This document shows, piece after piece, positions 1 through 64,000 of a stretch of DNA of 64,000 nt. Below the pieces are notes generated by a model, which ran no database searches, was not told the DNA's origin, and saw nothing but the letters and a program-made list of their open reading frames with translations. Numbering within the stretch: position 1 is the first letter of the stretch; each line of letters starts with the position of its first letter. The translations under genes were made by a program, and so were the position numbers. The DNA is taken from assembly GCF_000381365.1 (NCBI RefSeq), contig NZ_KB905466.1:990693-1054692 (forward strand), in the 5' to 3' direction. The stretch comes from Bacteroides salyersiae WAL 10018 = DSM 18765 = JCM 12988 (GTDB lineage: Bacteria; Bacteroidota; Bacteroidia; Bacteroidales; Bacteroidaceae).

Positions 1-1225
1 TTTCGTCCTTATCTAACCGTGCGGATGTCCGGGTTGTTTTTGTAACTGGCAGTATTCCTTTTTCGGCAAAACTCTTCTGAATAGATACTGGAGCCCCCAT
101 AGACATATCAGAGGCTTCCGTCTGTTTACCTGCCAGATAAAAATACCCCCAATCAATACAAATGATATCACCGCTTTTACCTAAAACATTCTGTTCTAAA
201 GTTCCTGTTTTTAGTACATGAATGCCAGAAGATTGATAGCTTTCTACACTAACCTCTTGTTCCGGGCTGTTAACTGCCCATTTGGGAGTTGCAGAGAAAT
301 AGATCTGTACATCATGTGCACGCTTGTCCAACGACCGAACTTCATAACTAATATAATTAACCGGACTACTCAATAAATCCAGATCGGTAAGAACCAATGG
401 ACTCGTAAACTTCAAATCCAATTGCACTGGACCGCAATAAAAAGAATAATAAGTTTGAGTAGGTAATACATTCACCTTTATTTGTTCGGCCTCCGTACCA
501 AAAAAGGACTCTACCTCATCCTCGGTAAAAAGGCCAAAATCAACATAAGCTCCTCCCATCGTATTATGGCAATGAGCTGCAATAAGATTATCTTCTGATG
601 TCAGAGATTTCACTTGTTCCGCATCCAAAGGTTGCACAACATAGTTTCTCCACTTATATCCTGTGTTCACCAGCATCTGCCCATTCAGATACAATTCAAA
701 AATATCGTCATGTGAATAAATCAGATATAACTTTTTCTTGATAACATTTTTATGATCGATTGAGAATTTCCGGCGTATCCAAATATCCCCCTGGCTCCAT
801 CCGGTTTTAACGTGAGACATATCAGCACTTCCAAATGCCCCCACACCTGCCTGCCATCCCACATCATTATACTCTTTTTTATACCAATCGGCCAAAGGCA
901 ATGTATTTGTATATTTAGCCTGCCATTCTTCGTTCCGAGCATCTTTTAGTATTGCTTTTAATACTTGCTTATCCTTCCCCATAAAACGATAGCATTTACC
1001 ATCTACTCTCAAAACACCTACTAAAGGATGTTCTGTTCCCGTCCAATGCCTGACGTCATCTTCATACAGTTTATCAGTATGCGACCACGCAGAAATATAA
1101 GGGTCAATTGTAATCAATGGATAAGCAGGAGCCCTGAAATGAGAAGCCGGCACTTCTTTATTATTCCCAGCTTCTACATAAAAAGACAAAAAACTTAATA
1201 GTAAAAGTAAAATATTTTTCTTCAT
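1..1225 (-). CDS. Glutaminase-like DUF4964/DUF5127/DUF4965 protein, C-terminus outside window
   Basis: The first 408 residues are visible; the reading frame stays open to the window edge, so the gene is partial. The start at 1225 gives a signal peptide (MKKNILLLLLSFLSF then hydrophilic), followed by the family N-terminus reading PAYPLITIDPYISAW and a HWTGTEHPLVGVLRVDGKCYRFMG block. I recognise these from Bacteroides proteins annotated as glutaminase-like with DUF4964, DUF5127, DUF4965 and DUF1793. Family members are about 830 residues, so roughly half is missing. The gene starts 8 bp after the esterase stop (1234) and is the last visible gene of the large minus-strand operon. True activity in glycan PULs is not established; a role on glycan or glycopeptide is inferred only from position. 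Confidence 0.72.
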   Translation of the reverse strand, partial: MKKNILLLLLSFLSFYVEAGNNKEVPASHFRAPAYPLITIDPYISAWSHTDKLYEDDVRHWTGTEHPLVGVLRVDGKCYRFMGKDKQVLKAILKDARNEEWQAKYTNTLPLADWYKKEYNDVGWQAGVGAFGSADMSHVKTGWSQGDIWIRRKFSIDHKNVIKKKLYLIYSHDDIFELYLNGQMLVNTGYKWRNYVVQPLDAEQVKSLTSEDNLIAAHCHNTMGGAYVDFGLFTEDEVESFFGTEAEQIKVNVLPTQTYYSFYCGPVQLDLKFTSPLVLTDLDLLSSPVNYISYEVRSLDKRAHDVQIYFSATPKWAVNSPEQEVSVESYQSSGIHVLKTGTLEQNVLGKSGDIICIDWGYFYLAGKQTEASDMSMGAPVSIQKSFAEKGILPVTKTTRTSARLDKDE

Positions 1226-1233
1226 AATTATAC

Positions 1234-2925
1234 TCAAATTCCTGACGTATTCAATTTTCTAACATATAAGTTATCTTCTGTCAAAACATATAACTCATTC
1301 ATATCTTTACCACCCAAACATAAAGAATGTATTTGTTCACCGGGTATTGGTAATATAGCTCTTACCAACCCCTCTCTGTCACAAACCTGAACTCCCAGCA
1401 GAGTCGCTACATAAAGATACCCCCTGCTGTCAAATACCATATTTCCGTTTTCAGAAGCAAAAGAATCATTGGTACTATGCAATCTGTAATAAGGCTGTTT
1501 ATCAGAGAATAAATCGTTTTCCGAGGGAACATAAGAATATATCCATTGGGAATTTACTCTCCTCTGTACTAAACGTGAATGATCAGGATATATAGCCAAA
1601 AACTTCCCTCCTACCTCATCTTCATCTATTTTTTCTTTTGATTTTCTGTTCAAATTTACTTTCCATAATATATTTCCATTATCTTTCTGCTGAACTGTAT
1701 ATACTACTGATTCATCCACCGGTAAAATACTTTCGGTCCCTTGCATCCCCTTCAGCAATATGTCACGTTTATCATTCATGAGTCTACCCGACGAATCCAA
1801 TAATAACAAGTTATTATACAATACACCTACCAAAGAGCAATCAGAGAATCGACCTAAATTCTGTATACCATCCTGATTCAGTTTATGGATATTCTGATCA
1901 ATTGTTTGAAATATAATATCTCCGGAATTATTGGCAAACAGGCTACTGGATATTACTCCTGGTAACTCTATCTCCTGCCACTGTGATTGACTGTCTATAA
2001 TTTCAGAAAGCATATCATTCCTCGAAACACCACACTCCACCTCTTTCGGCCATCCTTTCCAAAGCCAACGCATTACATCCGGAAAAATATTCTCAGCATG
2101 TACTCCGTCATGTCCACCATGCCCCCAAGAGTGAGCTACCTCATACCCGGAAAAGGCCAAAGCTGATTCCATCAGCAAATTACCATCAAACCAATGCCCT
2201 AAAAGAGGATTCCATGCATCTTCTGTTCCGTCTTCCAAAAAGATACGAAGAGGTTTAGGTTCCGTTTTCCGTATCAACGCTGGATATTCATTACCACCTC
2301 TCATAGCTACAAAAGAGCCAAAAGCACTAAACACACGACGAAATGCATCAGGACGTTCCCAAGCAGCAGTAAAAGCGCAAATACCTCCACTGCTTGCCCC
2401 TGCAATGGCACGGTCATTAGGATTCTTTGAAAAGTTTAATAAACGTCCGTCTGTAGTCTTTTTAGCTTCGGCATCAGGCAACAACTCCTCTAACAGGAAA
2501 CGAACAAAACGGTCGTTAGTAGTATCAAATTCATAGCTTCTGTTAGCCCGGAGAAACTTTCCATTTCTTTCTATTTTACCTGGCCCCACAAAAACACCAA
2601 TAGTCACTGGCATTTCCCCAGTTGCTATCAAATTATCAAAAACGGTAGTGGCTTTAAACAAAATGTCATCCATACATACGTACAAACAGGCCGGTTTATC
2701 ACCTTTATAAGCTTTAGGAATATAAATCCAATAGCTTCTCTCCGTTCCCGGATAAATTTTGGAGTTGGTAAAACGAAATTCCAATACCTCACCGGCTACA
2801 CTTTCGTCAACAGGCTGCTTCGCCGGATCATATGGATATTTTGCATCATATCCGGATTGGGCTGCAACATTTACGCAACAGAAAGTTACAACAATTGCCA
2901 ATAAAAATCTTTCTACAGTTTTCAT
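1234..2925 (-). CDS. Secreted esterase (Fes/esterase-D-like) fused to a beta-propeller
   Basis: A 563-residue exported protein with signal peptide (residues 1-22, ending VAAQ). Residues about 40-290 form an alpha/beta-hydrolase of the putative esterase family (PF00756 type): nucleophile motif GASSGG near residue 176, acid candidate in FLEDGTEDAW and the catalytic His in the GHGGHDGVHAE segment. The second half carries repeating short blades (for example GRFSDCSLVGVLYNN, DSRGYLYVATLLGVQVCDREG) resembling an SMP-30/gluconolactonase-type propeller. It is 22 bp downstream of a GH78 gene and 8 bp upstream of the glutaminase-like gene, so it is co-transcribed. A role in removing ester decorations from the rhamnose/mannose glycan is inferred; no substrate can be read from sequence. 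Confidence 0.75.
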   Translation of the reverse strand: MKTVERFLLAIVVTFCCVNVAAQSGYDAKYPYDPAKQPVDESVAGEVLEFRFTNSKIYPGTERSYWIYIPKAYKGDKPACLYVCMDDILFKATTVFDNLIATGEMPVTIGVFVGPGKIERNGKFLRANRSYEFDTTNDRFVRFLLEELLPDAEAKKTTDGRLLNFSKNPNDRAIAGASSGGICAFTAAWERPDAFRRVFSAFGSFVAMRGGNEYPALIRKTEPKPLRIFLEDGTEDAWNPLLGHWFDGNLLMESALAFSGYEVAHSWGHGGHDGVHAENIFPDVMRWLWKGWPKEVECGVSRNDMLSEIIDSQSQWQEIELPGVISSSLFANNSGDIIFQTIDQNIHKLNQDGIQNLGRFSDCSLVGVLYNNLLLLDSSGRLMNDKRDILLKGMQGTESILPVDESVVYTVQQKDNGNILWKVNLNRKSKEKIDEDEVGGKFLAIYPDHSRLVQRRVNSQWIYSYVPSENDLFSDKQPYYRLHSTNDSFASENGNMVFDSRGYLYVATLLGVQVCDREGLVRAILPIPGEQIHSLCLGGKDMNELYVLTEDNLYVRKLNTSGI

Positions 2926-2947
2926 ATCTTTCCATTTATAATATTCG

Positions 2948-5581
2948 TCATGGTATCACTTCAAAAGTAAATGTTCCGGATTTCAAATTCACCGGCTCGT
3001 CCTTTTGTAAAAATAACGTTGCTGTAGAGTTAGGAGGAACTGTCACTTTATAAATAATTTTTGCCCCTTTCCTATTCCATGAAGATTTAACCATGCCCTG
3101 AGGCGTAATATACGACACTTTTACATAACTAATATCTTTCAAAAAATAAGGTCTCAATATCACATTCTTAAATCCCGGACATGCAACATCCGGATTGATT
3201 CCTCCCAATGTTTTATAAAGCCAGGCACCAATTTCACCAAACATTATGTGATTTTCAGAAGTTATGGCTTTTCCATCATACTGCCACCACTCATGTAAAG
3301 TCGTTGCTCCCCGCTCAATCCAGTTACCCCATGAAGGTTCATCTGTCTGATTGGCTATTCGATATGCCTGTTCTACATTTCCTGTTGTGGTTAAAGCATC
3401 CAATAACGCCTGGCAACCAAAGATGCCGACATCCAAATGATCATTGTCCTGTTTTACTCGTGCTGATAAGTTGGCGGCTACTTTAGCACGGCAATGTTCG
3501 GGAACAATATTCCAACGCAAAGGCATACTCAACTCCGCCTGATAACCGCTTGCATAAATACCCGTTTCTTCATTCAAAAACTTTTTATTGATTGCAGTTT
3601 TTATTTTATCTGCCATTTTTCTATAAAAGAATAAATCATCCTCCTTATTGAATAACCGGGCTGCCTTTGCTATAATATCTACCATCCGGAAGAAACAGAT
3701 GGATGCCGTTAATTCCTTATTAGATACCGCTTTATAAGGACACCAATCACCCAAACAAGCATCTGGGACTAAACCAGCCGGATAATGTTTCAGAAAAAAG
3801 TCTGCATGCTTTTTCATCATTTCATAATTTTCGGCTAAACAGGTAGCATCTCCATAAAATTCATAAATAGTCCAAGGAATAATGGCTACTGCACAAGTCC
3901 AATCAACCGTATTGTCCGTTTGCCCCCAGCCACCAGAAGGAATAATACAAGCAAGACGACCATTATCAAACATATTATCCTGTAAATCCCTCATCCATTT
4001 TTCATAAAAAGTAATGGCGTCGTAATTGTACAGCCCTGTTTCTATAGCCAGATGGGCATCTCCCGTCCAGCCGTTTTTCTCTCGTTGCGGACAATCAGTC
4101 GGAATTCCGATCAAATTGGACAGATAAGAATATCGGGTTGCACTCATTATCTTGTTAAACAAAGGATTAGAGCATTCAAAAGATCCAATTTCCGGAACAT
4201 CCGTATGTACAAAACAAGAATTCAGACTCTTTTTATCCAGCTTTAAAGGCTTGTCTGAAGTAATTTCCACATACCGAAATCCTTTGTAGCTAAATCGAGG
4301 AACAAAATGGTCCTTTTTCCCATCTAAATAAATAATATCCGTTTGGAATTGCTCATCATCGGGGTGCTTTCCGTAACGTTCGGCATTGTAGAAACCAGTC
4401 AAACAATCATCATACACATGTTCTCTCTTTTCATCAAGACTTTCTGCATGTTTTATTTTCACACGAGTTCCCTCTATTCCCTTAAATACTCCATCAATTA
4501 TTCCACACCAATTTTGTCCGAAATCAAACACATAATTGGTATCGCTAAACTTCTTAATACTTTTTGCATGTAGTCTGTCTGTTATACGAATCGGAGGCAT
4601 GTTCAGAGCCACCAGTTTTTCAGCAGGAGTAGCCACTTCTATTGCCCGTTGCCAATCCCCCCCATTACTCTCTAAAGCATACGTCTCTCTGTTTTCTCTC
4701 CTGAAATCATATCCTTCACCTAAATAGATAGCATTAAAAGTTAGCGGGCTTGCTGTTGTTTCAAAAGAACGGTCCGAGGCTATCACTTCTTCTGTACCAT
4801 CCATATATACGATACGAAGATTCAAACAGAAAGAAGGTCTACCTCTCCAGTCCGCCTGATGAAAATTCCATTCAGCAACCGGCTGATGATTATACCACCC
4901 ATTACCTAATAAAATACCTAATATATTCTCACCCTGCTTCAAATCTTTGGTCACATCATAAGTAGCATATAACAAACACTTCGCAAAATCCGTATAGGCA
5001 GGATCTAAAATATGGTCACCAATTTTCTTTCCGTTGATAGACAACTCATACAATCCTGCTGCTGTAATATAAGCTCTCGCTGATTTAACTTTCTTACTTA
5101 TACCTATATTTTTGCGGAAATAAGGAGTCGAACGATCTTCTATATCCTTACCGTCGGAAATGAATTTACCTTTCCAATTTTGCTGATCCAACATACCTGT
5201 TTCAAAAGAAGATATTACCTTCGATGATTTTTGACCGTCTTTATCAGCAATAGAAACACACCAGTAGTATCTGGTAAAAGGCTCCAATTCTTTGCCTGTA
5301 TATCTAATCAGTGTATTATTACTCTTCTTTTCTTCAGACCAAAGAATATTTTCACCCTTTAATAAAGATAAAGAATCCGTACTTACCGCTACATAATAAG
5401 CAGTTTGTAAAGCATCTGCCCGTCTATCGAATAATTTCCACGATAATCGTGGTGATCTTTCATCAATACTCAACGGCCGACACAAATATTCACATCTCAA
5501 ATCTATTGGATAGCATTTCTCTTTTCCATAGCAAGAAAAAGACAATAAAATACCATATAGTAAAATCAATATTTTCTTCAT
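2948..5581 (-). CDS. GH78 alpha-L-rhamnosidase (first)
   Basis: An 877-residue secreted enzyme with signal peptide. The N-terminus DLRCEYLCRPLSIDERSPRLSW is the typical start of Bacteroides GH78 proteins, followed by the rhamnosidase N-terminal beta domains and the (alpha/alpha)6 barrel. The catalytic block TDCPQREKNGWTGDAH lies near residues 493-508 and matches the family D-C-P-x-R-[DE] signature with the acid Glu and the later GD; the base Glu is probably in TTLHEWW near 764. It should release non-reducing terminal alpha-L-rhamnose by inversion. It follows the second GH78 gene by 12 bp. The two paralogues differ clearly around the active site (NGWTGDA here, AYTGDG in the other), so different linkages are plausible. 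Confidence 0.92.
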   Translation of the reverse strand: MKKILILLYGILLSFSCYGKEKCYPIDLRCEYLCRPLSIDERSPRLSWKLFDRRADALQTAYYVAVSTDSLSLLKGENILWSEEKKSNNTLIRYTGKELEPFTRYYWCVSIADKDGQKSSKVISSFETGMLDQQNWKGKFISDGKDIEDRSTPYFRKNIGISKKVKSARAYITAAGLYELSINGKKIGDHILDPAYTDFAKCLLYATYDVTKDLKQGENILGILLGNGWYNHQPVAEWNFHQADWRGRPSFCLNLRIVYMDGTEEVIASDRSFETTASPLTFNAIYLGEGYDFRRENRETYALESNGGDWQRAIEVATPAEKLVALNMPPIRITDRLHAKSIKKFSDTNYVFDFGQNWCGIIDGVFKGIEGTRVKIKHAESLDEKREHVYDDCLTGFYNAERYGKHPDDEQFQTDIIYLDGKKDHFVPRFSYKGFRYVEITSDKPLKLDKKSLNSCFVHTDVPEIGSFECSNPLFNKIMSATRYSYLSNLIGIPTDCPQREKNGWTGDAHLAIETGLYNYDAITFYEKWMRDLQDNMFDNGRLACIIPSGGWGQTDNTVDWTCAVAIIPWTIYEFYGDATCLAENYEMMKKHADFFLKHYPAGLVPDACLGDWCPYKAVSNKELTASICFFRMVDIIAKAARLFNKEDDLFFYRKMADKIKTAINKKFLNEETGIYASGYQAELSMPLRWNIVPEHCRAKVAANLSARVKQDNDHLDVGIFGCQALLDALTTTGNVEQAYRIANQTDEPSWGNWIERGATTLHEWWQYDGKAITSENHIMFGEIGAWLYKTLGGINPDVACPGFKNVILRPYFLKDISYVKVSYITPQGMVKSSWNRKGAKIIYKVTVPPNSTATLFLQKDEPVNLKSGTFTFEVIP

Positions 5582-5593
5582 AATCTGTTTTTT

Positions 5594-8287
5594 CTACTTC
5601 ATGATAAAATGATAAACCCCCGAGCCCAAAAACAAAGTATTATCCTTCATTTCCATACATTTTCCGGATTCCATGACCTCTGTATATTGTTTCGGAATGA
5701 ATAGAGTAGCAGTGGTATTTGCAGGGATCTCCACTTTCACTGAGAAACCTTGCTCTCCGTCTACCTCCCATTCCGAACGGACCATACCATACAGAGAACG
5801 GAAGCTCCCTTTACAAAAGGATAAATCACCAATCGGACGAGGACATATTATAATATGCTTCATTCCCGGCCGTTCCGAGTCATAACGAATACCCAACAAT
5901 GTATCGTAGAACCATGCCACCACACTCCCAAACATCGGGTGACAACGGGAACTATTCCCATGCCAGTCTTCCCATAAGCAGGAATATTCATCTCGAGTAA
6001 TGTAATGACCAAAAGAAGGATAAGAGCGTTGAGTTATAAGCTTGTATGCCACGTCGCCATAATTATTCTCTGTCAGTACTTTTAATAATAAAGGAGTTGC
6101 CAAAATTCCAGTGTCAAAATGATAACCGAGCGATTCAATCTGACGTAACAACGTGTTCAGTACTTTTTCTTTTCTATCCTCGGGTACCAACCCGAAAGCT
6201 AACGGAAAAACATTAGCTCCCTGTCTACTTTCCCAATAGCCGTTCTCGTCTTCATCCCAAAAGACTTCATTAAAATTCTGTTTAATCTGCTTAGCCAACG
6301 CATCAAAATAAGGAGTATCTTCTGTTCTATTGAGAACACGAGCGACTTTAGACATAATATCTGTTACGCGATAATAATATGCCGTATTCACGAGCGACTC
6401 CGGTAATTCTATCTTATCGGGTGTACACCAATCTCCCAAACACCAGCCATTAGGCTCTTCTTTTACTACAATCCCTCTGGCATCCAAACGAGTACCAAGA
6501 TATTGAATCCAATGCTTCATACCATCATAATGTCGGGATAACAGTATGGTATCACCATATTGATGATAATAGGCCCACGGCATAATCACATAGGCTGACC
6601 CCCATGCTGGTCCACCACCACCGCCACCAAAGGGAGCAGTATGAGGAACATAACCAGTCATATGGTTTTGTGCATCTGCAATATCGTCCAGCCATTTATA
6701 AAGAAAACGAGTGCAGTCAAATGCATACAACATACTTTCAACCAACACTTGTCCATCACCTGTATAAGCCAAGCGTTCCCGATGTGGACAATCACTGCTG
6801 ATGCTTCCATGCATGTTGATTTTTTGAGTATGAATATACTTCCGGTAGATACTGTTAAGTATCGTATCCGATGATACAAAAGTCCCGGTTTCATCCACAT
6901 CCGTATATATCTCCTTTACAATGAGACTTTGTGCATTCAATGCTACTTTTGGAGATATTACTTCTATTTCCCTGAATGTATGCCATGTAAAACGAGGTTC
7001 CCAACACTCTTCTCCATTTCCTTTCAGAATATATGTATCCGATTGTCCAAAATCAATACCTTCCTCACCAATAAACCGAAGTTTTATGCAGTCACCCGCT
7101 TCTCCGGAAACTGTCAACATAGCCCAGCCGGCAATCATTTTCGGAAGAACAAAACGATAAACAGAATCATTGACCTGCTCCTTCAATTCGGGGTGATACA
7201 TTTGCATTACCTTGTCGTACGGAGCAGTCTGGGGATATAATTTACCTTCGGGAGAACGTACTTTTATCGCTTTTTGCCACAATGAATCATCATATTCCAC
7301 CGAACTCCATCCATCCATTTCTTTTCGGGCATCATACACTTCTCCGGTAAATATATTATCAGAAACCAAAGGTCCGATTGCACACCTCCAACTTTCATCG
7401 GAAACGATATTTTCCATAGTACCATCCTGATAAACAATTTCCAATTGTAGCAATAAACGTGGAGTATCATACCACATATATCCCTCAACAGTCCGCCCAC
7501 GTTGATTGTACCAACCATTACCTAAAATAACCCCCAAACAGTTTTTTCCTTTTTTCAAATATGAAGTTACATCAAAAGTATTATATAGTATGCGTTTGTG
7601 TGATTGATCGTCATACGGATACAGAATATGCTCTATGGTACGTTTATCATAATTAGTAACAGCAGGAGCAAGCATCTGATCTCCGATTCTATCACCGTTA
7701 ATATACATTTCATAAAAACCTAATCCACAGATATAAACTCTGGCATTTTTTATCTCTTTAACAACTTCAATATTTTTACGAAAAAATGGAGCAGGGGCTA
7801 CATTAGCTTCCAAAGGAGTATCATCTTCCCGGTTGGAAATCCAAGAAGCCAGCCAATCAACTGGCTCCAATCCAATAGCCCAGTTAGCAATAGCGCTCCA
7901 TTCCGTCACCTGATCATTTTCATCCCAAACTCTAACTTTCCAATAAACATGTTGGCGAGATACAAGTGCTCTCCCCTTATAAAGAATTTGTTGGGATTGA
8001 GAAGAATTGACTTTTCCGGAATCCCATAAGTCACCAATATCATCGAATAGTAGTAATGAATCACTCGCTACTAATATCTGATAAGCCGACTGCATTTTAT
8101 TTCTGTTCTTTCCATTGCAAACATCCAACTTCCAACCTAACCATATGAAGTTCGCTTGTATGGCTACTGGATTTGTCAGATAGTCTGTACGCAGATCAAA
8201 AACTCTCATTTCTGGTGCCTGACAAGAAAAGAAAGACAAAACAAGCAATAAGTTTCCTACCAAAATTGTACTATATATTTTTTTCAT
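5594..8287 (-). CDS. GH78 alpha-L-rhamnosidase (second)
   Basis: An 897-residue protein with a lipoprotein-type signal (LLLVLSFFSCQAPE; Cys near residue 22), so probably anchored. It has the GH78 layout: N-terminal beta domains, carbohydrate-binding-like segment (GLGFYEMYINGDRIGDQMLAP), barrel with SDCPHRERLAYTGDG near residue 495, a six-glycine run in PFGGGGGGPAWGSA, and the base region SCLWEDWHGNSS near 773. Both catalytic carboxylates of the family appear present. It starts 31 bp after the GH92 stop. Activity on alpha-L-rhamnosides is a confident family call; linkage is not known. The lipoprotein signal differs from the first GH78, suggesting a different location or a sequential action. 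Confidence 0.9.
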   Translation of the reverse strand: MKKIYSTILVGNLLLVLSFFSCQAPEMRVFDLRTDYLTNPVAIQANFIWLGWKLDVCNGKNRNKMQSAYQILVASDSLLLFDDIGDLWDSGKVNSSQSQQILYKGRALVSRQHVYWKVRVWDENDQVTEWSAIANWAIGLEPVDWLASWISNREDDTPLEANVAPAPFFRKNIEVVKEIKNARVYICGLGFYEMYINGDRIGDQMLAPAVTNYDKRTIEHILYPYDDQSHKRILYNTFDVTSYLKKGKNCLGVILGNGWYNQRGRTVEGYMWYDTPRLLLQLEIVYQDGTMENIVSDESWRCAIGPLVSDNIFTGEVYDARKEMDGWSSVEYDDSLWQKAIKVRSPEGKLYPQTAPYDKVMQMYHPELKEQVNDSVYRFVLPKMIAGWAMLTVSGEAGDCIKLRFIGEEGIDFGQSDTYILKGNGEECWEPRFTWHTFREIEVISPKVALNAQSLIVKEIYTDVDETGTFVSSDTILNSIYRKYIHTQKINMHGSISSDCPHRERLAYTGDGQVLVESMLYAFDCTRFLYKWLDDIADAQNHMTGYVPHTAPFGGGGGGPAWGSAYVIMPWAYYHQYGDTILLSRHYDGMKHWIQYLGTRLDARGIVVKEEPNGWCLGDWCTPDKIELPESLVNTAYYYRVTDIMSKVARVLNRTEDTPYFDALAKQIKQNFNEVFWDEDENGYWESRQGANVFPLAFGLVPEDRKEKVLNTLLRQIESLGYHFDTGILATPLLLKVLTENNYGDVAYKLITQRSYPSFGHYITRDEYSCLWEDWHGNSSRCHPMFGSVVAWFYDTLLGIRYDSERPGMKHIIICPRPIGDLSFCKGSFRSLYGMVRSEWEVDGEQGFSVKVEIPANTTATLFIPKQYTEVMESGKCMEMKDNTLFLGSGVYHFIMK

Positions 8288-8318
8288 ATAAAATCAGTCA
8301 TTGATGTACACCATTTGG

Positions 8319-10565
8319 TTAGAAAGGAGTAAAAGGACGAGTCTGAGATGCAGCCCCAAACTGATAATTAGGCTTATTCCCCATATAAAATCTCAAAGTA
8401 CCTCCTTTCATTATATCTTCGTACTGAATGTAAGATTTAGAATAAGTTTTTCCATTTAATTCCACTGACTGAATATAGATATTTTCATCACTATTATGAA
8501 TCGTTTCAATTGTAAAGTTCTTCTTGCCGGGTAATTCAATCTTAACATTCTCAAACAACGGACTACCAAAAGCAAAGACGCCCCAAGAAGGATTTACCTG
8601 GTAAAATCCCATAGCGGACAGTAAATACCATGCGGACATCTGTCCACAATCTTCATTACCAATTATACCGTCAATTTGATCAGTATAAAAATTCGTCAAT
8701 ATCTGACGCACTATTTTAGCCGTTTTCCATTGCTGTCCTGCATACGAATACAAATATGCCATGTGATGACTCGGTTCATTTCCATGTGCATACTGTCCAA
8801 TCAAACCGGTTATATCAACAGAAGCATGTTCTCCCATATCTCCCTCCATTGTGAAAAGAGAATCCAATTTTTGTGTAAAGAGCTTATCACCTCCATACAT
8901 CTCAATTAAATCAGACGGGCATTGAGGAACATAAAAAGAATATTGCCAACCCGTACCCTCACTAAAAAAGCCATGTCCTCCATGTACTGAAATGATCGGA
9001 TCATATGGAGTAGCCCATGTCCCATCAACACTTTTAGGCCTGATAAACCGAATAGTCGGGTCAAAATAATGCTTGTAATATTTACTCCTTTTAAGAAATA
9101 GATCAAACATTTCTTTATCTCCCAACTTTTGAGCCATCGCAGCAACTCCCCAATCTCCAATTGCATATTCCATAGCAATGGAAGTAGCTTCACCCAGTCT
9201 TTCATAAGGAATGTATTCCTGTTCTAATACATAGGGGATACCTTTTTGTTTCAAATAAGTGGCCGACTGAATACATGCCTGAAAAGCTCTTTGAGCATCA
9301 AATCCCTTAATATTTTTCAAATAAGCATCAGCTATTACGTTCAGTGCATTATAACCAGGCGTCTGATCGGTTTCTCCCCCAAGTAATGGCCATACCGGAA
9401 GTTTTCCCTGCTGATCGTAAATAGCCAGCATCGAATTTATAAAATCCCCCACACGCTCTGTTTGAGTAATTGTAAACAGAGGGTGTAAAGCTCTGTAAGT
9501 ATCCCAAAGTGAAAATGTTGAATAATTAACACCTTTCTCCGCTTTACTTATTTTATTATCGTGCCCTCTATACTCTCCATTGATATCACAATAGGTGGTG
9601 GGAGCAATCAACGTATGGTACATGGCCGTGTAGAATATTTTCAAATTCTTCGCATTTGTATCGGACAGTTTTATGCGACCCAATTCTTTATTCCACTTTT
9701 TCAATCCTTCTTTAGACACTTTTTCCAAATCCCAATGTGGAATCTCACCTTCCACATTTAATGCTGCATTCCGACAACTTACTGACGATATGGCTACTTT
9801 CAAAGAAATATCAGAAAGATCGTTATCTAAAACTAAAACTCCTTTTACTCCTTTACTATTCAAATCTTTACTATCGACAAATGCACTATCTTCAAAAAGT
9901 AACAGGTCTTTAATCGGCTTGTTTGTTTTTAAAACAAAATAAATACGATGCTCCGGCGCCCATCCGTTCACAAATCGATAACCTTCTATTGTATAATCGT
10001 CAACTTTTTTTAAACCAGAAGCATAATCTTCAAAACCATTACCTTCTTTCAAGTTAATAAGAATATGTTTCTCCACATTTTGCTTAGGATAATGATAACG
10101 GTGTATAGCTACACGTTCTGTTGCTGAGAGTTCGACCTTAATTCCATTCTCCATCAATAAGGAGTAGTAATTAGGACGAACTATTTCATTTTCATGCTTA
10201 TAATAGGAAGCATAACTACCGGATATATCGTGTTGTTCTCCTCTTTTTGTCCGCACTTTACCCGTAAAAGGCATTACTTGTACATCCCCCAAATCAGTAC
10301 ATCCGGTTCCATTTAAATGAGTATGAGCAAATCCAATAATCACACTATCAGAATAATGATAGCCAGAACACCAATCCCAACCTTTATGAATATTCTGCGG
10401 TCCCACCTGTATGGCCCCAAAAGGAACGGAAGCTCCTACAAAAACATGTCCATGTCCTCCTGAGCCAATATAGGGGTCAACATATTGGACATAATCTCTT
10501 GCTTCCATCACATTGAAATGGAAGAACATGCTTATCAACAAAACAAATAACTTATTATGATTCAT
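8319..10565 (-). CDS. GH92 exo-alpha-mannosidase (third in operon order)
   Basis: The ATG at 10565 gives MNHNKLFVLLISMFFHFNVMEA, a clean signal peptide, and is preceded by an AAAAGGT ribosome-binding stretch; the frame also extends 11 codons upstream, which I did not use. The 748-residue protein begins with the GH92 signature YVDPYIGSGGHGH, then GWDWCSGYHYSDS and HLNGTGC. The acid motif EGTGWQYS (about 533) and the base motif GNEDCGQMSAW (about 636) are present, as is SLWDTYRA. GH92 enzymes are calcium-dependent inverting exo-alpha-mannosidases, often alpha-1,2 or alpha-1,3 specific. It is about as close to the copy at 20790 as expected for paralogues in one PUL. It sits between the CBM-like gene and the GH78 pair. 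Confidence 0.93.
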   Translation of the reverse strand: MNHNKLFVLLISMFFHFNVMEARDYVQYVDPYIGSGGHGHVFVGASVPFGAIQVGPQNIHKGWDWCSGYHYSDSVIIGFAHTHLNGTGCTDLGDVQVMPFTGKVRTKRGEQHDISGSYASYYKHENEIVRPNYYSLLMENGIKVELSATERVAIHRYHYPKQNVEKHILINLKEGNGFEDYASGLKKVDDYTIEGYRFVNGWAPEHRIYFVLKTNKPIKDLLLFEDSAFVDSKDLNSKGVKGVLVLDNDLSDISLKVAISSVSCRNAALNVEGEIPHWDLEKVSKEGLKKWNKELGRIKLSDTNAKNLKIFYTAMYHTLIAPTTYCDINGEYRGHDNKISKAEKGVNYSTFSLWDTYRALHPLFTITQTERVGDFINSMLAIYDQQGKLPVWPLLGGETDQTPGYNALNVIADAYLKNIKGFDAQRAFQACIQSATYLKQKGIPYVLEQEYIPYERLGEATSIAMEYAIGDWGVAAMAQKLGDKEMFDLFLKRSKYYKHYFDPTIRFIRPKSVDGTWATPYDPIISVHGGHGFFSEGTGWQYSFYVPQCPSDLIEMYGGDKLFTQKLDSLFTMEGDMGEHASVDITGLIGQYAHGNEPSHHMAYLYSYAGQQWKTAKIVRQILTNFYTDQIDGIIGNEDCGQMSAWYLLSAMGFYQVNPSWGVFAFGSPLFENVKIELPGKKNFTIETIHNSDENIYIQSVELNGKTYSKSYIQYEDIMKGGTLRFYMGNKPNYQFGAASQTRPFTPF

Positions 10566-10599
10566 GCGATTACCTTTTTTGTATTCATATTCAATCAAA

Positions 10600-11472
10600 C
10601 TAAATTAATAGTTTCCGTATAATTACTTTCTTTTCAGTATTCACTATTTTCAAGACATAGACTCCCGGCACAACAGAAACTTCCTCTACACAATTATTAG
10701 ATCTTAACTCCAGAATTTTCTCTCCAGATATAGAATATAACTCAATATTGCCAATAGAAAACTTAGAAACGATTCTAAATCCTTTATCCAAAAGAGAAAT
10801 ATTCACTTCATCATTTTTCGACAGATTGATCGAAGTGGGTTCTTCATTTATTTTATCTAAATAAACCGCTTTCACTACTGCATTCTGATTTTTCCAAAGC
10901 ATTTTCAGTTGGTGTACCCCCTCTATATCCCCAATCATCGCCTTCGAAAACTTAAATGTCTTTGTAGAAAATGAACGAACCAAAGGAACTTCCGCCATAG
11001 GAGTCAATTCATTGACTATAAATGTCCTAAGACTCGAATTATGACCTCTCCAACGAATATAAATATTATGCTTTCCTAATACACTTTGTGACAGTTTAGC
11101 CGTCATCGTTTTATATTCACCTGTCATTGTTTTCTCCACCGGAACAGAAGTTATTGGCTCAGCCGCATCCTCCAAAAAAATATCAAAAAACGATCTTTCA
11201 GATAATTCCTGAGGATTTGTGTATTCAACAGAAAAAGAATTATATGTATATATTTCATCTCCCAGATTTACACTATTAATCTTAATAGCCGTATTATTAC
11301 CCGTACTGATCACTGACACTGAAGCAGCATCATATGTCCCATCACCCAATATCTGCACCGAACTATTCAAATATTTACCATTTCCATTACCCGCCATAGG
11401 GACAGATAAATTATCTGCCTTACAATAAAAAACAAAAAACAGCGCGAACAATAACCCAAATAATCTATTCAT
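10600..11472 (-). CDS. Small secreted protein with CBM6-like domain and C-terminal sorting-like tail
   Basis: I chose the ATG at 11472 because it yields a signal peptide (MNRLFGLLFALFFVFYC) and overlaps the upstream stop by 8 bp, suggesting translational coupling; a longer frame opens at 11580 but would begin inside the preceding gene. The 290-residue product has a beta-rich domain (residues about 25-160) with SVEYTNPQELSERSFFDIFLED and GKHNIYIRWRGHNSSLRTFIV, reminiscent of CBM6-type modules. The last 70 residues (ELYSISGEKILELRS to VPGVYVLKIVNTEKKVIIRK) resemble a T9SS type A-like tail. A glycan-binding accessory role is inferred; no catalytic motif is seen. Confidence 0.6.
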   Translation of the reverse strand: MNRLFGLLFALFFVFYCKADNLSVPMAGNGNGKYLNSSVQILGDGTYDAASVSVISTGNNTAIKINSVNLGDEIYTYNSFSVEYTNPQELSERSFFDIFLEDAAEPITSVPVEKTMTGEYKTMTAKLSQSVLGKHNIYIRWRGHNSSLRTFIVNELTPMAEVPLVRSFSTKTFKFSKAMIGDIEGVHQLKMLWKNQNAVVKAVYLDKINEEPTSINLSKNDEVNISLLDKGFRIVSKFSIGNIELYSISGEKILELRSNNCVEEVSVVPGVYVLKIVNTEKKVIIRKLLI

Positions 11473-13480
11473 ATTTACCTCCATGTTCTTCAAGATATTT
11501 ATTAAATGTAGCACAGAGATCCATCGGTAGCAAAAACTCATAGGTATTGGGTAGATACATTTCCAAACGGGTAAGTTCACGTTTCAACCGTTCGTAACCA
11601 TCCAAGCCACCATAATTTGCAGCGATGAGATAAACATTACAAAAAACTGGTTTTTGAGTGCTGGGCTTAAATCCTGTCAAATAATTATAGACATCCCCTT
11701 CTTTCCAACAATGTGCCCCCTGTGATATTGAAACGACTCCTTCTCCATTTTTTCCTTTTTCATAACGATAGCTCACATTGTTACCGTCATAAACTCCTTG
11801 TAATCCACAAGTTCTCATATATTCCCTATAACGTTCTTCATGTGAAGTATTCCATAAACAACCGGTATGAAAACCTGCTGTAGCCAGCCATTCATTATTC
11901 ATAGCCAGCCACTCATCATATTTTCCGTCGGGATCGGCAGCAGCAGTAGCAAATGAATCACCATAAATAAACTGAAAACCGGAAGGACCTGCCATCAACT
12001 CATCATTCGGAGTCAAATTTTTATAAAAATATTCCAACAAGAAAGGATTGAGTTCCTGTAAAGAAGCTGCCATTGTCACTCCAACCGGCACATCTCCTCT
12101 TCCTGGAGCACTAAACATATTGTATAAATGATTAGCATCAAATTGAATGTTGTCTCCATCACTCCACACCAAACTCACATATATCTTCCCAGGTTTGGCT
12201 TCTATGGCCTGTCCCTTACGTTGCTGAAAAGCCTTACGGGGATAAGAACACCAGAAGCTACCATTAGAGTAGAAGTCACTCACCATAAAACCGACATTAT
12301 ATGGATTAGTTGCTTTATTTAGTCCGTCTCCATCATCACCCGCACCATATCCCATCACAGATGAGCCTATTGGATATTTCATATGAGCACATAATTTTTG
12401 GATCATATTAAACCCTTCACTACCCTCTTTAGCTTCCAAATAAAAAATCAAGCCTTTTGTTGCAACAGCATAATCATATAACCTCCAAGGATTAGATTCG
12501 CTGTCCTCACGCAAGCCAACAGAAAAAGATAATGTTGGATGGCATTTCCCCTTATCTACAAACTCTGTTATTACCCACTCATAGGCTTCCATTTCATTAC
12601 TCCATTTATCACGAATATCTTCGACCGGTAAATTTACCCCAAGTTCATCTTGAAAAAAATGCATTATATCTTCGGTCACAGGAATTGCTCCTTCTTGTGC
12701 ACAAATCATTAACGCCATACACCAAGTCCATTTTTTATCTTTTGTCCAAAGCACCATTTTACTAAAATTATTTTTATAACGTTTCATAAATGATGCAAGC
12801 CCTGAATAATTGTATGTTTTTCCGTCCTTTACATAAGAATTATATTGTTCGTCTCTCAATAAATTACATTTTCCGATACCATAAGCATCTTCGAATTGTC
12901 TAATATGATGATCTTCAATAATCAGGTAAACCTCCCCTCTCTTTTGATTGATAACTCCTTGGGCAGCCTCCACTATCAATTTAGAAGTATTATCATTATT
13001 TCGTAAATCAAAAACGGTAATTGCCTCATACGGACATTGCTCATTCTTAAAATATAATCCAGATTGCGGTTTTCTATCTGTATGATAATCAATCGGAGCA
13101 ATATTTAATGGAACAGAAAAACTTGTTTTAGGCGCAACCAAATCATCATCTAAATAAAATTCAAATTTAGTGTCCTCACTTACCGGATTCTGATAAGACA
13201 TCTCAACCCATATGCAATCATACTTCTTATTACCAAAATCAATATTCCCCAAATCTAAAGTCAAATTATTACTCGTTCCCACAACTCCTCTCTCCTCATC
13301 AAAACTAACGGAATTCTGTGGATCAAAAAGAGTAGTTACGTTTTGACTATTCATGGGAATAATCAAGGCGTTTTCCGTCGGTTCTACAACCTCCTGCTGA
13401 ATGGCTTGCGGCATTACTGCCGCACCATTCATTCCCAATAATCCAATCAATATATATTTCAAATTCATATTAAAATTCAT
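11465..13480 (-). CDS. GxGYxYP-type putative glycoside hydrolase-like protein
   Basis: A 671-residue exported protein; start at 13480 (MNFNMNLKYILIGLLG) or the internal ATG at 13468. The N-terminal part has PYEAITVFDLRNNDNTSKLIVEAAQGVINQ, and the C-terminal part has VWSDGDNIQFDANHLYNMF, GDVPVGVTMAASLQELNPFLLEYFYKN and GPSGFQFIYGD. This order matches proteins of the GxGYxYP family (putative glycoside hydrolase; PF14323 type), but the namesake motif is altered here (SGFQFIY where SGxGYxYP is expected). It lies between the DUF3823 lipoprotein and the CBM-like gene, whose start overlaps its stop. Catalytic activity is unproven for the family as far as I know. Confidence 0.62.
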   Translation of the reverse strand: MNFNMNLKYILIGLLGMNGAAVMPQAIQQEVVEPTENALIIPMNSQNVTTLFDPQNSVSFDEERGVVGTSNNLTLDLGNIDFGNKKYDCIWVEMSYQNPVSEDTKFEFYLDDDLVAPKTSFSVPLNIAPIDYHTDRKPQSGLYFKNEQCPYEAITVFDLRNNDNTSKLIVEAAQGVINQKRGEVYLIIEDHHIRQFEDAYGIGKCNLLRDEQYNSYVKDGKTYNYSGLASFMKRYKNNFSKMVLWTKDKKWTWCMALMICAQEGAIPVTEDIMHFFQDELGVNLPVEDIRDKWSNEMEAYEWVITEFVDKGKCHPTLSFSVGLREDSESNPWRLYDYAVATKGLIFYLEAKEGSEGFNMIQKLCAHMKYPIGSSVMGYGAGDDGDGLNKATNPYNVGFMVSDFYSNGSFWCSYPRKAFQQRKGQAIEAKPGKIYVSLVWSDGDNIQFDANHLYNMFSAPGRGDVPVGVTMAASLQELNPFLLEYFYKNLTPNDELMAGPSGFQFIYGDSFATAAADPDGKYDEWLAMNNEWLATAGFHTGCLWNTSHEERYREYMRTCGLQGVYDGNNVSYRYEKGKNGEGVVSISQGAHCWKEGDVYNYLTGFKPSTQKPVFCNVYLIAANYGGLDGYERLKRELTRLEMYLPNTYEFLLPMDLCATFNKYLEEHGGKYE

Positions 13481-13492
13481 ATTTGCTCTATT

Positions 13493-14263
13493 TTAACTGT
13501 TTAAATCAGGAATTACTACCTCAAGTATACGAGAGAAATTATATTTCTTTCCCGGATTATTCGTACGAACCCCTATCCTTACCCAATATTTTCCAGCAGG
13601 TAAATTTTTCACATTCTTTTCTGTTACGGTAATTGGAGTACCCGGGGTATAAGTAGTAAACTTATGAACAGCTCTCACTGTATATTTAGATTCAGTGTTA
13701 TTCACCCCTACGTTGGGAGACTTACTGGATATAAAAACCTGTGCCTCACTAAGAGTATACACCCCTTTGTCCACATTGGTTATATCAATTTCTTTTTGTG
13801 TATCCTCTACTGTATATTTGATAACCAAATTATTTTGTTTTGTACCACTTAAAGTTATTTCATCAATATTCACCCGGGCATAAGGAGTAACAGCATAGTT
13901 CAATTTTGTCATTTCTCCTTTTTCCAGAGTCACTATCTCTGGATCAGGAGCATAAAAAGCACCCTCCTTCAAAGTAATACGATATTCTCCGGCAAAGATT
14001 TTTGTATTTGTAAAAGTTCCGTCAGCTTTTCCCCAAAAAAATCTGGCTTGCGTATTGGCATGACCAGCTTCCTCCCAACTCAACTCATAATATTCTATTT
14101 TATAACTATTGGCTGTTTCAGAACAGTACAATTCATTAGTCTTTTTATCAACTACCGTTCCTTCTATTCCCGAATTTGGCTCTTCATAATTATCATACTC
14201 AAAATATCCGCAGGAAGATAACATAAAGACCATCAAGCACGATAATATATATAATCTACTCAT
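13493..14263 (-). CDS. DUF3823 surface lipoprotein (SusE-position)
   Basis: A 256-residue lipoprotein: MSRLYILSCLMVFMLSSCGYFEYDNY, lipobox Cys at 18. It carries the DUF3823 features: GIEGTVVDKKTNELYCSET, IEYYELSW, ARFFWGKADGTFTNTKIFAGEYRITLKEGAF and a second beta-sandwich domain from about residue 130. These proteins directly follow susD in many Bacteroidetes PULs and are expected on the outer surface as glycan-binding partners of SusCD. Here it lies 18 bp downstream of the susD stop, exactly that position. Binding specificity cannot be read from sequence. Confidence 0.85.
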   Translation of the reverse strand: MSRLYILSCLMVFMLSSCGYFEYDNYEEPNSGIEGTVVDKKTNELYCSETANSYKIEYYELSWEEAGHANTQARFFWGKADGTFTNTKIFAGEYRITLKEGAFYAPDPEIVTLEKGEMTKLNYAVTPYARVNIDEITLSGTKQNNLVIKYTVEDTQKEIDITNVDKGVYTLSEAQVFISSKSPNVGVNNTESKYTVRAVHKFTTYTPGTPITVTEKNVKNLPAGKYWVRIGVRTNNPGKKYNFSRILEVVIPDLNS

Positions 14264-14281
14264 ATTTTAACATTTTAATGA

Positions 14282-16075
14282 TTAATTATAATATGGATTT
14301 TGTATCAATTTTTGGTTTTTTGCAATTTCACTATCTGGAATTCTCTCGTAATACATTTTCACATCAAATGTATAACGTTGGTCATTAGCATCAACCACTT
14401 TAAAAACATACGTATTGTCTCTAAGATCGAAGTAAGGAGATAACCCTGTATAACGTTTTGACTCCATCTCTTTATCAGCGATCCTCCAGCGTCTTAAATC
14501 CCAATACGTATGATTTTCAAAAGCCAATTCAATTCTACGTTCATTACGAACTTTATCAATGGTCAAATCAGAACTATTCAAAGTTTTTACACCTGCCCGA
14601 TCACGAATATCATTTATCCATATCAAAGCATCATCCAAGTGTTGTCCCATTTCTACCGCAGCTTCAACACCGTTCAATAGAACCTCAGCATACCTCATGT
14701 CAATCCAATGATGTTCGCAATAATTTTCTTTCAACTCCTCTTTCGGCAAACTCTCATCCAAATATTTACGAACATAGAATCCTGTTCCATTACCGGAATA
14801 TTTAGCAATTCCACTCTTTCCTGTAACATGATAGACTTTTCCATCTATATCCGTATATGTAGATGATTCCCAGTTTTGACCTACTGTATTAATCTCAGTA
14901 CCATCTCTTTTTATTATCCCTCCTTGTATATCACATTTTTCATTTTTAAATACTGCATTCGGATAGATAATAGTTCCCCAAAAACGTGCATCCATATCCT
15001 TAAATAAGTCAGCTGGATCTGCAAAATGTTGTGAAGTTCCTCTTTCTGCAAAATTAGCAGGAGTTCCGTCTTTGCGTTCAAATCTCTCTACGAATTCCAG
15101 AGGAGGACATAAATATGAAGAATATCCTCCACTGGTATACTGAAAAGGTACACAATAAGTGTCATATCCATGCGCATTCACATTCCTTTGAAAATATTTC
15201 ACAAATATATTTTCAGTACTACTTTCTGCCAAAAAAAGATCTGCGTAATTTTGCTCCTTATTGGTGTTTTTTCTATATAAAGAAAACTTACCTTCTATCT
15301 GTTTTACAGCCTGATAGGATTTTTCAAAATAGTCATTTGCCAAAGAAGAATCAATCCCAACAAGACCATCCAAATCAAGTGTGCCATACCGAGCAATAGA
15401 ACCAGCATACAACATTGCTCTTGATTTTAATGCCCAAGCTGCATATTTAGTAGCACGTCCCTGCCCTAAAAGAGATTCTGTTTCAGGCAACAAATGTGCA
15501 GCCCTATCCAAATCTTCTGCAATAAAATCATAACAATACTTTTCTGTATTTCTGGGTACTTTCAAACTCTCAATATCTTCTGTATATTCCTGTGGCTCTT
15601 CCAAAACAGGTACCCCACCATAACGTTTTACCATTGAAAAATAGCAATACGCACGAATAAAGTACGCTTCCCCTAACCAAGCATCTACCAAAGCTTTTGA
15701 AAAATTTCCCTGATACTCAGGCAATGTTTTTATAAAATAGTTTACTCTACGAATACGACCATAATCCCAGGCTCCCCACCAAGTACCGTCGCCTATAGAA
15801 AAAAGTTCATCACCTAAAGTAATCATAGCCTCTCCCGACACGTGAGCCAAGTGCGCCTTTCCGGCGTTATTCACATTAAAGCCATATTGGCTAAAACGAA
15901 AGTCCTCTATCGGCAAATCAGCATACAATGTAGTCATATACGCTTTAATACCTGATTCAGATTTAAATATAGCATCATCTTGTATAATATTAATTGGAGG
16001 TACATCCAAATAATCACAAGAATGGATAGTCACTACAGCGACTAACAATATTATTTTCTTTACTAATCTCATCAT
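14282..16075 (-). CDS. SusD/RagB outer-membrane glycan-binding lipoprotein
   Basis: About 597 residues from the ATG at 16075 (a second ATG is at 16072; the frame also continues to a TTG at 16081). The N-terminus is a lipoprotein signal ending VVTIHSCDYLDVPP. SusD hallmarks are visible: AYFIRAYCYFSMVKRYGGVPVL, the TPR-like middle, and the C-terminal RNERRIELAFENHTYWDLRRWR block. It works as the lid of the SusC transporter, capturing oligosaccharides at the cell surface. It is 6-15 bp after the susC stop and followed by the DUF3823 gene, so the three form the transport core of this PUL. Confidence 0.95.
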   Translation of the reverse strand: MMRLVKKIILLVAVVTIHSCDYLDVPPINIIQDDAIFKSESGIKAYMTTLYADLPIEDFRFSQYGFNVNNAGKAHLAHVSGEAMITLGDELFSIGDGTWWGAWDYGRIRRVNYFIKTLPEYQGNFSKALVDAWLGEAYFIRAYCYFSMVKRYGGVPVLEEPQEYTEDIESLKVPRNTEKYCYDFIAEDLDRAAHLLPETESLLGQGRATKYAAWALKSRAMLYAGSIARYGTLDLDGLVGIDSSLANDYFEKSYQAVKQIEGKFSLYRKNTNKEQNYADLFLAESSTENIFVKYFQRNVNAHGYDTYCVPFQYTSGGYSSYLCPPLEFVERFERKDGTPANFAERGTSQHFADPADLFKDMDARFWGTIIYPNAVFKNEKCDIQGGIIKRDGTEINTVGQNWESSTYTDIDGKVYHVTGKSGIAKYSGNGTGFYVRKYLDESLPKEELKENYCEHHWIDMRYAEVLLNGVEAAVEMGQHLDDALIWINDIRDRAGVKTLNSSDLTIDKVRNERRIELAFENHTYWDLRRWRIADKEMESKRYTGLSPYFDLRDNTYVFKVVDANDQRYTFDVKMYYERIPDSEIAKNQKLIQNPYYN

Positions 16076-16089
16076 AATCAAACTATTAA

Positions 16090-19000
16090 TTAAAAGGACA
16101 AATTTAAACCGAAATTAAAATTTCTCATAATTGGATACAAATATCCATAACTACCAGACGTGCGTTCAGGATCAACAAAATCCAATCCTGTTATTGTAAA
16201 TAGATTATATCCATTTGCAAAAATCCGACATCTGTCAACTTTAAATTTGCGAGTAAACTTAAGAGGAATTGTATAACCAAGTTCTATACTTTTCAGACGC
16301 AAATATGAAGCATCCTGAGTAGTTTGCTGAGAGTCTTTTAAATTAGATTGACAAGCAGCCGGATCTCGTGTTGTAGGCCATTTTCCTGCTATCCAGTTAC
16401 CCTCTTCATCTTGATGATAGCGGTCATAAAAATGAGACAAGCCATTACCTCCAAAACATAAAGGATACTGGAGCTGTTCTAAATATCTGACATTAAATCC
16501 CGCTCCACCTTGAAATAATATATTTAAGTCAAAACCTTTCCAATTAGCAGTTACAGTTGCTCCATAAGTCATTTTAGGATTACTATTTGAAAATTCAAAA
16601 ACATTCGGATATACATCATTATCATCAATTATTCCATCACCATTCCAGTCTTCATATTTCCAATCTCCTGGTAATAATGTTGAACCACCTTTTCCATCTT
16701 GATCCGGTGAATTCCAAATATCTTCCATAGAGGTATATTGCCCATTGGAGCCATATCCCCATCCCATGTCAGAATAACGATTAGAATACTTTCCTCTCCA
16801 TCTATCATAAGAATTCACAGCATCACCTTCTACTAATTTTCTATTCATTTTGCGAGTAAGAGCAAAATTCAAACTAACAGAATATCTAAAATCTCTTATT
16901 TGATTACGATGTCCTAATACAACTTCAAATCCTTTATATAAATCCTGATTCAAATTTTCCTCTGGCATCTCTGCACCAATTGTTCCCGGAACTTCCTGAT
17001 TTCTTTTTCCCAATAGGCCGTCTCTATATCTCCAGAAAAAGTCTATCTGGAAAGAAAACAATCCATTGAATAAATCCAGATCAGTACCAACATTTAACGT
17101 TTTAGAAGTATACCATGTTATACTGGGGTTCGGAAGCCCTCTAAAGCCTAATCCTTTATAAGCTTCTGTCCCAAAAACATAACCTGCACCCGGATAGTCA
17201 TAACCGGATAAAAATTGATAGCTTGACGAACCATCATCGCCTAACACACCATAAGAAGCTCTTATTTTCCAATTTGTTAAAAAAGACAAAGCATCAGTAT
17301 CCTTAATAAAATTCTCTTCAGAGATACGATATCCTGCTGAAACAGAAGGGAAAAATCCCCACCGATGTCCTTTGGCAAACTTAGACGAACCATCATAACG
17401 GAAACTCGCCTCCAATAAATATTTAGAAGCATAATCATAATTCAAACGTCCAACAAGTCCCATATTAGTCGTTTTATATATTTGACCAGCATCTGAACTT
17501 CCTTGTTGCTCGTTATCAGAACCAGAAAATAATTGATCTACAGCATCCATTTCTAAAATTCTTTTAGCCCAAACATTATCTTCCTCTTTCGATGTTTGTT
17601 CATATAAAAATAAAAGTTTCACATTATGTTTTTCAGCGAACAGGTGCTCATAATTTAAAGAAGCTTGCAACAAGTTTTGAGAAGCTTCCCATGATTTTCT
17701 TCTAACAGCAGAAGGTGCCGCAAATGTTTGTGGAATATAATCCTGTGCTCCCTCATCATACGAATATAATGTATAAGCTTTTTGAAACTCTTTCTCTTGA
17801 GACGTTTTGTAGTCATATCCATATAAAAATTTCGCACTCAATCCTTTCAAAAAAGGAGCTTCATAAGTTAAAGAGAATGTAGTATTTAACGTTTTATTTT
17901 TATATCGTTTATAACCACTTTTATCTGCATCTGTAATAACCAATGAATTCAATCCAGAATTACTCATTACATTAGCATAATAATTTTCATTTCCATTCGC
18001 ATACGGACTTTCATTAGGTCTCAAAGCCCATATGGATTTAAAGAGTTCCCAAGTATCTTTATGAGGTTGATTTTTTTCATCTGAAACTCCACTAATCAAC
18101 ATTTCAGCCTTTAAATGATCAGTGATCTTAAAGCCCAAATTTGAACGAATATTAAAACGGTGATAATTTAAATCACCTGACTTCCAAAGTCCATCTTCTC
18201 CATAATACCCGAAAGACAAATAATAGTTAGCCCTTTCCGTATTACCACTAGCTGTCACATTATGATGTGTCTGAGGTACCATTTTTCTTAATACCAGACT
18301 ACTCCAATCCGTAGCTTGAAACTCTCCACTTCTATAACGTTCCAAATCTTCTTTTGAAAAAGTATAATCAATACCACGACCCATATTTTTATCAGCTTCG
18401 CGTACCAATTCTACATACTGTCCGGGATCTAATACCTCAGGTAATCCCGTAGGATTCTGGAATCCAAAACTCCCAGTATAATCAATTTGTGTTTTTCCAC
18501 TTCCTGCCCCTTTACGAGTTGTTACAAGCAATACTCCATTAGATGCCCGCATACCATAAATAGCTGCCGATGCATCTTTCAAAACCGTAACACTTTCTAT
18601 ATCATTGGCCTCTAAACGCTGCAAATCAGAAGCCTCACGAACTACTCCATCAATAACAATCAAAGGACTACCCAATCCACGAATATCCATGCTGGTATCA
18701 TAACTTCCGGGTTCACCAGTATTCTGTTGAATACGAAGACCGGGCAATTTTCCAGACAACATATTTTGGACATTAACTGAAGGAGTAGCAATAATCTCAT
18801 CATTTTTTACTGAACTAATTGCTCCTGTCAATGATACTTTTTTCTGCGTACCATATCCAACAACAACTACTTCATCAACTATTTGGGTCTCCTCTGTCAT
18901 TGTCAAGTTAACAGTTGTTCTACCTTTCACTGCAACATCTTTAGAAGAAAAGCCTATCAAAGAAAACCTCAAAATAGCATCATTAGTATTGGAAACAGTA

Positions 19001-19245
19001 ATACTATATGCACCATCTATATCCGTTATGGTACCCGTTGAAGTACCCACTAACAAAATATTAACTCCTGGTAAAGGTTCACCTAACTGGTCACGAACCA
19101 CTCCCGACACCTGTTGCCGTTGATTACTTTCTGCTAATAATATTGTACTGCTATTTACAGAAAGAAACAGTAACAAAATCAAGCGTAAATAACAAGAAAA
19201 CGACAAATGCTTTCTTAGTATTAAATTTTTCACATCCATGCTCAT
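16090..19245 (-). CDS. SusC/RagA TonB-dependent outer-membrane transporter
   Basis: A 1051-residue protein with signal peptide and, directly after it, the carboxypeptidase-D-like domain (VSGVVRDQLGEPLPGVNILLVGTSTG), the TonB-box region (VDEVVVVGYGTQKKVSLTGAIS), the plug (PLIVIDGVVREASDLQRLEANDIESVTVLKDASAAIYGMRASNGVLLVTT) and a 22-strand barrel ending FGLNLSF. There is no STN domain, in contrast to the SusC at 44641, which fits regulation by something other than a FecR/ECF pair. It imports glycan fragments with SusD. The 125-bp leader upstream holds a perfect 18-bp inverted repeat. Confidence 0.97.
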   Translation of the reverse strand: MSMDVKNLILRKHLSFSCYLRLILLLFLSVNSSTILLAESNQRQQVSGVVRDQLGEPLPGVNILLVGTSTGTITDIDGAYSITVSNTNDAILRFSLIGFSSKDVAVKGRTTVNLTMTEETQIVDEVVVVGYGTQKKVSLTGAISSVKNDEIIATPSVNVQNMLSGKLPGLRIQQNTGEPGSYDTSMDIRGLGSPLIVIDGVVREASDLQRLEANDIESVTVLKDASAAIYGMRASNGVLLVTTRKGAGSGKTQIDYTGSFGFQNPTGLPEVLDPGQYVELVREADKNMGRGIDYTFSKEDLERYRSGEFQATDWSSLVLRKMVPQTHHNVTASGNTERANYYLSFGYYGEDGLWKSGDLNYHRFNIRSNLGFKITDHLKAEMLISGVSDEKNQPHKDTWELFKSIWALRPNESPYANGNENYYANVMSNSGLNSLVITDADKSGYKRYKNKTLNTTFSLTYEAPFLKGLSAKFLYGYDYKTSQEKEFQKAYTLYSYDEGAQDYIPQTFAAPSAVRRKSWEASQNLLQASLNYEHLFAEKHNVKLLFLYEQTSKEEDNVWAKRILEMDAVDQLFSGSDNEQQGSSDAGQIYKTTNMGLVGRLNYDYASKYLLEASFRYDGSSKFAKGHRWGFFPSVSAGYRISEENFIKDTDALSFLTNWKIRASYGVLGDDGSSSYQFLSGYDYPGAGYVFGTEAYKGLGFRGLPNPSITWYTSKTLNVGTDLDLFNGLFSFQIDFFWRYRDGLLGKRNQEVPGTIGAEMPEENLNQDLYKGFEVVLGHRNQIRDFRYSVSLNFALTRKMNRKLVEGDAVNSYDRWRGKYSNRYSDMGWGYGSNGQYTSMEDIWNSPDQDGKGGSTLLPGDWKYEDWNGDGIIDDNDVYPNVFEFSNSNPKMTYGATVTANWKGFDLNILFQGGAGFNVRYLEQLQYPLCFGGNGLSHFYDRYHQDEEGNWIAGKWPTTRDPAACQSNLKDSQQTTQDASYLRLKSIELGYTIPLKFTRKFKVDRCRIFANGYNLFTITGLDFVDPERTSGSYGYLYPIMRNFNFGLNLSF

Positions 19246-19317
19246 AATTAATTAAAATCGAATTCGCATTGTATAAAATTAAAATTATCCGTATAAAGCT
19301 ATTATATACTGAATAAT

Positions 19318-19360
19318 ATCTACAATTCATATTGATAACTGTTCAATATGAATTGTAGAT
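19318..19360 (-). repeat. Perfect 18-bp inverted repeat between GLUG gene and susC
   Basis: Arms 19318-19335 and 19343-19360 are perfectly complementary with a 7-nt loop. It begins 10 bp after the GLUG gene stop and ends about 73 bp before the susC start. No T-run follows on either strand, so it does not look like an ordinary Rho-independent terminator. An mRNA processing or stability element inside the polycistron, or a partial attenuator, is plausible. Confidence 0.8.
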
Positions 19361-19370
19361 AAATTCTGTA

Positions 19371-20684
19371 TTACTTAGCTACCTTAAATGTCGAGGTTGC
19401 ATCGCTTGATACTATATTTACGATACATATACCAGTTGCATTCAAAGAAATTGTCATACTTCCTTGTGTTGCTATTTGCTCATTCAGTAACATTCCAGTT
19501 ACATCATAAATACAAATAGTTTCATTTCCTTTCAGTCCCTCTACTTTGACGCCGTCAGTAGTAGCAGATACAATGTAATTAGTATCATTATCTATATTTT
19601 TAACTCCAGTACTACCAGCTTTCTGCCATTTAAATACAGGATAATCAGAGATAGAAGGATCCATTTTCCATACATTATCAAAATCAAACCCCAATTCTTC
19701 GTAAAATTCTTGTGTAAGATCAGCTTTTGTAACATCGGCTCCATTTCTCTGATCTGCATTATTATCAGTAGTAACCAAATTTCCATTAACTTTTGCAGTC
19801 TCCAATGCATAGTTTCCTGAACTCAAATCAGGAGAACCACCACCACAAATTCGCCCAATTCCTGTTGCATCATCATTACCTGTAACATCGCACATTGCTA
19901 AACATCCGCTTATAGAACTTGAAGCATCTATCATTCCTGCAATTCCTCCCAAATTATTTCTGGCAACAACAGTTCCAGATACATAAGAAGACATAATCGC
20001 AGTCATATTTTCAGCTTTTCCAACTAAAGCAGCAGCATTATCTCCCCGTAAATCAGTTTCACTTAATTTTCCATCACATACAATAGAACCATCCACAAAG
20101 TAACAATCATATATAACAACCTGACTACCTGGACCCACAAATCCTCCAGCTTCTACACCTGTACCTATATTCTTAACCGTACAATTAATAGCACCAACTT
20201 CCCGAATAGTTGTTTTTTCAGTTTGTCCGGAAATCATTCCCATACGTCCTTCCCCTATAAAAGTGATATTCTCAAAAATAACTCTTTCAATGGTTGCTCC
20301 TTCCACAACTCCAAAAAATGTCATATCATGAGCACCTGTCGGTTTTTCTACATAGAAATTCTTAATTGTATGCCCATCACCGTCAAAAGTACCATGAAAG
20401 CGATCTGCAGAACCAGAACCACTACCCCATTCACCAATGGGCCACCATCCTCCCTCATAATCAAAATGCACATTAGAAAAATCCAAGTCTGCAATTAGTT
20501 TATAAGAAGCTCCACGGGCATCACGCATCCTATCAAACTGTTGTGGAGTAGCAATCAAATAGGGATCATCAGGGGTACCTGTTCCACCTGCAAATGGACT
20601 TTCGTCCTGCGCCATTACATTAGTTGTAAACACTACACTACAAAAGCAAAGAGTCATTAATCCTTTGTAAAAATTCTTTTTCAT
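19371..20684 (-). CDS. Secreted GLUG-repeat beta-helix protein with sorting-like tail
   Basis: A 437-residue exported protein (signal peptide to VMAQ). It begins with GTPDDPYLIATPQQFDRMRD and GGWWPIGEWGSGSGSADRFHGTFDGDGHTIKNF, the typical opening of GLUG-motif proteins, followed by beta-helical repeats (IERVIFENITFIGEGRMGMISGQ, GGFVGPGSQVVIYDCYF, GGIAGMIDASSSISGCLA). The last 70 residues (NYIVSATTDGVKVEGLKGNETICIYDVTGMLL to TFKVAK) resemble a T9SS type A-like tail. No catalytic signature is recognised; surface glycan binding or adhesion is possible. It sits between the GH92 pair and susC, with 105 bp and 125 bp of AT-rich spacer on its two sides. Confidence 0.7.
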   Translation of the reverse strand: MKKNFYKGLMTLCFCSVVFTTNVMAQDESPFAGGTGTPDDPYLIATPQQFDRMRDARGASYKLIADLDFSNVHFDYEGGWWPIGEWGSGSGSADRFHGTFDGDGHTIKNFYVEKPTGAHDMTFFGVVEGATIERVIFENITFIGEGRMGMISGQTEKTTIREVGAINCTVKNIGTGVEAGGFVGPGSQVVIYDCYFVDGSIVCDGKLSETDLRGDNAAALVGKAENMTAIMSSYVSGTVVARNNLGGIAGMIDASSSISGCLAMCDVTGNDDATGIGRICGGGSPDLSSGNYALETAKVNGNLVTTDNNADQRNGADVTKADLTQEFYEELGFDFDNVWKMDPSISDYPVFKWQKAGSTGVKNIDNDTNYIVSATTDGVKVEGLKGNETICIYDVTGMLLNEQIATQGSMTISLNATGICIVNIVSSDATSTFKVAK

Positions 20685-20789
20685 AATACTAATCTTAAAT
20701 AGTTAATAATACAGTTGATTATAGCAACTAACATGTAATTAATCAATAAAGACAATCACATTGCTAATATATATTAATTAATAATATAG

Positions 20790-23045
20790 TTAATTTATGT
20801 CAGTTTCTACAGATGATTGAGTGATCATACCAAATTGTTCATTCGGTCGATTTCCCATTGTAAATACTAATGTACCGCCAGCCATAATATCTGCGTGAGA
20901 GATATAAAGTTTATTGTAAGGTTGTCCGTTCAGTTCTATAGATTGTATATACTTATTCTCCGCGGAATTATTGTTTGCACGTATCTCAAAAACCTTATTT
21001 TCCGGCAGTTTTAACACAACCTTATCAAATATCGGCCTACCGAAAACATACATACCGTCAGACGGATTAACCGGATAGAAACCTAATGCAGAGAAGACAT
21101 ACCAGGAAGACATCTGCCCGCAATCTTCATTGCCCTGCAGCCCATCCGGCAAGTCGCTATACATATGCGATAGGATATAATCCACCTTTTCCGCCGTTTT
21201 CCATTGCTGGCCGACAAAGGAATAAAAATATACCGTGTGATGTCCCGGTTCATTACCGTGAGCATACTGCCCGATCAGACCGGAAATATCCGGAGAAGCC
21301 GCATCACCCAAATCTTCATTTACAAGGAACAGGCTGTCCAACTTTGAAACAAATGCTTCCTTACTTCCGAACAAAGATATCAAGCCTTCGACATCGTGAG
21401 GTACCAACCAAGTATATTGCCAGCCGTTTCCTTCACAGTAAGCATCGTTACGGTGAGTAGAATGCACAGGGTTGAACGGAGTTACCCATGAACCATCTCG
21501 ATTTTTTCCTCTGAAGAAATGTGTATCTTTATCCCAATAGTTCTGATAAGCTAAAGCACGCTTGGAAAAATACTCATAATCTTCCGTCTTACCTAACTTC
21601 CGTGCCACCTGTGCCACTCCCCAATCGGCAATAGCATATTCCAGGCCTTTGGCAACCGATTCATTTTCTTTGTCTGCCGGAATATATTCCAGATCCGTCA
21701 CATACGACAGTCCTTTGTAATCGGACATCATGGATGCTTTCATCGCCTGATAAGCACGTTCATAATTGAACCCTTTGACATCTTTCAATATCGCATCTGC
21801 AATCACCGGAACGGACTGGATACCAATCATCTCATTCGTATCCGAACCATATAGATGCCATACCGGTAAACGTCCCTGTTGCTCGTAAATGGCAAGCATC
21901 GAGTTTATAAAGTCGGGAACACGTTCCGGTTGTACTAATGTGTACAAAGGATGAGCTGCACGATAAGTATCCCATAAAGAAAATACAGTATAATTGGTAA
22001 AGCCCGGATCGCCATATATATTTTTATCGGTTCCACGGTACTCCCCACTACAATCATTAAACATGATCGGCTGCATAAAGGCATGGTACAAGGCCGTATA
22101 GAAGATACGTTTTGCCACCGTATCGGTTGTTTCTACCTGTAACTTCGATAATTCCGCATTCCATTTACCGGTTGTTTCAGCAACGATATTCTCAAAATTC
22201 CAGTCTTTTATTTCCTGCCCGATATTATCCATTGCATTTTCCATGCTCACGGGAGAAATACCGACTTTCACTCCTAATTCCTCTACTACAGGTGCAACGG
22301 CAACATTTCCTTTCACGTCCAGTCCCTGAAGACGATTTCCCGCTACTTGCACCGAATCATGATACAAAGTCAGATGTACAGGTTGGGAGAAAACTGCAGA
22401 AAAATAAATCTGCTGTTTTTTTGACCAGCCTGTGGAATACCGGTATCCTCTGATGACCGTATCATTGATTTGCTCCAGATATGTATCAGTCGGACGATCG
22501 TCTCCATTTGCATCTTTCAAGTTAATCATTACATGTTTTTCCACATCTTTCGGGAAAGTATAGCGATGGAAAGCCACCCGGTCCGAAGCAGTAAGTTCCA
22601 CTTTCGTACGATGAGTTTTCAGTAAAACTTCGTAATATCCCGGCAACGCCCGCTCGTTATCTTTCGAATAATAAGAAGCATAACCGGACAAAGGGTCTTG
22701 TTGCGTTCCCGGTTGCGTACGTGCCTTACCGGTATATGGCATGAACAGAATATCGCCGGTGTCACTGCAACCAGTCCCGTTGAGATGGAGATGTGAAAAA
22801 CCAATCACGATAGAGTCGGAATAATGATATCCTGAACACCAGTCCCATCCTTTATTGATATTATTAGGACCGATCTGTACGGCTCCGAAAGGGGCGGTAA
22901 CTCCCAAGAATGTATGTCCATGTCCTCCGGTTCCGATATAAGGGTCTACATAAGCCACCGGATTTATCACTTCCGGTTTGTCTGCACCGGTGCACCCGAA
23001 AGCACACATGAGACAGCTTAATAATAAAAACTTCTGTAAATTCAT
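20790..23045 (-). CDS. GH92 exo-alpha-mannosidase (second in operon order)
   Basis: A 751-residue lipoprotein (LLSCLMCAFGCTGADKPE; Cys 18). It has the same motif set as the enzyme at 8319: YVDPYIGTGGHGHTFLGVTAPFGAVQ, GWDWCSGYHYSDS, HLNGTGCSDTGD, SLWDTYRAAHPLYT, EGNGWQYTW (about 538) and GNEDCGQMSSWYVFSALGFYPV (about 637). These carry the acid, base and substrate-contact residues of GH92. The HLNGTGC form is shared with the other copy and differs from the GH92 at 23054. Expected role: trimming terminal alpha-mannose. The start is 8 bp after the stop of the upstream GH92. Confidence 0.94.
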   Translation of the reverse strand: MNLQKFLLLSCLMCAFGCTGADKPEVINPVAYVDPYIGTGGHGHTFLGVTAPFGAVQIGPNNINKGWDWCSGYHYSDSIVIGFSHLHLNGTGCSDTGDILFMPYTGKARTQPGTQQDPLSGYASYYSKDNERALPGYYEVLLKTHRTKVELTASDRVAFHRYTFPKDVEKHVMINLKDANGDDRPTDTYLEQINDTVIRGYRYSTGWSKKQQIYFSAVFSQPVHLTLYHDSVQVAGNRLQGLDVKGNVAVAPVVEELGVKVGISPVSMENAMDNIGQEIKDWNFENIVAETTGKWNAELSKLQVETTDTVAKRIFYTALYHAFMQPIMFNDCSGEYRGTDKNIYGDPGFTNYTVFSLWDTYRAAHPLYTLVQPERVPDFINSMLAIYEQQGRLPVWHLYGSDTNEMIGIQSVPVIADAILKDVKGFNYERAYQAMKASMMSDYKGLSYVTDLEYIPADKENESVAKGLEYAIADWGVAQVARKLGKTEDYEYFSKRALAYQNYWDKDTHFFRGKNRDGSWVTPFNPVHSTHRNDAYCEGNGWQYTWLVPHDVEGLISLFGSKEAFVSKLDSLFLVNEDLGDAASPDISGLIGQYAHGNEPGHHTVYFYSFVGQQWKTAEKVDYILSHMYSDLPDGLQGNEDCGQMSSWYVFSALGFYPVNPSDGMYVFGRPIFDKVVLKLPENKVFEIRANNNSAENKYIQSIELNGQPYNKLYISHADIMAGGTLVFTMGNRPNEQFGMITQSSVETDIN

Positions 23046-23053
23046 TTATATTC

Positions 23054-25354
23054 TTATTTGTTTTCGTTAGTCAAAGAATAAGGGAAATCTTCATCATTTA
23101 CTCCCCGCTGTGTATTTGGTGTATGGCTCATATTGAAATCAAGAACAGCACCGTTCATTAATTCCTCATGTTTCAACCAATTGTGGTTATATTCCTTACC
23201 GTTCATTTTCAAGGAACATATATATCTATTGTTATTTGTGTTGTCGGGAGCATTCAAAATAACCTGCTTTCCATTTTCCAGTGTAAGAATTGCTTTTTTA
23301 AAGAGAGGGGCTCCCATTACATACTCTCCTGAACCCGGACATACCGGGTAAAATCCTAAAGCAGAAAATATATACCAGGCAGAAGTCTGACCGTTATCTT
23401 CATCTCCACAATAGCCGTCCGGATAAGGGGTATACAGCTTATCCATTACCTCCCTTAACCAATATTGCGCTTTCCAAGGCTGTCCTGCATAATTATAAAG
23501 ATAGATCATATGCTGAATAGGTTGGTTACCATGCGCATAATTGCCCATATTCATAATCTGCATCTCCTTTATTTCATGAATGCACTGCCCGTAATAACTG
23601 TCGTCGTAAATAGGAGGAACTACAAATACAGAATCCAGCATGGACACAAAGCTCTCCTTTCCTCCCATCAGATCGATAAGCCCCTGCACATCATGAAATA
23701 CACTCCAGGTATAATGCCAACTGTTACCTTCTGTAAAGGCATCTCCCCATTTATACGGACTGAAAGGAGACTGAAATGTACCGTCTTCGTTCTTTCCGCG
23801 CATCAGTTTGCTCTCTTTATCAAAAACGAACCGATAGTTTTTACTTCTTTCCCGATAAAGGTCTATTTCTTCCTGCGGACGATTCAATTGTTGCGCCAAT
23901 TTCATGATACACCAATCGTCATAAGCATATTCCAGGGTACGGGCCACATTTTCATTAATACCTACATTATAAGGTACATACCCCTGCCGATTATAATATT
24001 CATATCCTAATCTTCCGGTTGAAGGAACTTGTGGATGTACATGATTTGCCCCATGCAGTACGGCTTCATACAACAGTTCTATTTCTTCTGTCCGGCATCC
24101 TTTCAGATAAGCATCGGCCACCACAGAAGCTGAATTATTACCCACCATGCAATGACGGTGTCCCGGACTGGCCCATTCGGGCAAAAAACCACTTTCTTTA
24201 TAACTGTTTGCCAATCCCTCCTGAATTTCCTTGTTAACAGAAGGATACATCAGGTTCAAGAAAGGGAATAAAGCACGGAACGTATCCCAAAAACCGGTAT
24301 CCGTATACATATACCCACTCTTCACTTCACCGTTGTAAGGACTGTAATGAACAATATTTCCGGATTTATCTATTTCATAAAACTTACGTGGAAACAACAA
24401 GGAACGATATAAGCAAGAGTAGAAAGTACGAAGTTGTTCATCCGTACCGCCTTCCACTCTTACTTTATCCATTACATCATTCCAAGCATTCCGGGCTGCT
24501 TCTTTTACCTCATTAAAATCTTTGCTACCTATTTCTTCCAAATTCAACCAGGCCTGTTCTTCACTAATAAAAGAAGAACTTACCTTCACACCAATCTTTT
24601 CACCTTTGCTTGTCCTGAATCCTAATACAGCCCCGACATGGTTATCCTTTACCTCCTTTTTACCTTCTATAATTTTGTCTCCACTCCACACTTCTGCCGT
24701 GACGAAAGGTCTATCAAATTTCATCACGAAATAATTTTTAAAGTTATCCGGCACTCCTCCGCTATTCTTTGTTGTATAGCCGGTTATCGTGTTGTTCTCC
24801 TTATCTATCCGAATAAAAGAACCGTTATCAAATGCGTCTACCACGACATACGAATCTTCACTTTCCGGGAAAGTAAATCTAAAATAAGCAGAACGTTCTG
24901 TCGGAGTGATCTCCGTCTTTACATCGTGGTCAGCCAAATATACACTATAATAATAAGGTCTTGCCGTCTCAGCCTTATGAGAGAACCAGCTACCTCTCTC
25001 GTTTTGCAGAAACTTTTTATCCCCGGTCACCGGCATCAAAGAAAACTGCCCGTAATCATTAATCCACGGACTGGGCTGATGTGTCTGCTTAAATCCTTTT
25101 ATCTTATCATCTGTATAACAATAGGTCCATCCATATCCCATATCTCCCGTTTGCGGTGTCCAGAAGTTCATTCCCCAAGGCAACGCAACGGCCGGGTAGG
25201 TATTACCTGTAGATAATGTAAATTTAGATTGTGTTCCGACTAACGGATTTACATAGTCAACCGGAGAAAAAGAAGTAGAGTCAGTAACCACCTCTTTACT
25301 TCTGCATGACACAAGTAAAATAGATAAGAATACAATTAAAGGAACTTTTTTCAT
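23054..25354 (-). CDS. GH92 alpha-mannosidase, divergent subgroup; first gene of the operon
   Basis: The ATG at 25354 gives the lipoprotein signal MKKVPLIVFLSILLVSCRSKE (Cys 17); 15 extra upstream codons in frame were rejected because they would destroy it. The 766-residue protein is GH92 by DYVNPLVGT, GFWDTFRALFPFLN, EGNSWHYTWSVFHD (about 543) and GDEDNGQTSAWYIFSALGFYPV (about 650). Instead of HLNGTGC it has QTHQPSPWINDYGQF, placing it in another GH92 subgroup with a presumably different linkage or aglycone preference. It is the promoter-proximal gene: a TACTTTTG -7 box (25381-25388) and two operator-like repeat pairs lie just upstream. Confidence 0.93.
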   Translation of the reverse strand: MKKVPLIVFLSILLVSCRSKEVVTDSTSFSPVDYVNPLVGTQSKFTLSTGNTYPAVALPWGMNFWTPQTGDMGYGWTYCYTDDKIKGFKQTHQPSPWINDYGQFSLMPVTGDKKFLQNERGSWFSHKAETARPYYYSVYLADHDVKTEITPTERSAYFRFTFPESEDSYVVVDAFDNGSFIRIDKENNTITGYTTKNSGGVPDNFKNYFVMKFDRPFVTAEVWSGDKIIEGKKEVKDNHVGAVLGFRTSKGEKIGVKVSSSFISEEQAWLNLEEIGSKDFNEVKEAARNAWNDVMDKVRVEGGTDEQLRTFYSCLYRSLLFPRKFYEIDKSGNIVHYSPYNGEVKSGYMYTDTGFWDTFRALFPFLNLMYPSVNKEIQEGLANSYKESGFLPEWASPGHRHCMVGNNSASVVADAYLKGCRTEEIELLYEAVLHGANHVHPQVPSTGRLGYEYYNRQGYVPYNVGINENVARTLEYAYDDWCIMKLAQQLNRPQEEIDLYRERSKNYRFVFDKESKLMRGKNEDGTFQSPFSPYKWGDAFTEGNSWHYTWSVFHDVQGLIDLMGGKESFVSMLDSVFVVPPIYDDSYYGQCIHEIKEMQIMNMGNYAHGNQPIQHMIYLYNYAGQPWKAQYWLREVMDKLYTPYPDGYCGDEDNGQTSAWYIFSALGFYPVCPGSGEYVMGAPLFKKAILTLENGKQVILNAPDNTNNNRYICSLKMNGKEYNHNWLKHEELMNGAVLDFNMSHTPNTQRGVNDEDFPYSLTNENK

Positions 25355-25380
25355 GGTATCGTTTTTATTTTCGTTTGATG

Positions 25381-25388
25381 CAAAAGTA
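25381..25388 (-). promoter_or_regulatory. -7 box of the GH92-led operon promoter
   Basis: The minus strand reads TACTTTTG, a perfect match to the Bacteroides -7 consensus TAnnTTTG, 27 bp upstream of the GH92 start codon. No TTTG is found at the expected -33 position; a direct-repeat pair begins 21 nt upstream of the box instead, the arrangement expected for an activator-dependent promoter. Confidence 0.65.
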
Positions 25389-25409
25389 GGTTGATGCAAT
25401 TAATGAAAC

Positions 25410-25490
25410 CATTAACAGAACATTAATAATCGTGGCTACAGATACTTTCAAAGCACATTTCCGGATTGAAAACATTAACAAGACATTAAT
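25410..25490. promoter_or_regulatory. Two operator-like heptamer direct-repeat pairs
   Basis: On the plus strand CATTAAC (25410-25416) and CATTAAT (25421-25427) form a direct repeat with 11-bp period; the same pair recurs at 25473-25479 and 25484-25490, again with 11-bp period and 63 bp from the first. The heptamer-plus-4-nt layout is that known for binding sites of SARP regulators. The likely reader is the SARP-type regulator at 27304 (inference). Confidence 0.6.
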
Positions 25491-25824
25491 CGCTTCCCAT
25501 AAAAGAAGATTCTGTCGCATATATTCATTTTCCCTAATTACAATTCTCCATATTTAGCATTATCAATCACTCTTGCCACATATTAATTCTTGCTTTGCAA
25601 AGAATACATTTCCTAATAAGAAGGAATATATTCTTTGCCTAATAGGAGTGGAGAATATTTATATATAAAAGATTAAAGTTATCCTCAGATAACACACATG
25701 TAAACAATTCCGTCAAACAGAAAACAGAAGAAAAACAGAATCGGGAATTTTATAAGTAGAAAATTATCAACAAAACTCAAAATTAACAGTATATTGATTA
25801 CCAATACATTATAAATTGATATTT

Positions 25825-25883
25825 TTCCTCTACGACAAACGACCCGTTCCTCTACGACTTTCAAGTCGTTCCTCGTAGAGGAA
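25825..25883. repeat. Nested palindromic element with repeated TTCCTCTACGAC
   Basis: TTCCTCTACGAC occurs at 25825-25836 and again at 25847-25858. The second copy pairs with CGTAGAGGAA at 25874-25883, and inside it ACGACT (25854-25859) pairs with AGTCGT (25864-25869). A further partial copy TCTACGGGG follows. The structure looks like a small REP/BIME-like or miniature palindromic element, or a strong RNA hairpin in the operon-to-operon gap. Confidence 0.6.
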
Positions 25884-25952
25884 GGTTCTATCTCTCTACG
25901 GGGAAATTAATCAAAAATCCATAAGATATAACATCCGGGTATAGGCAAAAGA

Positions 25953-26013
25953 ATAGGGAACACTTATTTTGTAAGAAAAAAACATGTTTTTCTTCAAAAG
26001 AAGCATTCCCTAT
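25953..26013 (-). terminator. Long hairpin after the GH43 gene, likely terminator
   Basis: ATAGGGAA at 25953-25960 pairs with TTCCCTAT at 26006-26013, and the inner sequences continue to pair (CTT, TTTTG, AAGAAAAA) up to an ACATGT centre, giving a stem close to 28 bp with a few mismatches. It begins 27 bp after the GH43 stop. On the minus strand the stem is followed by TCTTTTG. A terminator separating GH43 from the GH92 operon is the simplest reading. Confidence 0.65.
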
Positions 26014-26040
26014 CGACAAAGATATCCTATTGTTTCGTAC

Positions 26041-27081
26041 TTAATCCGGAAGTCTATTTATACCTACACCTTTGAAAGTCATTTCCACCGGTTTAATAAA
26101 ACCATTTTCATCAAAATACATACGGTCGATACAAACCTCCCTGTGATTCGGAGCTGTATCGCCCAACGGATGACGATGATAAACAATATACCACTCGTCC
26201 TTTCCCGGGATCTGAATCACCGAATGATGTCCCGCTCCTGTACCCACTTTTTCATCCTGCTGTAATATTTTTCCGATACGTTTGAACGGGCCGAATGGCG
26301 AATCTGCAATAGCATAAGCCACACTATAGTCCGAACCGCCCCAACTGCCTTCCGACCACATAAAATAATATTTATTATCCCGTTTCAACATAAAGGGACC
26401 TTCCACATAATTCTCGGGAGTGACAGATTTATAATACGAACCATCATCAAAAGGCACAAGACTTAATAAATCCGGACTCAGCTTCACCATATTACAATGA
26501 TGCCAGCCACCATAATACATATAATAAGTACCATCATCATCTTTAAAAACAAACTGATCGATCGGCTGGGCACCATTCACAATTTTATCAATCAAAGGTC
26601 TGCCTAAAGCATCTTTAAAAGGACCGGCCGGATGATCGGCTACAGCCACCCCGATTCCCCCATACTGTTCGTCATTCTGGATATCATTACCGCCGAAAAA
26701 CAGATAATATTTACCATTCGCCTGAACAACAGAAGGCGCCCATAAAGCAAACTCCAGCCATTTTATATTCTCAACAGACAATACTTTGGGATGTTTAGTC
26801 CAGTGTACCATATCCTTGGATGAAAAAGCATCCATATATGTCTGGATATTATAGACCTGATGGATGGCCCGCGTTTCTTTTTGCCATCCTGTAAAATCTG
26901 TACTATCAGCTCCGGGAGGAAGATCGGACAAGGTGGGATATATCCAATACTCATTATCAAAAACGACCCCTTCCGGATCGGCATACCACCCCTCCACAAT
27001 AGGATTACCGCTAAACTCTTTTTTATCACCACATGCTACCAAGAATAGCATCAACCCCAATACTGTAACAACATTTTTCAT
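26041..27081 (-). CDS. GH43 family glycoside hydrolase lipoprotein
   Basis: The ATG at 27081 gives MKNVVTVLGLMLFLVACGDKKE, a lipoprotein signal with Cys 16; 17 extra in-frame codons upstream were rejected. The 346-residue protein is a single five-bladed propeller with the three GH43 carboxylates in order: base Asp in WYADPEGVV (about 30), the modulator Asp in PIDQFVFKDDDG, and the acid Glu in YVEGPFML. GH43 includes arabinofuranosidases, xylosidases and galactosidases; the subfamily cannot be set here. It is transcribed alone, next to and divergent from the membrane regulator, with its own -7 box and repeat pair, and followed by a strong hairpin. Confidence 0.9.
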   Translation of the reverse strand: MKNVVTVLGLMLFLVACGDKKEFSGNPIVEGWYADPEGVVFDNEYWIYPTLSDLPPGADSTDFTGWQKETRAIHQVYNIQTYMDAFSSKDMVHWTKHPKVLSVENIKWLEFALWAPSVVQANGKYYLFFGGNDIQNDEQYGGIGVAVADHPAGPFKDALGRPLIDKIVNGAQPIDQFVFKDDDGTYYMYYGGWHHCNMVKLSPDLLSLVPFDDGSYYKSVTPENYVEGPFMLKRDNKYYFMWSEGSWGGSDYSVAYAIADSPFGPFKRIGKILQQDEKVGTGAGHHSVIQIPGKDEWYIVYHRHPLGDTAPNHREVCIDRMYFDENGFIKPVEMTFKGVGINRLPD

Positions 27082-27106
27082 ATTTCTTTCTTTAATTAAC
27101 AAGTAG

Positions 27107-27114
27107 CAAAAATA
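27107..27114 (-). promoter_or_regulatory. -7 box of the GH43 promoter
   Basis: The minus strand reads TATTTTTG, matching TAnnTTTG, 26 bp upstream of the GH43 start. A heptamer pair begins exactly 21 nt upstream, the same spacing as at the GH92 operon promoter. No -33 TTTG is visible. Confidence 0.6.
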
Positions 27115-27123
27115 ATCATCAAC

Positions 27124-27153
27124 CGTTAACAAAGGTATTAATAATTCATTAAT
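27124..27153. promoter_or_regulatory. Operator-like heptamer repeats upstream of GH43
   Basis: TATTAAT (27136-27142) and CATTAAT (27147-27153) form a direct repeat with 11-bp period; a related CGTTAAC lies 12 bp before (27124-27130). The pair matches the repeats at 25410 in sequence, orientation and distance to the -7 box. Confidence 0.6.
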
Positions 27154-27188
27154 AAATCTTTTCCAAGCCCAAGCAGGGATGTGCTGAA

Positions 27189-27206
27189 CATTAACATTTT
27201 ATTAAT
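27189..27206. promoter_or_regulatory. Operator-like heptamer pair upstream of the regulator gene
   Basis: CATTAAC (27189-27195) and TATTAAT (27200-27206), 11-bp period, lie about 68 bp upstream of the regulator's own -7 box. Probable autoregulatory site, or a second site acting on the divergent GH43 promoter. Confidence 0.5.
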
Positions 27207-27250
27207 TTTTATAATCCCGCAAAGGGTCTTACAAAAATATAAATCTTTTT

Positions 27251-27281
27251 TTTGCAAATCTCATAAAGCATATTACCTTTG
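27251..27281 (+). promoter_or_regulatory. Promoter of the membrane regulator gene
   Basis: TTTG at 27251-27254 and TACCTTTG at 27274-27281 are separated by 19 nt, a full match to the Bacteroides primary-sigma promoter (-33 TTTG, -7 TAnnTTTG). The start codon at 27304 follows 22 nt later. Unlike the GH43 and GH92 promoters this one has a good -33 box, consistent with constitutive regulator expression. Confidence 0.7.
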
Positions 27282-27303
27282 CATAGAAACAACCGCGAGT
27301 ATT

Positions 27304-29868
27304 ATGCAAAAAACGATTATTTTTCTGCTCTTAATATTAAAATCGATACTACTTGAATCACAAAATATTTCATCCGGATTATATTTTGCCGCCCATAGTG
27401 CCATTAAAGAAGAGAGGACTTCTTTAACACTGTCTCCCGATTTTGATGCCTCAAAAGGCTTTACACTGGATTTCGACATTAAGTTCAGATCAGAAGAACA
27501 TAATTACGGATATGTCTTCAGAATCATAATTGATGACGAAAGAAGTTTCGATTTAATAGCCAATATCACCCCGGGAAAGAAAACGTTGAATCTGATAGAA
27601 GGTAACAATGTCTATCTGGCTCTCGACGAAGAGCTGCTCAAGCAATATACATGGAACAAATGGGTGCATATCCGATGTTCCATTTATCCGGACAGTCTCC
27701 GGCTTATTTTCGATAACGAAGCACTGCAGGACCAGTATGAACCCATAAATATCAAAAACGTGAAATTCTATTTCGGATATTCCGATCACGAAAAATTTCA
27801 CTCTTCGGACGTTCCTCCGATGTCTATACGTAATATAAAAATTACAAATGACAAAAATACAACAATTGCATACTGGCCACTGAAAGAACATCAGCCATAC
27901 TCCTGTTCGGACAGCCTGCATCACATTCCGGCCAAAGTAACCAATCCCACATGGGAGATAAACAAACATACCAAATGGGTAAAAGAAAAAACATTGGAGT
28001 TGCCGATATATACACAAATCTGTCATGCTCCTTCGAAAGGCGCCATCTACTTTGCCAATAGTTCATCTGTTCTCGCCTATTCGACTACCGACAACACACT
28101 GAATACGATTTATCCTGTTCACGGAGTTCCATATACGGAAATAAACAACCAACTTATTTACCATCCGTATTACAATGAGTTATGGTCATATGATTTCGAT
28201 ACCCCGCAATGGATATCCATTTTCAATTTTGAGAACAAAACATGGACAAACGATGACCGTGTAATAAAGAATCCGGAGTATTCGCAACACAATGCTTTTA
28301 TATCCCCCTATGATTCCTGCCTGTATATCTTTGGCGGATACGGCAACTATCGGTATAAGAACCAGATACGCAAAAAGAACCGTATACAGGATAATTGGAA
28401 AACAGTGTCGTATAGTGAAGAAATACCTCCGCGTTATCTGAGCGGATCAGGCTATAAAAACAAAGATACGTTGCTGATATTCGGTGGATGCGGCAACCCA
28501 CAAGGGAAACAGGAGTTAGGGGTCGTCAATTACTACGATCTCTATGCAATAGACATCAATACATTCAAAACCAATAAATTATGGTCTATTCCCGGCGATG
28601 CAAAAAATTTCGTTATCGGTAATAACATTGTTGTAGATGAGAAAAACAATAAGCTGTATGCCTTATGTTTTCCGAACGACTGCTCGAACAGCTACATCCT
28701 ATTAAGATCTTTCGACCTGGATAGCGGAAAGAACAGCACGAACTATGCAGATACCATTCCTTTCTCCTTTAACGATGTAAATTCATTCTGCACACTTTAT
28801 TACGATTCATTACAGTCACAACTATATGCAGTGACCAATTATAATCACAACAATCAATCAAACATTGACATTTATTCATTGGCTTACCCGCCTTTAAAAA
28901 TAGAAGATACGCTGCAAGCAGATACAGAACGTAAAGCATATTCTGCATTAACAAAATTCTTTATAGGGCTGGGAATCTGCATGATTGCAGGTATGGGTTG
29001 TATCTACTTCTGTTACCGGAAAAGAAGAAAAAAAGGAAGTTTTTCTCCCGATTCTCCAACCACTACAGCCACAGACGGTCTCCACGAAGAAACTTCGGAA
29101 GAAGAAAGTTACAAGCCCCAGCCAACAGCTCACAAAAAATCATCTATTCTTTTTCTGGACGGATTTCAAGTATGGGACAAAGATGGAACAGATATCACCA
29201 AATCATTCACTCCCATCTTGAAACAGTTGCTGATTCTCATCATATTATACAGCGTGAATAATAAGAAAGGTATTTCGAACGTCACTCTGCGGGAACTGCT
29301 TTGGTTTGATAAAATGGATGAAAGTGCCCAAAACAACCGACGGGTGAACATTCGGAAACTAAAACTCTTACTGGAAAAACTGGATGGTGCCGAACTTGTG
29401 AAAGAAAGTACCTATTGGTCTGTCAAGTTTACTCAAACTTACTGCGACTATATAGAAGTATGTAACTTTATAGACAGAGTAAAAAAAAATGAACCGATCA
29501 CAGCAGCCAACATCCATGATCTGCCTTTAAACTTGCTATCAGGTCAATTATTACCATACGTTCAAACAGACTGGCTGGATTCTTTCAAGTCCAATTATGC
29601 CAATTCCGTATTGGACGCGGCAATCAGCCTATCCAAACAAGACTATATAAAGGAAAACAATGAATTACTAATTCAGATAGCCAACAGCATGTTTGCGCAT
29701 GATAAAACAGACGAATATGCGTTAATTCTCAAATGCCAGGCACTGTATAAAAATGGCAGAACCAGCTTGGCCAAAACCACATTCGACACATTCTGCAATG
29801 AATATAAAGCAATGCTGAATACGGATTATTCAAAAACATTCAATGAAGTAATCAATTGTCAACTATAA
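27304..29868 (+). CDS. Membrane one-component regulator: LamG/kelch exterior, SARP-type (wHTH + BTAD) cytoplasmic output
   Basis: The ATG at 27304 gives 854 residues with a signal peptide (MQKTIIFLLLILKSILLESQ); the open frame continues 41 codons upstream without a plausible start. Residues about 25-190 look like a LamG/concanavalin-type sandwich (FTLDFDIKFRS, WNKWVHIRCSIYPDSLRLIFDNE). Residues about 240-535 carry kelch-like blades (LYIFGGYGNYRYKNQIRKK, LLIFGGCGNPQGKQELG). One helix (about 552-572, FFIGLGICMIAGMGCIYFCY) is followed by a basic stop-transfer stretch. From about 610 a winged-helix domain (SFTPILKQLLILIILYSVN, RRVNIRKLKLLLEKL) leads into a BTAD/TPR-like domain (GQLLPYVQTDWLDSF, YALILKCQALYKNGRTSLA). 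This is SARP output architecture on a transmembrane sensor. It is divergent from the PUL and probably controls it; that role is inferred. Confidence 0.75.
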   Translation: MQKTIIFLLLILKSILLESQNISSGLYFAAHSAIKEERTSLTLSPDFDASKGFTLDFDIKFRSEEHNYGYVFRIIIDDERSFDLIANITPGKKTLNLIEGNNVYLALDEELLKQYTWNKWVHIRCSIYPDSLRLIFDNEALQDQYEPINIKNVKFYFGYSDHEKFHSSDVPPMSIRNIKITNDKNTTIAYWPLKEHQPYSCSDSLHHIPAKVTNPTWEINKHTKWVKEKTLELPIYTQICHAPSKGAIYFANSSSVLAYSTTDNTLNTIYPVHGVPYTEINNQLIYHPYYNELWSYDFDTPQWISIFNFENKTWTNDDRVIKNPEYSQHNAFISPYDSCLYIFGGYGNYRYKNQIRKKNRIQDNWKTVSYSEEIPPRYLSGSGYKNKDTLLIFGGCGNPQGKQELGVVNYYDLYAIDINTFKTNKLWSIPGDAKNFVIGNNIVVDEKNNKLYALCFPNDCSNSYILLRSFDLDSGKNSTNYADTIPFSFNDVNSFCTLYYDSLQSQLYAVTNYNHNNQSNIDIYSLAYPPLKIEDTLQADTERKAYSALTKFFIGLGICMIAGMGCIYFCYRKRRKKGSFSPDSPTTTATDGLHEETSEEESYKPQPTAHKKSSILFLDGFQVWDKDGTDITKSFTPILKQLLILIILYSVNNKKGISNVTLRELLWFDKMDESAQNNRRVNIRKLKLLLEKLDGAELVKESTYWSVKFTQTYCDYIEVCNFIDRVKKNEPITAANIHDLPLNLLSGQLLPYVQTDWLDSFKSNYANSVLDAAISLSKQDYIKENNELLIQIANSMFAHDKTDEYALILKCQALYKNGRTSLAKTTFDTFCNEYKAMLNTDYSKTFNEVINCQL

Positions 29869-29895
29869 TCTCAGTCTGGCATAAAAGCCCATAAA

Positions 29896-29936
29896 AAAAC
29901 GTATGCTCTTGTTTTGCAGACAAGAGCATACGTTTT
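29896..29936 (+). terminator. Strong 17-bp hairpin terminator, probably bidirectional
   Basis: Arms 29896-29912 and 29920-29936 pair perfectly (17 bp, 7-nt loop) with A residues on the left and T residues on the right. It lies 27 bp after the regulator stop and before the convergent MarC-type gene, so it can serve both strands. Confidence 0.85.
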
Positions 29937-30035
29937 ACTGACAAAATATTTCCAAATGCTTATTTAAAAGTTCTATTTTCCTCTTAAACAAGACTCTGTT
30001 TTCTAAAACGAAAGATTCTTCGGAAAGATTCCTTT

Positions 30036-30641
30036 TTATGGCAAATGCTTCTGCAACGCCTCTACCATCAAGGTTATATTACTCATAAACAGCTTTACGG
30101 AAATAGCTAACAAAATAATCCCGAAAAACTTACGAATGATATAAATACCGCCTTTTCCAAGAAAACGCTCTACCCGCCCTGTCATACTCACCACAAAATA
30201 CACCCAAATCATATTCAGCACCAAGGCTATGATGATATTAACACTGGCATATTCCGCACGCAATGACAACAGAGTAGTAAAAGCACCGGCACCGGCCAAA
30301 AGCGGAAAGACAAGCGGCACCAATGTAGCTTCTTTAATGGGTCCCTGATTCTTGAATATTTCGACATCGAGAATCATCTCCAAAGACATCAGGAATATGA
30401 CGAAAGCACCGGCCACAGCAAAAGACTCGATATCTACATGAAAAAGCTTCAACATCATATCGCCGGCATAAAAGAATCCGATCAGCAGAACGAATGAAAT
30501 TACGGTTGCCTTCATTGCGTTTACATCTTTTCCTTTCTCCTTCAAATTGATTATGATTGGAATAGAGCCTATAATATCGATTACAGCAAACAATACGATA
30601 AACGCACTGATCATCTGTTGAAAATTAAAATCTGCAAACAT
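30036..30641 (-). CDS. MarC-family integral membrane protein
   Basis: A 201-residue, six-helix membrane protein: [24 protein letters not shown] at the N-terminus, then [23 protein letters not shown] and a C-terminal helix pair after [11 protein letters not shown]. This matches the MarC/UPF0056 family in length and layout. Despite the family name, a drug-resistance function is not supported for most members; the function is unknown. The start at 30641 has an unusually good Shine-Dalgarno (GGAGGAAAT) for Bacteroides. It is divergent from the Crp/Fnr gene. Confidence 0.85.
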
Positions 30642-30838
30642 ATTTCCTCCTTTCTTTTATGGCAAAGATAATCTATTTTTATGCATTTCGCAATATTTCT
30701 TTTCTTGAATCAGAAACAGTTTTGATTCAAAAAAAGAAATCCTATAAAATCAAAACAGTTTCTCAGTACGTTCAATTAAGAAATAATAAAAAAAACAAAA
30801 AGAGTACCGGAATGGTTACAGCAAGCTTTGATTATAGT

Positions 30839-30846
30839 TACATTTG
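30839..30846 (+). promoter_or_regulatory. -7 box upstream of the Crp/Fnr gene
   Basis: TACATTTG matches TAnnTTTG and ends 25 bp before the ATG at 30872. It supports the shorter start chosen for that gene, because it lies inside the longer open frame. No clear -33 TTTG is present. Confidence 0.5.
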
Positions 30847-30871
30847 TCTCAAATTTAGAAGATTACACTAT

Positions 30872-31558
30872 ATGGAGACGATGTTTGACACTTTGCTGCA
30901 ATTGCCTTTATTCCAAGGGCTTTGCCATGAAGATTTTACAAATATACTGGAGAAAGTAAAACTGCATTTCACTAAGCATAAAGCCGGAGATGTGATTGTA
31001 AAAAGCGGAACTCCGTGTGATAAATTAATCTTTTTACTAAAAGGGGAAATATCCTTGCAAACCACTTCGAAAGATGGATTTCTTACTTTTATAGAACATG
31101 TAGAAGCTCCTTATGTCATTGAGCCACATGCTTTATTCGGTATGAATCTGAGTTATGTATCTTCTTATGTAGCCCGTACAGAAGCACATTCCATAAGTAT
31201 CAGCAAATCTTTTGTTCTTTCCAATCTGCTCAAATATGATATATTCCGCCTTAATTACATGAATATCATCAGTAATCGGGCACAAAACATGCACGCCCGC
31301 TTATGGGAAAAAGCACCTGTGGATATTGAAGATAAAATTATCCGGTTCATACTTACCCATACGGAAAAACCGATAGGTGAAAAGATTATGAAAATCAAGA
31401 TGGACGATTTCGCCCGTTGTGTCGATGATGCACGGTTAAATGTATCCAGAACTCTAAACACCTTGCAAGAACAGGAACTGTTGAAACTGCACCGGAAAGA
31501 AATCATTATTCCGGATGTTGCAAAGCTTGCCATGTGGAATGAAGAAAGACAGAAATAA
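30872..31558 (+). CDS. Crp/Fnr-family transcriptional regulator
   Basis: The ATG at 30872 ([17 protein letters not shown]) is preferred over the frame's opening at 30659 because that 71-residue extension is Lys/Asn-rich, unlike the family, and overlaps a promoter-like box. The 228-residue protein has a cyclic-nucleotide-binding-type barrel (residues about 10-120: [27 protein letters not shown]) and a C-terminal helix-turn-helix ([28 protein letters not shown]). The full set of cAMP-contact residues of E. coli Crp is not evident and no Fnr-type cysteine cluster is seen, so the ligand is unknown. Such regulators are common in Bacteroides core genomes. Confidence 0.85.
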
Positions 31559-31620
31559 AGGCGGTTTCCAATAAAGCCGACACGACAAAACGACAATCGC
31601 ATTCTTTAAATAAATACAAT

Positions 31621-32268
31621 ATGAAAAAAATCATTCTGCTTGTTGCACTGACAAGCCTGTCTTTCATAATAAAAGCACAAACCTGTTTTGGAGTTCACAC
31701 GGGATTAAATTACTCTACCTTTTCGGAAATTAAGGAACTGACAGATAATTCGCCTTATCTCTGCGGATTACATCTTGGTGTTTTTATGAATTACAGAATA
31801 AATAACATCATCGATTTTCAACCCGAAATAAATTATGCACAAAAAGGCTATAAATGGAGCATCGACTACACAACCTTCCCTAATGATATTTCCAAAAAGA
31901 TAAGAATAAATTTCAAATACAATTTCATTGAAATTCCTGCATTATTCAAATTCTTCATCGGTCAGAATTTTAATATCAGTATAGGCCCCCAGTTAGACTT
32001 GTGTTTAAATAGAAAGATTGCAGTAAAAGAAGGAGAAGAAGTTGTCAATGAAGGTCAGAATGGCAAAGGGTATTATCCTGGCTATCATCGTATCAGTCTT
32101 TCATTAACCGGAGGTATAGGATATGATTTCAAAAATGGAATCATGTTATCTGCCAGATACAGCAACGGGCTTACTTCAATAGACAAAGATAACATGTCGT
32201 CCAGAACAAGCAGAAACTTTCTGTTCGCCATAGGATATAAAATATTTAAGTTACCATCCAAAAAATAA
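31621..32268 (+). CDS. Small outer-membrane beta-barrel protein (PorT-like)
   Basis: A 215-residue exported protein (signal peptide to IIKAQ) with alternating hydrophobic strands typical of the outer-membrane barrel family OMP_b-brl_2: TCFGVHTGLNYSTFS, IDFQPEINYAQKGYKW, FNISIGPQLDLCLN, SLSLTGGIGYDFKNGIMLSARYSNGL, terminating in FLFAIGYKIFKL. It has about eight strands. Function unknown. It starts 62 bp after the Crp/Fnr gene on the same strand, so co-transcription is possible. Confidence 0.8.
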   Translation: MKKIILLVALTSLSFIIKAQTCFGVHTGLNYSTFSEIKELTDNSPYLCGLHLGVFMNYRINNIIDFQPEINYAQKGYKWSIDYTTFPNDISKKIRINFKYNFIEIPALFKFFIGQNFNISIGPQLDLCLNRKIAVKEGEEVVNEGQNGKGYYPGYHRISLSLTGGIGYDFKNGIMLSARYSNGLTSIDKDNMSSRTSRNFLFAIGYKIFKLPSKK

Positions 32269-32282
32269 AATCAGTTATACAA

Positions 32283-32320
32283 AAAAATCAGCTATTCACT
32301 TTTGCAAACAGCTGATTTTT
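32283..32320 (+). terminator. Hairpin terminator between barrel gene and guaA
   Basis: AAAAATCAGCT (32283-32293) pairs with AGCTGATTTTT (32310-32320) around a 16-nt loop, with A and T runs on the two flanks, so it can act for both convergent genes. Confidence 0.75.
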
Positions 32321-32361
32321 CATGCTCTGAAGAGAGATTATATTGATAATCAAAAGTTTTC

Positions 32362-33885
32362 TTATTCCCACTCAATAGTTGCAGGCGGTTTGGAACTGAT
32401 ATCATAGGTTACACGATTCACCCCTTTTACCTTATTTATTATATCGTTGGAAACTTTACCCAAAAAGTCGTAAGGTAAATGTGCCCAATCGGCAGTCATC
32501 GCATCGGTAGATGTCACGGCACGCAAAGCAACAGCTCTTTCATAAGTACGCTCATCTCCCATCACACCCACAGACTGAACCGGCAGCAAGATTACACCTG
32601 CCTGCCATACCTGGTCATACAATCCCCAATCTCTCAATCCCTGAATAAAAATATCATCGGCATCTTGCAGGATACGTACTTTTTCCGGAGTAATATCCCC
32701 CAAAATACGTACTGCCAATCCTGGACCCGGGAACGGATGACGCGTAATCAAATGTTCGGGCATCCCCAACTCACGACCTACACGGCGAACTTCATCCTTA
32801 AACAACAAGCGAAGCGGTTCGCACAGTTTAAGATGCATCTTTTCGGGCAATCCGCCTACATTGTGATGACTCTTGATCACCGTACCCGTGATAGACAACG
32901 ACTCGATGCAATCGGGATAAATAGTTCCTTGTGCCAACCATTTCACATCTTTCAATTTATGAGCTTCCGCATCAAATACATCGATAAAACCTTTACCTAT
33001 TATCTTGCGTTTACGTTCCGGCTCGGTAATACCTTCCAATTCCGCAAAAAACTTAGCACTGGCATCCACACCGATTACATTCAAACCGAGACACTCATAA
33101 TCGTGCATCACATTCTTGAACTCGTTTTTACGAAGCATACCGTGATCCACAAAGATACAAGTCAGATTCTTACCGATCGCCTTATTCAGCAAAACAGCAG
33201 CTACCGAAGAATCCACTCCGCCGCTCAAACCCAACACAACCTTGTCATCACCCAACTGTGCCTTCAGCTCGGCAACCGTACTTTCGATGAACGAAGCCGG
33301 AGACCAGTCCTGTTTGCAACCGCAAACATCCACTACGAAATTTTTCAGAATCTGCGTACCGTCTTCACTGTGGTATACCTCCGGATGGAACTGCACGCCC
33401 CACACCTGTTCACCCTCAATCTGATAAGCAGCAATTTCCACTTTGTCGGTAGAAGCGATCTTCTTGAAGTTTGAAGGAATAGCCGTAATCGTATCTCCAT
33501 GGCTCATCCACACCTGAGTATTTTCTTTCACCCCTTTGAACAAAACATTGTCCTTACAGAAAGAAGTCAGATGTGCACGGCCATACTCACGCGTACCAGC
33601 CGGTTCTACTTTCCCGCCATTGGTATAGGCCATAAACTGCGCACCGTAGCAAATACCCAAAATAGGATATTTACCCCGTATCTCGCTCAAATCTACCTTG
33701 AACGCGCTTTCATCATATACCGAGAAAGGACTTCCGGAAAGAATCACACCTTTTACACTTTCATCTCCTTTGGGAAATTTGTTGTAGGGAACAATTTCAC
33801 AATACGTATCCAGCTCGCGTACACGACGACCGATAAGCTGCGTAGTCTGCGACCCGAAATCAAGGATTATTATTTTTTCCTGCAT
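32362..33885 (-). CDS. guaA: GMP synthase (glutamine-hydrolysing)
   Basis: A 507-residue cytosolic enzyme converting XMP to GMP with ATP and glutamine. The class-I glutamine amidotransferase domain occupies residues 1-195 with nucleophile Cys in GICYGAQ (about 78) and the His/Glu pair in FHPEV. The ATP pyrophosphatase domain starts with the P-loop GLSGGVDSS (about 220), and the dimerization domain ends in the typical [15 protein letters not shown]. Length and motifs are complete. It is transcribed alone; a TACTTTTG box lies 32 bp upstream of its start. Confidence 0.98.
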
Positions 33886-33916
33886 ATAAATGGTTGGATT
33901 TTGAATAAATTATCTG

Positions 33917-33924
33917 CAAAAGTA
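33917..33924 (-). promoter_or_regulatory. -7 box of the guaA promoter
   Basis: The minus strand reads TACTTTTG, a perfect TAnnTTTG match, 32 bp upstream of the guaA ATG. No riboswitch-like structure is evident in the short leader. Confidence 0.6.
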
Positions 33925-34007
33925 TAAAAAACTATGCAATCTACTTGAACAAATAGTAAGAATTTCTATTCTTGCAGATAAAACAAGCCACAAAAAGTAC
34001 TAATACC

Positions 34008-34757
34008 ATGAAGAACTCCACCATTATACTATTGTTTACAGCCTGTATCGGATGCTCCGAACTCTTCCCGCTTTCTGCTCAGGAAACCAAGAAAGGAACA
34101 ATACCTGCAAAATGTATCACTTCTGAAAAGCAAATGCAACAATTAGAAGAATCGTTGAACAACATCAGTGCCGATTTACAAAAAAAAGAATTGGAGTTCA
34201 GTTGGTTACTTACTGAAAGATACCTGAATTATTGTGATAAAACCAACAAACACATTAATATTACCAAAGATGACTATCTGAAGATTCTGACTTTTGAAAG
34301 AAAGCCGGAAGATTTGAAAGTGTTAGAAGACACTTACGAAAATGCTAAAAAGGAACTGCAAGAACTCCTGAATTCAGATAAAGAATATACCAGATTATAT
34401 ACCTCACTCAAAGAGAGCGTCAACGAAGAAGCACGCAAACAAGCCAGTGCCGCTCTAAGCAATTATTACTCACGCCGTTGGAGTGACAATGAGACATACA
34501 AAAATTTACGGAACAAAGAACAAAAAACTCTCAGACAATATCGTATTGAAACAGTGCGTTATGCACTCAATGAATGCAAAGCCCAACAACAAGTCATGTC
34601 TACCCAATTCATTGATTACGGCGACCGGGAAAATATTCTGTCATCAGACTCTGCACTTAGACAACTGTCTGTAGAAATCAGATTACTAAAAGACCTGCAA
34701 CAAGAAACCATCCGGAAATACCAACAACTGAAATATAAAGTCAGCATTCCGGAGTAA
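34008..34757 (+). CDS. Exported coiled-coil protein, function unknown
   Basis: The ATG at 34008 gives MKNSTIILLFTACIGCSELF, a signal peptide with a possible lipobox (IGC, Cys 16), then LSAQ. The mature part of about 225 residues is Lys/Glu/Gln-rich and predicted helical, with heptad-like stretches (QMQQLEESLNNISADLQKKELEF; LKVLEDTYENAKKELQELL; LRQLSVEIRLLKDLQQETIRKYQQL). No family is recognised. It is between guaA and mscL, and neither neighbour gives a functional clue. The 12 upstream in-frame codons were not used. Confidence 0.6.
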   Translation: MKNSTIILLFTACIGCSELFPLSAQETKKGTIPAKCITSEKQMQQLEESLNNISADLQKKELEFSWLLTERYLNYCDKTNKHINITKDDYLKILTFERKPEDLKVLEDTYENAKKELQELLNSDKEYTRLYTSLKESVNEEARKQASAALSNYYSRRWSDNETYKNLRNKEQKTLRQYRIETVRYALNECKAQQQVMSTQFIDYGDRENILSSDSALRQLSVEIRLLKDLQQETIRKYQQLKYKVSIPE

Positions 34758-34773
34758 CCGTTTCGGTTTATAC

Positions 34774-35217
34774 TCATTTCTTATTTTGTTCTTTCAGCAG
34801 GTCACGTATCTCGGTCAACAGCACTTCTTCTTTCGTCGGAGCCGGTGGTGCGGGAGGGGTTGCAGGCGCAGCAGCCTCTTTCTTTGTGGTCAGTTTTGTC
34901 AGCAAACGTATAAATAAGAATATGGAAAAGGCAATGATCAAGAAATCAAAAGTAGCCTGCAAGAAGTTACCATAATTCAAGGTTACGGCAGCGATTTCTT
35001 TTCCATCCACCACTTCGGCCGGCTTCATCACCCATTTCAAATCCGTAAAGTTCACTCCGCCCACCAATAGACCGAGAGGAGGCATTATCACATCGGCAAC
35101 CACCGATGATACTATTTTACCAAACGCGCCGCCAATGATAACACCGACAGCCATATCGATTACATTTCCCTTCATGGCAAAAGCCTTAAAGTCCTGTAAA
35201 AAAGTACTCTTTCCCAT
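34774..35217 (-). CDS. mscL: Large-conductance mechanosensitive channel
   Basis: A 147-residue inner-membrane protein. The N-terminal helix and TM1 ([44 protein letters not shown]) are the MscL signature; TM2 is [22 protein letters not shown], followed by an Ala/Pro-rich linker ([13 protein letters not shown]) and the C-terminal bundle helix [12 protein letters not shown]. The pentameric channel opens under hypo-osmotic membrane tension. It is divergent from the GAPDH gene with a 141-bp spacer. Confidence 0.97.
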
Positions 35218-35268
35218 CTTTTTTTATATTTAATATTAATTTAATGTGCGAATATAAAAACATTTTCT

Positions 35269-35276
35269 TACTTTTG
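35269..35276 (+). promoter_or_regulatory. -7 box of the GAPDH promoter
   Basis: TACTTTTG matches the Bacteroides -7 consensus and gives a leader of about 75 nt before the ATG at 35359. The upstream AT-rich sequence could serve as an UP-like region; the -33 box is weak. Confidence 0.6.
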
Positions 35277-35295
35277 CACCGCATTTAAAAGATAA

Positions 35296-36360
<1,065 letters not shown>

Positions 36361-36384
36361 TCATTTACAATATGATTTTTCAAG

Positions 36385-36418
36385 AAGCTGCTTCGGGAGA
36401 CCGGAGCAGCTTTTTTTA
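36385..36418 (+). terminator. Rho-independent terminator of the GAPDH gene
   Basis: A 12-bp stem (36385-36396 with 36401-36412, one G-T pair) closed by a GAGA loop and followed by a T-run. It starts 25 bp after the stop codon. Confidence 0.92.
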
Positions 36419-36490
36419 TCCGGAAGCGAAATAAAATCAATACTTTGTTAAAAAGGGAACCATTCCTATCCTAAGTATCTACTATTTTAG

Positions 36491-36498
36491 TAATTTTG
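36491..36498 (+). promoter_or_regulatory. -7 box upstream of the M3 peptidase
   Basis: TAATTTTG matches TAnnTTTG and lies 42 bp before the ATG at 36541, after the GAPDH terminator, so the peptidase gene starts its own transcript. Confidence 0.5.
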
Positions 36499-36540
36499 TA
36501 GTTCATAAGCCATTAGTCGGCTTATTCTTATCAGATTCAC

Positions 36541-38640
36541 ATGAGAAGATTAAATGTCACATTCGTTTTAATTTGCATAATTACTAATATGATAGACGCT
36601 CAAAATCCTTTTTTCGAAAAGTATAACACCCCGCATGGAACTGTCCCATTCGATAAAATAAAAACAGAACATTATGAACCCGCCATCCGTGAAGGTATAC
36701 GCCAACACATCGCGGAAATAAATGCCATCACCGATAACCCGGAAGTACCTACTTTCGACAACACTCTATTGGCTTATGAAAAATCAGGAGACTTATTAAA
36801 CCGTGTCGTCACCGTATTCAGCAACTTGCGCAGCGCAGAGACCAATGATGATCTGCAAATATTGGCTCAGAAAATGATGCCGCTTTTAAGCGAACACGAT
36901 AATGATATCAGTCTGAACGAAAAGCTGTTTGAGCGCATAAAAACGGTCTATGACCGGAAAGAACAATTAAACCTCACGGCGGAGCAGATGAAACTGCTCG
37001 AAAACGTTTATGATGGCTTCATTCGCCAAGGAGCCAATCTGAAAGGGGAAGCAAAAGAGGAATATCGCCGTCTAACCAAAGAACTGAGCAGCCTGACACT
37101 GGAATTTAGCGAAAACAACCTAAAAGAGACCAACAATTATCAGTTGATACTGACTGACAAGGCACAACTTGCCGGATTGCCGGAAAGCGCCGTAGAAGCA
37201 GCTGCCGAAACTGCCAAAGAGAAAGGACTGACAGGCTGGGTATTTACACTGCAAGCTCCCAGCTATATCCCTTTCATGACATATGCCGGCAACCGTGACC
37301 TACGCAAAGAGCTCTACTTGGCTTACAACACAAAGTGTACGCATGACAATGAATACAACAACATAGATATTGTCAGAAAAATAGCCAACACCCGAATGAG
37401 CATTGCACAATTATTAGGATATGACAACTTTGCGCAATATACATTAGAAAAACGAATGGCACAAAACAGCGAAGCTGTCTACAACCTGCTGAACCAATTA
37501 TTGGAAGCATACACTCCTACTGCGCAAAACGAATATAAAGAGGTACAGGAACTTGCACACCGGGAACAAGGAGCCGATTTCACGGTTATGCCATGGGATT
37601 GGAGTTACTACTCCAATAAACTGAAAGATCAAAAGTTCAATATCAATGAAGAAATGCTTCGTCCCTACTTTGAACTGGAAAAGGTGAAAGAAGGAGTGTT
37701 CGGGCTGGCAACACGCTTATACGGCATCACTTTCAATAAGAATACCGATATTCCGGTATATCATAAAGATGTGGATGCTTACGAAGTATTTGATAAAGAC
37801 GGTCAGTTTTTAGCAGTACTTTACACCGATTTTCATCCGCGCGAGGGAAAACGTGCAGGAGCATGGATGACGGAATACAAAGGCCAGTGGATCGATAGTG
37901 AAACAGGTGAAAACAGCCGTCCGCACGTTTCTGTGGTAATGAACTTTACGAAGCCGACTGAGAATAAACCCGCACTGCTGACTTTCAACGAAGTAGAAAC
38001 ATTTCTACATGAATTTGGCCATAGCCTGCACGGCATGTTTGCCAATTCCACTTATGAAAGCCTGAGCGGTACCAACGTATACTGGGACTTCGTGGAGTTA
38101 CCCTCACAAATCATGGAAAACTTTGCCATTGAAAAGGATTTTCTGAATACATTTGCCAGACATTACCAGACAGGCGAAAACCTACCGGAAGAATTAATGA
38201 AACGCATGGTGGATGCAGCAAATTTCAATGCAGCCTATGCCTGTTTGCGACAGGTAAGCTTCGGTTTACTGGATATGGCTTGGTACACCCGTCATACCCC
38301 ATTTGAAGGAGATGTTAAAGAATACGAACAGAAAGCATGGGCAAAGGCACAAATACTGCCGGTTGTAAAAGATGCTTGCATGAGCACTCAGTTTTCACAT
38401 ATTTTCTCCGGAGGATATTCTGCGGGATATTATAGTTATAAGTGGGCGGAAGTATTGGATGCCGATGCATTTTCATTATTCAAACAAAAAGGAATATTCA
38501 ATCGTGACGTAGCCGGCTCTTTCCGCCAGAACATTCTTTCCAAAGGAGGTACCGAACATCCGATGACACTTTATAAACGTTTCCGTGGGCAGGAGCCGAC
38601 CATTGATGCATTGCTGATCAGAAACGGTATTAAAAACTAA
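36541..38640 (+). CDS. dcp: M3-family peptidyl-dipeptidase, exported
   Basis: A 699-residue zinc metallopeptidase with an N-terminal signal (MRRLNVTFVLICIITNMIDAQ). The HEXXH zinc site is in FLHEFGHSLHGMF near residue 490 and the third ligand Glu lies in YWDFVELPSQIMENF. The start of the mature part (NPFFEKYNTPHGTVPFDKIKTEHYEPAI) is typical of peptidyl-dipeptidase Dcp and oligopeptidase A relatives. It removes dipeptides from C-termini of short peptides, probably in the periplasm. The next gene starts 16 bp downstream, so it may head a small operon (36541-42644). Confidence 0.93.
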   Translation: MRRLNVTFVLICIITNMIDAQNPFFEKYNTPHGTVPFDKIKTEHYEPAIREGIRQHIAEINAITDNPEVPTFDNTLLAYEKSGDLLNRVVTVFSNLRSAETNDDLQILAQKMMPLLSEHDNDISLNEKLFERIKTVYDRKEQLNLTAEQMKLLENVYDGFIRQGANLKGEAKEEYRRLTKELSSLTLEFSENNLKETNNYQLILTDKAQLAGLPESAVEAAAETAKEKGLTGWVFTLQAPSYIPFMTYAGNRDLRKELYLAYNTKCTHDNEYNNIDIVRKIANTRMSIAQLLGYDNFAQYTLEKRMAQNSEAVYNLLNQLLEAYTPTAQNEYKEVQELAHREQGADFTVMPWDWSYYSNKLKDQKFNINEEMLRPYFELEKVKEGVFGLATRLYGITFNKNTDIPVYHKDVDAYEVFDKDGQFLAVLYTDFHPREGKRAGAWMTEYKGQWIDSETGENSRPHVSVVMNFTKPTENKPALLTFNEVETFLHEFGHSLHGMFANSTYESLSGTNVYWDFVELPSQIMENFAIEKDFLNTFARHYQTGENLPEELMKRMVDAANFNAAYACLRQVSFGLLDMAWYTRHTPFEGDVKEYEQKAWAKAQILPVVKDACMSTQFSHIFSGGYSAGYYSYKWAEVLDADAFSLFKQKGIFNRDVAGSFRQNILSKGGTEHPMTLYKRFRGQEPTIDALLIRNGIKN

Positions 38641-38656
38641 AGATGAAATAAGTCAA

Positions 38657-39175
38657 ATGAGAAGAGATACAGTGAAATATATCGCATTATTATTCTGCCT
38701 AACACTTGTCATCCCCTTTCTGAGCGGATGCAATGATACGGACGATGTACAAAAAATATTCACGGGAAAAACGTGGAAAATGACATACATCACCAAAAAG
38801 AATGAACATAGCTGGTATAAATTTACAGATGTCAGTGAAGCCATATACAAATCTTACGACCCGATAAACGGTACAAAAGCATTCAAAATAGCTTTTACCG
38901 GAAGTACGGAAGACAACATTATTCGCGGAGAATTCAGTGGAAGCGGTTCTGTGACTTTCACTGGCACTTGGCAAGCGGACGGCAAAAGCAACGAGTTCAG
39001 GATAACAGGTATCAAAAACCAACCTTCTTACGGTGACTCTAAAGATACACTGGCCAAACACATTGTTGAAGGACTCGAAAATGCGACCTCTTATGAAGGG
39101 GATGAAAGAAATCTATACCTCTATTTCGAATATGAAAAAGAGACACTCTGCATTGCATTCACACCCGAAAGATAA
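38657..39175 (+). CDS. DUF4847-like lipoprotein
   Basis: A 172-residue lipoprotein (MRRDTVKYIALLFCLTLVIPFLSGCNDTDD; Cys 25). The mature part is a small beta-rich domain: IFTGKTWKMTYITKK, KAFKIAFTGSTEDNIIRGEFSGSGSVTFTGTWQADGK and NLYLYFEYEKETLCIAFTPE. It resembles Bacteroidales proteins annotated DUF4847. Function unknown. It is 16 bp after the M3 peptidase and 12 bp before the dCMP deaminase, a tight operon arrangement. Confidence 0.72.
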   Translation: MRRDTVKYIALLFCLTLVIPFLSGCNDTDDVQKIFTGKTWKMTYITKKNEHSWYKFTDVSEAIYKSYDPINGTKAFKIAFTGSTEDNIIRGEFSGSGSVTFTGTWQADGKSNEFRITGIKNQPSYGDSKDTLAKHIVEGLENATSYEGDERNLYLYFEYEKETLCIAFTPER

Positions 39176-39187
39176 AACAATACGACA

Positions 39188-39607
39188 ATGAATAAACAAT
39201 CGGAATTAGACAAGCGTTATATACGCATGGCCAGCATTTGGGCAGAAAATTCATATTGTCAGCGACGTAAAGTCGGTGCCCTTATCGTGAAGGACAAAAT
39301 GATTATTTCTGACGGTTACAATGGAACCCCTTCCGGTTTCGAGAACATTTGTGAAGACGAAAACAATGTCACAAAGCCATACGTGCTCCATGCAGAAGCA
39401 AACGCCATAACCAAAATAGCACGCTCTAACAACAGCAGCGACGGTGCTACCATGTATGTCACCGCTTCTCCCTGCATAGAATGTGCCAAATTAATCATTC
39501 AGGCCGGTATCAAGCGAGTGGTTTATTCCGAAAAGTATCGCCTGGAAGACGGTATCGAACTACTGAGACGGGCCGGTATCGATGTAGTATATGTCGGTGA
39601 AGAATAA
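39188..39607 (+). CDS. dCMP deaminase (ComEB-type)
   Basis: A 139-residue zinc-dependent deaminase converting dCMP to dUMP for dTMP synthesis. Zinc ligands are in LHAEANAI (His, with catalytic Glu) and TASPCIECAKL (two Cys); the N-terminal segment MASIWAENSYCQRRKVGALIVKDKMIISDGYNG is the family's. Length is normal. It lies in a run of closely spaced core genes between the DUF4847-like gene and the S41 protease (61 bp). Confidence 0.94.
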   Translation: MNKQSELDKRYIRMASIWAENSYCQRRKVGALIVKDKMIISDGYNGTPSGFENICEDENNVTKPYVLHAEANAITKIARSNNSSDGATMYVTASPCIECAKLIIQAGIKRVVYSEKYRLEDGIELLRRAGIDVVYVGEE

Positions 39608-39668
39608 TCAGTAATCCTCCGGCACAGCTAAATTATAAATTGTAAATGATTAAATCGTAAATAAACTC

Positions 39669-41414
39669 ATGAGTACAAAAAACTCTTCCCGTTTTACCCC
39701 TGTCATCATTGCTATCAGCGTAGTAATAGGAATCCTTATCGGTACATTCTATGCCAAGCATTTTGCGGGCAACCGCCTGGGTATTATCAATGGCTCATCC
39801 AACAAACTAAACGCCTTATTACGTATTGTCGATGATCAGTATGTAGATACGGTAAACATGACAGATCTCGTAGAGAAAGCAATGCCCCAGATTCTGGCAG
39901 AACTCGATCCGCACTCTACCTATATCCCGGCGCAGAACCTGGAAGAGGTTAATTCCGAACTGGAAGGCAGTTTCAGTGGTATCGGCATTCAGTTCACGAT
40001 ACAAAACGACACCATCCATGTTAACGCAATCGTTTCCGGTGGTCCTTCCGAGAAAGTGGGCTTAATGCCGGGCGACCGTATCGTCACTGTAGACGACAGC
40101 CTGTTTGTCGGAAAACAGGTTACGAACGAACGTGCCATGAAAAAATTAAAAGGTCCGAAAGGAAGTCAGGTAAAATTAGGCATCAAACGTGCTACGGAAA
40201 AGGAATTGCTGAACTTCACCATCACCCGTGGCGATATTCCTCAAAATACGATAGACGCCGCATACATGCTGAATGACGATTTCGGATATATCCAGATCAG
40301 TAAATTCGGACGTACTACCCATGTAGAACTCTTGAATGCCCTCGCACAACTGAATCATCAAAAATGCAAAGGACTCATCATTGACCTGCGTGGAAATACC
40401 GGTGGCTATATGGATGCCGCAACCCGTATGGTAAACGAGTTCCTGCCACAAGGAAAATTAATCGTTTACGCCCAAGGACGTAAATACAAACGTTTAGACG
40501 AAGTTGCCAACGGGACAGGAAGCTGTCAGGACATTCCGCTAATCGTCCTTGTAGATGAAGGATCGGCTTCCGCCAGCGAAATTTTCTCGGGTGCCATACA
40601 AGACAACGATCGGGGTACCATCGTAGGTCGTCGGTCATTCGGTAAAGGATTAGTGCAACAGCCGATCGATTTCAGTGACGGTTCTGCCATCCGTCTGACG
40701 ATTGCCCGCTACTACACCCCCTCCGGACGCTGCATACAACGCCCCTATGAGAACGGAAAAGACCGTAATTATGAAATGGATCTGTACAATCGTTATACGC
40801 ATGGAGAGTTCTTCTCTAAAGACAGTATCAAGCTCGATGAATCACAACGTTACTCCACAGGCCTTGGTCGCCCGGTATACGGTGGCGGCGGCATTATGCC
40901 CGACGTATTTGTTCCGCAAGATACTACCGGAGTAACCTCCTACCTGTCGACAGTATTAAACAAAGGCCTGACCATTCAATTTACTTTCCAATACACGGAT
41001 AATAATCGCGAAAAGATGAGTCAATACGATACGGAAGAGGCATTGGTAAATTATCTTCGTCAGCAAGGATTAGTCGAAAAATTCATCCGCTACGCAGAAA
41101 CCAAAGGGGTAAAGAGAAGAAATATCCTGATCCAGAAATCATACAAATTGCTGGAGAAAAACATTCTCGGAAATATCGTCTATAACATGTTAGGGAAAGA
41201 GGCTTACATCAAATACTCCAACCAGACAGACCCTACCGTAAAGAAAGGGCTGGAATTACTTGAAAAAGGAGAAGCTTTCCCAAAAGCACCGGTTATTACC
41301 GAAGAACCGGAAACCCAAAATAAAAATGAAAGAAAGGAAAAGAAAACTGCGAAAGTGGATAGCACAGGAGAAAACCCGGTATTGCGACTCTACGCTGAAA
41401 GATCTTTCTGCTGA
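39669..41414 (+). CDS. S41-family C-terminal processing peptidase
   Basis: A 581-residue periplasmic protease with an N-terminal membrane anchor (VIIAISVVIGILIGTFYA). A PDZ domain spans about 85-170 (FSGIGIQFTIQNDTIHVNAIVSGGPSEKVGLMPGDRIVTV). The catalytic Ser is in DEGSASASEIFSG (about 299) and the Lys in RRSFGKGLVQ (about 325). The Lys/Glu-rich C-terminal tail (PETQNKNERKEKKTAK) overlaps the next gene by 89 bp in another frame. It degrades or processes periplasmic and exported proteins from the C-terminus. Confidence 0.93.
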   Translation: MSTKNSSRFTPVIIAISVVIGILIGTFYAKHFAGNRLGIINGSSNKLNALLRIVDDQYVDTVNMTDLVEKAMPQILAELDPHSTYIPAQNLEEVNSELEGSFSGIGIQFTIQNDTIHVNAIVSGGPSEKVGLMPGDRIVTVDDSLFVGKQVTNERAMKKLKGPKGSQVKLGIKRATEKELLNFTITRGDIPQNTIDAAYMLNDDFGYIQISKFGRTTHVELLNALAQLNHQKCKGLIIDLRGNTGGYMDAATRMVNEFLPQGKLIVYAQGRKYKRLDEVANGTGSCQDIPLIVLVDEGSASASEIFSGAIQDNDRGTIVGRRSFGKGLVQQPIDFSDGSAIRLTIARYYTPSGRCIQRPYENGKDRNYEMDLYNRYTHGEFFSKDSIKLDESQRYSTGLGRPVYGGGGIMPDVFVPQDTTGVTSYLSTVLNKGLTIQFTFQYTDNNREKMSQYDTEEALVNYLRQQGLVEKFIRYAETKGVKRRNILIQKSYKLLEKNILGNIVYNMLGKEAYIKYSNQTDPTVKKGLELLEKGEAFPKAPVITEEPETQNKNERKEKKTAKVDSTGENPVLRLYAERSFC

Positions 41415-41859
41415 TATACTTGCCAACCTCGAAAAGCATCCGGCTTTCGAGGCGGCAACTACGCTATTACTTTATCACTCATTGAAGGACGAGGTGCAAA
41501 CCCACTCCTTCATTGAGAAATGGAGTAAAAAAAAGACCATTATTTTACCTGTCGTCGTCGGAGAAGAGCTGGAACTGCGTCTCTATACCGGTCCTCAGGA
41601 TTTAGCTATCGGCGCCTATGGGATTGCCGAACCTACCGGAAAGGTATTTACCGATTATAAAGCCATCGATCTGGCCGTTATTCCGGGAATGGCTTTTGAC
41701 AAGGATGGTCATCGCTTAGGAAGAGGCAAAGGTTATTATGATAAACTCCTCCCTTACATTCCGGCAGTCAAGATCGGAATATGTTTCCCGTTTCAGTTGA
41801 TCGAAGAGGTGCCTGCCGAACCGTTCGACATCTGCATGAATACAATTATAACAAAATGA
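41326..41859 (+). CDS. 5-formyltetrahydrofolate cyclo-ligase
   Basis: I chose the ATG at 41326 (MKERKRKLRKWIAQEKTRY), which matches the usual basic N-terminal helix of the family; an earlier start at 41260 would deepen the overlap with the protease gene. The 177-residue enzyme has LLYHSLKDEVQTHSFI, the substrate loop GIAEPTG and the C-terminal ATP site GMAFDKDGHRLGRGKGYYDKLLP. It turns 5-formyl-THF into 5,10-methenyl-THF. It overlaps the preceding gene by 89 bp and the next by 4 bp (ATGA), so the three are translationally linked. Confidence 0.92.
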   Translation: MKERKRKLRKWIAQEKTRYCDSTLKDLSADILANLEKHPAFEAATTLLLYHSLKDEVQTHSFIEKWSKKKTIILPVVVGEELELRLYTGPQDLAIGAYGIAEPTGKVFTDYKAIDLAVIPGMAFDKDGHRLGRGKGYYDKLLPYIPAVKIGICFPFQLIEEVPAEPFDICMNTIITK

Positions 41860-42644
41860 AAACTAATTATCACACCCACACCACCCGCTGCCACCATGCG
41901 ACAGGGAGTGACGAAGATTATGTTTTAAGCGCCATCAAAGGCGGCTATCAAGAACTCGGTTTTTCCGACCATACTCCATGGAAATACCGAATCGGCTATC
42001 TATCCGGTATCCGCATGACTCCCGAAGAATTTCCCGAATACGTACAAAGTATCCGCACATTACAAGAAAAGTACAAAGACCGTATCAGCATAAAATTAGG
42101 ATTGGAGTGTGAATATTTCCCCGAATATATTCATTGGTTGAAGGAGTTGGTTCGTGAGTACAAACTGGACTATATCATTTTCGGCAATCATCATTTCCAC
42201 ACAGATGAGAAGTTTCCCTATTTCGGACATGGCACTACCACACAAGACATGCTCGACCTTTATGAAGAAAGTTCCATTGAAGGAATGGAAAGTGGATTAT
42301 TTGCCTATTTTGCCCATCCGGATCTCTTTATGCGCTCTTACCCGGAATTCGACCGGCATTGTAAACTGGTGAGCCGCCATATCTGCCGCACGGCAGCACG
42401 ATTAAACATCCCGTTAGAATATAATATAGGTATGATGGATTATAATCAGGCTTTTGGCGAGTTGACCTACCCCCATCCCGAATTCTGGCATATTGCAGCC
42501 AACGAGGGATGTACTGCCATTATTGGAGTAGACGCCCACGACACTAAAGCATTAGAATATTCCGGATATTATGACCAAGCATGTGAAACACTAAAAGAAC
42601 TCAAAATAAAGACAATCGACCGGATAGAATTCTTAAAATACTGA
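41856..42644 (+). CDS. PHP-domain phosphatase (histidinol-phosphatase-like)
   Basis: The ATG at 41856 overlaps the preceding stop (ATGA) and gives MKTNYHTHTTRCHHATGS, the PHP metal-binding N-terminus (HxH). Further metal ligands are visible in GFSDHTPW, GLECEYF, IFGNHHFH, AYFAHPDLF and GVDAHD, a full trinuclear set. The 262-residue length fits HisK-type histidinol-phosphatases; related PHP proteins act on other phosphoesters, so the histidine pathway assignment is not certain. It is the last core gene before the ECF-controlled PUL. Confidence 0.85.
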   Translation: MKTNYHTHTTRCHHATGSDEDYVLSAIKGGYQELGFSDHTPWKYRIGYLSGIRMTPEEFPEYVQSIRTLQEKYKDRISIKLGLECEYFPEYIHWLKELVREYKLDYIIFGNHHFHTDEKFPYFGHGTTTQDMLDLYEESSIEGMESGLFAYFAHPDLFMRSYPEFDRHCKLVSRHICRTAARLNIPLEYNIGMMDYNQAFGELTYPHPEFWHIAANEGCTAIIGVDAHDTKALEYSGYYDQACETLKELKIKTIDRIEFLKY

Positions 42645-42698
42645 TATCATAAAACGGGATATTTATTTTTTCCTATTTCACTGAAAATCAAGGCATAT

Positions 42699-42790
42699 AA
42701 AAGTATATACTATTACACAGCAAAAGTATATATCTTTATAGCGTAAAAGTATACACTTTTACACTGTAAATATATATATTCTTACATTAA
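42699..42790. repeat. Four tandem 23-bp direct repeats upstream of the ECF sigma gene
   Basis: Units start at 42699, 42722, 42745 and 42768; the first three begin AAAAGTATA and the fourth is more degenerate. The period is exactly 23 bp. They lie 128-219 bp upstream of the sigma-factor start and about 100 bp upstream of its -7 box. They may be iterated protein-binding sites; they contain no coding potential. Confidence 0.75.
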
Positions 42791-42890
42791 GTTATATCAG
42801 CCTCACAGTAAAACCCACCATTAAAAGGATTTATAAAACACATAGCTGAAAAAAAACTTAAGATTATTTATCTTACATTGGCAATTTTGC

Positions 42891-42898
42891 TATCTTTG
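42891..42898 (+). promoter_or_regulatory. -7 box of the ECF sigma gene promoter
   Basis: TATCTTTG matches TAnnTTTG and lies 20 bp before the ATG at 42919. A TTG at 42878-42880 is too close to serve as -33, so the -33 element is weak. Confidence 0.6.
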
Positions 42899-42918
42899 TA
42901 TTAAATAACAGCAGCATA

Positions 42919-43482
42919 ATGAGCAATACTCCTGAACCAATAACTTTTAATCAACTGTTTACCGACTACAAAGGGCGATTTACCCGTTTCGCGCAGACCT
43001 ATGTACGGAATACGGCAGTTGCAGAAGATATTGTCATAGATTCATTGGTTTATTATTGGGAAAATCGACAGCGGTTAGATGAAAACACCAATATACCTGC
43101 CTATGTGCTCACTGTTATAAAGCATAAATGCCTAAACCACCTCCAACAGCAACAAATACATAAAGATATTGAAGAAAACATTCAGTCTCATGCCGAATGG
43201 GAGCTCAGTACCCGTATTGCAACTCTTGAAGCATGTAACCCCAACGAACTTTTCAATGCAGAAGCGATGGAGATCGTTAACCGTACCTTAGCCAAACTGC
43301 CAGCACGTACCCGAGAAATCTTCATAATGAGCCGTATGAAAAATATGTCTCATAAAGAAATTGCAGCAAAACTGGACATTACGACTAAAGGTGTTGAATT
43401 TCATATTAGTAAAGCACTTAAAGAACTGAGAATAAGCTTAAAAGACTATCTCCCTGTATTTCTATACTTATTTTTTTATTAA
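42919..43482 (+). CDS. ECF-type RNA polymerase sigma factor of a PUL
   Basis: A 187-residue ECF sigma factor. Region 2 is at residues about 10-75 (FNQLFTDYKGRFTRFAQTYVRNTAVAEDIVIDSLVYYWENR) and region 4 at about 120-178 (LAKLPARTREIFIMSRMKNMSHKEIAAKLDITTKGVEFHISKALKEL). The C-terminus ends with a hydrophobic run LPVFLYLFFY. It is paired with the FecR anti-sigma gene 90 bp downstream and a SusC with an STN domain, the standard trans-envelope signalling system: glycan import by SusC signals through FecR to release the sigma factor. Confidence 0.95.
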   Translation: MSNTPEPITFNQLFTDYKGRFTRFAQTYVRNTAVAEDIVIDSLVYYWENRQRLDENTNIPAYVLTVIKHKCLNHLQQQQIHKDIEENIQSHAEWELSTRIATLEACNPNELFNAEAMEIVNRTLAKLPARTREIFIMSRMKNMSHKEIAAKLDITTKGVEFHISKALKELRISLKDYLPVFLYLFFY

Positions 43483-43497
43483 AAAAATCAATTTTCC

Positions 43498-43526
43498 ACT
43501 AGGGATATATCTTTTTTATCTGCTTA
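43498..43526 (+). promoter_or_regulatory. Candidate ECF promoter element before the anti-sigma gene
   Basis: A 28-bp element beginning ACTAGGGAT and ending TTATCTGCTT lies 75 bp before the FecR start. A near copy (24 of 28 identical by eye) sits at 55324, 71 bp before the 1339-residue protein gene. Conserved sequence at the same distance from two genes of one PUL suggests recognition by the cognate sigma factor. Confidence 0.5.
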
Positions 43527-43572
43527 ACAAATAAGAAGATAAAAAAGGCGTATGCATTTTTAATTATTGATT

Positions 43573-44508
43573 ATGAATAAAGAACTATTATATAACTTTT
43601 TTCAAGGAAAAACTTCCATGCAGGAAGAAATCCAAATAAGAAACTGGATGGAAGCATCACCGGAAAACCGGAAACTCTTTCTGGAAGAACGGCAATTATT
43701 TGATGCGATGATCTTATTAGCTGATGAGGATAAGATCCGCTCTTATCAAAAGAAGAATATCTTTATCGGTAACTATTGGATAAAAGAAGTAATGAAAATT
43801 GCTGCTGTAATTGCAATGACTCTGATAGGAGCATATGCATACGACAGATATACCCCCAAAGAAGAACTATTAGCTATGCAAAAAATAACGGTTCCCGCCG
43901 GACAAAGAATTAATCTTGAGCTTTCAGACGGAACAGTAATTTGGCTTAATTCACGTTCAACGATCCAATATCCGGCCTCATTCTCAGGAAAAAACCGTAC
44001 CGTCCAATTGAATGGAGAAGCTTATTTTGAAGTAGCTCATAACGCACAAAAACCTTTTATAGTAGAAACAGCAAAAGGAAATGTGGAAGTCTTAGGCACA
44101 AAATTCAATTTGGAAGCCTATGCTGACAATAATTCTTTTGTGACTTCTCTAATGGAAGGTTCCGTAAAGGTAACATCCGGAACCAAAGAACGCCTTATAA
44201 AACCGGATGAAATGGTCGTATTAGACCATGGCGACTTAAAGGTTACTCCTATAGAAGATTATAATGTATATCGATGGAAAGAAGGTCTTATCTGTTTCAA
44301 AGATGAAACTTTCGTAAACATCATGAGCAAATTTGAAACTTGTTATGGAGTAACTATAAAAATTGAAAACCAAAAAGTTATAAATTCCCGTTACACTGGA
44401 AAATTCCGTCAATCAGACGGCATCTCTTATGCTTTAAGGGTATTGCAAAAAGACGTCAAGTTTACATTTGAAAGAAATGAAGAAAATCAAATAATTTATA
44501 TTAAATAA
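43573..44508 (+). CDS. FecR-family anti-sigma factor
   Basis: I use the ATG at 43573 (MNKELLYNFFQGKTSMQEE); an ATG 6 bp earlier is also possible. The 311-residue protein has a short cytoplasmic sigma-binding domain (IRNWMEASPENRKLFLEERQ), one transmembrane helix (about 78-98, IAAVIAMTLIGAYAY), and a periplasmic FecR domain (TVPAGQRINLELSDGTVIWLNSRSTIQYPASF, GTKFNLEAYADNNSFVTSLMEGSVKV) ending in the DUF4974-type region (VNIMSKFETCYGVTIKIEN, ISYALRVLQKDVKFTFE). It holds the sigma factor until the STN domain of the SusC partner signals. Confidence 0.95.
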   Translation: MNKELLYNFFQGKTSMQEEIQIRNWMEASPENRKLFLEERQLFDAMILLADEDKIRSYQKKNIFIGNYWIKEVMKIAAVIAMTLIGAYAYDRYTPKEELLAMQKITVPAGQRINLELSDGTVIWLNSRSTIQYPASFSGKNRTVQLNGEAYFEVAHNAQKPFIVETAKGNVEVLGTKFNLEAYADNNSFVTSLMEGSVKVTSGTKERLIKPDEMVVLDHGDLKVTPIEDYNVYRWKEGLICFKDETFVNIMSKFETCYGVTIKIENQKVINSRYTGKFRQSDGISYALRVLQKDVKFTFERNEENQIIYIK

Positions 44509-44552
44509 GATATGGCCTATGGAATAGAATGAAAAAAAAATCTCCAAACAGA

Positions 44553-44629
44553 ATTAAAAAAAGAGTGCCAATACCTTGACCCGCATCGACACTCTGAATA
44601 ATATCAATTATCTAATAACTATATTAAAC
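44553..44629 (-). ncRNA. Predicted cis-antisense small RNA in the susC leader
   Basis: On the minus strand a TATCTTTG -7 box (44634-44641) is followed, about 40 nt downstream of its likely start point, by a hairpin (AGAGTG/CACTCT, arms 44590-44595 and 44562-44567) and a run of seven T residues (44556-44562). This predicts a transcript of about 75 nt antisense to the susC leader, the size and position of the DonS-type antisense RNAs described for Bacteroides PULs. Prediction from sequence only. Confidence 0.6.
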
Positions 44630-44633
44630 ATAG

Positions 44634-44641
44634 CAAAGATA
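44634..44641 (-). promoter_or_regulatory. -7 box for the antisense RNA
   Basis: The minus strand reads TATCTTTG (TAnnTTTG), its last base being the A of the susC start codon. No good -33 TTTG lies at the usual distance. Confidence 0.45.
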
Positions 44642-47600
44642 TGAATAAAAAATCTTTGTGTGGTAGATTATACCCGCAAAAATTACGAACCAATCATCTT
44701 TTTAAGATCATGAGAATTACATTCTTGTTAGCCTTTATTTCTGTTTTCAGTTTGAATGCAAAAGACGTACACTCTCAAAATGCACGTGTCACTTTGTCTC
44801 AAACGAACAGTCCGTTAGAAGTTATTATCAATGAAATCGAAACTCAGACCGATTATCTTTTCATTGTTAATTCCAGTATCGATACCAATAAAAGAGTATC
44901 GATAAAAGTAAAAAACGCTCCAGTGCACAATGTATTAAACCAACTGCTTAAAGGAACTAATATAAGCTATTCCACTGAGGGTTCTTACATCATCCTTTCC
45001 CAAAATAAGTCTCAAACAGACAAAGACGAACCCATGCAGGAGGTTAAAGAAGTCATCATCACAGGTAAAATCATTGATGCACTCGGAGAACCTCTAATAG
45101 GAGTCAACGTTGTATTAAAAGGAAGCACAGCAGGAACAATTTCTGATATTGACGGAAATTACTCTTTAAAAGTACCCGAAGGAAAAGGAGAAATCCAATT
45201 CTCATACATAGGATACCGAAATGTCGTTTTACCCATTGGAAACAAAACTGTTATTAATGTAACGATGGAAGAAGATTCTAAAGTATTGGGAGAAGTGGTT
45301 GTTACTGCCTTAGGTATCGAGAAAAAAGCCGAATCTTTAACGTATGCTACTCAAAAAGTAGGAGGAGATGAATTGACAAGAGCCAAAGACGCCAACTTTA
45401 TCAATGCATTGCAAGGTAAAACAGCCGGATTAGTCATTACTCCTAACTCGACAGGTGCCGGTGGTTCTTCTAAGTTACTACTTCGCGGAAACGCATCTGT
45501 CTTAGGAGAAAACTCTCCGTTAATAGTTATGGACGGTGTTCCGATGGCCAGTCCTGCTTCTACACAAATCACGGACGCTCTATTATCTGGTGGTAATACA
45601 ACTGACGGCGGAGATATTTTATCGAATATCAACCCGGATGATATTGAAAACATAACCGTTTTGAAAGGTGCCAACGCCGCCGCGCTGTATGGTAGTGCTG
45701 CTGCTAATGGAGTACTTATGATCACTACTAAAAAAGGAAAAGAAGGAAAAGCAAGTATCAGCGTATCGAGCAGTACTCTTTTTGAAACTCCTTTGGTTAC
45801 GCCCAAATTCCAAAATATTTTCGGTGCAGATGTTGAAAGCTACAATGATACTTCTTTAAATCCGAATCAGGTAATTGCCAAAAGACGATTAGGAAACTAC
45901 TCATGGGGAAGCCGGATTGGACGCTTGTCAGGAACGACATTAGCAGAAATTCCTTATGCGAGAAATTCCGCTGTGGATAATGTTAGCAGTTTCCTTGAAA
46001 CAGGTACAAACTTTAATAACTCAATATCAGCCTCTTTCGGATCGGAAAAAGTCAACAATTATATTTCTTACGGAAATACGACTTCTAAAGGTATGATTCC
46101 TAATAATAAATTTAATCGCCACAACCTGACTTTCAGACAGGGAATGAAACTTTTCAAGGATCGTGTGGAGATTAATTTGTCTGTCAGCTATGTTTATCAG
46201 GAATCTAAAAACAGACCGGGATCAGGTATTTACGGTAATCCACTGTACGACCTATACTTATTGCCCCGTAATGCCGATATCTCTTATTTTAAAGATAATT
46301 CTGAAGTATATGGACAATTGTACTATATACAAGGTATTTATGACGAAAATAACAAAATCGTATATCCTAAAGCGAGTACCAGCGGCCCTATTCAACAGTG
46401 GCCATGGATCAACGAAGAAAATCGTAACTCACCTTATTGGTACATGAACCGATTGCAAAAGAACTCAATACGCGAACGTATTTATGGTACTTTGGGATTA
46501 AAGGTCAATATCCTTGAAGGTTTGAGTGCACAAGCACGTTTCAGAGCGGATCGTATCAGAGATACAAACGAAACAAAAACCTACCAAGGTACAAAAGCGA
46601 AAACGCTCTATAATTCGATTTACGAATACTCCAGAAATAATGTTGATATGATGTATGCCGACTTTTTGATTTCATACAATAAGCGAGTGAATAATTTAGA
46701 TCTATCAGCCAATTTCGGAGGTTCTACTGAAAAAGAAGATTTAAATGATGTAGGATGGAATTATTGGATGAGAGACTCTACAAGTATCCCAAACGTATTC
46801 GACCCATCCAACATAATAACCAATAAAAAAGATGGTACCAGTCTGCCCGTAACCAAATCAAAAGATCAGAACTGGACCAACTCAATATACGGTACATTCT
46901 CCTTAGGTTATAAGGAAATGATCTATCTTGATGCGTCTTTCCGCACAGACTGGTCGCGTGTGTATACTCAGTTTGAAATGTTTGATGCCCCCAGTCATTA
47001 CACTTATTACAGTGTAGGTGGTAATGCGATATTAAACAGATTATTCAAGCTTGAAAGTGATGTATTAAACCACTCCAAATTACGTATCTCTTATAGTGAA
47101 GTAGGTAACTCTATTCCAAACTATGTATATGGAGCTGTAAAGCAGAACATTAGTTCGGGAACGATAGAAGCATCCCAATACCGTACATTCCGCAACCCAA
47201 AACCGGAAACGGTACGTTCGACAGAAGCGGGAATCGACCTCCGTTTATTTAGAAATATGATCGATTTCGATTTCACTTTCTATAACTCCAAGATGTTGAA
47301 TCAATGGTTACCTAAACCGGCGGCAACAGGTGGAACTTTACCATTAAATTCCGGATTGATCAGAAATCGTGGTATTGAAACAACATTAGCCTACAACTTC
47401 ACAACCCCGGACAACAAGTTCACCTGGCGCACTGCATTCAACTACTCTTTCAATCAAAACAAGATTTTAGAAACATATGGAGACAACAAGAATGAAATGA
47501 TAGAACAAGATCCTGTGTATAACGGTGGTCTGAAATTACGCTACGAAGTAGGAAAACCTTATGGTGAATTATATGGTAAGACATTCCAATACGGTGCTGA

Positions 47601-48225
47601 CGGTAAAATTAAAACAGACAGCCAGGGTATCCCAATGTTAACCAAAGACTATAACTGTTATTTAGGAAATGCAAACTCCCCCCACCATCTTGGATGGAGC
47701 AATACGTTTACTTATAAAAATTTCTCTCTCTTTTTCCTGATTGACGGTAAAATAGGAGGTAATGTTATATCGTATACGGAAGCATTGCTTGATGCATACG
47801 GGGTATCGGAACGAAGCGGAGAAGCACGTCTGACAGGGATAACCTATCAGCAAAGATCGGCAGTAGGCGGTGTAGAAGTTATGCTACCTGTACCGGGAAT
47901 TGTTATGCCGGACGGCGAAATCACTTCTGTTCAAGGATATTACCAAAGGATAGGATTGGGACAACCGGCATTAAGTGAATATACATATTCGGCAACCAAT
48001 TTCCGCTTACGTGAAGCATCCGTGGGATACACTTTCCGTAATCTTTTCGGAAGTGGAAACCATTTAAATGTTTCATTCGTTGCCCGCAACTTATTCTTCC
48101 TGCTTAAAAAGTCTCCTGTAGATCCGGATGTGTCTGTCTCTACAGCCAATAGCTATGGAGGTATTGAAGCATTCTCTTTACCGACAACCCGCAGTTTTGG
48201 TTTGAATCTTAAAGCAACATTTTAA
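44641..48225 (+). CDS. SusC-type TonB-dependent transducer with STN domain
   Basis: A 1194-residue outer-membrane protein. After the signal (to DVHSQ, about 50) comes an STN domain (VTLSQTNSPLEVIINEIETQTDYLF to NISYSTEGSYIILSQ, about 52-125), then the carboxypeptidase-D-like domain (ITGKIIDALGEPLIGVNVVLKGSTAG), TonB box, plug (SPLIVMDGVPMASPASTQ; NINPDDIENITVLKGANAAALYGSAAANGVLMITT) and barrel ending SFGLNLKATF. The STN domain contacts the FecR protein encoded just upstream, so this SusC both imports and signals. Its leader carries a predicted antisense RNA. Confidence 0.97.
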   Translation: MNKKSLCGRLYPQKLRTNHLFKIMRITFLLAFISVFSLNAKDVHSQNARVTLSQTNSPLEVIINEIETQTDYLFIVNSSIDTNKRVSIKVKNAPVHNVLNQLLKGTNISYSTEGSYIILSQNKSQTDKDEPMQEVKEVIITGKIIDALGEPLIGVNVVLKGSTAGTISDIDGNYSLKVPEGKGEIQFSYIGYRNVVLPIGNKTVINVTMEEDSKVLGEVVVTALGIEKKAESLTYATQKVGGDELTRAKDANFINALQGKTAGLVITPNSTGAGGSSKLLLRGNASVLGENSPLIVMDGVPMASPASTQITDALLSGGNTTDGGDILSNINPDDIENITVLKGANAAALYGSAAANGVLMITTKKGKEGKASISVSSSTLFETPLVTPKFQNIFGADVESYNDTSLNPNQVIAKRRLGNYSWGSRIGRLSGTTLAEIPYARNSAVDNVSSFLETGTNFNNSISASFGSEKVNNYISYGNTTSKGMIPNNKFNRHNLTFRQGMKLFKDRVEINLSVSYVYQESKNRPGSGIYGNPLYDLYLLPRNADISYFKDNSEVYGQLYYIQGIYDENNKIVYPKASTSGPIQQWPWINEENRNSPYWYMNRLQKNSIRERIYGTLGLKVNILEGLSAQARFRADRIRDTNETKTYQGTKAKTLYNSIYEYSRNNVDMMYADFLISYNKRVNNLDLSANFGGSTEKEDLNDVGWNYWMRDSTSIPNVFDPSNIITNKKDGTSLPVTKSKDQNWTNSIYGTFSLGYKEMIYLDASFRTDWSRVYTQFEMFDAPSHYTYYSVGGNAILNRLFKLESDVLNHSKLRISYSEVGNSIPNYVYGAVKQNISSGTIEASQYRTFRNPKPETVRSTEAGIDLRLFRNMIDFDFTFYNSKMLNQWLPKPAATGGTLPLNSGLIRNRGIETTLAYNFTTPDNKFTWRTAFNYSFNQNKILETYGDNKNEMIEQDPVYNGGLKLRYEVGKPYGELYGKTFQYGADGKIKTDSQGIPMLTKDYNCYLGNANSPHHLGWSNTFTYKNFSLFFLIDGKIGGNVISYTEALLDAYGVSERSGEARLTGITYQQRSAVGGVEVMLPVPGIVMPDGEITSVQGYYQRIGLGQPALSEYTYSATNFRLREASVGYTFRNLFGSGNHLNVSFVARNLFFLLKKSPVDPDVSVSTANSYGGIEAFSLPTTRSFGLNLKATF

Positions 48226-48237
48226 TTGTATATAGAT

Positions 48238-50091
48238 ATGAAATTTAATAATATTTTTTTAGTAAGCGCTATCGTATCTTTGTCCGTTGCCCTGAGTTCA
48301 TGTTATGAATCGGCATTGGAGTATGAAGGCGATGTGAACAGTATCAATTCTGATGACGGAACAGGATCTGATGAAGGGTTCCTGGCCAGCCCTGATCTTG
48401 CAGTGGGTTTTTTACGGACGGCACAGCTTCGCGTTATTGATGCCAAAGAACATCCATACCAATACCAATATACATTTATCGGAGATGATCCGGTCGGATA
48501 TATGTCTTCTCCCCACAATTTTGATGGACGTATGACATCGAGTCTGGCATTTTACAGTGATTTTGCAAGTGGTCCTGCTGCCAATCTTCAATGGGTGGCT
48601 CAACAAGCGGTCCCCGTTATGCGTTCGGCCGACACATTGAAAATAGCTCCTTTAGGTGCCTTTGCCTCCATCCTGTTCTCAGACGTTTCTCTACAATACA
48701 CCAATGTACATGGTCCGATGCCCTTATCTGATTATAAGGTATTAAAAGAAGAACGCCCGTTAACATATGAAAAACAGAGCGTAGTGTATACCCAATTGTT
48801 TCAAGATCTGGTCAGAGCTGATTCCATATTGGCAGAATATGAAAAGCAACCGGTTGAAAGTATTGACGATCTTATTAAAGAGACCGATATGCTGACAGAA
48901 CAAAGTACAGCCGCCAATATTGTAACAATGTGGAGAAAATATGCAAACTCATTAATTTTACGTATGGCAATGACGGCAGTTGATGTAGAAGGATATACAT
49001 GTAACATCAACGGTGAAGAGAAAACGGTACGGCAATTAGGAGAAGAGGCTGTTCGTCGCGGAGTTTTACAGGCCGGTGACAAAACAATCGGATTACTCTG
49101 TGGAAACGGAACAGAGGTTGGTAATCATCCTCTCTATAAAATTGCAAATACTTGGGTGGATTCTCGTTTGAATGCTTCCTATCACAACTATTTAATCCGT
49201 ACCCAACATCCTATTTTAGAATTCTGGTTTGCAAAAAATGAAGGAGCTATAACCAACCGGAATCAGTCTACAATAAAAAAAGAAGAAAAATTCTTAAGTA
49301 TCCGTTCCGGTATGGAGCTATCTACTCAAGCTCTTACAACGCAGACTTATCAATACTATTCAAAGTTTAACTTAAACTTTTCCGGTGAGAAATTGGCATT
49401 TTTTAAAGTAGAGGAAGTTTTATTCTTATTGGCGGAAGCTGACTTACGCGGATGGAATGTAGGCGGAACGGCAGAAGATTTTTACAATGCCGGTATAAAA
49501 GAATTCTTCACTAAACACGCCTTTTCTGACGCTTCTTATAATGAATACATGTCTTGGAAAGGTATGGGAAATTTAGGTGTATCCCCACAAATAAAAGAAG
49601 AAGCCATCTACAAGGATTTCTTGGACAGTGATAATAATCTTCCATTATGGGGCGGATATTATATGCTTAACAATAGCTATGATAAACCTGAAAACGCAGA
49701 TACCAATCCTTATATCAATGATTCAAAAGAGCAAAAACTTCAGAAAATCATTACTCAAAAATGGATTACTTTATTCCCGCTTTCCACAGTTGCCTGGACA
49801 GACTATCGCCGTACTGGTTATCCAATACTTCTGCCATACTGTCCATTTGCCTATGGAAATTCAGATGGTTCATTGGAAGAGCCGCGTTTTAACTGGGAAA
49901 CCGGTGAAATGCTTACCACAGGAGTAACGATACGTCGTATACCTTATAATACCGGTAGCCTTGAAATAGCTAATGAAGTTGCTTTAACCGCTACTTCTGC
50001 CTTGAATGAAGAGACAACCGGAACGGCCAAGGGGGATACGCAAGGAACCCGTTTATGGTGGGATATCGCAGAAAAAAAGACACTTGATTAA
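48238..50091 (+). CDS. SusD-family outer-membrane lipoprotein
   Basis: The ATG at 48238 gives MKFNNIFLVSAIVSLSVALSSCYESALEYEG (lipobox Cys 22); the frame extends to a TTG at 48226 but this is less likely. The 617-residue protein is a SusD relative with the TPR-type helices (TMWRKYANSLILRMAMTAVDVEGY, EKLAFFKVEEVLFLLAEADLRGW) and a C-terminal QKWITLFPLSTVAWTDYRRTGYP block. It is more distant from classic SusD than the copy at 14282. It directly follows susC and captures the N-glycan-type substrate at the surface. Confidence 0.92.
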   Translation: MKFNNIFLVSAIVSLSVALSSCYESALEYEGDVNSINSDDGTGSDEGFLASPDLAVGFLRTAQLRVIDAKEHPYQYQYTFIGDDPVGYMSSPHNFDGRMTSSLAFYSDFASGPAANLQWVAQQAVPVMRSADTLKIAPLGAFASILFSDVSLQYTNVHGPMPLSDYKVLKEERPLTYEKQSVVYTQLFQDLVRADSILAEYEKQPVESIDDLIKETDMLTEQSTAANIVTMWRKYANSLILRMAMTAVDVEGYTCNINGEEKTVRQLGEEAVRRGVLQAGDKTIGLLCGNGTEVGNHPLYKIANTWVDSRLNASYHNYLIRTQHPILEFWFAKNEGAITNRNQSTIKKEEKFLSIRSGMELSTQALTTQTYQYYSKFNLNFSGEKLAFFKVEEVLFLLAEADLRGWNVGGTAEDFYNAGIKEFFTKHAFSDASYNEYMSWKGMGNLGVSPQIKEEAIYKDFLDSDNNLPLWGGYYMLNNSYDKPENADTNPYINDSKEQKLQKIITQKWITLFPLSTVAWTDYRRTGYPILLPYCPFAYGNSDGSLEEPRFNWETGEMLTTGVTIRRIPYNTGSLEIANEVALTATSALNEETTGTAKGDTQGTRLWWDIAEKKTLD

Positions 50092-50112
50092 TATTTACTT
50101 AAAATTAGTATT

Positions 50113-53100
50113 ATGAAGCTAAAACAATTTTTATTTTCAGCAGCCTTATTAGCATCCATGAATGCAATAGGGCAGAGTGTACCGACACACGAGATGTACG
50201 TGGACTTTGGTATAACGGAGAGGACAGATATTGTATCTGCATTGGATAAATGGCAACCGGGAGATAATTTCAGTAATGATCCTGATTATCAAGATGAAAA
50301 TTTCTTCATCTCTCGCGTACCACTAAAATCACGTTTCATCAATCAAAATACGCAGGCCAATAAGAATCTGAATGAAGAAAATAATAAGAATCTCTGCTGG
50401 TGTTCTCCTATTGGTGAAATGACAAAGAAATGGGGACCAATGCCACGTTACAATTTCGATGGTGACAATTTTAATATGTGGCAATACATTAACATCCATG
50501 CAAACTGGTCTAACACGTGGTTCCGTGTACCTGGAACATTTAACGATGTAGCTCATAAAAATGGTGTCCGTACCGGATGTCTTTATTTTATCGATTGGGC
50601 AGAACAGGTTAGTGCAACCAGTAGTGCTGGAAAAATGTTAGCTGAGCTATGCGCAAAAGACGGTTCTGGAAATTTCAAATATGCCCGTAAATTAATTCAG
50701 TTCTTGAAATATTATGGCATTGATGGTTTAGGACTAAATCCTGAAGGTTACTGGTCGACACAACTGAATGAGGACTTTTCTTCTTTCCTGGCTGAATGCC
50801 ATAAGGTAGCCAAGGAAATGAATCATCCGTTCCATGTAGAATGGTATGCATTTGTTTCTAATACAGGTGGCTTAAATGATAATGGATGTAAACTGGAAAT
50901 AGGTGCCAACGACAAATGGTTCCATAAAAACGGCAATCCTGTTACCGACGTATTTTTCTTAAACTATAACTGGAGTGAAAGCGGTTTACAAACATCTGCT
51001 GAAGCTGCCAAATCTTTAGGACGCAGCACATACGATGTATATGCAGGCTTCGACCAGCAAGGACGCGGATATGGTAAATATGGAAATGCAGGATGGACAG
51101 CATTAATGAGACAACCGGTATCTATCGTTGTATGGGGAGCTCATGACCGTAGCCAACTGTATGCAGGTTCAACAGAAGGTGGAAACTCCGATCTCAGCGT
51201 TCAAAATGAATACCAAAAGAAACAAGAACTCTTATTCACCGGTGGTTCAAGAAATGTCCTTCGTACCCCAGATATTACAGACGATGCAATTACCAGTTCT
51301 TATACTGACTTGGCTAAATGGCATGGTTATTCAAAAGCTGTAATTGAAGAAAGTGCTTTGACGGAACTTCCTTTTGTCACTCGTTTTAATTTGGGTAACG
51401 GCCTTTCATTTAGCAAGGACGGAGTAGTTACATTCGAACACAAATGGTATAACCTTGGCTTACAGGATTTATTACCGACATGGCGTTGGTGGATTGACAA
51501 CGGAGACGGAACTACAATACCGGCAGATCCTATCAACTGCGACTTTACATTTGATGATGCTTGGTTCGGCGGCTCATGCTTAAAATTACACGGAGCTACT
51601 TCTAAATCTAATATCCGTTTATTCAGTACTAAATTTAATGTAGCAAGTGCATCCGATGAATTCACCATTGTACTCAAAACACTCAACGGAACGGATCCGA
51701 AAATGAAACTGAACGTTTCAAAAGTTGGAACAGAGAATACTTTCACATCTTATACCTTATCTGCCGATGGTATTGTGCAAGGAAAGTGGAGTACAGTAAA
51801 AATCAAGGCATCCGAATTGGGATTAAAAGCCGGAGATGTTATCGGCTGTATCGGTTTGTCTGTTGAAGGTACGGATAAAGACTACGCTGTCCTATTGGGT
51901 GAAATGTCATTCATACCAAAACTGTATAAGAAAACTCCGGTTACTCCGGTCATTACCCACACCAATGTAATGAAGCGCGTATACAACCGTGCCGACTTTA
52001 AGGTTATTTTTGACGTTCCATTCAGTGGTACAAGAAAAGACGAATATCAGGATTGTCCGATTTATAACGAAGAAGTTAATTCTTGGTATTACGAAGTATA
52101 CGTAAAACAGGGTGAAAAGGAAACACTGGTTACAGCTACTACTTCATGGGCTGCTTATGTAGTAGATGCTCCGCTAAATGGTGTAGATCAGACATTCCAA
52201 ATCGGAGTCCGTTCTGTGGGATTAGATGGAAAAACTGTTTCTCCGATCGTTTGGTCTGAAGAAATCGAAAGTGAACTTTCAACAATCGAAACACTTACGA
52301 TCGATAAAGAAATCATTAAACCGAAGGAAGAAGTAACCATCGGATTTGAAGATCCTAATCATGCAACAGCTACGATCGAAGTTTTGGATGCTTTAACCGG
52401 AAACGTAATTGACAGCAAAAAAGATATCTTGAAATTCACAACTTCATTACCTTCTGTTGGGACTTATGATGTGAGGGTTTCTACAAAAATGAATGTAAAC
52501 GGAACATTAAAAGATACCGTAATCATAAACAGAGCCTTACTTTTAGTTACTCCCGAATCAACCGGACGTTTGCCGATAATTACTAACATCGCAGCAGATA
52601 AAACAGAAGTGACTACCGAAGAACAAGTAAATCTTACTGCAGATATTACCAAAGGTGATACTTATCTGTTAAACGGTAGAGAACGTGACTGCTCCGTATC
52701 CCAATCTTTGTATATGAAAGAACCTTATCAATTGACCATTGATGGTAAAATCATGTCAGAATATACAAACACCTCATTTGCTTTGTGGTTTAAAGTAGAA
52801 AAATTCGAGCATGCTTCTTTGGGAACATTGTTGATGACTAAGGTCAACCGCAATTATGGAGGTAGTTGGACAGAGTCTGTCTGGGGTGAAATGTGGACCG
52901 CTATCCGTCCTAAAAATTATAGTGAAAACAAATATAAGAACGGAGAAGATGAATTGTCTGTATCCGTAGATGCCCCTCCTGCAGGAACTGGTGGGTATGA
53001 ACATAATGCTGATGTAGACGGTATGTCAAACGGTTATACACTATCGCCCAACACATGGTATCATGTCTGTGTTGTGAAATCCGGTAGAAATGTAAAACTT

Positions 53101-53952
53101 TACTTGAACGGAAAGAAAATTATCGATGCACAATCAAGAGGTGCAGGTCCTAAAGATTGGAGAGGTGCCAATTTCTATGTAGGTGGTAGTATGACTAATC
53201 TGGCAAGTTTCACTGGCTGGGTAGATGAAGTACAAATTTGGAGCAAGGCTTTGACCGAAGAAGAGGTACAAGAATCTATGGGTGGTTACCTAATTCCTCC
53301 TACCGGGCTGGAAGGCTACTTTACTTTCGAAAATACCGTAACAGATACAGACAACAACATTTATTTCCCTAATGAAGGAAATAACAGCACAGCTGTACCT
53401 GGAGCATACATGACAATCGGTACAAGCGAAAATGATAAAAATGTTGATGTGAAACAAAATCAATTAACCCCTGCTTTAGGAGTACCTTATATTACAGGTG
53501 TTCGTCCTATCAAGTTTGAATCAGCTAAATGGATACTCGACGGAGCTAACTTCTCACAAGAAGGAGATGACAAAGCTACTGCAACTTATGCACAAGACGG
53601 TCAATATCCGGTTACATTGACATTAACCAATTCTTGGGGTAGTACAACAAAAACAATCGCAGATTATATTGTTGTGAAAAAAGGTGTCGGTATGGAAGAA
53701 AACAGAGCAGATAATTTCTTAATCTATCCGAATCCGTTCAAAGAACAAGCTAATATATTATTTGCAGATGCAGGCGCATATAATGTACTTGTATTCGATA
53801 TGCAAGGAAAGCAAATCTCCGCATACAATTATAACGCTGCCGCCGGAGAAGTTTGCCAATTGTCATTCGATGCTCCGCAAGGCATGTATTATGTAGTTGT
53901 AATGCAAAATGATAAATGCGTTCAATCTTTCAAGGTAATAAAAGAACGCTAA
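50113..53952 (+). CDS. GH85 endo-beta-N-acetylglucosaminidase, multi-domain
   Basis: A 1279-residue secreted enzyme (signal to AIGQ). The GH85 barrel covers about residues 70-430: MWQYINIHANWSNTWFRVPG, KNGVRTGCLYFIDWAEQ, and the catalytic motif GLGLNPEGYW with Asn 209 (oxazoline stabiliser) and Glu 211 (acid/base), spaced N-x-E as in characterised members; then FFLNYNWSE and DVYAGFDQQGRG. Later domains are beta-sandwiches, a LamG module (about 880-1080), a PKD-like segment (about 1150-1195) and a T9SS type A-like tail (IYPNPFKEQANILF to FKVIKER). It cleaves the chitobiose core of N-glycans on proteins, releasing oligosaccharide for SusCD. It is 21 bp downstream of susD. Confidence 0.9.
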   Translation: MKLKQFLFSAALLASMNAIGQSVPTHEMYVDFGITERTDIVSALDKWQPGDNFSNDPDYQDENFFISRVPLKSRFINQNTQANKNLNEENNKNLCWCSPIGEMTKKWGPMPRYNFDGDNFNMWQYINIHANWSNTWFRVPGTFNDVAHKNGVRTGCLYFIDWAEQVSATSSAGKMLAELCAKDGSGNFKYARKLIQFLKYYGIDGLGLNPEGYWSTQLNEDFSSFLAECHKVAKEMNHPFHVEWYAFVSNTGGLNDNGCKLEIGANDKWFHKNGNPVTDVFFLNYNWSESGLQTSAEAAKSLGRSTYDVYAGFDQQGRGYGKYGNAGWTALMRQPVSIVVWGAHDRSQLYAGSTEGGNSDLSVQNEYQKKQELLFTGGSRNVLRTPDITDDAITSSYTDLAKWHGYSKAVIEESALTELPFVTRFNLGNGLSFSKDGVVTFEHKWYNLGLQDLLPTWRWWIDNGDGTTIPADPINCDFTFDDAWFGGSCLKLHGATSKSNIRLFSTKFNVASASDEFTIVLKTLNGTDPKMKLNVSKVGTENTFTSYTLSADGIVQGKWSTVKIKASELGLKAGDVIGCIGLSVEGTDKDYAVLLGEMSFIPKLYKKTPVTPVITHTNVMKRVYNRADFKVIFDVPFSGTRKDEYQDCPIYNEEVNSWYYEVYVKQGEKETLVTATTSWAAYVVDAPLNGVDQTFQIGVRSVGLDGKTVSPIVWSEEIESELSTIETLTIDKEIIKPKEEVTIGFEDPNHATATIEVLDALTGNVIDSKKDILKFTTSLPSVGTYDVRVSTKMNVNGTLKDTVIINRALLLVTPESTGRLPIITNIAADKTEVTTEEQVNLTADITKGDTYLLNGRERDCSVSQSLYMKEPYQLTIDGKIMSEYTNTSFALWFKVEKFEHASLGTLLMTKVNRNYGGSWTESVWGEMWTAIRPKNYSENKYKNGEDELSVSVDAPPAGTGGYEHNADVDGMSNGYTLSPNTWYHVCVVKSGRNVKLYLNGKKIIDAQSRGAGPKDWRGANFYVGGSMTNLASFTGWVDEVQIWSKALTEEEVQESMGGYLIPPTGLEGYFTFENTVTDTDNNIYFPNEGNNSTAVPGAYMTIGTSENDKNVDVKQNQLTPALGVPYITGVRPIKFESAKWILDGANFSQEGDDKATATYAQDGQYPVTLTLTNSWGSTTKTIADYIVVKKGVGMEENRADNFLIYPNPFKEQANILFADAGAYNVLVFDMQGKQISAYNYNAAAGEVCQLSFDAPQGMYYVVVMQNDKCVQSFKVIKER

Positions 53953-53956
53953 TTTA

Positions 53957-54003
53957 CAAAAAGGGGTGCGCAAGCCGACTGCGCTTTGCGCACTCTCCTT
54001 TTC
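53957..54003 (+). terminator. Hairpin after the GH85 gene
   Basis: GTGCGCAA (53966-53973) pairs with TTGCGCAC (53986-53993), extended by partly paired GG/CC and A/T flanks and followed by CTTTTCTATTT. It begins a few bases after the GH85 stop; the next gene is only 76 bp away, so it may be a partial terminator that lowers expression downstream. Confidence 0.75.
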
Positions 54004-54027
54004 TATTTACATTATTAAATGATATAT

Positions 54028-55065
54028 ATGAATTATCTAAGATTATTTATTCTGTTAAGCCCCATCGCTCTGTTCCTCACCGGCTGTGAGAATGATGATG
54101 ACAATAACGGAACCTTGAATCAAGTCGAAAACATTATCAATTATAATCCGGCTGAAAATTACAAGGGCACTTATGACATCACCCTTCAAAAAAATATAGC
54201 ACTCGAATTTTGCAAGGTCGAGGGAGTCATGGGAACAGATGAATTTATCGTCAGAAGTCAAGATTCAGGCGAATATACATATGTAAATTGGGGCTATAAA
54301 TATGCCGGTGTCCAAGGAGACGAATATGGGTATTACGATCGTGTTTCGTATAACGATACGATTTTGATCGGACTGGGTTTCTCTGATACATGGCAAGTAG
54401 GTAAGTATGATCTTCTGTTAGTCAGAGATAACAACTATCAGGTGATAGATCAATTCAACTTTATGGTACTTAAAGATATCGAAGTTGATATAACACAAGC
54501 GAAAGGAGGAGTTCTGAAAGTAAAAGCAAACGGTTGGGACGTAGCAACTGACGCTGTTATCGATTCACTTGAATTCATAGATAAATCGACACAAACAGTC
54601 GTAGAAAAAATTGCTTCTGCATACAAAGGCGGAAATGACTATGAAAGTATTGTTTTTACAAAAGATAAGTATCAATCGGGAGATTATGAATTATGGATAG
54701 CAAGATGGAACTATGGATTCCGACAAAAAATCTGTGATTTCAGCTACTTCAGATATGAATTTGTTAATTCCGATCCGATGCAGAAAGATGCAAATGGCAA
54801 CTATTATCTCCAATTCTATTTGGACGAAATCAATGAAGGAGACAGCTATATCGTAACAACCGAATCTCCATATATCGGTGCTTACATTGATAGGAATAAA
54901 AAACTCGATCCGGCCAATTGGGATCCTGAAACTAAAATTTATACTTATACATTGGACGAAGATTGCTGGATGGCAGACATGGAAGACGGAATGACTTTCG
55001 CTGTTCGTTTAACATTATCCAAGATCAGTATAAATGTAGCTGGGTCTAACAAATTGAAATTATAG
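54028..55065 (+). CDS. Surface lipoprotein of the GH85 PUL, family not recognised
   Basis: The ATG at 54028 gives MNYLRLFILLSPIALFLTGCENDDDNN (lipobox Cys 20, acidic residues after it, as in surface-exported Bacteroides lipoproteins); an ATG 9 bp upstream is also possible. The 345-residue mature protein looks like two or three beta-sandwich domains (YDITLQKNIALEFCKVEGVMGTDEF; GYYDRVSYNDTILIGLGFSDTWQVGKYDLLLVRDN). No catalytic motif is seen. By position after SusCD and the endoglycosidase it is a candidate surface glycan-binding protein. The N-terminal domain could be a spacer, as in other such proteins. Confidence 0.6.
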   Translation: MNYLRLFILLSPIALFLTGCENDDDNNGTLNQVENIINYNPAENYKGTYDITLQKNIALEFCKVEGVMGTDEFIVRSQDSGEYTYVNWGYKYAGVQGDEYGYYDRVSYNDTILIGLGFSDTWQVGKYDLLLVRDNNYQVIDQFNFMVLKDIEVDITQAKGGVLKVKANGWDVATDAVIDSLEFIDKSTQTVVEKIASAYKGGNDYESIVFTKDKYQSGDYELWIARWNYGFRQKICDFSYFRYEFVNSDPMQKDANGNYYLQFYLDEINEGDSYIVTTESPYIGAYIDRNKKLDPANWDPETKIYTYTLDEDCWMADMEDGMTFAVRLTLSKISINVAGSNKLKL

Positions 55066-55394
55066 AATCAATAGGTATCAAAATAAAATAGTCGCCATAG
55101 ATAATCAATAAAACTGACACAGAACCAAGAAGATGTGTCAAGAGCTTAATTTCTAAAAAAAGTACTATAACAGCTTGTTGTAGACAACGGTTTAATAGAA
55201 AAATAGGCTTTTGATATGTCTTCTTTATCTATTTTGCTATTCGTATTATGAGAACAAACAGTTCTATATAAAAGCTTGGCACTATATCTTAATTATAATT
55301 ATACTATAAAAAATGTATTTCTTACTAGGGATGTCTATTTCTTATCTGCTTTATAAAAACAAGCGATAATTTGTTTAATTAAAATTCAATTATT
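55066..55394 (+). promoter_or_regulatory. 329-bp gap with a second copy of the candidate ECF promoter element
   Basis: No gene is seen in this gap. At 55324-55351 it carries a near copy of the 28-bp element found before the anti-sigma gene (ACTAGGGAT start, TTATCTGCTT end), 71 bp before the ATG at 55395. The rest is AT-rich sequence without clear hairpins. Confidence 0.5.
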
Positions 55395-58300
55395 ATGAAA
55401 AAACATTTTCTATTACTAGTTATTCTAACTCTATTTCCGTTTATTGCAAGCAATGCAGTAGGAAATAGGGCACTCAAACTGCAAACAAACAGTCTATTGA
55501 GTGAAGACGAACTCTCTTATTGTATCCCTGATGCAAACTCACGCACCAGTTCAACAGAACGACGGTTAGAAACAATCACGATTTCAGGTGCTACATCAAA
55601 AGGGGTATCCAGTCCTTTTTCAAACACTTTAAACAACAATCCACAACCGGAAGTATATCTGGATGTGACAGATGCAACCATCACTGCGACAAAAGGAGAC
55701 GAATTAACTATATCATGGACTTTCCGCAATCAAATTTCATGGATGCATTATTATGTATACATCGATTACGATCAAGATGGTATCTTCAATGAAGAAAATG
55801 AATTAGTGTCGTATACATACTATAATGCAACCGGAGAAGGTCCGTCTACCAATAGTATCGGAGAAACAGTAGAGGCAGGTGAAGGTAAAACCGGGGCACC
55901 TGTATTTACAATTCCGGAAGATGTTCTAACCGGTAAAACCCGATTGAGACTAAAAATAGACTGGAATAGTAAAAATCCTTGTGGAAATCCGAGTCCTACA
56001 AACCCAATAGGAGGAAACAATGGAACAATAATTGACTATAGTATTGATATTCAAGCTAAATCTACAGCTACCACTTCTACTATCAACTTTCCCGAATCAA
56101 TAGTAAACGGAGCTTTAACAGTTAAAGCCGGTGATAAAGATATTACCAACGGAGAAGAAGTAGCTAACGGAACAGAACTGACAATCATAGCTACTCCGGC
56201 AGAAGGATACATACTGGATTACTTGGAAGTAAATAATGTAACATTAACCGGAAACACTTATACCGTGACAGAAGATGCAGTTATTACAGTTGGTTTTGCA
56301 AAGAAAGCTGTAGGAGAAGAAAACAAGGCGGTAACGATTCCCAAATCACAAATAGGTAACTACTCTGGAACAGCTTATCGCTTGGAATTTCCTGAAATAC
56401 TTTTAGGAGATCGTGATGGCGGAGATACTGATCGTAAAGGTAAATCATTTACTATTTCAACATGGGTGAATTTTGCAGAATTAACAGGTAGTAAAAATGA
56501 AGGAACAGGAGATGGTACTGTAATCATGGGACACGGTGCCCAAGCACATATGAACCACAATGGAAGCGTTTTTTTGTGTGCCAAGCCAAACGGAAAATTA
56601 TATCTGGGAGGTGGAGAAAACAACATAACCGGCAGAGATTTGAATGCAGACATTACAATTGATACCTGGATGTATCTGACAATCGTATATGACAACGATG
56701 CTCAATCTGTAAGCGTTTACAAAGATGGTATGATATTGGAAACAGTGGAAATGGGCCATCAGCTAAATCTTTTTAATGATGATCCTGCTATTTTCTACGT
56801 TGGTGGAGTAATGTTCTCCGGAATGTGCGATGAATTCCAGTATTTCAATAAGGCTTTAACATCTGACGACGTATTAACGGCATACAATGATCCTAAAGGA
56901 ATAGACGGATTAACAGCCTTATATGATTTCAATTCTATTGCCGAAGGAACGACAGGACAGTTTGAAAACAAAATAAAATCAAGTGATAAAGCTGATATTA
57001 AAGCAACTTTCAATAAATATACTACAAGTACTGTTTGGGCTGGCAATGAATTAGTTTCCGGTAAAGTTACTGAATTCGCTCCAACCTTCGCCGACGGACG
57101 TAATATGACGGTTCTTCCAACATACTATACAGTCACACTACCTATGGAAGTTGCTAATGGTATATTAACAGTTATGAATGGAAATACTTCACTTACAGCC
57201 GGAGACAACCAAGTCGAAAAAGATGCAGAATTAACGATTACAGCCACTCCAGCAGAAGGATATATTTTAGATTATCTGAAAATAAATGATACACCACTGA
57301 CAGAAAGTACTTATACCGTAACAGAAGATGTTGCCATCACAGTTGCATTTTCAAAAGAACCTGCAAAGGCTACAGCCAAAGCAATACATATTCCAACAAA
57401 TAGTGGTAAAACACAATATCAATTCCGGTTTGATGATCTCGTTTTAGGAGAACATAAGAATGGAACAAATAATAACTGGAGTAATGGTATCGTAGATAAA
57501 GGCGATTATCGTGCCCGTAATTTCACGATGTCAGCATGGGTTAGACCTCTGAATAGTACAGGCGACCTCTTTGGTCATGCACAAAAATCATTCTATGGTG
57601 CCGAAGGAACATTCGCAGTCCGCATCAACGCTAACAACCAATTAGTACTAAAAGCCAGAGCTTGGGTTAACGGATCTCAATGTGACGGAATACAAGAAAT
57701 TGTATCTGACGTAACTTTGGATATTAATGAATGGGCTTTCTTAACAGTAGCCGTAGATGATGATGCACGTTCAATCAAATTGTACAAAAATGGTGTGTTA
57801 TTATCCACAGGAGATTTAAGTGCAACTAAAAATGGAACAGAAGCTCATGGTATCGGTTTATTAGCAGACGAATGTATTTTCTTTGCAGGTAACGGTTCAT
57901 CATCTTGTGACGTGGATGAAATACAAGTATGGAGTAAAACACTGAACACAGAAGAAATCGCAACCTCTATGAACGGTTATATCAATGCACCGGAAAATTT
58001 GGTTGCGTTCTATAAGTTTGATGAAAACTCTATCGAAAATATACCGAATCAAGGTACCGGAGGTACGTGTGATGCCAATTTGGTTTCCGGAACAAGTGCA
58101 TATGACCCTTCTGTATGGGGAGATGTATATACTTGCTCTCCTATCCAAGCAACTTTGGTTGATGGCCATATTCTTCCCAAATTCGCAATAAATTATGTAT
58201 CAGAAACAGAACACGGTTCATTTGTTATCAAGAACGGTAATAATGTAATCACTCCGGGTAGTGAAGTTGCACAATACACCATGTTAACTGTTGAAGCAAC

Positions 58301-59414
58301 TCCTGCTGAAGGTTATCAAGTGAAAAGTATTAAAGTAAATGATACAGAAATTGAAGGTAATACATTTATTGTAAATGGAGAATCAACTGTTAGCGTTGAA
58401 TTTACTGACAAACTGACCATTAACTATACCGTTTCCGGAGTAGGAACGTTCACAGTCATAGATGAAAATGATCCGGAAAATCCATTCAATAGCGGAGATC
58501 AATTTGACAAAAATACATCTATCACAATGGTGTTAGCTGCCGGCGAAGGTTACGAAATATCCAGTTTTATCGTTAATGGAGAAGAGCAAAAAGAGTCTAT
58601 AAATGCTGCCGGAGTATATACAATAGCCAATTGTCAAACAGACCTGAACATTGATGTAGTATTTGCTAAAAAACTTTTCAGTGTAACATTCAGTTCTAAT
58701 GATTTCGGTACATTAACAGTAAAACAGAACAATGTAAATATTGAAAGTAGCACTGCTGTAGAATATGGTACAGAATTAACAGTTATCGCAACTCCTAATG
58801 CTAATGCAACTTTAAGTGTATTTACGATCAACGGAGCTGACAAACTTGCAGAAATCCAAAATACATTAAAAATGAATATTATTGTTTCGGAAGAACTGGA
58901 TATTCAAGCAGAATTCACTACTATCAGCCGGACTATAACTTGTAACATCATTGGCAATGGTTCTGTAAAAATTACAGATGCTAAAGACAATGTATATGAA
59001 AACGGTGTAGCTTCTATCCCTGATGGTTCTAATATCACTTTGACTTTCATTCCTGAAGATGGTTACCAATTGAATGATTTCAAATATGACGGTGATTCCA
59101 TGTTCGAAGATATAATTGATGATCAATTCAACTTTATTGCTGATGAAGATTATACTTTCGACGTAGTTTTCACTAAGATCACTTCACTCCAAAACACTTC
59201 GGAAGATGCTGTAAGCGTTCGTTATGAATCGGGAATGCTATACGTTGAAGGAATGAATGCCGGTGACAAACTTGATATTTATGACATTACCGGAAAGTAT
59301 ATCGAGACATCAACTCTCGCAGCAACAAATGTTACAGATCTTGCAAACGGTTGTTACTTGGTAAGAATATCTCTCGGAAATACAATCAAAACCGTGAAGT
59401 TTATTAAAAGATAA
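55395..59414 (+). CDS. 1339-residue multi-domain surface protein (GEVED, two LamG, repeat domains), unknown function
   Basis: After a signal peptide (MKKHFLLLVILTLFPFIASNAVG) come: a GEVED-like domain (about 80-225, YVYIDYDQDGIFNEENELVSYTY); a bacterial-repeat module (about 235-305, NGALTVKAGDKDITNGEEV, ATPAEGYILDYLEVN); a LamG domain (about 315-520); a second repeat module (about 575-650); a second LamG (about 660-870); four further repeat modules (about 930-1260); and a T9SS type A-like tail (LDIYDITGKYIETST to TVKFIKR). No catalytic motif is recognised. It probably binds host glycan or glycoprotein at the surface. Its C-terminal half is closely related to that of the next gene. It has its own candidate ECF promoter. 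Confidence 0.65.
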   Translation: MKKHFLLLVILTLFPFIASNAVGNRALKLQTNSLLSEDELSYCIPDANSRTSSTERRLETITISGATSKGVSSPFSNTLNNNPQPEVYLDVTDATITATKGDELTISWTFRNQISWMHYYVYIDYDQDGIFNEENELVSYTYYNATGEGPSTNSIGETVEAGEGKTGAPVFTIPEDVLTGKTRLRLKIDWNSKNPCGNPSPTNPIGGNNGTIIDYSIDIQAKSTATTSTINFPESIVNGALTVKAGDKDITNGEEVANGTELTIIATPAEGYILDYLEVNNVTLTGNTYTVTEDAVITVGFAKKAVGEENKAVTIPKSQIGNYSGTAYRLEFPEILLGDRDGGDTDRKGKSFTISTWVNFAELTGSKNEGTGDGTVIMGHGAQAHMNHNGSVFLCAKPNGKLYLGGGENNITGRDLNADITIDTWMYLTIVYDNDAQSVSVYKDGMILETVEMGHQLNLFNDDPAIFYVGGVMFSGMCDEFQYFNKALTSDDVLTAYNDPKGIDGLTALYDFNSIAEGTTGQFENKIKSSDKADIKATFNKYTTSTVWAGNELVSGKVTEFAPTFADGRNMTVLPTYYTVTLPMEVANGILTVMNGNTSLTAGDNQVEKDAELTITATPAEGYILDYLKINDTPLTESTYTVTEDVAITVAFSKEPAKATAKAIHIPTNSGKTQYQFRFDDLVLGEHKNGTNNNWSNGIVDKGDYRARNFTMSAWVRPLNSTGDLFGHAQKSFYGAEGTFAVRINANNQLVLKARAWVNGSQCDGIQEIVSDVTLDINEWAFLTVAVDDDARSIKLYKNGVLLSTGDLSATKNGTEAHGIGLLADECIFFAGNGSSSCDVDEIQVWSKTLNTEEIATSMNGYINAPENLVAFYKFDENSIENIPNQGTGGTCDANLVSGTSAYDPSVWGDVYTCSPIQATLVDGHILPKFAINYVSETEHGSFVIKNGNNVITPGSEVAQYTMLTVEATPAEGYQVKSIKVNDTEIEGNTFIVNGESTVSVEFTDKLTINYTVSGVGTFTVIDENDPENPFNSGDQFDKNTSITMVLAAGEGYEISSFIVNGEEQKESINAAGVYTIANCQTDLNIDVVFAKKLFSVTFSSNDFGTLTVKQNNVNIESSTAVEYGTELTVIATPNANATLSVFTINGADKLAEIQNTLKMNIIVSEELDIQAEFTTISRTITCNIIGNGSVKITDAKDNVYENGVASIPDGSNITLTFIPEDGYQLNDFKYDGDSMFEDIIDDQFNFIADEDYTFDVVFTKITSLQNTSEDAVSVRYESGMLYVEGMNAGDKLDIYDITGKYIETSTLAATNVTDLANGCYLVRISLGNTIKTVKFIKR

Positions 59415-59448
59415 GCTTGAACGCACTTTGAGAGATTAACATAAATTG

Positions 59449-59495
59449 AAAAGGCTGTGTCAAAGCTATAAATACTTTGCCACAGCCTTTTCTTC
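59449..59495 (+). terminator. Hairpin terminator between the 1339-aa protein and GH84 genes
   Basis: Arms 59449-59465 and 59475-59491 pair over 17 positions with one mismatch and a 9-nt loop; the right arm ends in TTTT followed by CTTC. It ends 19 bp before the GH84 start, so GH84 translation depends on read-through or on a promoter I do not see. Confidence 0.85.
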
Positions 59496-59513
59496 AAAAA
59501 AACAGTTCCCATA

Positions 59514-62500
59514 ATGAAAAACATCCTTTTATTTACTCTGTTGTTATGTAGCATGACCCTACATGCGCAAACATATCGTGTGTATCCCGTTCCTCAAAAA
59601 ATAACAATGAACGGAAATACCATAAAAATGACTCCAAATGTAAATATCGTCAAAGAAACCGGTATTAATGAGATTACCATAAACCGCGTCCAAGAGGTAT
59701 TAACCAATGCCGGATTTAGTTTCACTGTCAGTAACACGCTTACCGATGATCAAACGAATATCCTTATCGGCATTAATGGTTCTAAAGAGATAGCCGATAA
59801 TTATGCAACAAGCCACTCCCTGCCAAGAGATGTCTTTGCCGCAACAAGCAATAAATACGATCCTCACCTATTACAAATAAACAACCACCATGCCCAAGGA
59901 GATATAATCATCTTAGGTGATCATACCGGATCGGCTTATTATGGCATGGCCACTCTGGAACAAATATTAGACCAAGCTGACGGAAACAACCTGCAAACCG
60001 TCACTTTCGAGGATTATTCCCATACTCAATATCGCGGAATTGTAGAAGGATTCTATGGACATCCGTACAGCACGGAAAGCCGGCTTAACTTGTTGGACTA
60101 TTGCAAACGATACAAAATGAATATGTTTGTATATGGTCCGAAAGCCGATCCTTACCATGCAGGTAAATGGCGTGAAGATTACCCGACAACCATAACCGAC
60201 CAAGAACGCCACATGGGGCTGATCACCCAAGACGACCTGCGCGAACTGGCAAGCAAAGCGAAAGCCTGCAATGTTGCTTTTATATGGTCGATCCATCCGG
60301 CACTCGAAGGAGGAGGTATAAACTTCAGCAATCTGGATCCGGGAGTGGAAGCTATCATGGAGAAATTCGATCACCTGCACAAATTGGGTATACGGCATTT
60401 CGGTGTATCCATCGACGATATGAGCGGTCACCCGTACAACCAGTCTGATCTTGCAGATAAAGCTCAAGTCAAATTATATGAAAAATTCAACAAGACCGGA
60501 GTGTCAGAGGAAGACAAAGTAGGACCGCTTCTATTCGTCCCGACACAATATGCATTAAATTATGGAACCTCTACCCTCTCCTCTTTCAAAAACATTCATA
60601 AAGATGTGCTGGTAGCCTTTACCGGATATGACTGCTTTTCTAATATCCGGGGGAGTGCCTGTGACCGTATGGCCGACTTGATAGGACGCAATCCCATCAT
60701 GTGGTGGAATAATCCGGTAAACGATGATTATGACGAATTTCTCTATATGCATGGGCTCACCGCACGTTGGATTATCGAAGATAAAACTCCGATCTCTTCA
60801 CTACAAGGGTTGGTTTTAAATCCGATGAATCAAGGGCAGGTTTCAAAGATAGCGCTATTCAGTTCGGCAGACTATGCATGGAATCCGGCTAAATTCGATG
60901 AGTCAGCCAGTTGGGAAGCATCTCTTTCTTCTATCGTAGCCGAACCTGAGTTAACCGAAGCCCTTAAAACATTTATCGGTGTGATGAGTGCATACACTAC
61001 CCATGATACAAGAACTCCGGAAGGGGAAAAATTCTCGCCGCTCTACACAGCTTTTCAATCGGCATATTCCAAAGAGAATATCCCCGATGCAACGCAACTT
61101 TTGAGTGAAATGAAAAAAGCGAATGAGGCTTGTAAGGTACTACAAACACTAAAAGACAGTGAAAATAAAGAATATAATTTATTCTACGAAGACATTAATT
61201 GCTGGCTGGCAAAAGTAGAATCGATGACGGACATCGTAGTCAAATCGATCTCTTTGATGAAAAATCAATCCGACCTTTCTTCATGGACCGATTTTGCCAT
61301 AGCCCAAGCCAATGCACAAAAGATACATACAGATCCGAAATTCCAGTTGAGTGTACTCGAGGGTAAAGGAACAAGTTCTTACGAAGAATTTAAAGAGGTG
61401 CAACCCACCCCCAAATATCTGGATCCGTTCATTGATTTCCTTGCCGGTAAATTAAGTGACCATGCTCCACAGCTTCCGGAAAGATCACGGGAGATGGAAG
61501 TGATCACTAACATAAAAAATCTATCTGAAATCAATATTCAGGCGGAAGAGAATGTAACCAAACTATCCGGACTCAATGCCGTCACACTGAAACCGGGAGA
61601 ATATATCGGCATCTTCTTCAATGCAATCAAGGAAGTTACTACCGGAATTCTACCGGCATCTCTCACCGATAATCTTTCAACAGAATATTCCATCAACGGA
61701 AAAGAATGGACCGGCTTTATACCGACAGAGGAATCAACAGAGCAAATGGCTTATTTCCGTATTGTGAACAACAGTAATTCCGACCAGCTCATTCCGATAA
61801 ATGAAATTTCATTCAGAATGCCGGCTTCCGAGAGTTCAGTCCCTTTAGAAGCCACCACCAACATGGGTACTTACCAAACTTATAACATAAAAAATGTAAT
61901 AGACGGCAATTACTCCACCAAATTTTGGAGCAGCAGTGCACAAAAAATTGGAGATTACATTCAATTGGATTTTGGCGCGTCCGCTGCCCGTTTTGACATA
62001 ACCCTGCATTTTGCCGATGGAGACATGCCTACCGGGGAAGCTCTTATCCAGTTATCCGACAATGCTCAAGATTGGACTACGGTAAAATCGTTCACCGCTT
62101 CGGCCATATCCAATAGCATATATACTTGCAATGCCGGTGGAAAATCTGCAAGATACGTGCGTTTATATCTTAAATCGATAAGCGGTAATAATTGGTTCCA
62201 ATTGACGGAATTTGAAGTAACGAGTTCACGTATCACTCCTGTTGCAGAAGACAATGAAGGAAACCCGATCACTCTGCTGGATGACCGCAGCTTGGCGGCT
62301 GGCTATCAGGCTCAAGATGCCGGATATGTAATCTATCGCTTCATTGAGAACATCTCTATCGATGAAATTCAGATTTTCCATAACAGTACATTTGTACCTA
62401 CAGCAGACAAACCGACAATAACGGTGTGTGCCAATGGGAAATGGATCAACAAAGGCGAACTGGACGCTGCATGTACTTCTGTCCAAGTGGCTAATCTGAA

Positions 62501-64000
62501 AAATATTTCTCAACTAAAGATTATTTGGAATAAGGATAATATCCCTGTTCTTTACGAAATAATGCCGATCGAAAATCCTTTCATCGAAGAAAATAAAGCG
62601 ATTACAATCCCACAGACAAGCGGGACAAGCGGTTATCGCCTGCAAGTACCGGAAACCATTCTTGGCGACCGTTCCGGAAGTGATACGGACCGTACAGGAA
62701 AATCATTCACTCTTGCATCGTGGGTAAACATGGATAAATTTACAAATGAAGGTAAGAATAAAGGTAACGTTATCATGGGGCACGGACCGCAAGTGCACAT
62801 GAACTACAACGGAAGCCTCATCCTGAGTACTACAGAAAACGGAGAACTGAAAGTGATAGCAGGCGCATCCAACAAGATCGATCAAACGCTTTCTACCCGT
62901 ATCAGTCTGAACACATGGACCTATCTGACTCTTATTTATGATAATGACACCCACAAAGTCAGCGTATATAAAGATGGTATATCAACCGGCGAAGAGATAC
63001 AATTGAACAATAAATTGGAACTTTTCCCAGATGATCCGTGTATATTCTTCGTCGGTGGTATGGGATTCTCCGGACTTTGCGATGAGCTTCAATTTTTCAA
63101 TAAAGCCTTGTCGGCTGCGGAAGTTCAACAAGCCTATCAAACCCCTCAAGATATGCCTAACCTAACAGCGTGGTACACTTTCAACAGCATTGACGGTAGC
63201 AGTGAAGGGGCATTCCTTAATAAAGCAACAGTTACCGACAAAACAGATGAAGAAGCCGTTTTCTTTGAATACACAGGAACAAAATCTTCGGACGGCGGTT
63301 TAATCAGTGGCACCGTTACAGAAGCTGTGCCGACATTAGCCGATGGCCGCGTTCCGGCAGCAGTGTTCTATACCGTCACGGTGCCGGCAGAAGTTGCCAA
63401 CGGGACACTGACCGTCATGAACGGAGACATTCCACTCGTTGCCGGAGAGAATCAAATTGAAGAAGGTACTGCACTGACCATTACAGCGATTCCCGATAAA
63501 GGATATCAATTAAAAAGCGTTAAAGTAAACGGAACCGAAATTAAAGGCAACACATTTATTCTTGAAAAAGAATCTATCATTACGGTTGAGTTTATGCAAG
63601 ACGCCACTGCCAGGCGGAGTATCACCTGTAACATCACCGGCAACGGTACTGTACAAATCACGGATGACGAAAACAATGCATATGAAAACGGTGTCGCTTC
63701 CATCTTGGATGAGACAAAAATCACCTTAACTTTCATCCCGGAAACAGGCTATGAACTCAACGATTTTATATTCGACGGAGATTCAATGTTCGACGATTTA
63801 GTTGATAATCAATTCATTTTCACTATTGATGATGATTATACTTTCGATGTTATTTTCAGTAAGATCACTTCCGTACGAAACACTTCCGAAGAAGCTGTAA
63901 GTATTCGTTATGAATCAGGAGAACTATACGTGCAGGGAATGAATGCCGGTGATAAACTCGACATTTATGACATTACCGGAAAATACATCAGAACATCAAC
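59514..64000 (+). CDS. GH84 beta-N-acetylglucosaminidase (O-GlcNAcase-like), C-terminus outside window
   Basis: The ATG at 59514 opens a frame that stays open to the window end (1495 residues visible). Signal peptide to TLHAQ; an N-terminal GH20-type helper domain (about 20-160); GH84 barrel from YRGIVEGFYGHPYS (about 170) with MFVYGPKADPYHAGKWR, IWSIHPALEGGG and the catalytic Asp pair 301-302 in SIDDMSGHP; then an F5/8 C (CBM32-like) domain (about 780-905, IDGNYSTKFWSSS), a LamG domain (about 1025-1240), repeat modules and the beginning of a sorting-like tail (LDIYDITGKYI). By comparison with its neighbour the gene should end about 100-120 bp beyond the window. It removes terminal beta-GlcNAc, for example the residue left by GH85. 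Confidence 0.92.
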   Translation, partial: MKNILLFTLLLCSMTLHAQTYRVYPVPQKITMNGNTIKMTPNVNIVKETGINEITINRVQEVLTNAGFSFTVSNTLTDDQTNILIGINGSKEIADNYATSHSLPRDVFAATSNKYDPHLLQINNHHAQGDIIILGDHTGSAYYGMATLEQILDQADGNNLQTVTFEDYSHTQYRGIVEGFYGHPYSTESRLNLLDYCKRYKMNMFVYGPKADPYHAGKWREDYPTTITDQERHMGLITQDDLRELASKAKACNVAFIWSIHPALEGGGINFSNLDPGVEAIMEKFDHLHKLGIRHFGVSIDDMSGHPYNQSDLADKAQVKLYEKFNKTGVSEEDKVGPLLFVPTQYALNYGTSTLSSFKNIHKDVLVAFTGYDCFSNIRGSACDRMADLIGRNPIMWWNNPVNDDYDEFLYMHGLTARWIIEDKTPISSLQGLVLNPMNQGQVSKIALFSSADYAWNPAKFDESASWEASLSSIVAEPELTEALKTFIGVMSAYTTHDTRTPEGEKFSPLYTAFQSAYSKENIPDATQLLSEMKKANEACKVLQTLKDSENKEYNLFYEDINCWLAKVESMTDIVVKSISLMKNQSDLSSWTDFAIAQANAQKIHTDPKFQLSVLEGKGTSSYEEFKEVQPTPKYLDPFIDFLAGKLSDHAPQLPERSREMEVITNIKNLSEINIQAEENVTKLSGLNAVTLKPGEYIGIFFNAIKEVTTGILPASLTDNLSTEYSINGKEWTGFIPTEESTEQMAYFRIVNNSNSDQLIPINEISFRMPASESSVPLEATTNMGTYQTYNIKNVIDGNYSTKFWSSSAQKIGDYIQLDFGASAARFDITLHFADGDMPTGEALIQLSDNAQDWTTVKSFTASAISNSIYTCNAGGKSARYVRLYLKSISGNNWFQLTEFEVTSSRITPVAEDNEGNPITLLDDRSLAAGYQAQDAGYVIYRFIENISIDEIQIFHNSTFVPTADKPTITVCANGKWINKGELDAACTSVQVANLKNISQLKIIWNKDNIPVLYEIMPIENPFIEENKAITIPQTSGTSGYRLQVPETILGDRSGSDTDRTGKSFTLASWVNMDKFTNEGKNKGNVIMGHGPQVHMNYNGSLILSTTENGELKVIAGASNKIDQTLSTRISLNTWTYLTLIYDNDTHKVSVYKDGISTGEEIQLNNKLELFPDDPCIFFVGGMGFSGLCDELQFFNKALSAAEVQQAYQTPQDMPNLTAWYTFNSIDGSSEGAFLNKATVTDKTDEEAVFFEYTGTKSSDGGLISGTVTEAVPTLADGRVPAAVFYTVTVPAEVANGTLTVMNGDIPLVAGENQIEEGTALTITAIPDKGYQLKSVKVNGTEIKGNTFILEKESIITVEFMQDATARRSITCNITGNGTVQITDDENNAYENGVASILDETKITLTFIPETGYELNDFIFDGDSMFDDLVDNQFIFTIDDDYTFDVIFSKITSVRNTSEEAVSIRYESGELYVQGMNAGDKLDIYDITGKYIRTS

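Follow-up and report, generated by a model that had tools for sequence, protein, structure and literature searches.

A predicted membrane-tethered SARP-type regulator with a kelch ectodomain beside PULs of Bacteroidales

SARPs are known as soluble proteins acting as activators in actinobacteria, while the ToxR/CadC regulators combine an N-terminal cytoplasmic winged helix with a C-terminal periplasmic domain. In the described SARPs the module is N-terminal (PMC10936776, Fig. 1 legend), and the same source gives a site rule, according to which the repeats are 11 or 22 bp apart and the 3′ repeat lies 8 bp from the −10 element. PUL regulators set which glycans gut Bacteroidales use, and the classes named in PMC3878776 include SusR-type, HTCS, and ECF/anti-sigma regulators along with families like AraC, GntR, LacI, ROK, and NrtR. 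The terms SARP and BTAD occur neither in the main text of this source nor in that of PMC12596196, and likewise not in the main text of PMC10269533, a survey of ToxR/CadC-like regulators. A literature search joining SARP, SusD, and regulator as whole words returned 0 matches, and no description of the family reported here was found among the matches listed, the scope of both searches lying outside most subscription journals and bioRxiv.

The window (the whole analyzed stretch of 64,000 nucleotides from Bacteroides salyersiae) hosts an open reading frame of 854 aa on the forward strand (27304..29868, +), confirmed by its translation with an ATG at 27304 and the stop codon at 29868. Its conservation in many genomes shows it to be no mere chance ORF, and no other full-length copy was found in the genome of the window. 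We assign a probability of roughly 75% to the reading that the encoded protein is a one-component, membrane-tethered SARP-type activator, controlling the adjacent PUL via TTAA repeats. In general terms it represents a transmembrane transcription regulator, with a predicted DNA-binding domain and a membrane helix in one polypeptide. The signal peptide and the single membrane helix of the original prediction were both seen, the former by eye as a signal-peptide-like N-terminus with a hydrophobic segment after a lysine (residues 1-19, 27304..27360, +), the latter by hydropathy and charge at about residues 552-570 with basic residues on its C-terminal side (28957..29013, +). All 84 family sequences examined show a membrane segment that separates the ectodomain from the C-terminal module, two places being present twice among them; 77 of the sequences were recognized by an automatic rule and the remaining seven were read from the printed output, as the domain envelope had started too early.

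The predicted kelch exterior is borne out by a beta-propeller region at residues 225-535 (27976..28908, +), which matched Pfam PF24681 with E 5.8e-18 and a score of 65.4 bits, above the cut-off of 50; the match was best over residues 306-457. The same model was matched by 59/68 ectodomains at E up to 0.01, the kelch model of N-acetylneuraminate epimerase by 11/68 (best E 3.7e-5), and the ectodomain family profile matched kelch proteins in the PDB (best E 1.3e-18). Residues 22-222 (27367..27969, +) form a region conserved in the family alignment, beta-rich according to strands in a low-confidence model, and possibly represent a LamG-like sandwich. The LamG domain proposed earlier for residues 25-190 was not confirmed, since the window protein gave no LamG match in Pfam up to E 0.1 and only a few relatives gave weak ones. 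Scanning 26 N-terminal regions of the family at E up to 1 returned Laminin_G_3 in three (best 0.042), Laminin_G_2 in one (0.0012), and Laminin_G_1 in one (0.0099), the window protein not being among them. The profile of this region had neurexin as top PDB match (E 0.87, weak), and its comparison with the clear LamG of variant relatives reached a probability of 4.3. An AlphaFold model of residues 20-576, built on a two-row alignment with a pLDDT of 37.5, was kept out of all fold claims.

The SARP-type module, predicted to be cytoplasmic, covers residues 608-854 (29125..29865, +) as a winged helix followed by BTAD/TPR. The window protein alone matched BTAD with E 0.017 and 15.9 bits, below the Pfam cut-off of 22.1; at E up to 1, BTAD was matched by 8/14 family members (best 4.6e-6) and Trans_reg_C by 2/14 (best 0.0046). 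In a Foldseek search with the AlphaFold model, AfsR chains ranked 1-3 (E 3.1e-4, 2.0e-3, and 6.4e-3) and EmbR ranked fourth (E 0.14), the SARP alignments spanning 219-257 columns. Superposition with AfsR was loose (TM 0.30-0.40, rmsd 8.6-9.3), confidence in the modeled winged helix was low, with pLDDT values of about 44-67 over blocks of ten residues, and in VIA-align SARPs scored Z 8.5-9.4 with unrelated TPR proteins close at Z 8.1. Searched by sequence against the PDB, the C-terminal profile matched no SARP, its sole match being a designed TPR protein (E 0.053), so that the SARP identity rests on the fold search together with the Pfam matches of the relatives. NCBIfam gave no match for the window protein and no informative one for 12 family members. 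Taken as an OmpR-type winged helix directly followed by BTAD/TPR, the SARP arrangement is present, with the window protein itself below the BTAD cut-off, and the original assignment of this module is thereby supported.

Like AfsR of Streptomyces and EmbR of Mycobacterium, the regulator carries a winged helix and then BTAD, and the likeness to SARPs may extend to the predicted repeats, which are about one helical turn apart, lie over the upstream promoter element, and keep a constant distance from the downstream element. Unlike the typical SARP, soluble and with an N-terminal module, it has the module at its C-terminus, preceded by a periplasmic sensor and then a membrane helix, and belongs to a Bacteroidales host; the core of its predicted sites is TTAA, and the −7 box is TAnnTTTG. 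Like the ToxR/CadC regulators, it combines in a single chain a periplasmic sensor, one membrane helix, and a winged helix predicted to bind DNA, but the reversed order with a C-terminal DNA-binding module sets it apart from this family, and BTAD is added. HTCS, which control PULs, are likewise single proteins that sense in the periplasm, are anchored in the membrane, and bind DNA through their output domain (PMC3878776), whereas the regulator falls outside this class: as originally claimed for kinase, receiver, and sigma-binding domains, neither these nor AraC or sigma domains were among its Pfam and NCBIfam matches up to E 0.1. ECF sigma/anti-sigma and SusR systems resemble it in PUL-adjacent control; unlike them, it showed no sigma or anti-sigma domain match and its output module belongs to another family.

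The genes next to the regulator lie on the reverse strand and were assigned by Pfam. A GH43 gene (26041..27081, −, ATG at 27081) is located under predicted operator 1. Predicted operator 2 precedes a run that starts with a GH92 gene (23054..25354, −, ATG at 25354) and continues with a second GH92 gene (20790..23045, −), a 437-aa protein without Pfam match up to E 0.01 (19371..20684, −), a SusC-type transporter (16090..19245, −, also NCBIfam), SusD (14282..16081, −), a DUF3823 protein (13493..14263, −), a GxGYxYP putative glycoside hydrolase (11465..13480, −), and a 326-aa protein without Pfam match above cut-off (10600..11580, −). Further genes encode another GH92 (8319..10598, −), two alpha-L-rhamnosidases (2948-5581 and 5594-8287; 2948..8287, −), and an esterase/SMP-30-like protein (1234..2925, −).

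Extension of the analysis to other genomes by a family profile revealed the regulator family in 63/158 genomes of the genus and in 29/393 genomes sampled from the order. The family is tied to PULs, and especially to GH92 alpha-mannosidase loci. SusC or SusD was found within 7 kb of 42/65 nonredundant regulators, leaving 23/65 with neither, compared with 12/40 random regions from regulator-bearing genomes (Fisher p 6.7e-4), in agreement with the PUL association proposed initially. GH92 was found within 7 kb of 25/65 regulators vs 1/40 random regions (p 1.3e-5) and GxGYxYP neighbors at 10/65 vs 0/40 (p 0.012), while neither GH43-like (8/65 vs 2/40) nor rhamnosidase neighbors (1/65 vs 0/40) were enriched. 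These counts exclude L003, L121, and L122 (3/68 nonredundant regulators, with short flank or contig). In nine genomes, 12/20 regulators had GH92 within 12 kb and 17/20 within 25 kb, at a random expectation of 0.92 and 1.75 out of 20, respectively; of 101 SusD places among the matches listed, 14 and 17 had GH92 within these distances. On the regulator tree, calculated without L111 and L122 (2/68, truncated or short), the GH92 neighborhood needs 16 changes, and this recurrence suggests a substrate-linked signal. Neither a C-terminal module other than winged helix plus BTAD nor a lack of PUL association, the two outcomes named beforehand as speaking against the original prediction, was found.

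The predicted operator consists of three TTAA copies at spacings of 11 and 12 bp, the third followed after 15 bp by the Bacteroides −7 box. Sequence statistics point to operator-promoter 1, TTAA-11-TTAA-12-TTAA-15-TATTTTTG (27107..27152, −), leading into the GH43 gene, and to operator-promoter 2 of the same spacing with TACTTTTG (25381..25426, −), leading into the GH92/SusC/SusD run. A further TTAA pair of 11-bp spacing is present in the divergent intergenic region (27191..27205, no strand assigned). At both promoters the array overlaps the −33 region. The usual spacing of Bacteroides promoter elements is 19-21 bp, and by this rule neither PUL promoter has a TTTG at the proper distance from its −7 box, so that both look activator-dependent. 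The regulator's own promoter is ordinary-looking, with TTTG, 19 bp, and TACCTTTG (27251..27281, +; consensus elements as quoted in PMC7366714). Compared with the SARP site rule, one step of the arrays is 12 instead of 11 bp, the statistics fitting otherwise; counting each repeat as a heptamer, TTAANNN, leaves 8 bp to the −7 box, a value that depends on how the repeat is bounded. Since TTAA is a palindrome, the “direct” orientation of the repeats rests on little else, and shared bases after TTAA within one promoter showed no excess (P 0.30).

TTAA pairs at lag 11 were present in 22/59 regions upstream of regulators vs 9/242 control regions, a count that was not blind, because the motif had first been spotted by eye in earlier scans. 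It excluded regions that were shorter than 140 bp or contained other letters, and also the window's own region, on account of its longest ORF starting at GTG 27181. Pairs were also raised at lags 21-23, 30, 32, and 34, at a TTAA density of 14.5 per kb in target regions vs 10.0 in controls. The first repeat scans with identical 7- and 8-mers gave a weak signal, as did block-shuffle z-scores (lag 11 p 0.036, lag 22 p 0.81); three near-copies of any 6-mer at lag 11 were found in 10/59 target vs 12/242 control regions. TTAA triples at 11-12 bp occurred in 15/58 regions 3′ of the regulator, 11/61 regions 5′ of it, 21/248 other non-convergent and 0/43 convergent regions of regulator loci, and 1/300 control regions. 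In an intergenic alignment with two more distant relatives (L005 and L011), the arrays did not align.

Genome-wide, triples were no more common than a backward-pattern control (7 vs 12 in the window genome, 63 vs 49 in six others); thus, their placement alone is unusual. Of 62 site clusters in seven genomes, with the window genome entered by contig C1 alone (4/7 of its sites), 21 had a regulator, out of 21 considered, no more than 12 kb away, compared with a random mean of 1.19 and 0 of 20,000 draws reaching 21. An exact triple was located within 12 kb of 12/21 regulators, being missing at 9/21, vs 2/57 SusD places away from regulators. Among 306 target-locus arrays, the distance from the last TTAA to TAnnTTTG peaked at offsets 15 (13 arrays) and 27 (9 arrays), others reaching at most 3, whereas the 46 control arrays, few in number, had none at 15 or 27 and two at 16; the peak includes both window promoters that suggested the test. 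This test and the whole-genome searches were run after the lag count on overlapping loci, and the whole-pattern search used an 11/12/15 layout derived from the window promoters and the offset test. With one mismatch allowed, the full pattern has two sites in the 5.3-Mb window genome, both exact and both in the regulator-adjacent locus on the operon strand, before GH43 and before the GH92/SusC/SusD run. Across the genus, 156 matches in all compare with 12 for the backward control (sums of the result table). Two recurrent site families of the same spacing, A and B, are unlinked to the regulator (34 and 15 sites among the matches listed). Outside these families, whose exclusion was decided after they had been seen, 20/29 exact sites among the matches listed lie within 20 kb of a regulator; with both kept, there are 47 exact sites, 43 in regulator-bearing genomes and 20 near a regulator (150 of the 156 matches used). 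As 13/17 exact family A sites listed also fall in regulator-bearing genomes, such presence is weak evidence alone.

On this basis the three-TTAA arrays are predicted to be operator sites of the regulator. They might instead be the operator of another regulator or a general AT-rich feature of PUL promoters, leaving the kelch protein a bystander. This would agree with families A and B, which lie away from the regulator and occur also in regulator-less genomes, and with TTAA being short and AT-rich, and target regions richer in AT than controls (0.699 vs 0.657). We nevertheless judge it unlikely in view of the sharp excess at lag 11, the single triple in 300 control regions, the contrast between 12/21 regulators and 2/57 regulator-distant SusD places, and the 20/29 exact sites near regulators outside the two families; moreover, no second regulator was recognized among the genes of 1234-27132, two of which (326 and 437 aa) are without family. 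Action as a repressor, with the same promoters released once the signal is sensed, appears still more improbable: an array over the −33 region is where a repressor could sit too, but both PUL promoters look activator-dependent, the site layout fits SARP activators (PMC10936776), and the regulator's own promoter is ordinary-looking.

A possible, if on balance doubtful, alternative leaves the proposed action intact and has the ectodomain sense a periplasmic or outer-membrane partner or the envelope state rather than a free glycan. Kelch propellers are often protein-binding, and the PDB matches shown for the ectodomain consist mostly of kelch proteins from eukaryotes and of designed propellers. 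Against this stand the recurrence of the GH92 neighborhood and the epimerase kelch matches in 11/68 ectodomains.

For the preferred reading, a tethered activator, we propose that the N-terminal region and the kelch propeller are placed in the periplasm, where the ectodomain would bind a product of the locus substrate, probably a mannose-containing oligosaccharide, or a signal-carrying partner. The signal would pass the one membrane helix to the cytoplasmic winged helix plus BTAD module, which may bind, as a multimer, the three TTAA-centred repeats; lying directly ahead of the −7 box, these would stand in for the −33 element. The bound module would recruit RNA polymerase in SARP fashion, thereby presumably activating both the GH43 gene and the GH92/SusC/SusD run, while the regulator itself would be expressed from its ordinary-looking promoter. 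It may act either while tethered or after proteolytic release. The association with GH92 points to sensing of glycans that contain mannose, e.g., N-glycans or fungal mannan, and the ligand is perhaps such a glycan.

Such a membrane one-protein switch looks like an undescribed way of glycan-use control in these bacteria, and a further regulator class with a predicted operator makes its loci testable from sequence. This raises the question of how a protein of the SARP type, otherwise known as a soluble activator of actinobacteria, can assemble on DNA while anchored in the membrane. In addition, the promoters of about 50 bp could be used as sugar-responsive reporters. We consider it rather probable that Bacteroidales possess a PUL control class of membrane-tethered SARPs with exchangeable periplasmic sensors and a TTAA code 15 bp from the −7 box, with regulons readable from sequence and activation at the membrane. 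In this class, kelch would serve GH92 alpha-mannoside loci, and LamG beside a different N-terminal region would serve others. A variant exterior is found in 7/68 nonredundant relatives, in which a LamG region adjoining the membrane helix replaces kelch and the output module is the same.

The regulator gene runs on the plus strand from an ATG at 27304 to a stop at 29868 and encodes 854 residues by open reading frame and translation. Its product starts with an N-terminus that looks like a signal peptide (residues 1-19) and a conserved N-terminal region (residues 22-222), followed by kelch repeats (residues 225-535, Pfam), one membrane helix (residues 552-570) with basic residues directly after it, and a cytoplasmic module (residues 608-854). 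The kelch exterior and the single helix of the original prediction were thus confirmed; the LamG identity assigned to residues 25-190 of this protein is tentative at most. The winged helix plus BTAD domain, claimed for the C-terminus, was supported on family level, with BTAD matched by 8 and Trans_reg_C by 2 of 14 members (E up to 1), although the window protein alone stays under the BTAD cut-off. A structure model of the module was built from four related sequences (mean pLDDT 65), with ten-residue blocks at 68-95 in the C-terminal TPR part and 44-67 in the winged-helix part. The first three Foldseek ranks went to AfsR (E 3.1e-4 to 6.4e-3) and the fourth to EmbR (E 0.14), and VIA-align returned EmbR and AfsR on top (Z 8.5-9.4) with TPR proteins nearby (8.1).

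Extension toward taxonomic distribution by a profile of the C-terminal module revealed the family in 63 out of 158 genus genomes (four of them, G205, G224, G237, and G267, counted on partial matches only) and in 29 out of 393 genomes sampled across the order, the window genome counted in both. Seven were found by full-length search among 201 genomes drawn from the taxonomic family. Up to six members occur per genome, and the listed open frames mostly span 840-900 aa. The window regulator is the sole full-length member found in its 5.3-Mb genome, in addition to one partial match (E 0.001). Among 68 nonredundant ectodomains, 59 matched kelch and 7 Laminin_G_3 (E up to 0.01). Seven regulators combine the same output module with another exterior, in which a LamG-type region adjoins the membrane helix and the N-terminal region is a different one, and these are likely the seven Laminin_G_3 matches. 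This variant exterior requires two changes on the regulator tree. The same output module behind an exterior with a LamG-type region beside a different N-terminal region was noted in L003:1461-4085, L004:8270-10882, and the relatives L098, L100, L107, L108, L109, and L119; two of the 68 ectodomains match TIM-barrel_MTC6 (best E 4.2e-5).

The anticipated association with glycan-use loci (PULs) held, as SusC or SusD was located within 7 kb in 42 of 65 nonredundant regulator loci compared with 12 of 40 random regions of regulator-bearing genomes. Within the same distance, a GH92 profile matched in 25/65 loci and 1/40 controls. Among 84 immediate neighbour proteins, 10 matched the GH92 catalytic domain and 6 GH99, both absent from 84 random control proteins among the matches listed (25 of 140 families). 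For the 20 regulators of nine genomes, the distance to a GH92 gene was at most 12 kb in 12 cases and at most 25 kb in 17, with chance expectations of 0.92 and 1.75 of 20; for 101 SusD places among the matches listed, the numbers were 14 and 17, respectively. GH92 proximity requires 16 changes on the regulator tree and is therefore not one inherited block. At a distance of up to 10 kb, it applies to 28 of 66 regulators on the tree and to none of the seven variant regulators. The window locus itself hosts three GH92, one GH43, and two rhamnosidase genes, a GxGYxYP protein, SusC, and SusD; no other recognisable regulator was found among its genes (1234-27132). Between SusC and the two GH92 genes that follow each other, 19371-20684 (minus strand) encodes a protein of 437 aa with no Pfam match, possibly a surface glycan-binding protein. 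Another locus protein (10600-11580, minus strand) shows a weak C-terminal match to a type IX secretion sorting signal (TIGR04183, E 0.00039, 20.4 bits vs. a cut-off of 23).

The predicted operator consists of three TTAA repeats spaced by 11 and 12 bp and followed after 15 bp by TAnnTTTG. Both window promoters show this identical layout on the minus strand, ahead of GH43 (27107..27152) and of the GH92/SusC/SusD run (25381..25426), and it was found nowhere else in the window genome with one mismatch allowed. The GH43-regulator intergenic region including its TTAA elements is kept in B. nordii (regulator 88% identical) and another relative (82%); no alignment was obtained with two more distant relatives. 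TTAA pairs at 11 bp occur in 22/59 regulator upstream regions vs. 9/242 controls (1.59 vs. 0.14 pairs per kb), with smaller rises at lags of 12, 21-23, 30, 32, and 34, at an overall TTAA density of 14.5 vs. 10.0 per kb. Regulator loci showed triples at 11-12 bp in 47 of 367 non-convergent and 0 of 43 convergent intergenic regions, compared with 1 of 300 control regions. As the triple also appears in the loci of four of the seven variant-exterior regulators, the operator seems to be tied to the output module, not to the kelch sensor.

On genome scale, the loose triple is not overrepresented compared with a backward pattern (7 vs. 12 sites in the window genome; 63 vs. 49 in six others), but its sites are strongly displaced toward regulators. 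Across seven genomes, a regulator was located no more than 12 kb from 21 of 62 site clusters (mean of random draws 1.19; 21 reached in none of 20,000), and 12/21 regulators vs. 2/57 SusD places away from regulators have a site within this distance. The strict 11/12/15 pattern, one mismatch allowed, summed to 156 matches across 158 genomes vs. 12 for the backward control. Among the 150 matches listed, 34 and 15 constitute two recurrent site families unlinked to the regulator. Of the others listed, 20/29 exact and 36/72 one-mismatch matches have a regulator at most 20 kb away, and 29/29 and 63/72 fall into the 63 regulator-bearing genomes, the latter being a weak figure because these genomes also contain 13/17 exact sites from the larger of the two unlinked families. 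The 68 regulator loci analysed (1.35 Mb, window included) contain the exact arrangement 10 times, the 40 control loci (0.80 Mb) not once. In nine cases a correctly oriented gene begins at the site end (called starts -26 to +188 bp), namely SusC three times, GH92 and GH43 twice each, and two others; for the tenth, no gene is called ahead of the locus end.

TTTG lies usually 19-21 bp before the -7 box; it is found at this distance in neither window operator promoter, while the regulator's own promoter has it at 19 bp (our reading of the sequences). Among 306 target-locus arrays (both strands), TAnnTTTG follows the last TTAA at offset 15 in 13 and at 27 in 9, with other offsets at ≤3. Among 46 control arrays, it was at 15 or 27 in none and at 16 in 2. 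By our reading, offset-27 arrays contain a third, imperfect repeat in between. TAnnTTTG is the -7 consensus for the Bacteroides housekeeping sigma factor (PMC7366714). The repeats bound by described SARPs are spaced by 11 or 22 bp, with 8 bp from the 3′ repeat to the -10 element; AfsR binds as a side-by-side dimer that overlaps the -35 element and provides an additional docking site for sigma region 4 (PMC10936776). The array resembles such sites if the repeat is read as the heptamer TTAANNN, leaving 8 bp to the -7 box. We therefore propose that the regulator is a membrane-tethered SARP-type activator of transcription, which would bind the array and activate its targets upon a ligand signal passed across the membrane; what the data establish are its domain make-up, the family, the neighbourhood, and the operator statistics. 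Both the output module and transmembrane regulators as a concept are known; what appears new is the way the parts are combined, the reversal of their order, the role at PULs, and the TTAA code. No description of the family was found among the matches listed in the literature searches, a coverage excluding most subscription journals.

The larger unlinked site family starts with TTAACAT and is conserved and promoter-like, with the same 11/12/15 spacing and TAnnTTTG box (e.g., G204:C1:2499030 and G229:C1:5791415, given as genome, contig, and position). None of its 34 sites among the matches listed has a regulator in a range of 20 kb, and 14 belong to genomes that lack one. The second family begins with TTAAAC or TTCAAC, has TTAACAG as third repeat at similar spacing (e.g., G203:C1:386938 and G241:C68:28807), and has a regulator in this 20-kb range for 1 of its 15 sites among the matches listed. 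In the upstream region of the second G051 regulator (L011:3990-4330), inspection by eye showed similar blocks of the type ATCTTTAGCCTAAGGAT spaced by ~22 bp, a repeat distinct from the TTAA arrays.
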